A stretch of 23,015 bases of DNA, taken from contig JAAENB010000542.1 in the NCBI GenBank assembly GCA_024224995.1, positions 1-23,015 on the forward strand, in the 5' to 3' direction. The translations under genes were made by a program, and so were the position numbers. How positions within the stretch are numbered: the stretch's first letter is position 1; every line of letters begins with the position of its first letter. The notes under the pieces are model-generated. The model was not told the DNA's origin. It saw only the letters and a list, made by a program, of their open reading frames with translations, and did no database searches. This document shows, in pieces, positions 1-23,015 of this stretch. This DNA is from a bacterium. GTDB lineage: Bacteria > Spirochaetota > UBA4802 > UBA5550.

Positions 1-16
1 AAAAAAAAATGAGCTC

Positions 17-45
17 TTGACAAAGAGCAAAACAGAAGGTATAAT
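17..45 (+). promoter_or_regulatory. Consensus sigma-70 promoter of the PKS/ACP genes
   Basis: TTGACA at 17-22 and TATAAT at 40-45 with a 17-base spacer match the consensus exactly. Transcription would begin near 52, giving a leader of about 47 bases before the ATG at 99. An AAGGGG stretch at about 86-91 could serve as ribosome binding site. Confidence 0.8.
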
Positions 46-98
46 TTTGAAAAGACCTGTGAATAAGATGAACGAAAAACAAAAAAAGGGGTTCCTTT

Positions 99-3000
99 AT
101 GAGTTCTCATGTAATAGCACCGGAATTTGACAGAAGCGCCGCTCCCAAAACATTGGCCCATATGCTGCGCCGGGCGGGAGAATATTCCAAAAATGAAAAA
201 AAGATAGGTGTATATTACGTTAATCCGGACAGAAGTGAAACCTTCCAATCATATGGCGACCTGGTGGAGAACGCGACCCGGATCTATTGGGAGCTCAGGA
301 ACATCGGTATAAACAAAGGCGATAAACTGATGCTCCAGATCCGGAATGAATACAATTTTCTTAATGTCTTCTGGGCCTGTATCCTGGGAGGAATTATCCC
401 CGTGCCTCTAACGGTAGCGGCAGTAACAATGAATGCAGGTGAAGCTTTCGCGAAAGTATTAAACGTCTCAAAACAGGTCGAAAATCCCCGAATACTCACA
501 GAATATGGTTTAAAAGACGTGATCTCCCGGCTGAATAATGAAAGGGGCGATGAATTTCCCAACATCCCCGTCTTCTATGTGGAAGACCTGAATAAATTAT
601 CCCCGGAAGAGACGGCAAAGGAGATAGAAGATTTTCCGAAAGAAGAAGACCTGGCTTTTCTCCAGTATTCATCGGGAAGTACGGGAAGTTCCAAAGGGGT
701 AATGCTCACTCATTATAACCTCATTAGTAATGTCTACCAGTTAATAAACAGGCATGAATTGACAACAAATGATTTTTACGCGAACTGGATGCCGCTCACC
801 CACGACATGGGACTGATCTGTTTCCATATGCCGCCAATCGGTTCCCTGGCAAGCCAGTTTAAAATGAGGCCGGATCTTTTTGTTAAGGACTGTTCTATTT
901 ACCTGGAAAAAATATCAAAGTTTAAGGCGACCGTATGCGGTGGGCCGAATTTCGCTGTTTCCTGGCTCACGGAACGGATTCCCGATGAATTTATAGAAAA
1001 ACTCGATCTTTCTTCTTTAAAGATAGTAATGAACGGAGCGGAACCCATTTCAGCGCCTGTTGCGCGGGAGTTTAATAAAAAATACGAGAAGGCGAAACTC
1101 AATCCTAATGCCATGTACTATTCCTATGGAATGGCAGAAGCCTGCGTGGGGATTACCCTTGCCGGGCCATTGTCCGAGCCCATTAGCCATAAGCTGGACA
1201 GGGAAGTGTTTACCCTGAATTCCGAGGTGGTAGACGCCACTGAAGACAGCATTGACACCATTGAATTTGCCGACTGCGCGTCCCCTCTGAATGGCATGGA
1301 GCTCAAGATCCTTGATGAACAGGATACGCTGCTTGATGAAGACCAGGTAGGGAACCTGGTGGTAAAGGGACCAAACGTAACCACCGGGTATTATAATAAT
1401 CCCGAAGCGAATGAGGATCTGTTTACGGCGGACGGATTTTTACGGACCGGTGATATTGGATTTATTCGAAACGGACGGTTTACCATAACGGGCCGGAAAA
1501 AAGACGTTATTTTTGTAAATGGACAGAATTATTATTCACATGACCTGGAAGCCATATGCTGGCCCGTAGCGGGAGTGACAATAGGGTGTATTGCTGTTAT
1601 TGGGGCAAACAATCCCCGGAGCGGTAATGAAGAAATAGCGGCCTTTGTCATTTTTAAGAAATCCATGGGAGAGTTTGTTCTGCTTCATGAGGAAATTATG
1701 AAACAGGTGAATAAGGAGATTGGAGTATCCCTTAATGCCGTAATTCCCGTTCGACAGCTACAGCGGACAACAAGCGGGAAGCTTCAGCGCTTTAAACTGA
1801 GAGAGGATTTTAAGAAAGGGTTTTATAATGAGAAGATAAAAGAGATAAAAAAAGCAGTAGAGGAATATAAGCTGGAACAGCTGAAGAATATTATTCAGCC
1901 CACTTCGGAGCTTGAATTTAAAATTCGAAAAGCATGGGCCGAAGTTCTTCGTATGCGGGAAGAACGGATCGGCGTGGAGCACAAGTTCCTTGAGATTGGA
2001 GGAAATTCCTTGCGTGCTATTCGGCTTCTGGCATTGCTGGAAAAGATCGCCGGGACCGAGCTGCCGCAGGAAGTGCTCATCAAATGCCATACCATACAGG
2101 ATATAGCCGATTACCTGTCGGAAATGGAAAAAGATGATCTTCCCATTAAAGACTATATTATGCCGGAAGCGGAAAAAGAAGCAGCCGGTGCCGTAACCGG
2201 AATTGCCGTAACAGGGATTGGCGCTATTTTTCCCCGGGCCTATTCAACAGAAGAATTCTGGAATAACCTTGTTGAGAGGAAGGTGCTTATTGAAAGTGTT
2301 TCCGGGGAAAGAAAGGCCCTGGCCGGCGTATCGGAATGGGAAGGCTGGATGGCTCTTATACAGGATGTTGACAAATTTGACGCCGGGTTCTTTGGCATGT
2401 CCGCTGAAGAAGCGAATGTGATGGACCCGCAGCAGCGCTTAATGCTGGAAGCCGCGTACCAGGCTTTTGAGGACGGCGGAATCGCTTCGCGGCTAAAAAA
2501 TGAGAATAATATCGGGGTTTATATTGGAGCCAGTGTAAACAGCTATCTTGAACTGGTTGTTGATTCTATCAGGAAAAACGGAATTGACGGACTGGATCCC
2601 CATGTATTACCCGGGAATATTATGAATATGGTTGCCGCAACAGTATCACATATTTTTAATCTAAAGGGCCCGGCTATGACCATTGATACTGCCTGTTCTT
2701 CTTCACTGGTGGCGCTGGATCACGCGGTAAGTGATTTACAGGCGGGAAAAATTGATTACGCCCTGGCCGGCGGAGCGAATCTTGTACTCAGTCCTTCCGT
2801 ACCGCTGCTGTGCGGCATAGGAGGAATTCTTTCTCCCGGGAACCGGTGTAAGGTTTTTGATGCCGGCGCGGACGGAACAGTTCTGGGTGAGACGGTCGCT
2901 GTTGTTCTGCTGCAGCCCCTGGCGACGGCTTTGAAAAATAACAGCAAAATATACGGTGTTATTAAGGGGATCGCTACCAATAATGACGGTTCTTCTTTTG

Positions 3001-4607
3001 GCATAATGACCCCCAATCCCAAGGGGCAGTTTAAAGCCCTGGTCGATGCCTATAAAGACGCGAATATTGATCCCGGTACGCTGAGTTATGTGGAAGCTCA
3101 CGGAACGGGTACGGTTATTGGCGATCCTGTTGAAGTCCGGGGGCTTAACCAGTTATTTAAAGAGTTTAGCGACAAAAAACAGTTTTGCGGTATTGGTTCC
3201 GTAAAGAGCAACATTGGCCATTCATTGGCAGCCGCAGGTATGGCGGGTCTTATTAAGACGCTCCTGTGCCTGAAAAATAAAAAGCTGATTCCTAACTTAC
3301 CAATTGATAAAATAAATCCCTTCCTGGAAATAGAAGATACGGCCTTTTTCCCGGTTACGGAGGTACAGGATTGGAAACCGGTACATGGAAATCCCCGAAG
3401 AGCGGGAGTGAGTTCCTATGGAATAGGCGGTACTAACGCTCATGTTGTCCTGGAAGAGTATACCGGTACTGAGAACGCCGGAGATGGAAAAAATGATATG
3501 GAACGGGGACTGCATCTCTTAACCGTTTCCGGTAAGGATGAAGAGGCGCTGCGGGCAAATATCAGCAATCTTAAGTCCTGGATAGAGAAAAAGGGCGATA
3601 TGACATTGCCCGATATTTCTTATACAAGAAATGTTTTTCGCGAACATTTTTTCCACCGGAAAGCCTTTGTGGTAAAAGATCTCACGGAGCTGCGGAAGTG
3701 TTTAGGCGGCCAGGGTGATAGCAGTATGGAAAAATCGGGATTTTACGGAAAGAAAAAGCCGCCCAAATTGGCGTTCCTCTGCTCCGGCGCCGGAGATGAG
3801 TATGTTGGCATGGGAGAAAATTTATATACTTCCCAGCCTGTTTTTAAAGACCGGACAGACAAATGCGCCAATGCCCTGAAACCGCTGCTGAAAGAAAGCA
3901 TCGACATACGGTCAATTCTCTGTCCTCAAAATGCCGATGAACGGGCAAAAGCGGAGCAGGTTATTCATGAAGAATGGCTCGCGCTGCCCCTGGTATTTGT
4001 CGTGAGTTATGCCCTGGGAGAGATGTGGAAGGCCTTTGGTATTAAGCCAAATTTTATTACGGGTCACGGTATTGGTGAATATACTGCCGCCTGTTTGGCT
4101 GAGGTTATGGCCGTTGAAGAGGCGCTAACGCTGGTGGCAGGCATTGGCAGGGGAGATCTTGATGCCGTTAATAAAACGCTTAAGGGAATGAAACTGAGCG
4201 AGCCGCTTATTCCTTTTATTTCGGGAATAAGAGGGAATATCGCGAAGGGAACGGTGGCGTCTCCGGATTACTGGATCGACCAGTTAAAGAATGAGAATGA
4301 CTTTAAAGAAGGGGCTGTGTTCCTTGAAGAGAAAGGCTGCATGGTATACCTGGAAGTTGGACCCGGGGAAAAGTTAAAAGAATTTACCATGAACAATGTT
4401 ATCGACAGGAAAGGGGAGACCTTTTTGATCTCAATTGATGAAGGCGTTAGCCAGGAATGGGAAACCGTTCTGGAATCGATTGCTGAGTTCTATGTTTCAG
4501 GGTTTTCTATCAATTGGGAAAATTTTGATTCCGGGTATAAGAGAAAAAGAGTTGACCTGCCAACATATGCCTTTAATAAAAAGTCATATTGGATTGGCCG
4601 GGAGTAA
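99..4607 (+). CDS. Fatty-acyl-AMP ligase / ACP / ketosynthase / degenerate AT polyketide synthase
   Basis: This 1502-aa protein activates a fatty acid as acyl-AMP, loads it on its own carrier domain and can condense it once. Domains in order: FAAL about 25-590, with P-loop SSGSTGSSKG at 191-200, the FAAL-typical HDMGLI and GGPNFA segments, and TTSGK with Lys561; ACP about 612-680, with the phosphopantetheine site GGNS at Ser637; ketosynthase about 701-1130, with a complete triad Cys866 (TACSSS), His1001 (EAHGTG) and His1041 (SNIGH); AT-like about 1225-1470; and a post-AT linker ending LPTYAF...YW. The AT is broken. The GHSxGE motif reads GHGIGE (Gly1324 for Ser), and the stretch that normally holds the catalytic His is missing. 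There is no ketoreductase, dehydratase or thioesterase. A free ACP follows after 3 bases. Malonyl units must come from elsewhere, for example FabD. The product is unknown. Confidence 0.93.
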   Translation: MSSHVIAPEFDRSAAPKTLAHMLRRAGEYSKNEKKIGVYYVNPDRSETFQSYGDLVENATRIYWELRNIGINKGDKLMLQIRNEYNFLNVFWACILGGIIPVPLTVAAVTMNAGEAFAKVLNVSKQVENPRILTEYGLKDVISRLNNERGDEFPNIPVFYVEDLNKLSPEETAKEIEDFPKEEDLAFLQYSSGSTGSSKGVMLTHYNLISNVYQLINRHELTTNDFYANWMPLTHDMGLICFHMPPIGSLASQFKMRPDLFVKDCSIYLEKISKFKATVCGGPNFAVSWLTERIPDEFIEKLDLSSLKIVMNGAEPISAPVAREFNKKYEKAKLNPNAMYYSYGMAEACVGITLAGPLSEPISHKLDREVFTLNSEVVDATEDSIDTIEFADCASPLNGMELKILDEQDTLLDEDQVGNLVVKGPNVTTGYYNNPEANEDLFTADGFLRTGDIGFIRNGRFTITGRKKDVIFVNGQNYYSHDLEAICWPVAGVTIGCIAVIGANNPRSGNEEIAAFVIFKKSMGEFVLLHEEIMKQVNKEIGVSLNAVIPVRQLQRTTSGKLQRFKLREDFKKGFYNEKIKEIKKAVEEYKLEQLKNIIQPTSELEFKIRKAWAEVLRMREERIGVEHKFLEIGGNSLRAIRLLALLEKIAGTELPQEVLIKCHTIQDIADYLSEMEKDDLPIKDYIMPEAEKEAAGAVTGIAVTGIGAIFPRAYSTEEFWNNLVERKVLIESVSGERKALAGVSEWEGWMALIQDVDKFDAGFFGMSAEEANVMDPQQRLMLEAAYQAFEDGGIASRLKNENNIGVYIGASVNSYLELVVDSIRKNGIDGLDPHVLPGNIMNMVAATVSHIFNLKGPAMTIDTACSSSLVALDHAVSDLQAGKIDYALAGGANLVLSPSVPLLCGIGGILSPGNRCKVFDAGADGTVLGETVAVVLLQPLATALKNNSKIYGVIKGIATNNDGSSFGIMTPNPKGQFKALVDAYKDANIDPGTLSYVEAHGTGTVIGDPVEVRGLNQLFKEFSDKKQFCGIGSVKSNIGHSLAAAGMAGLIKTLLCLKNKKLIPNLPIDKINPFLEIEDTAFFPVTEVQDWKPVHGNPRRAGVSSYGIGGTNAHVVLEEYTGTENAGDGKNDMERGLHLLTVSGKDEEALRANISNLKSWIEKKGDMTLPDISYTRNVFREHFFHRKAFVVKDLTELRKCLGGQGDSSMEKSGFYGKKKPPKLAFLCSGAGDEYVGMGENLYTSQPVFKDRTDKCANALKPLLKESIDIRSILCPQNADERAKAEQVIHEEWLALPLVFVVSYALGEMWKAFGIKPNFITGHGIGEYTAACLAEVMAVEEALTLVAGIGRGDLDAVNKTLKGMKLSEPLIPFISGIRGNIAKGTVASPDYWIDQLKNENDFKEGAVFLEEKGCMVYLEVGPGEKLKEFTMNNVIDRKGETFLISIDEGVSQEWETVLESIAEFYVSGFSINWENFDSGYKRKRVDLPTYAFNKKSYWIGRE

Positions 4608-4610
4608 TTT

Positions 4611-4850
4611 ATGGATAAAGCTGAAATTGTAGGACTCATAAGAGACGAGCTCGCCAGACTGCTGGATGTCGCTGTTGATGATGTTCTGGAGGATGAGGAT
4701 CTTCTCGATATAGGAATTGAGTCGTCTCACGCCATGAAAGTTATCGACATGCTTTCAAAAGCGATGAATATTAAATTGAACCCCGTGGTGATATTTGAAT
4801 TTTCTACAATTGATGAGCTGGCCGATTACCTGGTTAAAAAAGCCGGGTAA
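4611..4850 (+). CDS. Discrete acyl carrier protein
   Basis: This 79-aa acyl carrier protein carries acyl groups on a phosphopantetheine arm. The attachment serine is Ser38 in the motif DIGIES, and the four-helix pattern typical of ACPs is visible, with an acidic helix II region and the ending ELADYLV. The ATG lies 3 bases after the PKS stop codon, with a GGGAG ribosome site inside the PKS end, so the two are co-transcribed. It is probably the extender-unit carrier (malonyl-ACP) or the acceptor for the upstream ketosynthase. This is inferred because the PKS has its own internal ACP for the starter acid and a dead AT. Its sequence is acidic and differs clearly from the internal ACP domain. Confidence 0.92.
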   Translation: MDKAEIVGLIRDELARLLDVAVDDVLEDEDLLDIGIESSHAMKVIDMLSKAMNIKLNPVVIFEFSTIDELADYLVKKAG

Positions 4851-4871
4851 TCGGCTATACCGGTATTTTTT
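4843..4871 (+). terminator. Possible weak terminator after the ACP gene
   Basis: A 6-bp stem (CCG...GTA pairing with TAC CGG, one bulged G, 8-base loop) at 4843-4863 is followed by six T at 4866-4871. It overlaps the ACP stop codon and sits 4 bases before the end of the convergent lipoprotein gene. The stem is short, so this is tentative. Confidence 0.35.
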
Positions 4872-4874
4872 GAT

Positions 4875-6371
4875 CTATGGGATTCCATGGCCACCAAGAT
4901 CAATAAAAGTATAAGTTATATCATCGGATAATTGTACTACATTCCCTGCCGGATCCTTAAGTTCAACGAGTGTTGTCTTTATTTCAAAAGTATTATAATC
5001 ATACAATTCCCAACCTGTTTTGCTGGTAGAATATCCCTGCCATGAAGACCAGCTTCCGGGCTCATTTCTAAAGCGCATCTGGGTGGCTCCGGTTGCATTG
5101 ACGCTAAGGCTTACTCTCCAATCAAGGGTTGTATTAGCAAATGCGGGAATCGGATTTGGAATTCTTGTATTCCAGTCATCTATCTCAAAACTAAATGAAC
5201 CGGTATCAATAACATTGATACTATCATTCCCCTCAATAACATTCCCGGCAGCATCCATAAACTGCACATACATGGTCTTCGAACCGGAGCCGGTTTCCAG
5301 AAGTGAGCTCTTACTGGCTGCATACACTTCCCATTCTGACCACACAGACCCGTCATCACTAAACCGAACCTGCTCCGCACCCGGAGTATTCAGATTTACC
5401 GTTACTGGAGCAGTGTTAATAGAAAACAAATAACCCGCGCCATTTAAAATGGAAACAGAGCAAGAACTGGAGACCGTAATAGAGTCATTTTTTTGAATAA
5501 TATTCCCGGCAGCATCCTTAAACTGCGCGTACACAGTCTGAACACCGGAATCGGAATCGAGTTCCCAGTTTGTTACGGAACCGTTATAGGACTTCCACTC
5601 AGACCAGAATCTGCCGCCGTCGTGGTTGAAGCGCATTTGAACAGCGCCGTCAACAATGGAAGTGAAAGAGACATATTTGGAAAAGCTGTTATCGGCGCCG
5701 TTATTCAGCACAAAAGTGGCGCCGCTGTTGTCGGCCAGGGTAATGGAATCGTTATAGCTGGTAACAGTATCATGGGCATCTTTAAACTCGGCAAAAACGG
5801 TTTTTGAACCAACCCCGGCAGTAAGATCCCAGGATTTACTTGCGTTGTAGGCTTCCCACTCGGACCAGTCAGCACCGTCATTACTAAAGCGCATTTCAAC
5901 AACAGTGGTCGTGTTGACGCTCAGGGTCACGGTACCGGAAATCGTTGAGGTGGCTCCACTGTTAACAGAAAAGGAAGCGCCGCTTTCCATAACGGTAATA
6001 GAAGCGGTTTTTGGGTACGCCGTAAGGGAATGCATACGCCGGAACTCACCGTACACGGTCTTGTCCCCGGAACCGCTGGTAAGGACCCACTCTTTAGCAG
6101 CGGTATAATCGTACCATTCGGACCAGATATTGTTGTCATTACTGAAACGCATCTCATAAGCGCCGTCAATATTTATATTCAGGGTAACATCAGTTGTATA
6201 AGAAGGGGACTTGCTGCTATTAATGGTAAAAGTCCCATCCAGAGCCGGGCTGGATTGATACAGCCCTTCTTCACAGCCCGTAAGTAAAAGGAAGAAAAGA
6301 CCAAAAAGGGAAACAATCACCAGGGATTTAAGGGTTATTTGGACGAAATTTGTGAGCTTTTTCATAGTCAT
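4875..6371 (-). CDS. Lipoprotein with five tandem WSEW-type Ig-like repeats
   Basis: This is a 498-aa surface or periplasmic lipoprotein of unknown function. A long hydrophobic signal ends in the lipobox LLTGC, with Cys33 as the lipidated residue. The mature part consists of five repeats of roughly 85-90 residues, each with a core of the type MRFSND..WSEW..Y, then W-x-L, a G-x-G-x-KT(V/M)Y turn and a QFKDAAGN-like strand ending N-D-S-I. This resembles beta-sandwich (bacterial Ig-like) repeats seen in secreted proteins. The fifth repeat is the most divergent (WSSW, ELKDPAGN). The start at 6371 is favoured because AGGAG at 6380-6384 lies 8 bases upstream; the in-frame ATG two codons later is too far from it. 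It has its own promoter (6407-6435). Binding or adhesion is a guess. Confidence 0.88.
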   Translation of the reverse strand: MTMKKLTNFVQITLKSLVIVSLFGLFFLLLTGCEEGLYQSSPALDGTFTINSSKSPSYTTDVTLNINIDGAYEMRFSNDNNIWSEWYDYTAAKEWVLTSGSGDKTVYGEFRRMHSLTAYPKTASITVMESGASFSVNSGATSTISGTVTLSVNTTTVVEMRFSNDGADWSEWEAYNASKSWDLTAGVGSKTVFAEFKDAHDTVTSYNDSITLADNSGATFVLNNGADNSFSKYVSFTSIVDGAVQMRFNHDGGRFWSEWKSYNGSVTNWELDSDSGVQTVYAQFKDAAGNIIQKNDSITVSSSCSVSILNGAGYLFSINTAPVTVNLNTPGAEQVRFSDDGSVWSEWEVYAASKSSLLETGSGSKTMYVQFMDAAGNVIEGNDSINVIDTGSFSFEIDDWNTRIPNPIPAFANTTLDWRVSLSVNATGATQMRFRNEPGSWSSWQGYSTSKTGWELYDYNTFEIKTTLVELKDPAGNVVQLSDDITYTFIDLGGHGIP

Positions 6372-6406
6372 TAAGTATTCTCCTAAAATACAGTATATTA
6401 CCTGTA

Positions 6407-6435
6407 ATAATACTAAAATTTTTGGGGGTAGTCAA
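6407..6435 (-). promoter_or_regulatory. Sigma-70-type promoter of the repeat lipoprotein
   Basis: On the minus strand TTGACT (6435-6430) and TATTAT (6412-6407) are separated by 17 bases. Transcription would start near 6400, about 30 bases before the lipoprotein ATG. Its presence suggests the lipoprotein is not dependent on the upstream SnoaL-like gene. Confidence 0.6.
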
Positions 6436-6546
6436 GAAACCGGGAATAAACGCTAACTGAGAGGGAATGAACAACAGTATTTTTGGAATTTTTTTTGAGG
6501 ATTTTTTAGGGAGGAAAAAAATGGCCAAAAATGGGCTCCAGTTCCG

Positions 6547-6993
6547 TTACAACGGGACTTCAATAAGCTCTAAAGCGTGTAAGAGTTCTACCATGTTTTC
6601 ATAGTAAATCCTGATCTCTTTTATCAACTCGCCTTCTATTTTCATTTTCAACACAGCGCTGCTTACAACTTCATTACCATTATGCAGTGTTTTTTTGGCA
6701 AAATGGAAAAAAGCTATATCATTTCCCCGGGAGAGGGTTAATTCCTCCCATCGTTCCATTTTCGTAATATATTGGCCTAATTTTGTGGAGTATTCAATAA
6801 TACCTTCTTTGCCAATATACGTTCCTGCCCATGGGAGTATTTTTTCTTTATTTATGCCTTCACCCATAAAAGTAAACACACAATCATCTGCAACAAAAGT
6901 AAGAAATGCCGTAAGATCTCCACTATTAAAGGCTGTCCAGGCCCGGGCCCAGATGTTTTCAATGTTGGGATGTTTTTCTGTTTTTTTTGTCAT
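6547..6993 (-). CDS. SnoaL/NTF2-fold protein
   Basis: This 148-aa soluble protein has the cone-shaped NTF2/SnoaL (ketosteroid-isomerase-like) fold pattern. An N-terminal helix (IWARAWTAFNSGDLTAFL) is followed by FVADDCVFTFMGEG, a helix at IGKEGIIEYSTKLGQYI, and then alternating strands such as DIAFFHFAKKTLHNG and SAVLKMKIEGELIKEIRIYYE. No signal peptide is seen. The start is well set: AGGAGG at 7005-7000 lies 6 bases before the ATG. It is transcribed divergently from the oxidoreductase/AfsA/PilZ gene. Family members range from polyketide cyclases (SnoaL) and isomerases to simple ligand binders. Its place between a PKS and an AfsA-like gene makes a cyclase role thinkable, but no catalytic residue can be named with confidence. 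Confidence 0.75.
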   Translation of the reverse strand: MTKKTEKHPNIENIWARAWTAFNSGDLTAFLTFVADDCVFTFMGEGINKEKILPWAGTYIGKEGIIEYSTKLGQYITKMERWEELTLSRGNDIAFFHFAKKTLHNGNEVVSSAVLKMKIEGELIKEIRIYYENMVELLHALELIEVPL

Positions 6994-7060
6994 AAGATTC
7001 CTCCTGGTTATAGTATCGGTCCTTACGGTACGTTCCCGGTATTATTCTCCTATTAATTTC

Positions 7061-7089
7061 TTGACGTTTTCTCAAAAAAGAGTTATACT
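7061..7089 (+). promoter_or_regulatory. Sigma-70-type promoter of the OYE-AfsA-PilZ gene
   Basis: TTGACG at 7061-7066 and TATACT at 7084-7089 are separated by 17 bases. The predicted start is near 7096, leaving a leader of about 38 bases with AAGGAG at 7122-7127, 6 bases before the ATG at 7134. Confidence 0.7.
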
Positions 7090-7133
7090 ATAAGCCGTAA
7101 AACAGCGCAAAACACCGAAACAAGGAGACAGCC

Positions 7134-9527
7134 ATGATGAACGCACTCAACGAGAAAGGGAAAACTCTTTATCCTTCCTTATTTGTACAATATAAGGTAG
7201 GTCCCATAACCCTGCCGAACCGGATATTTTTCCCGCCCATGAGCTTTAACTGGGCCAACCACGACGGCACTGTTTCGGAAAAGCTGCACGGTTTTTGCAT
7301 TGACCTGGCAGACGGCGGCTGCGGAATGATAAACGTTGGCCCGGCAGCAGTATCACCCGATTCCCGTTTGTATGAATATATGCTGCAGCTTCATAATGAA
7401 GAGCATGTCCCAACACTGAAGAAGCTTTGTGATGACATAAGTTCCCGTGGATCGGTTCCGGCCATACAGCTGATAAATTTCGGGCGCCAGTCCATAACAA
7501 CCTTTACCGGGAAAGAGCTGTACGCGCCCAGCCCCATCCCCTGTCCCGTTAATACCAAATTCGATCCTGATTATAAGATCCGGGAGATGACTCTTGAAGA
7601 TATAGACCGGGTAAAAAATGATTTCGCGAAGTCCGCGGCACTGGCAGTGGAGGCCGGAGTAAAGGTGATCCAGCTCCAGGGAGGACACGGATTTTTACTG
7701 AATGAATTTTTATCGCCCTATACGAATCACCGGACCGATGAGTACGGCGGAGAGCTGGAGAATAGAATCCGGTTTGTAGTGGAGGTTATTGAGGCAGTAA
7801 AGAACGTTGTTGGTCATGAGGCGGCAATTGATATACGGCTTAGCGCCGATGAACTGATTGACAAGGGCTTAAAACCGGCCGACTATAAAGAAATACTTCC
7901 CCTCCTGGAAAAGGCCGGGATAGATATGATAACCGTTTCAACGGGAATATCGTATGCCTTTTTGCGGCATCCCCTTGAACCCCAGGCGCGGTACAGTCAT
8001 CTGGCAGAAGAACTGCAGGGCTATTGCAATGTACCGGTTGCCCATGCCGGTTTTATCGCTTCAATAAAAAAGGCCGAGCGGTTGCTGGGCAATGAAAAGA
8101 TGGGCATTGTGGGACTGGGCCGTGCCCAGCTGGCCGATCCCTACATGGTGCGGAAAGCGGCAGAAGGAAGAGATGAGGATATTAACAAATGCCTCTGGGA
8201 TAACCAGTGTCTCTGGAGATTCGCGAACCGGGGAGAGATGAAAACCTTTTGCCTGGTAAACCAGAAATACAAGCGGCCAAACAAAGTGGTGAATGATTAT
8301 AATTTCGTGGACCAGAAATATGTCCATAAAGACCAGCAGGAAAATGTTCACATCTATAATGTACAAAGAATTTTACCAATATCCTTTCCGTCGCAGGTTT
8401 TTGAAATGGATGTACTCCCGGTCCTGGATGAGGCTGAACGAAAGCTCATAACAGACAATTATATCTTAGTGAAACCGGAAGAATACCTGGATGAGTCCAA
8501 AGAGGCAAAACCCTTTTACGTGCTGCGGACATTGCGCGAAAGCTTTGCCGCAAAAGAATACGAAGAAGTAGCGGAAGAGGAATTGCGGCCAGAGGACAGG
8601 GATTTTCTAAGTAATCTTTACAAGAAAGATACGGGACTGGATAAATATATACGAACGAAGAACCTGGCCGACCCGGACCGGTTCGGGTTTCATTTACCCG
8701 ATTCCGAGCGGGCGAATATTTCGCTTATCCTGGAAAAAAATAAAAAAATATCCAAATCGAATGTTTTTTTCGCTTCACTTCATGTAGACCCTGAGCATGA
8801 GTATTTTTTTGAGCACAGCAATGACCACGCACCCGGCATGATGCTTATTGAAACAGCCAGGCAGTTCCTTACGGCATGTACTCATATATACGGGGGAGTC
8901 CCGCTCACGGGGATAAACTTTATCCTGAGCGCCCTTGACGTAATGTTTACCGATTATGTGCTCATGAGCCATCCCTGCCGCATAAAAGGAAACGTGGATG
9001 TGCGTTTTACCAATGATGACGGCGCCTGGACCGACCTTGAAGCGCGCGTTGGCTTTTACCAGGCAGGGAACATAAAAGCCTGGTCGCGTATTGAAGCGAA
9101 TATGATGCGGAATATGGTGCTGGAAAAAATATACAGCCAGAAACATTTAAAGTACACAACACGGTTTGAACCCATTCCTGAGTTTAATATCGAGGTGAAC
9201 CTGCGGGATGTTGACGACAACAGCAATAACTATTTTGGCAATATAATGGATATATCTCCCAAGGGATTTATGCTGGAATTCAATGACTCCATAGGACTTC
9301 GAAAGGGGAATGAATTTGAGTTTAATATTAACCTGGAAAAGTCTCTGTACGCTCATGGCAGATGTTCCGTGCAGTGGTACCGGGAAAAAGGCGGTCGTCA
9401 TGTGGCCGGGTTAAAAATTACCAATATTGACCCGGTAAACAGTGAAAATGTTTATGAAGTAATTAAACGCCTGTGCCATTTCCGTGACCAGCGAGAAACA
9501 GCATCGGGGATTTATGGGGTGATTTAG
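7134..9527 (+). CDS. Old-yellow-enzyme / AfsA-like hotdog / PilZ fusion protein
   Basis: This 797-aa three-part protein has no close match that I recognise. Residues about 10-375 are a flavin-dependent ene-reductase barrel of the NADH:flavin oxidoreductase family, with PNRIFFPPMS near the start and GGHGFLLNEFLSP followed by YGG..ENR at about 183-205. The usual first His of the substrate-binding pair is Gln182; His185 is present. A C-x2-D-x2-C-x13-C set (Cys353, Asp356, Cys359, Cys373) sits where 2,4-dienoyl-CoA reductases bind a 4Fe-4S cluster, but the following FAD/NAD domain is absent. Residues about 385-670 resemble the A-factor synthase AfsA: a YVHKDQQENV start and a DHAPGMMLIETARQF hotdog helix with His565. 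Residues about 675-790 are a PilZ domain with DISPKG (706-711) but no clear RxxxR motif. The AfsA call rests on motifs alone; another acyl-thioester hotdog enzyme is the main alternative. Confidence 0.82.
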   Translation: MMNALNEKGKTLYPSLFVQYKVGPITLPNRIFFPPMSFNWANHDGTVSEKLHGFCIDLADGGCGMINVGPAAVSPDSRLYEYMLQLHNEEHVPTLKKLCDDISSRGSVPAIQLINFGRQSITTFTGKELYAPSPIPCPVNTKFDPDYKIREMTLEDIDRVKNDFAKSAALAVEAGVKVIQLQGGHGFLLNEFLSPYTNHRTDEYGGELENRIRFVVEVIEAVKNVVGHEAAIDIRLSADELIDKGLKPADYKEILPLLEKAGIDMITVSTGISYAFLRHPLEPQARYSHLAEELQGYCNVPVAHAGFIASIKKAERLLGNEKMGIVGLGRAQLADPYMVRKAAEGRDEDINKCLWDNQCLWRFANRGEMKTFCLVNQKYKRPNKVVNDYNFVDQKYVHKDQQENVHIYNVQRILPISFPSQVFEMDVLPVLDEAERKLITDNYILVKPEEYLDESKEAKPFYVLRTLRESFAAKEYEEVAEEELRPEDRDFLSNLYKKDTGLDKYIRTKNLADPDRFGFHLPDSERANISLILEKNKKISKSNVFFASLHVDPEHEYFFEHSNDHAPGMMLIETARQFLTACTHIYGGVPLTGINFILSALDVMFTDYVLMSHPCRIKGNVDVRFTNDDGAWTDLEARVGFYQAGNIKAWSRIEANMMRNMVLEKIYSQKHLKYTTRFEPIPEFNIEVNLRDVDDNSNNYFGNIMDISPKGFMLEFNDSIGLRKGNEFEFNINLEKSLYAHGRCSVQWYREKGGRHVAGLKITNIDPVNSENVYEVIKRLCHFRDQRETASGIYGVI

Positions 9528-9583
9528 AAAACAGGAGCAAGGGGCAAGGGAAAAGGTACAGGGCTTTTTTCCCGGCCCACCGA

Positions 9584-9787
9584 TTACTTTATTTTTTCTT
9601 CTCTTTCGATCAATTGACGCTGCATGTCGAGGTATTTGGTAAGGATCTCCTGGGTAATAGATCCGAGATCAAGAAGGGCATCCCCGATGTAGCAGCTTTT
9701 CTCTTTATGATAATCGAGAGCTTTTTTCAGTTGTTGTTTGGTAATAATATTGTCGTGAAGCAGCATTTCACCAAGTCTTTTTCTCAT
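9584..9787 (-). CDS. Stand-alone MshEN-type c-di-GMP-binding protein
   Basis: This 67-aa protein consists almost only of an MshEN module, the c-di-GMP-binding unit usually found at the N-terminus of type II secretion/type IV pilus ATPases (GspE, MshE). The family's layout of two 24-residue motifs separated by 5 residues is exact: Arg4-His27 (RLGEMLL...), spacer 28-32, Tyr33-Gln56 (YIGDALL...). Motif 1 keeps RLG; motif 2 has YIG in place of RLG but keeps the final Gln, so binding may be weak. The start at 9787 is chosen because AAGGAG lies 8 bases upstream; a longer reading frame begins at 9847 but adds a poor 20-residue tail without a ribosome site. A promoter lies at 9838-9866. It may be a soluble c-di-GMP sensor next to the PilZ fusion. 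Confidence 0.75.
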   Translation of the reverse strand: MRKRLGEMLLHDNIITKQQLKKALDYHKEKSCYIGDALLDLGSITQEILTKYLDMQRQLIEREEKIK

Positions 9788-9837
9788 CCCGGACTCTCCT
9801 TCAATTGAATTAAATGAATTAAGATTTTTGTGTAAAC

Positions 9838-9866
9838 AGGATAGCATGAAAGAAAGGATTTGTCAA
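9838..9866 (-). promoter_or_regulatory. Sigma-70-type promoter of the MshEN gene
   Basis: On the minus strand TTGACA (9866-9861) and TATCCT (9843-9838) are separated by 17 bases. The leader would be about 45 bases. The TTGACA forms an inverted repeat with a second TTGACA at 9878-9883 on the plus strand. Confidence 0.65.
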
Positions 9867-9914
9867 TGGTTTAAAACTTGACATATAGCACACAAACCCT
9901 AAACCAATAAAACC

Positions 9915-11759
9915 ATGAACACAAACGATAACACAAGCAGCTATCTCCCCACAACCGTAAAAGAAGCAGCCGCGCGCGGCTGGGACGAACTGGATGTAAT
10001 TTTATTCACGGGCGATGCCTATGTGGATCACCCCTCATTCGGCGCTGCCGTAATGGGGCGGGTTCTGGAAGAGCAGGGCTTACGCGCGGCAATAGTGCCC
10101 CAGCCAAACTGGCAGGACGATTTGCGCGACTTTAAGAAGTTCCGTAGCCCGCGGCTTTTTTTTGGAGTAACATCGGGGGCAATGGACTCCATGGTAAATC
10201 ACTATACAGCGAAAAAACGCCTCCGGTCCACAGACGCGTACACCCCCGGCGGAAAAGCAGGTTTCCGGCCCCATAATGCAACAGTAGTATACACAAAGAT
10301 ATTAAAGCAGCTTTTTCCCGAAGTTCCGGTAATAATCGGAGGCATAGAAGCCTCTCTTCGACGGGTTACCCATTACGATTACTGGGCCCATATCCTTAAA
10401 CCCTCTATCCTGGCGGAGAGCGGGGCCGATCTCCTGGTATACGGCATGGGAGAGCAGCCCGTAAAGGAGATAGTCCGCTTATTTAATAAAAATGTACCGT
10501 TTTCTTCTATTAAGCGAACAATTCCGCAAACAGCCTGGCTCCTGCCTCAGGGAGAAGAGCTGCGGAAAAATAAGAAGTGGGAAACCCTGGAACTGGCTTC
10601 CCATGAAGATTGTACGCGCGATAAAAAAGTCTTTGCGAAGAATTTTACCCAACTGGAACGGGAGTGGAGCACGGGCAGAGCACAGCGCCTGGTGCAGAAA
10701 ACCGGGCCTGCAACAGTGATTATCAACCCCCCATATCCCCCAATGAGTACAAAAGAGATAGATTCGGTCTATGAACTGCCCTTTACACGGCAGCCTCATC
10801 CCCGTTACCGGAAAAAAGAGCCCATTCCGGCATATGAAATGATACAATCATCCGTAACAATACACCGGGGATGTTTTGGCGGGTGCGCGTTCTGCGCGCT
10901 TTCGGCACACCAGGGAAAGAGAATCGCGTCCCGGTCAAAAGCATCCGTTTTAAAAGAAGTGGAGCAGCTGCGGAAAATACCCGGATTTAAAGGAATAATC
11001 AGCGACCTTGGAGGGCCGTCTGCCAATATGTACGGGATGAAAGGGGTTGATATAACAAAATGCGAAACCTGCGCACGGGTTTCCTGTATATATCCGTCAA
11101 TTTGCGCGAATCTTAATATCTCACATAAAGAGCTGGTTGAGTTATACAGGCAGGTAAGAGCCTTGCCCGGAATAAAAAAGGTGTTTATCGGAAGCGGCAT
11201 CCGCTATGATTTATTGGTGGAAGAAGAAAAAAAGGGGAAGGGTAAGCCTGATAGCTGCAGACAGGAGCACGGAAATAATTACAGGGATGAATATATCCGG
11301 GAGCTGGCAGAGTTTCATGTATCAGGAAGGCTGAAAGTGGCACCGGAGCATACATCAAAAAGGGTGCTTGATTTAATGAGAAAACCCTCTTTTGAGCTTT
11401 TTTACCGCTTTAAAAAGAAATTTGAAGAAATTAATAAAGAAAAGGGGCTTGATCAGCACCTGGTACCCTATTTTATGTCGGCCCATCCCGGCTGCGACCT
11501 TGAAGATATGGCAAACCTTGCCCTGGAAACAAAAAAGCTGGGCTACCGGCTTGAACAGGTCCAGGGATTTACCCCCACACCCATGACCCTCTCCGCGGTG
11601 ATCTATTATACCGGAATAGATCCATACACCGGCAAAAAAGTCTACTCTGCCAAAACCGACAAAGAAAAACGTCATCAGGAACGCTTCTTTTTCTGGTATA
11701 AACCGGAGAACTCTTCGTGGTTTAAGAAGACTCTTAAAAGTTTGAAGTTTGAAGTTTGA
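9915..11759 (+). CDS. ygiQ: YgiQ-family radical SAM protein
   Basis: This 614-aa radical S-adenosylmethionine enzyme belongs to the YgiQ (UPF0313) family, whose substrate is not established. The 4Fe-4S motif CxxxCxxC is Cys320, Cys324, Cys327, preceded by the N-terminal YgiQ signature (LPTT...RGWDELDVI..TGDAYVDHPSFG, split here). Later conserved parts include FIGSGIRYD, LKVAPEHTS, YFMSAHPGC and QGFTPTPMTLS. The C-terminus is a little short against typical members, which carry extra Lys/Arg-rich tails. No convincing ribosome site precedes the ATG, and a possible plus-strand promoter would place the transcript start almost at the ATG. The last codons and the TGA stop lie inside a 7-base tandem repeat. 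It is flanked by a divergent MshEN gene and a strong hairpin downstream, so it is probably a single-gene unit. Confidence 0.92.
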   Translation: MNTNDNTSSYLPTTVKEAAARGWDELDVILFTGDAYVDHPSFGAAVMGRVLEEQGLRAAIVPQPNWQDDLRDFKKFRSPRLFFGVTSGAMDSMVNHYTAKKRLRSTDAYTPGGKAGFRPHNATVVYTKILKQLFPEVPVIIGGIEASLRRVTHYDYWAHILKPSILAESGADLLVYGMGEQPVKEIVRLFNKNVPFSSIKRTIPQTAWLLPQGEELRKNKKWETLELASHEDCTRDKKVFAKNFTQLEREWSTGRAQRLVQKTGPATVIINPPYPPMSTKEIDSVYELPFTRQPHPRYRKKEPIPAYEMIQSSVTIHRGCFGGCAFCALSAHQGKRIASRSKASVLKEVEQLRKIPGFKGIISDLGGPSANMYGMKGVDITKCETCARVSCIYPSICANLNISHKELVELYRQVRALPGIKKVFIGSGIRYDLLVEEEKKGKGKPDSCRQEHGNNYRDEYIRELAEFHVSGRLKVAPEHTSKRVLDLMRKPSFELFYRFKKKFEEINKEKGLDQHLVPYFMSAHPGCDLEDMANLALETKKLGYRLEQVQGFTPTPMTLSAVIYYTGIDPYTGKKVYSAKTDKEKRHQERFFFWYKPENSSWFKKTLKSLKFEV

Positions 11760-11781
11760 AGTTTGAGGTTCGAGGTTTGAG
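11740..11781 (+). repeat. Six-copy 7-base tandem repeat (GTTTGAR) over the ygiQ stop
   Basis: Six units of GTTTGAA/GTTTGAG (one with GTTCGAG) run from 11740 to 11781 and end in GTTTTTT. The ygiQ stop codon is in the third unit. Seven is not a multiple of three, so unit changes shift frame, but TGA recurs in the array and limits the effect to a few C-terminal residues. Confidence 0.85.
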
Positions 11782-11820
11782 GTTTTTTACCGGAGGGGCT
11801 TGTTCCTTACACCTGTCTCC

Positions 11821-11850
11821 ACCGTCTTTACGGGCTTGTTTTCGGAAGAT
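11821..11850 (+). repeat. Interspersed repeat, copy A (partial)
   Basis: The 30 bases match 19342-19371 at 24 of 30 positions by eye (CGTCTTTACGGG core) and also the reverse complement of about 22970-23000. It lies in the 251-base non-coding gap between ygiQ and the ABC transporter gene. The rest of that gap holds the tandem repeat, the hairpin at 11876 and nothing else I recognise. Confidence 0.55.
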
Positions 11851-11875
11851 ATTGGCCGGGGCCGCACCCCTCCTT

Positions 11876-11899
11876 CGCGGCGCGGAAGCGCCGCGTTTT
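11876..11899 (+). terminator. GC-rich hairpin, likely ygiQ terminator
   Basis: A perfect 8-bp stem (CGCGGCGC at 11876-11883, GCGCCGCG at 11888-11895) is closed by a GGAA tetraloop and followed by four T. The stem is very stable but the T tract is short, so it could also be part of the interspersed repeat. Confidence 0.6.
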
Positions 11900-12010
11900 C
11901 CGGGAGCAGGTTAATTTATTCCCTGATGGCGGTTTGATATTCTAAAATTTAATCTGGGCTAAACTACTGCCGGAAACAGGGGAAAAATTCTGGTTGACGG
12001 TTGGCGGCTA

Positions 12011-12724
12011 ATGTTTATTAATATAAAATCTATGCTAAAAGTTGAGAATATATCCAGATCTTATAAAAAAAAGAAGGTATTGGACTCCGTAAGTTTTGAG
12101 GTTCCGGCAGACAGTATTACCGGTATTATTGGCCCAAAAGGGTCCGGAAAGTCGACCTTATTAAAAATAATTGCCGGTTTTGAGAGTCAAAAAAGCGGCA
12201 ATATTTATTATGAAGAAAAGCGAGTTTCCTCATCCAGGGAAAAAAGAAAGCTGTTTTCATATATGCCCGAAGAGCTGAAAGCCTGGCCCGATTATTATGT
12301 GGGGGAATTTGTTGATTTTGTCACCGGCATAACCGGCCGCTTTTACCGGGAAGTGTATGATATACTTCGAATTACGCGGGTAAAAGATGAGAAAATAGGG
12401 AATTTGTCCCAGGAATACCATAAGCGGTTGAGCCTGTACTTTGCCCTGTCCAATCCTCGTAAAATAATACTTCTTGATGAGCCTTTTGACGGATTTGATC
12501 CGGTACAGCTCAAGGAAATAATTGAACTCATAAAATATGAGAATGAAAACCAGAGAACCTTTCTCATATCGGTTCACCAGTTGTATGACGCGGAAAGGTT
12601 ATGTGATTTTTTTATATTCCTGGTAGACGGAAAAATAGTTGAACAGGGCGATATATTCAAGCTGAGTGAAAAATACGGCATAAATTATAATCTGGAAGAA
12701 ATTTTTACCCGGGCCTTACGATGA
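12011..12724 (+). CDS. GldA-like ABC transporter ATP-binding protein
   Basis: This 237-aa cytoplasmic ATPase would power the permease encoded next. Walker A is GPKGSGKST (41-49), Walker B IILLDEP (152-158), D-loop FDGFD, and the switch His lies in ISVHQ. The Q-loop position reads MPE, as in GldA/CcmA-type exporters. The signature motif is LSQEY (132-136) instead of LSGGQ; GldA-type proteins often have LSKGY, so this is a further drift. The stop overlaps the next start by 4 bases (ATGA), which indicates translational coupling. The start is uncertain. The ATG at 12011 has only a weak GGCGG upstream, while the ATG at 12032 fits the family's usual N-terminus (MLKVENISRSY) but has no ribosome site. 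TTGACG at 11994-11999 may be part of a promoter. Confidence 0.9.
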   Translation: MFINIKSMLKVENISRSYKKKKVLDSVSFEVPADSITGIIGPKGSGKSTLLKIIAGFESQKSGNIYYEEKRVSSSREKRKLFSYMPEELKAWPDYYVGEFVDFVTGITGRFYREVYDILRITRVKDEKIGNLSQEYHKRLSLYFALSNPRKIILLDEPFDGFDPVQLKEIIELIKYENENQRTFLISVHQLYDAERLCDFFIFLVDGKIVEQGDIFKLSEKYGINYNLEEIFTRALR

Positions 12725-15700
12725 AACTATTTACAACCCTGTTATATAAAGAAATAAAAGAGCTTTTTGGTTCGGGAAAAACCTGGCTCCTGTTATTAAT
12801 CGCGTGCCTCATTTTCGGGTATAGTTTTATATCCAGTGTAGCCTTTTTTAGCAGGGAGAGCGCGGCAGCAATACAAGACCCGCTTTTTCTTTCCGGTTTT
12901 GACCCCTCCCTGGGGGTTTTCCGGCCCGCCTTTGCCGCGTACCTGGTAATTTTCTCCATAATTACCCCATATATATTTATTAATTTTTTATCTTCCGAAA
13001 AGCGGAATAAGACATTAACTCTTCTTATGCAATTGGCACCGGGAGTACCGGGAATTTTACTGGCAAAATTTTTTACGGGATTAATTTTTATTGCCATAGT
13101 CCTGTTCCTTTCTGTTCCGGCAGTCCTGTTCTGGTCTTTCCTGGGCGGGCACCTCCATGGAGCTGAAATATCTCTTTTTTACCTGGGATTTTTCCTCTAC
13201 GGAATGATGACCCTGTCCGTATCAATGTTCGCCTCGACCCTGGTCGATACAAAGATCGGCGCCTGGCTTATCGCGCTGCTGCTGATCCTGCTTTCACCAG
13301 CTGTTGATTTTTTAATGGGAAATATCCTGTTTCCCGGATCTGTTTTTTCCCGTTTTTACACGGCAACCGGTATGGCTGCCGGTTTTGAAACCGGGATCCT
13401 CTCCCTGGAAGCGGTTCTCTATTTTATATTAATATCATTATTTTTCTTTTTCGTAACAATGACAATCGTAACTATCGGCAAGCTGGAAAAAGGACTCTCC
13501 GCGGGCACGGCAGTTGTGCTGCTCCTTCTTTTGGCGCTTTCCATAGGAAGAACGGGCACCATAAATCTTGACGTAAGCGAAAGCGGAAGAAATTCTTTTG
13601 CCCCGGAAATTGAAACTCTTATTAAGGAAACCGGGCCTCTTTCCATTGATATATACCTGGAAAAGAACGATCCCCGCTTTGAAGCCTATGACCGGTCTTT
13701 TTTAACAAAGCTTTTTCTTCTCCGGAATGATGTACAGGTAACCCTTATAAAGGATAGTCTACAAACTGCGGATTACGGAAAATTCGTCTACCGGGCAGGA
13801 GGGGAGACCAGGGAGTCCTGGTCCACTCACCAGGAGGAGATCTACCGGGTACTCGCTGAGTTGTATAAAATACCGTTAACTGAACCTCTGTCATTCCGGG
13901 AACAGGACGCATACAAAGGATATCCCCTGGCAAAAGGGGCGGGAATCCAGGATATTATATTTTTTACCTATTTTATACTGCTGCCCCTGATCTTTGTGGC
14001 ATTGTACCTGTTAATATACCTGTATCGCAAGCAATATTACGGAAGCCAGTGGGGCATTGAAGATCCCGACGAAGAGCCCCTCTCCCTTGCTGTCCGGGGG
14101 TATACTGCAAAAACACCCGAACCGGCTCCGGCACCGGTAGAAATCCCGGAGATTGAAGCAGCTCCGCAAGTAGAGCGGAAAGATGACACAAAAAATGACA
14201 CAAAAGAGGAGCTGGATTTTGGATTGGGTGATGCGCTGGCACCGGAGACCGCGGAAGAGCCCGATTTTAATATCCCGGAAGAAGAGATATCCTTTGAAAA
14301 AGAGCTGGCTCTTGAGCCCGTAACAGGAGATTCCGGGGTACGTGAAGACGAGTCCGGTGTTGCAACAGTAAAGCCCATAACCGGGGCAATAAAACCTTCG
14401 GGAGAGGAAGACATGACTGCTCTTCTTGAAGGGGAAGAGAGCCTGGGAATGACAGAAGAAGACCGGCTTGCGGCAACTGCTGAGATGGTTCCGCCGCCCG
14501 TTACGGTTGAACCCGAGGGCGTTAGAAAAAAGATCGCTGTTTTTCTTATTTCCTGGATACTCATTATTACCTCCTGCTCTTTAATTCAGCATTTTTTCCT
14601 GGAAGATAACGGAATAAAGCTTTTTCCTTCCCCCGGTGAACTGCTGCCTCAATCTATCGCGGACCTGGGATCGGGATTATTTAAAAAAAGCCTCATAAAA
14701 AAAGAAAAAAGAAGTACTGCGAGTACTGCGAGCACCGCGGGTACTGCGAGCACTGCGGGTACTGCCGTTGATCCCGGGAATAATTATTTATATGCCGGTA
14801 AAAATAACGAGTATTTGCAGTCGTTTTTTAACCGCCTGTCGCGGCTGGAATCGGGGACGCGGGATACCGTCTCCATAATGCATTTTGGTGATTCTCTCAT
14901 CTGGGGGGATTGTTTTACCGTAAACATGAAGCAGCGTTTTCAAAAGGATTTTGGAGACGGCGGCAGGGGCCTGGTTCCGGTAGTGCAGATACCTCCTACA
15001 ACCCTGCAGGATCATATCAATAAAACAAAGAAATATTATTTCAGGCATACTTTTTTACTGCACGAATTCTGGCGTGCTGCCCCGGGCAGAAAGAAGAAAA
15101 AGAAACCAGGCGATGCAGCCGCGGGCGGTGCCGGGGAAAAAGCAGAGGTAAAGCAGGAAAAACCGGAACCGGAACCCGAGCTTGCACGGATTCCGGACCA
15201 GGGAAAGCCCAAGCAGAAAAAAGGGAAAAAACGGCGGATGATCCTGCGGCTTAAGCCGCCGATTAATGCGAAACTTGGTTTTACCGGGGAAGGAGCCCGT
15301 CCGAAAAATGAAAAGGCAGAGATCCGGTATGAACTGCCCCGGGGATTCAAGCCCTGGAACAAGATCCAGGTCTTTGTCCGGGCGCCAGGAGGCAAGCTGG
15401 TAATGGTAAACCGGGTAGTAAAGGGAAAGACGGTTAAAAGGCCGCTCCTGGTAAAAAAGAATGTAACGTTTAAATATATAGTAAATGCCCGGTATAATGA
15501 TGATGAAAAGCGGCTCAGTAAATCCATAACCCTGAAGCCGGCGGAAAGCAGTGTTGTTGAATTTGAAGTGGACAATGCCAGGAATGTTGTTATAGATTTT
15601 AAAGGGAACGGGAGAAATTTACCCTATATTGATACGATCAATCTTGAGACCGGCCGGGGGCTGGTCTATCATGCCGTAATTCGAATGGGCACTCATATGT

Positions 15701-17667
15701 CCTGGATGACCGCGGTACCGGAAAAGAGTATGACCAGAGGGCTGAAGACCATGAATCCCGACCTGGTGCTCTTTCAATACGGAGTAAATGAAGCGGCATC
15801 TATAGAGGCCGTTAGCGGTTTCACTGCCGCCTTATACCGGAAGCAGATGAGGAACTGGCTGCAAAAAGTCAGGGATGTATTGCCGGAAACGAATATGGTC
15901 CTTGTTGGACCCCTGGAACGGCTTGTAAAGAAGAAGGGGAAACTGAAGGATTTTAAAGCCACCTTGCTGGTACGGGATATTCAGCGGGAGGAAGCAGCAC
16001 GGGCCGGGATCGCCTTTTTCGATACCTATGATTTCCTCGGCGGAAAAGGGCATATGAAGACCTTCGCCACTGAGGGGTTTGCCATGGCCGACTATACTCA
16101 TTTAACAATGGACGGCGGAGCCCTGGTAGCTGATGCTTTATACGAGGTAATAATAAACGCCTATAAAGGCAAGAACGAACGGATTGTTCTGGGTGATATT
16201 TCCGGTGTCAAAGAAAAGACATCTCAAATTGCCTTTCAGAAGGAGAACAATAAAGCCATACAGTTTAATTCAAATGCTTACGCGTATTTTTTGATATTAA
16301 TTGTTATCGCGAGTCTTATTTTGCTGCGGGTGCCCCAGCTGCGGTTTATTTTCCTGGTACTGGCATCATATTATTTTTACGCCACCTGGAAATTATGGCC
16401 CCTCATACTGTTGTTCGCGTCCAGTTTTGGAGATTATATTTTTGCCCAGGAGATTAAAACAGCACGGGACGACGGACGCAGGGGAACCATTTTTCTTATT
16501 TTTTCCCTGGTGTGCAACCTGGGACTACTTTTTGTTTTTAAGTACTTTGACTTTTTCTCGGGCCTGCTGAGCGAAGTAATTAATTCCTCCGGAGCATCGG
16601 TGAATCTTCCGGTATTGAATACCGTGCTGCCCGTAGGAATATCCTTTTATACCTTTCAGACTCTATCATATACCATTGATGTATGGCGAGGGAAGATTGA
16701 ACCGGAACCGAATTTTATTAAATTCGCTCTTTTTGTATCTTTTTTCCCGCAATTGGTGGCAGGGCCAATTGTGCGGGCAAAAGAATTTTTGCCTTCATTA
16801 AAGAACAAGGCGCAGCATTTTATTGTAACGTATAAACATTTTACCACGGCGTTTTTTCTCATTTTTACGGGGCTCATAAAAAAAATGGGGGCGGACTGGC
16901 TCGCGGTTAATATTATAGACCGGGTCTATAAAAGTCCCCAGATGTTTACACCCCTTGAAACGCTTACGGCAGTGTATGCCTATGGATTGCAAATATACGG
17001 AGATTTTTCCGGGTATACCGACATTGCCATAGGCAGTGCCATGCTTCTTGGATATAATTTAACCATCAACTTTAAGCGGCCCTATACTTCGGTCTCCGTG
17101 AGCGATTTCTGGCGGAAGTGGCATATTTCCCTGGGAAGCTGGCTGCGTGATTACCTGTATATCAGCATGGGAGGGAATAAGAAACGGGTTTATTTAAACC
17201 TCCTGGTTACAATGGTGTTATGCGGTCTCTGGCACGGCGCGGGGGTAAATTTTGTTCTCTGGGGATTGTTTCACGCTTCTTTTGTTATGTTTGAGCGCCT
17301 GGTTCGAATCCATAAACGGAAGCCGGTCAATTTTGTTGAGCGGTCTATACGGGTCTTTATTACTCTTCATGTTGTGCTCTTTGGCTGGATTATTTTCAGG
17401 TCTGGATCATGGGCGGTCTTTACCGGGATAATGAAATCCTTGTTTCAGCTAACCCCGGGAGCTCCTAATGTTGACTTTGTACTGGTATTGGTAATTGTTA
17501 TTTTATATCTTTTTCATTTTAGCCCCTTACGCTGGCGGGACTGGGCATCGCTTAAATGGGCTCAAATGCCGGCAGTACTGCAAGGGGGGATTGCTGTTAT
17601 TATTACGGTCTTTTTATATAATATCGCGATTGCGGATATTAAGCCCTTTATTTATTTTCAATTTTAG
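12721..17667 (+). CDS. Giant fusion: GldF/GldG-type ABC permease + SGNH esterase + MBOAT acyltransferase
   Basis: This is one open frame of 1648 residues. Residues 1-250 form a six-helix ABC-2 permease (GldF-like). About 265-405 form a short GldG-like periplasmic domain after a membrane helix (NLDVSESGRNSF, LSIDIYLEKNDPRF), closed by a helix at 412-435. Residues 436-600 are an acidic, Pro/Glu-rich linker, predicted cytoplasmic. A helix at 605-623 is followed by a (S/G)TA repeat at 665-682. About 700-1170 is an SGNH hydrolase with GDS at Ser725, GVNE with Asn1023 and DYTH with Asp1124/His1127, and with a Lys/Pro-rich insert near 790-840. Residues 1181-1648 are an MBOAT O-acyltransferase (DltB/AlgI type) with WHIS His1468 and LWHGAG His1505. 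The topology agrees: the SGNH part is periplasmic, beside MBOAT, as in AlgI/AlgJ or PatA/PatB pairs. It probably exports or senses, then O-acylates, an envelope glycan; substrate unknown. Confidence 0.9.
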   Translation: MKLFTTLLYKEIKELFGSGKTWLLLLIACLIFGYSFISSVAFFSRESAAAIQDPLFLSGFDPSLGVFRPAFAAYLVIFSIITPYIFINFLSSEKRNKTLTLLMQLAPGVPGILLAKFFTGLIFIAIVLFLSVPAVLFWSFLGGHLHGAEISLFYLGFFLYGMMTLSVSMFASTLVDTKIGAWLIALLLILLSPAVDFLMGNILFPGSVFSRFYTATGMAAGFETGILSLEAVLYFILISLFFFFVTMTIVTIGKLEKGLSAGTAVVLLLLLALSIGRTGTINLDVSESGRNSFAPEIETLIKETGPLSIDIYLEKNDPRFEAYDRSFLTKLFLLRNDVQVTLIKDSLQTADYGKFVYRAGGETRESWSTHQEEIYRVLAELYKIPLTEPLSFREQDAYKGYPLAKGAGIQDIIFFTYFILLPLIFVALYLLIYLYRKQYYGSQWGIEDPDEEPLSLAVRGYTAKTPEPAPAPVEIPEIEAAPQVERKDDTKNDTKEELDFGLGDALAPETAEEPDFNIPEEEISFEKELALEPVTGDSGVREDESGVATVKPITGAIKPSGEEDMTALLEGEESLGMTEEDRLAATAEMVPPPVTVEPEGVRKKIAVFLISWILIITSCSLIQHFFLEDNGIKLFPSPGELLPQSIADLGSGLFKKSLIKKEKRSTASTASTAGTASTAGTAVDPGNNYLYAGKNNEYLQSFFNRLSRLESGTRDTVSIMHFGDSLIWGDCFTVNMKQRFQKDFGDGGRGLVPVVQIPPTTLQDHINKTKKYYFRHTFLLHEFWRAAPGRKKKKKPGDAAAGGAGEKAEVKQEKPEPEPELARIPDQGKPKQKKGKKRRMILRLKPPINAKLGFTGEGARPKNEKAEIRYELPRGFKPWNKIQVFVRAPGGKLVMVNRVVKGKTVKRPLLVKKNVTFKYIVNARYNDDEKRLSKSITLKPAESSVVEFEVDNARNVVIDFKGNGRNLPYIDTINLETGRGLVYHAVIRMGTHMSWMTAVPEKSMTRGLKTMNPDLVLFQYGVNEAASIEAVSGFTAALYRKQMRNWLQKVRDVLPETNMVLVGPLERLVKKKGKLKDFKATLLVRDIQREEAARAGIAFFDTYDFLGGKGHMKTFATEGFAMADYTHLTMDGGALVADALYEVIINAYKGKNERIVLGDISGVKEKTSQIAFQKENNKAIQFNSNAYAYFLILIVIASLILLRVPQLRFIFLVLASYYFYATWKLWPLILLFASSFGDYIFAQEIKTARDDGRRGTIFLIFSLVCNLGLLFVFKYFDFFSGLLSEVINSSGASVNLPVLNTVLPVGISFYTFQTLSYTIDVWRGKIEPEPNFIKFALFVSFFPQLVAGPIVRAKEFLPSLKNKAQHFIVTYKHFTTAFFLIFTGLIKKMGADWLAVNIIDRVYKSPQMFTPLETLTAVYAYGLQIYGDFSGYTDIAIGSAMLLGYNLTINFKRPYTSVSVSDFWRKWHISLGSWLRDYLYISMGGNKKRVYLNLLVTMVLCGLWHGAGVNFVLWGLFHASFVMFERLVRIHKRKPVNFVERSIRVFITLHVVLFGWIIFRSGSWAVFTGIMKSLFQLTPGAPNVDFVLVLVIVILYLFHFSPLRWRDWASLKWAQMPAVLQGGIAVIITVFLYNIAIADIKPFIYFQF
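14713..14766 (+). repeat. In-frame 9-base minisatellite encoding (S/G)TA repeats
   Basis: Six 9-base units of the type RGYACTGCG run in frame and encode Ser/Gly-Thr-Ala six times (residues 665-682). They form a flexible linker between the membrane helix and the SGNH domain. A near-identical unit (GRGTACTTC) is found at 20186-20221. Confidence 0.9.
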
Positions 17668-17705
17668 GATTTTTCAATAAATAATATTTTTCAGAGAGGG
17701 ATACG

Positions 17706-18419
17706 GTGTTAAAAAAAACGTGCTATAGTGCTATTGTCCTGCTATTGGTTAGCCCGGTTTTTTCACAAATTGTTGATTTTGAATACAGGGGATACCAGCT
17801 TCAGCCGGGCCTTTTTATTCCGCAAATTGGAGACTGGCATACCGGGAAAGAGGCCGGGGTAAACCAGCAAAATACCGTGTATGTTATAGACGGCAGGAAC
17901 GTAACGGATCGAGAGATTGCTCCGGAGAATAGTTTAACGGTGGAGCTGCCCGGCCTGTATGAAAAACGGTATAAAGAATTCCGTTCGCGCCTGTACGAAT
18001 CCGGGTATTATCCCCTGGCAGTCTACCGGGGAAACGCTGATTTTAAATTTGGTTCCATTTCGGTACAGTTTAAAGCTCGCGGCGGCAGGATCAGCCGGGC
18101 CGCAGGGATTGCCTTTGACATAAAGGAAAATGGTGAGTATTGTGTAGTCCGGGTTGATCCCCTGGAGCGGAATATAGTATTGCTTAAAATGGAAAATAAA
18201 CGGCTTCGCCCCCTGAAATGGGCTCGCAATATACAAACCGGGTCCGACACCTGGCATACACTGCGGCTGGAAACAAATGGCAGGGTATTATTTGTTTCTC
18301 TTGATTTTAATCAATACCTGGAGTATCGTTTTGATGAGCCCATAAGCGGGAAAATAGGGCTCTGGTCTAAAAGTGACAGCTATATATTGTTTGATAATTT
18401 TGTATTGTTATCGTATTGA
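17706..18419 (+). CDS. Secreted jelly-roll (LamG/DUF1080-like) protein
   Basis: This 237-aa exported protein has a signal peptide (hydrophobic SAIVLLLVSPVFS, cleavage probably after Ser20). The mature part is nearly all beta strands, in the order seen in concanavalin-like jelly rolls of the DUF1080 (3-keto-disaccharide hydrolase) and LamG groups: GSISVQFKARGG, AGIAFDIKENGEYCVVRVD, a WHTLRLETNGR strand, LFVSLDFNQYLEY and GKIGLWSKSDSYILFDNF. No catalytic site can be named; carbohydrate binding is the natural guess. It starts with GTG, preceded by AGAGGG 5 bases upstream. It lies 38 bases after the fusion gene and 15 bases before the SGNH gene, so it belongs to the same operon and may hold the glycan that is O-acylated. 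Confidence 0.8.
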   Translation: MLKKTCYSAIVLLLVSPVFSQIVDFEYRGYQLQPGLFIPQIGDWHTGKEAGVNQQNTVYVIDGRNVTDREIAPENSLTVELPGLYEKRYKEFRSRLYESGYYPLAVYRGNADFKFGSISVQFKARGGRISRAAGIAFDIKENGEYCVVRVDPLERNIVLLKMENKRLRPLKWARNIQTGSDTWHTLRLETNGRVLFVSLDFNQYLEYRFDEPISGKIGLWSKSDSYILFDNFVLLSY

Positions 18420-18434
18420 GAGTAGGGGGTAAGT

Positions 18435-19190
18435 ATGAAAAGAACAATAAGAAGACTTGGAATTTTGTTGGTTTTAATCATATTAGCAATAATATTTCTT
18501 CTTTTTGAAGGAGAGATGGTCTTTAATTACGGATATAAACTCATATATCATTCGGCAGTTTTGCCTGAGCGGGTATATGACGAATATTGGGAAGACCGGT
18601 TTAACCTGATCAATGAGCGGGTGCGCAACGGAAATGTTGAGCTGGTTTTCCTGGGAGATTCTATTACTCATGGCTGGGAAGGAGCCGGTAAAAGAGTCTG
18701 GAAAAAATACTATGGTCACCGTAATGCCGTGAATATGGGAATTCTTTCGGATAAGACCGAGAATGTTCTCTGGAGGATAAATAACGGCCACTTTCGGGGA
18801 ATCTATCCCCGGGTGGTTGTTCTGCTCATTGGAACTAACAACCAGCGGTCGAATACAGCTGAAGAGATATCTGAGGGAATTAAAAAAATTGTAGATAATG
18901 TTCTACAAAAGAAACCAAAAGCCAAGGTCCTTATCCTGGGAGTTTTCCCCTGCTGGAAGTACCCCTCTTCTGTAAGGAGACGGCTTAAAGACGTGAACCG
19001 GCTTGTTTCCAGGTACGACAACGGGAATAATATCAGGTTCCTTGATGTGGGCTATCGTTTTACCGATGATAATGGAGTTATTTCACAGGACATTATGGAA
19101 GATTATTTGCACCTGACACCGAAAGGATACCGGATGTGGGCAGAGACTATGGAACCGACTCTTAAGATGATGCTTGGGGAGAAGTGGTAG
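18435..19190 (+). CDS. Membrane-anchored SGNH/GDSL hydrolase
   Basis: This 251-aa esterase or acyl-transfer enzyme is held by one N-terminal membrane helix (about residues 8-24) with the catalytic domain outside the cytoplasm. All four SGNH blocks are visible: FLGDSITHG with nucleophile Ser76, Gly in NMGIL, GTNN at 133-136 with Asn135, and DYLHLT with Asp223 and His226. The fold resembles the PAF-acetylhydrolase gamma-like group. It is the last gene of the operon and the second SGNH domain in it, the other being fused to MBOAT. One may put acyl groups on a glycan and the other remove them. Deacetylation of a sugar ester is likely from the family; the substrate is unknown. GGGGGT lies just upstream of the ATG. 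Confidence 0.88.
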   Translation: MKRTIRRLGILLVLIILAIIFLLFEGEMVFNYGYKLIYHSAVLPERVYDEYWEDRFNLINERVRNGNVELVFLGDSITHGWEGAGKRVWKKYYGHRNAVNMGILSDKTENVLWRINNGHFRGIYPRVVVLLIGTNNQRSNTAEEISEGIKKIVDNVLQKKPKAKVLILGVFPCWKYPSSVRRRLKDVNRLVSRYDNGNNIRFLDVGYRFTDDNGVISQDIMEDYLHLTPKGYRMWAETMEPTLKMMLGEKW

Positions 19191-19281
19191 GAGACGCAGT
19201 TGACAGTTGACATTGCTCCGGGAACCGGTTACATTCCGGGTTGATATACCTTATATTAAGACGCGACCACAGGGTCAGCTG

Positions 19282-19371
19282 CTCTCAAGAAACTCTTTTT
19301 AAACAGGGGGTCTGTTTTCCGGAAAGAGAGACGTTGCGTGCAACGTCTTTACGGGTTGGTTTCCCGGAGAT
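19282..19371 (+). repeat. Interspersed repeat, copy B
   Basis: It contains three blocks that recur at 22732-23015: CTCTCAAGAAACT (19282-19294), AAACAGGGGGTCTGTTTTCCGG (split here, 19301-19322) and the palindrome AGACGTTGC-GT-GCAACGTCT (19329-19348) with its TTTACGGG tail. The tail also matches copy A at 11821. Confidence 0.7.
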
Positions 19372-19450
19372 TTTTTTGCAAGACCGGTTTTCCGGGAAGA
19401 GATGAACTTGAATTTTATTCTTTCGCAAGGCCGCATCCCTCGCAAGGGGC

Positions 19451-19495
19451 AAAAATAAAGCCGGACTCTTTTAAAGAATCCGGCTTTAAATTTTT
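19451..19495. terminator. Bidirectional terminator between SGNH and OmpA genes
   Basis: A 10-bp stem TAAAGCCGGA/TCCGGCTTTA (19456-19465 and 19479-19488) extends inward by four more pairs after one mismatch. It is flanked by A-rich sequence on the left and T-rich on the right, so it can end transcription from both the plus-strand operon and the minus-strand OmpA gene. Confidence 0.8.
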
Positions 19496-19513
19496 AAGGG
19501 ATAAAGTAATTGC

Positions 19514-19987
19514 TTACTTTTGAGTAATAGAACCTTTTTTACCAACTTTGAAGGTAACAGCTCTTTTTGATCCCTCAGTGTCCCAAACACCAACATATTC
19601 CAGAGACTTCTTGGGTACTCCACTCTTTACGAGAGCGTGGAAAACCTTACGAGCCCGAGCACCGGATAATGCTTTGTTATAGGGTTTTTTCCCTTTGCTG
19701 TCGGCATGCCCAACAACATAGATTCTGTACTCATCAGGAATCTTGTCGAGTGCGCCTTTGACTTTTGGAGCTATTGCTCCAACCTGGTCAAGCAGCTCAG
19801 AGCCTGGCAGCGAATACTTGTTAAACGGGAACTCTATTGCTAGAGGTTCCAACAGTTTGTTAGCAATACTAGCAGGGTCAAGTCCGGGTACATCTGGTAC
19901 GGCCATTCCTCCTAATTGTGTAAACGCTGTTGAAGTAAAGCATACCATCATTAGCAGGCCAAGGAATGCAATAAATGATTTTTTCAT
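19514..19987 (-). CDS. OmpA-family peptidoglycan-binding protein
   Basis: This 157-aa exported protein has an N-terminal signal sequence (hydrophobic AFLGLLMMVCFTSTA, cleavage around residue 21-24; the Cys is not in a good lipobox). The rest is one OmpA/MotB C-terminal domain that binds the diaminopimelate of peptidoglycan. The signature is VVGHADSKG with Asp96, then LSGARARKVFHAL with Arg111/Arg113. There is no beta barrel, so it is a small soluble periplasmic linker rather than a porin. The start is supported by AGGAG 6 bases before the ATG. A TTGACA lies upstream at 20051-20046 but no well-spaced -10 box is clear. The mature N-terminus is Pro-rich (VPDVPGLDP) and could contact a partner. 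Confidence 0.88.
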   Translation of the reverse strand: MKKSFIAFLGLLMMVCFTSTAFTQLGGMAVPDVPGLDPASIANKLLEPLAIEFPFNKYSLPGSELLDQVGAIAPKVKGALDKIPDEYRIYVVGHADSKGKKPYNKALSGARARKVFHALVKSGVPKKSLEYVGVWDTEGSKRAVTFKVGKKGSITQK

Positions 19988-20150
19988 TTTTTACTCCTAT
20001 TAAAATAATTTTTCTTTATATGATAAGACCATTAATTTTAATACCTGTCAAATCATTTTTAAACTTTTTTCATTTTTCTACCGTGGTTTTTCTTTTTTTT
20101 CTGATTGGTCAATGCGGTTATTTGCTCTATTTTAGAGTTTTTTTGTGTTG

Positions 20151-20186
20151 AAAAAAAGGGTGACTGCAACAGTGCCACCCTTTTTT
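20151..20186 (-). terminator. Terminator of the 20224-21318 lipoprotein gene
   Basis: An 11-bp stem AAAAAAGGGTG/CACCCTTTTTT (20152-20162 and 20176-20186) encloses an inner ACTG-CAA-CAGT hairpin. On the minus strand it ends in seven T. It lies just after the 9-base repeat that follows the lipoprotein stop codon. Confidence 0.85.
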
Positions 20187-20221
20187 ACTTCGAGTACTTC
20201 GGGTACTTCGAGTACTTCGGG
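20186..20221. repeat. 9-base minisatellite (TACTTCGRG)x4
   Basis: Four units alternate TACTTCGAG and TACTTCGGG between the lipoprotein stop codon and its terminator. The unit is nearly the same as the in-frame repeat at 14713-14766. On the minus strand the array stays open in the lipoprotein's frame and would encode a (YPKYSK)x2 tail if the TAG stop were passed, ending in TAA. Confidence 0.85.
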
Positions 20222-20223
20222 TA

Positions 20224-21318
20224 CTATCCTTTTTTGTCCGCAGCCGGTGCAGCTGCGGTTTTTTTCTTAGCCGGTTTTTCTTTCGGTTTCTCTTTGGGAT
20301 ATTTTACTCTATACTTTTTATCCGGCAGGCCGATGTACTTTAAAAATGCTCTCCGGTTGCTCAGGATAAATCGTTTTACCGGTTTGAGCCTGATTTTTCC
20401 AATATCCTTGCAATAGTTACCCGGGCCTTCGGGCTTTTGGTCGAATCCGGGCTTGTTTCCCGATCGTAATACTTTTGATACTCCTATAAAACCGTTCTCA
20501 TCAACTACAATAATCTTGAACTTCTTTTTCCGGTGTACATTGATCTTAAAAGTGTCCGTATCCTGTACCCAGCGGGAAAAGTAGCCGCGATAGCTTACTC
20601 CTATTGTTGTTATGTGATAGGATTTACTCTTTCTGCCCTTAACACCTGTTATTTTCCCTTTTACGCAGGTTACCTTCGGGTTGGGATAATCGAAATTCCA
20701 GCGTTTGAGTCCGTCTATTTCATAGAGCCGTACACGGACCCATACATACCGGGCCCGTACCCGTGTTGGCATGGTATCTAATTCTTCCTGGTTGTGCCCG
20801 TGATGCTGCCACTGGCCCTTATCATTAACAAAATAGACTTTATACTTGTCACCCGGTGCCACATTGGGAAACTGTACGCTTATTTTTTTGCCTTCCGCAA
20901 GGTCTATTCTTTCTCCTTTATGGACTGCTTCCACACTGAACATTCCCGCTGATTCAAAATTTTCTTCTTCGCCCTTTTCATTGTAGTAGGTTAAACTCAC
21001 TCCTGAGCTGGCAAAATCGAAGCGGTCAATTATTTCGGTTATGCTCAGGGTAATTTTTTCTCCGGGAGTATACTCATCGGGATCAATATTAAAAGAGTTC
21101 GCCGGAATTATGAGGCGGGTTCCCTTTTTTGCCGTTACCGTATTCTCCTTTCCCGGAAGAATTTCGAATTTTTGCTTTTTAGGCCCCAGGTATTTAAAAA
21201 CCTGGTTTATTTTTACGGAGTCTACCCGGGGACGATCCGGCTCATCACTTGAGCAGGAGACCGTTGCTATTGTCATTACCGTTGCTAGTAAACATGCAGC
21301 ATATTTTGTATATTTCAT
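20224..21318 (-). CDS. Lipoprotein of unrecognised family with Lys/Pro/Ala tail
   Basis: This 364-aa lipoprotein is predicted from the lipobox TVSC (Cys22). I do not recognise the family. The first half has strands such as KNTVTAKKGTRLIIPANSFN, then PGEKITLSITEI and SAGMFSVEA, a pattern I associate with beta-sandwich regions in Bacteroidota surface proteins. A middle part has WQHHGHNQEELDT and paired beta strands; a later strand pair KFKIIVVDENGFIG resembles a carboxypeptidase-regulatory-like fold. The C-terminus is very basic (KPKEKPAKKK, then an Ala-rich AAAPAADKKG end), so it may touch an acidic glycan or the membrane. The start at 21318 is chosen because GGAG lies 7 bases upstream and it opens the signal peptide; a longer frame begins at 21351 but would mask the signal. 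Its promoter lies at 21350-21378. Confidence 0.82.
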   Translation of the reverse strand: MKYTKYAACLLATVMTIATVSCSSDEPDRPRVDSVKINQVFKYLGPKKQKFEILPGKENTVTAKKGTRLIIPANSFNIDPDEYTPGEKITLSITEIIDRFDFASSGVSLTYYNEKGEEENFESAGMFSVEAVHKGERIDLAEGKKISVQFPNVAPGDKYKVYFVNDKGQWQHHGHNQEELDTMPTRVRARYVWVRVRLYEIDGLKRWNFDYPNPKVTCVKGKITGVKGRKSKSYHITTIGVSYRGYFSRWVQDTDTFKINVHRKKKFKIIVVDENGFIGVSKVLRSGNKPGFDQKPEGPGNYCKDIGKIRLKPVKRFILSNRRAFLKYIGLPDKKYRVKYPKEKPKEKPAKKKTAAAPAADKKG

Positions 21319-21349
21319 GACATTTCTCCAGTTAAGTTTGTATAGTGAC

Positions 21350-21378
21350 ATTTTAACATATTAAATAAATAAAGTCAA
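21350..21378 (-). promoter_or_regulatory. Sigma-70-type promoter of the lipoprotein gene
   Basis: On the minus strand TTGACT (21378-21373) and TAAAAT (21355-21350) are separated by 17 bases. The predicted transcript starts near 21343, about 25 bases before the ATG at 21318. This supports the shorter start, because the ATG at 21351 lies inside the -10 box. Confidence 0.7.
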
Positions 21379-21402
21379 ATAAAAACGAATAAGAAAACTC
21401 AC

Positions 21403-21437
21403 TGTCAGTAATTGACAGCGAGTGTCAGATTCTGACA
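21403..21437. promoter_or_regulatory. Two tandem TGTCA-N5-TGACA palindromes, likely activator sites
   Basis: TGTCA-GTAAT-TGACA at 21403-21417 and TGTCA-GATTC-TGACA at 21423-21437 are identical in both half-sites, and their centres are exactly 20 bases apart (two helical turns). They lie about 160 and 180 bases upstream of the predicted sigma-54 start, the usual place for enhancer-binding-protein sites. They are also about 65-90 bases upstream of the divergent lipoprotein start. Confidence 0.7.
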
Positions 21438-21561
21438 GCTGTATGGGGTTTTGGTAGAGACCCGGAAGCAATATGCTGATAAATATCTATAAAAATCAGT
21501 TTTTTGGTAAAAATAGAGGATTTTAGCCGGATTTTATCAGCATTTATCTTTTTTTTCAACC

Positions 21562-21577
21562 TGGCACAAAACTTGCA
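21562..21577 (+). promoter_or_regulatory. Sigma-54 (-24/-12) promoter of the PAS-LuxR gene
   Basis: TGGCAC at 21562-21567, five bases, then TTGCA at 21573-21577 match the consensus TGGCAC-N5-TTGCW exactly, with GG and GC ten bases apart. Transcription would start near 21588, giving a leader of about 69 bases. Confidence 0.88.
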
Positions 21578-21656
21578 TATATATACTGTAGAAGGGTAGA
21601 TTCGTTTCTATTTTTAGAAGCAGGCACTGTAAAAATACAAAATGAGGGGTGATGAT

Positions 21657-22661
21657 ATGCAATTAGCACAGGTAAAAATGTTGTTCGATCATATGCCGGA
21701 ACTGGTCGCCGTATCCGGAAGTACTCATGAGGAAATTCTCTATATTAACCCGGCCGGCGCTCAAATGCTGGGCATTGACGTTTCGAAGTTAAAAGATACT
21801 TCGGTTTTTAATATATTTCATCCCGCTTACCGGGATATTATCGCGGAAAAAATTTCCGATGCTATGGAAAAAAGTCTGCCTACGGGGAAAATGGAGGCTG
21901 TTTTGACCGGTAAGGATAACGGCAAACTCCTTGCTAATGTGAGCATTAACCATACCCGCTTTAAGCGTAAAGACGCGTTCCTCCTATTCGGCCGTGATAT
22001 TACGAAAGATATCCGCAATCAGGTCCAACCGTCCCGGGAAGAACCCGCGTGGAAATACCTGGTCGAATCTCTGCCCGCGTCGGTTTGCATCCGGACAGGG
22101 AATAAAATCGCTTATATGAACCAGGAAGCCTTAAAATGCACCGGGTATCTCCGGGATGATATTGTGGGCAAAGATATTTCCGACTTTATGGTGGATGAGG
22201 ACCATGATTTATTTGAACTGGAAACGGAAAAGGTTTTGAGTGAAAAGACAAAACGCTGTATTCCGGAATTACGCCTGAGAATGTCGAACGGCGATGTTGT
22301 TCTCTGCGAAGTCATTTCCCTGTATATCGAATATAAAGGCAAACCTTCGATTATTTTTATCGGCAGGGATGTTTCCGCTCGAAAACAGGAGAAGGAAAAG
22401 ACTTTGCAGTCTTTATTACGGCTTCTTTCTATTAAAGAAAAAGAATACCTGCTCCTTATGGCCAGCGGTCTTAACCGCAAGGAAATTAGCAGAAGGATGG
22501 ATATCCAGGTTGAAACCGGGGATACCTATAAAAAGAGAATTAAATCGAAACTGAAAGGGGAAAAGAAAATTGAAGATGTTGCCCGCTATGTTTCGGAACT
22601 GCTGGTGATTGAGAACCATATTCAAACCGGCACCCAGTACCGTGACCGGGCTCTGGTTTAG
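21657..22661 (+). CDS. PAS-PAS-LuxR-type transcription regulator
   Basis: This 334-aa cytoplasmic sensor-regulator has three parts. The first PAS domain is about residues 5-115 (MPELVAVSG...ILYINPAGAQMLG, ending LLFGRDITK). The second PAS domain is about 125-240 (KIAYMNQEALKCTGY, ending IIFIGRDVSARKQEKE). The C-terminal helix-turn-helix of the LuxR/NarL type (LSIKEKEYLLLMASGLNRKE, then ISRRMDIQVETGDTYKKRIK) covers about 265-330. There is no receiver domain, so it likely reads a small ligand or cofactor directly; no heme or flavin residue can be named. The start at 21657 is preferred because GAGGGG at 21644-21649 lies 7 bases upstream, although an in-frame ATG at 21642 exists. It is under a sigma-54 promoter and ends with a strong terminator, so it is a single-gene unit. 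Its targets are unknown; the neighbouring gene sets are candidates. Confidence 0.88.
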   Translation: MQLAQVKMLFDHMPELVAVSGSTHEEILYINPAGAQMLGIDVSKLKDTSVFNIFHPAYRDIIAEKISDAMEKSLPTGKMEAVLTGKDNGKLLANVSINHTRFKRKDAFLLFGRDITKDIRNQVQPSREEPAWKYLVESLPASVCIRTGNKIAYMNQEALKCTGYLRDDIVGKDISDFMVDEDHDLFELETEKVLSEKTKRCIPELRLRMSNGDVVLCEVISLYIEYKGKPSIIFIGRDVSARKQEKEKTLQSLLRLLSIKEKEYLLLMASGLNRKEISRRMDIQVETGDTYKKRIKSKLKGEKKIEDVARYVSELLVIENHIQTGTQYRDRALV

Positions 22662-22675
22662 ATTGAGAACCATAT
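22607..22675 (+). repeat. 15-base direct repeat at the end of the PAS-LuxR gene
   Basis: GATTGAGAACCATAT occurs at 22607-22621 inside the gene and at 22661-22675 starting on the last base of the stop codon, 54 bases apart. It looks like a remnant of a local duplication that gave the gene its present last 13 codons. Confidence 0.8.
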
Positions 22676-22678
22676 AAT

Positions 22679-22716
22679 AAAAAAAAGGACAACCTGAATG
22701 GGTTGTCCTTTTTTTT
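22679..22716 (+). terminator. Rho-independent terminator of the PAS-LuxR gene
   Basis: A perfect stem AAAAAAGGACAACC/GGTTGTCCTTTTTT (22681-22694 and 22701-22714, two more A-T pairs outside) with a 6-base loop is followed by a T run. The flanking A and T runs would let it work in both directions. Confidence 0.93.
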
Positions 22717-23015
22717 GCTCCCGGGTCCGCACTCTCAAGAAACTTGATTTTAAAACGGGCCTTCTTCTTCATAACGAGGGGCTGGAAGCCCCACGCTATG
22801 AGAAAAACCCATCATCCTGGTGAAATAATTTATAAACAGGGTCTGTTCCCGGAAGATGTTATCCGGGTTCTGCTCTGCTGCCCTATGGGGTTAAAACCCC
22901 GGGCTAAAATTGACTCATTTTCAAAAACTCTTGCGCCCCTTCCGGAATCTCCATAGCCCTGGCCGGAAACCAGCCAGTAAAGACGTTGCACTGCAACGTC
23001 TCTCAGAACCAAACC
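22717..23015. repeat. Non-coding block with interspersed repeat copy C and three hairpins
   Basis: No gene is supported in these 299 bases. The block contains CTCTCAAGAAACT (22732-22744) and AAACAGGGTCTGTTCCCGGAA (split here, 22834-22854), both shared with copy B. It has three hairpins: GGGGCT-GGA-AGCCCC (22778-22792); GGGGTT-AA-AACCCC with outer GCCC/GGGC (22880-22904); and AGACGTTGCA-C-TGCAACGTCT (22981-23001), which with its flank is a reverse-complement match to copy B. Short open frames on both strands are repeat-derived. Confidence 0.7.

Follow-up and report, generated by a model that had tools for sequence, protein, structure and literature searches.

Results

A fused gene and its neighbours

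The window examined here, that is, the whole 23,015-nucleotide stretch of a Spirochaetota contig (JAAENB010000542.1), contains a long fused gene with an ABC ATPase gene directly before it and two further genes after it. These genes, and the parts of the fused protein, are as follows.

12011..12724, + strand: ABC ATPase gene, GldA-like, 237 aa (PF00005, 80.4 bits)
12721..17667, + strand: fused gene (ABC permease, acidic linker, SGNH, MBOAT), 1648 aa, open from ATG to stop
12721..13485, + strand: six-helix ABC-2 permease, residues 1-255
12997..13035, + strand: cytoplasmic loop E-K-x4-L-x-L-L, residues 93-105, likely the ATPase-coupling element (an inferred role)
13486..14040, + strand: TM7, alpha/beta GldG-N-like outer domain (motif DVSESGRNSF) and TM8, residues 256-440 (structure model, motif)
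14041..14520, + strand: acidic linker, residues 441-600, predicted cytoplasmic (composition; coding score positive)
14527..14595, + strand: helix TM9, residues 603-625 (hydropathy peak at 605-623)
14713..14765, + strand: tandem repeat of 9 bp, in frame, coding for a stretch rich in Ser, Thr, Ala and Gly that follows TM9 (Tandem Repeats Finder)
14773..16170, + strand: Ape1-like SGNH domain with an inserted beta domain, residues 685-1150 (phmmer to 4k3u in two blocks; Foldseek)
15076..15255, + strand: Lys/Pro/Glu-rich insertion inside the SGNH region, residues 786-845 (BLASTP breaks; pLDDT)
16258..17664, + strand: DltB-like MBOAT, residues 1180-1648 (PF03062; Foldseek to DltB 8jem, E 9.4e-14)
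17647..17664, + strand: FIYFQF, an FXYXXF acyl-shuttle hexapeptide, residues 1643-1648, with Tyr1645 (C-terminal motif)
17706..18419, + strand: LEC, lectin-like beta-sandwich protein, 237 aa, signal peptide by eye (PF21708, 19.3 bits; cut-off 27)
18435..19190, + strand: GDSL2, SGNH/GDSL hydrolase, 251 aa, N-terminal membrane helix by eye (PF13472, 86.2 bits)

The initial annotation read the 4.9-kb open frame as one protein, and the single 1648-residue fused frame is confirmed as real. A codon-usage score trained on eight window genes other than the fused gene gives this frame a positive value in each of the 27 blocks of 60 codons that span residues 1-1620, and hence the linker, and gives both of the remaining forward frames a negative value in each block; on this signal, misjoined genes were rejected as a candidate. 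A sequencing or assembly error that merged two genes would fit the fact that none of the homologues found carries both the long acidic linker and a full outer domain in one chain, but such an error is exceedingly improbable in view of the single-frame coding signal across the linker and of the same order of parts occurring in one frame in 26 further protein clusters and in four genomes (two sets that share some of their proteins). The linker itself has 43 D/E and 11 K/R in 160 residues. Unfused SGNH-MBOAT relatives start near TM9: the alignments of P0029-P0033 to the window protein begin at residues 603-626 and, in the relatives themselves, no further in than residue 26. The fused frame is a complete ABC permease joined to both halves of an envelope O-acylation enzyme, with an intact ATPase gene beside it.

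The permease half and its ATPase

Residues 1-440 form a complete ABC permease of the GldF/NosY type, carrying a short GldG-N-like outer domain. The GldF-like assignment that had been proposed is weak in the domain libraries (PF12679 gives 25.6 bits against a cut-off of 27.2, and NCBIfam GldF 23.7 bits, far below its cut-off of 288.5) and clear from the fold and from comparison with separately encoded permeases. A profile built from nine such permeases, with the window sequence left out, matches window positions 2-438 with 298.5 bits; the same profile gives 81-101 bits for seven GldF proteins and 18-132 bits in 30 of the 31 other fused rows; positions 297-370 are left unmatched in all of these rows. 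In the structure model the six-helix permease fold is present and fold comparison recovers NosY; no Type VII permease fold was recognised among the 50 fold-comparison entries listed, although one may still be present. The putative coupling loop, which includes a modelled helix at residues 98-102, has a motif shared with eight of eight separate permeases and with all seven GldF proteins covering the site, and found in none of the 29 other fused rows that cover it. Likewise, the RNSF motif of the outer domain occurs in the window protein and in 9/9 separate permeases, and in 0/29 other fused rows covering it.

A GldG-like domain had also been claimed, and a GldG-N-like part is indeed there; what the chain holds, however, is not a whole GldG but roughly its first 100 residues, forming the outer domain and followed directly by TM8. 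A Pfam scan of residues 253-467 finds no family, and the thioredoxin rows that Foldseek returns for the outer domain are weak (E about 0.3).

The stop codon of the ATPase gene overlaps the ATG of the fused gene by 4 bp (ATGA). The encoded protein has a Walker A (GPKGSGKS), a Walker B (IILLDE) and an H-loop (ISVH), together with a signature, LSQEY, that departs from LSGGQ; NCBIfam GldA gives 137.2 bits, below the cut-off of 402.6. The overlapping gene, the PF00005 match and the Walker motifs are those of a cognate ATPase of an ABC-2 (GldF/NosY-type) transporter.

The O-acylation half

The SGNH region resembles the structure 4k3u (Foldseek E 1.1e-16, TMt 0.84), and Lipase_GDSL (PF00657) matches residues 1009-1140 with 25.2 bits (cut-off 23.6). 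Its G723-D724-S725, N1023, D1124 and H1127 are kept in 121 of 121 proteins, the window protein included, so that the catalytic Ser725, Asp1124 and His1127 named in the initial annotation are all in place. The glycine of block II, a site placed with moderate certainty (as G990) through the phmmer alignment to 4k3u, is kept in 117 of the 121, whereas PatB has Ser or Asn there. Within this region, the Lys/Pro/Glu-rich insertion interrupts local BLASTP alignments to many homologues and has pLDDT <50 at model positions 189-237.

The MBOAT family PF03062 matches residues 1329-1544 with 93.7 bits (cut-off 27); the DltB equivalog TIGR04091 of NCBIfam gives 160.4 bits, short of its cut-off of 375. The two histidines singled out earlier, His1468 and His1505, are present and each conserved in 119/121 proteins. 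F-x-Y-x-x-F, defined as an acyl-shuttle motif in PMC12148441, forms the C-terminal end of 117/121. The architecture, catalytic residues and topology put forward for the whole chain hold, and family membership gives good support to its probable acyl chemistry.

Relatives and the history of the fusion

SGNH and MBOAT in a single chain constitute a widespread family. Among the 120 homologues listed, a permease part occurs in 26 of the 27 long ones and in none of the 93 shorter ones (908-1043 aa), which argues that acylation as such does not need a permease. Where named, the unfused proteins belong to Spirochaetota, Leptospiraceae, Turneriella and Bacteroidales, and 36 aligned ones are 30-51% identical to the corresponding half of the window protein. 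Within Spirochaetota, permease and SGNH-MBOAT share one frame in 4 of 392 genomes. The architecture proposed at the outset therefore recurs, and homologues are not always split at the linker.

A scan of contigs gave at least 80 loci, the matched residues of those listed lying entirely in the SGNH-MBOAT half and none in the permease half. Some longer frames (L092-L095 and L103, 1064-1118 aa) were also checked and have no permease match. A search for other long proteins with the N-terminus of the window protein returned only P0131, a GldF-GldG fusion, which is a weak negative because the word prefilter also misses known fused relatives with worn permeases. Eight genomes of one Spirochaetota class, with YgiQ 55-59% identical to that of the window (65 searched), gave no match to the fused protein at E 1e-150.

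For four fused relatives the surroundings are readable, and the 20 kb read around them yielded no ATPase gene; nor is there any P-loop motif in the non-overlapping open reading frames of at least 100 aa in L111-L114. Borrowing of a free ATPase by fused relatives was considered and is unsupported: in six genomes, four with fused and two with unfused genes, the nearest ATPases are 30-31% identical and adjoin GldF-like genes, 730-740-aa membrane genes (presumably GldG look-alikes) or both; at L175, L178, L179 and L180 one of the genes was merged or missed in open-reading-frame calling. Among the relatives found, with neighbourhoods readable for four fused ones, none unites a full permease with an ATPase next to it and SGNH-MBOAT, so that a single window supports the working state. 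In the other fused lineages, as judged from four gene neighbourhoods and 29 sequence rows, the ATPase appears to have disappeared, both the coupling loop and the outer domain to have worn away and the permease to have become a membrane scaffold.

The fusion may have arisen only once, but this is not firm. A single origin receives 95% SH-aLRT in a quick tree (76 rows, part of the set) and occurs in 40% of 200 bootstrap trees in a more careful analysis of 31 rows, in which grouping the 14 fused rows without the window as one clade gives a p-AU of 0.54; for the permease part, grouping 27 fused rows plus the window as one clade gives a p-AU of 0.78. These trees carry long-branch and composition warnings, and seven rows were left out of the permease-part tree (repeats of P0006 and L113, two truncated rows, one fragment and two near-copies).

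The downstream genes

Homologues of LEC occur in 2 of the 392 Spirochaetota genomes. In one (G029), LEC adjoins a separately encoded permease, without SGNH-MBOAT; because of this, and because LEC is rare, the gene neighbourhood in the window is unlikely to be due to chance. In the other (G014), LEC lies beside a different, importer-looking ABC system, so that it need not belong with the permease of the window. A homologue of GDSL2 is located directly upstream of SGNH-MBOAT at two loci, L115 (E 3e-72) and L116 (E 5e-71). The window thereby unites pairs found separately elsewhere: permease with LEC in one genome and GDSL2 with SGNH-MBOAT in two. None of the 12 window genes scanned has a Pfam glycan-synthesis domain (two of the 12 have no Pfam match).

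Discussion

A proposed mechanism and its alternatives

The continuous chain, complete permease, catalytic residues, shuttle motif and gene order, as read from the sequence and structure models, suggest the following. The ATPase, the fused permease-SGNH-MBOAT protein, LEC and GDSL2 would form, in that order, a four-gene envelope operon. Two permeases and two ATPases would dimerise into a GldF/NosY-like ABC engine carrying an O-acyltransferase on each permease chain. Using His1505, the MBOAT would take the acyl group of a cytoplasmic acyl-CoA and load it onto Tyr1645 at its own C-terminus, from which, in a relay assigned by family, it would pass to Ser725 of the SGNH domain and then to an extracytoplasmic glycan. 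Because the SGNH domain is Ape1-like, peptidoglycan is the best guess for the acceptor. ATP-driven motion of the permease and outer domain might extract, present or deliver that acceptor to the tethered SGNH domain. Such an ATP-coupled envelope O-acyltransferase, presenting its acceptor to SGNH-MBOAT loosely in the manner of YbbAP-TesA, is a reading that we consider evenly balanced between right and wrong. That it is the first single-chain enzyme of this kind, in which ABC strokes drive or gate acyl delivery outside the cell and whose relatives form a series of decay from permease to scaffold, is a bolder proposal and is tentative, falling somewhat on the doubtful side; no paper on an MBOAT/SGNH/GDSL-ABC permease fusion was found among the titles and abstract beginnings of open-licence PMC articles.

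The ABC half could instead be an ordinary exporter that moves the acceptor itself, the fusion merely holding the acyltransferase at the exit without mechanical coupling; this is rather unlikely, though to be taken seriously. Lipid-linked glycans, glycolipids and peptides are candidate acceptors for such an exporter. It is less probable that the window permease, too, has been retired to a membrane anchor, with the ATPase gene as a remnant. The other fused relatives point in that direction, since they lack the coupling motif (0/29) and, in 4/4 neighbourhoods read, an ATPase, as does the departure of the ATPase signature from LSGGQ; against it, the window protein keeps the coupling loop, the RNSF motif and its full length, and the ATPase gene retains Walker A, Walker B, the H-loop and the 4-bp overlap. 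These same observations divide the earlier proposal that an ATP-driven transporter is physically linked to O-acylation machinery: it agrees with the ATPase in the window, but cannot be generalised, because no ATPase gene was found in the 20 kb read around four fused relatives and the coupling motif is missing from the other fused rows that cover the loop.

A further question concerns the direction of the chemistry. Because the block II glycine is kept, unlike in PatB, the SGNH domain could be an Ape1-like esterase that removes acyl groups, the chain, perhaps together with GDSL2, then editing acylation instead of just adding groups. The nearest solved structures, which are those of Ape1 O-acetylesterases, agree with this; its union with an MBOAT bearing the shuttle motif in 117 of 121 proteins is, however, a transferase layout, which makes the esterase improbable to about the same degree as the retired anchor. 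Overall, the interpretation offered in the initial annotation is partly supported.

Comparison with known systems

PatA/PatB, AlgI/AlgJ-AlgX and DltB/DltD share with the fused protein the MBOAT catalytic histidine, FXYXXF and an outside SGNH Ser/Asp/His. They differ in being separate proteins, as MBOAT and SGNH are described in PMC12148441, rather than one chain with an ABC permease in front, and in lacking an Ape1-like SGNH domain with a block II glycine; in the Dlt system, FXYXXF sits on DltX. The acyl-Tyr shuttle of PatA is a precedent for the proposed relay (PMC12148441). Ape1 itself, a peptidoglycan O-acetylesterase, has the same SGNH fold with an inserted beta (CBM35-type) domain, but is soluble and without MBOAT or transporter, whereas the fused protein is membrane-tethered and joined to an MBOAT. 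The unfused relatives share the SGNH-MBOAT half and have no permease match.

GldA-GldF-GldG and NosFY are alike in ATPase-permease type, permease fold and GldG-N-like motif. In the window, by contrast, only the first part of GldG is present, the operon holds no further membrane partners, the permease is joined to an acyltransferase and scores are far below the NCBIfam cut-offs. E. coli YbbAP-TesA is described in PMC12646458 as an ABC transporter that acts together with an esterase. It resembles the window system in combining an ABC engine with an extracytoplasmic esterase-type enzyme; it differs in being Type VII by description, in consisting of separate proteins and in having a hydrolase only, without MBOAT. 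TesA is of the SGNH type.

Envelope acylation by MBOAT and SGNH proteins is held in PMC12148441 to need only the energy of an acyl thioester. A covalent link to an ABC permease, together with a matching ATPase, suggests a class of systems that also use ATP, to position or extract the acceptor. Fused relatives without the coupling loop (and, where surroundings are readable, without a nearby ATPase) provide a natural series on what the ABC part contributes, and probably show a transporter reduced to a scaffold. The joining of MBOAT and SGNH within one chain in many proteins also offers structural work a ready-made tethered system.

A coding frame within a putative operon

The initial annotation's observation that ABC permease, SGNH hydrolase and MBOAT acyltransferase share one frame is borne out: the frame is open throughout its 1648 residues, and a codon-usage score trained on eight other window genes rates it as coding, and the other two forward frames as not, in every one of the 27 sixty-codon blocks that cover residues 1-1620, a region that includes the acidic linker (43 D/E and 11 K/R in its 160 residues). 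Because the ATPase and fused genes overlap at an ATGA and the downstream gaps are only 38 and 15 bases, four genes look like one operon:

12011-12724, +, ABC ATPase, upstream, overlapping the fused gene's start
12721-17667, +, fused gene
17706-18419, +, LEC, lectin-like protein, 38 bases beyond the fused gene
18435-19190, +, GDSL2, SGNH hydrolase, 15 bases beyond LEC

Distribution of fused relatives

Among the 120 homologues listed (of 228 found), 27 exceed 1100 aa and 93 span 908-1043 aa. A match to the permease profile is seen in 26 of these long homologues (P0039 being the exception) and in none of the 93 shorter ones; direct BLASTP against the window permease matches 23 of the 27. The fused frame occurs in 4 of 392 sampled Spirochaetota genomes, which were recovered independently by whole-protein search and by permease alignment; the other frames above 1050 aa from the whole-protein search loci (L092-L095 and L103) show no permease match. 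Within the class containing genome G103, 7 of 46 genomes have a hit at E 1e-150: four carry a fused frame, three an unfused one.

The SGNH-MBOAT half

The SGNH region aligns to Ape1 as two blocks, the MBOAT matches DltB, and the predicted structure of the C-terminal half has a pLDDT of 82.6. Across 121 proteins (the window protein and the matches listed), GDS, N1023, D1124 and H1127 show no variation, 119 retain H1468, 119 retain H1505, and a C-terminal F-x-Y-x-x-F occurs in 117. In a 2025 PatAB study (PMC12148441), which describes MBOAT and SGNH as separate proteins, the hexapeptide tyrosine is acetylated and is proposed to ferry the acetyl group to the SGNH partner. Unlike PatAB as so described, both the window protein and its unfused relatives carry MBOAT and SGNH in one chain. 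The block II glycine, replaced in PatB but kept here (G990), is the one marker that disagrees with a PatAB-type assignment.

ATPase and coupling loop

Neither a match to the window ATPase nor a P-loop motif was found among the open frames examined within the 20 kb surrounding each of the four fused Spirochaetota genes; the nearest ATPases in those genomes (30-31% identical) are located elsewhere, adjoining their own GldF-like or GldG-looking genes. The loop preceding TM3, which by analogy with ABC-2 transporters in general probably couples to the ATPase, contains E-K-x4-L-x-L-(L/M) in the window permease, in 8 of 8 separate (unfused) permeases covering it and in 7 of 7 GldF permeases, and in none of the 29 covering fused rows. 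(The fused rows number 31: the 27 long homologues plus four copies from genomes, of which two duplicate proteins already listed.) The RNSF motif of the GldG-N-like outer domain shows a similar distribution: all 9 separate permeases have it, against 0 of 29 fused rows. Nor does any fused row match the profile at positions 297-370. Of the fused transporters found, the one in the window is thus the most complete, and the remaining relatives look like permeases retained as scaffolds. We infer that the ATPase was also lost in fused relatives lacking a readable neighbourhood.

At the four fused loci (L111-L114) the fused gene's neighbourhood is conserved and differs from that of the window: the adjoining gene is presumably transaldolase-like and, in L111-L113, what we take to be a CapA-like gene flanks the opposite side.

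Proposed mechanism

Based on family membership and conserved residues, an acyl group would pass from acyl-CoA to His1505, thence to Tyr1645, Ser725 and the acceptor, for which peptidoglycan is the best guess because the SGNH is Ape1-like. The ABC engine is intact by sequence; its ATPase signature motif is unusual (LSQEY). Among precedents in which an ABC engine supplies an enzyme of this kind, YbbAP-TesA is the closest; its transporter is proposed (PMC12646458) to pull hydrophobic molecules from the membrane and offer them to TesA. The permease would, by analogy, extract the acceptor or present it to the tethered SGNH. The main rival explanation is plain export by the ABC part, with the enzyme merely tethered. 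An ATP-driven transporter physically tied to an O-acylation machine, as initially annotated, is right in outline for the window; the powered state was not seen in the fused relatives examined.

Origin of the operon

The window operon unites a permease-LEC pair with a GDSL2-SGNH-MBOAT pair. At L161 (a locus of genome G029), the closest separate permease among the genomes examined, its start cut off by the contig end, is followed by a LEC homologue, the open frames overlapping by 19 bases; no SGNH-MBOAT occurs at this locus. At L115 and L116, a GDSL2 homologue stands immediately ahead of an unfused SGNH-MBOAT. The sequence trees neither establish nor reject a single joining of permease and SGNH-MBOAT.

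Just 2 of the 392 genomes contain LEC homologues. The two other copies (L173 and L174) are not adjacent to relatives of the window permease, and no ABC gene is among the frames listed at L174. At L173 (genome G014), the LEC homologue stands ahead of three genes, the second a 536-aa membrane gene, which we take to be the binding-protein-like, membrane and ATPase components of an importer-looking system; here the rare LEC is paired with an ABC transporter in a second, different way. In 7 of 8 examined genomes of one Spirochaetota class (L162-L168), an ATPase, a GldF-like gene and two more conserved genes, presumably GldG and DUF4340, occur in the same order.

Other features of the window

A 1502-aa frame (99-4607, +) with fatty-acyl-AMP ligase, carrier, ketosynthase and partial acyltransferase matches is a starter-type polyketide synthase. 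A 797-aa frame (7134-9527, +) combines an unusual trio, an old-yellow-enzyme-type flavin oxidoreductase, an AfsA hotdog domain and a PilZ domain, and might link c-di-GMP to small-molecule synthesis. A 7-bp tandem repeat (AAGTTTG, 6.9 copies, 11738-11785) spans the 3' end of the YgiQ gene, whose C-terminus could possibly be altered by copy-number variation. Two separate 9-bp/18-bp tandem repeats lie in frame within the fused gene (14713-14765) and at the 3' end of the 20224-21351 gene (20186-20225).
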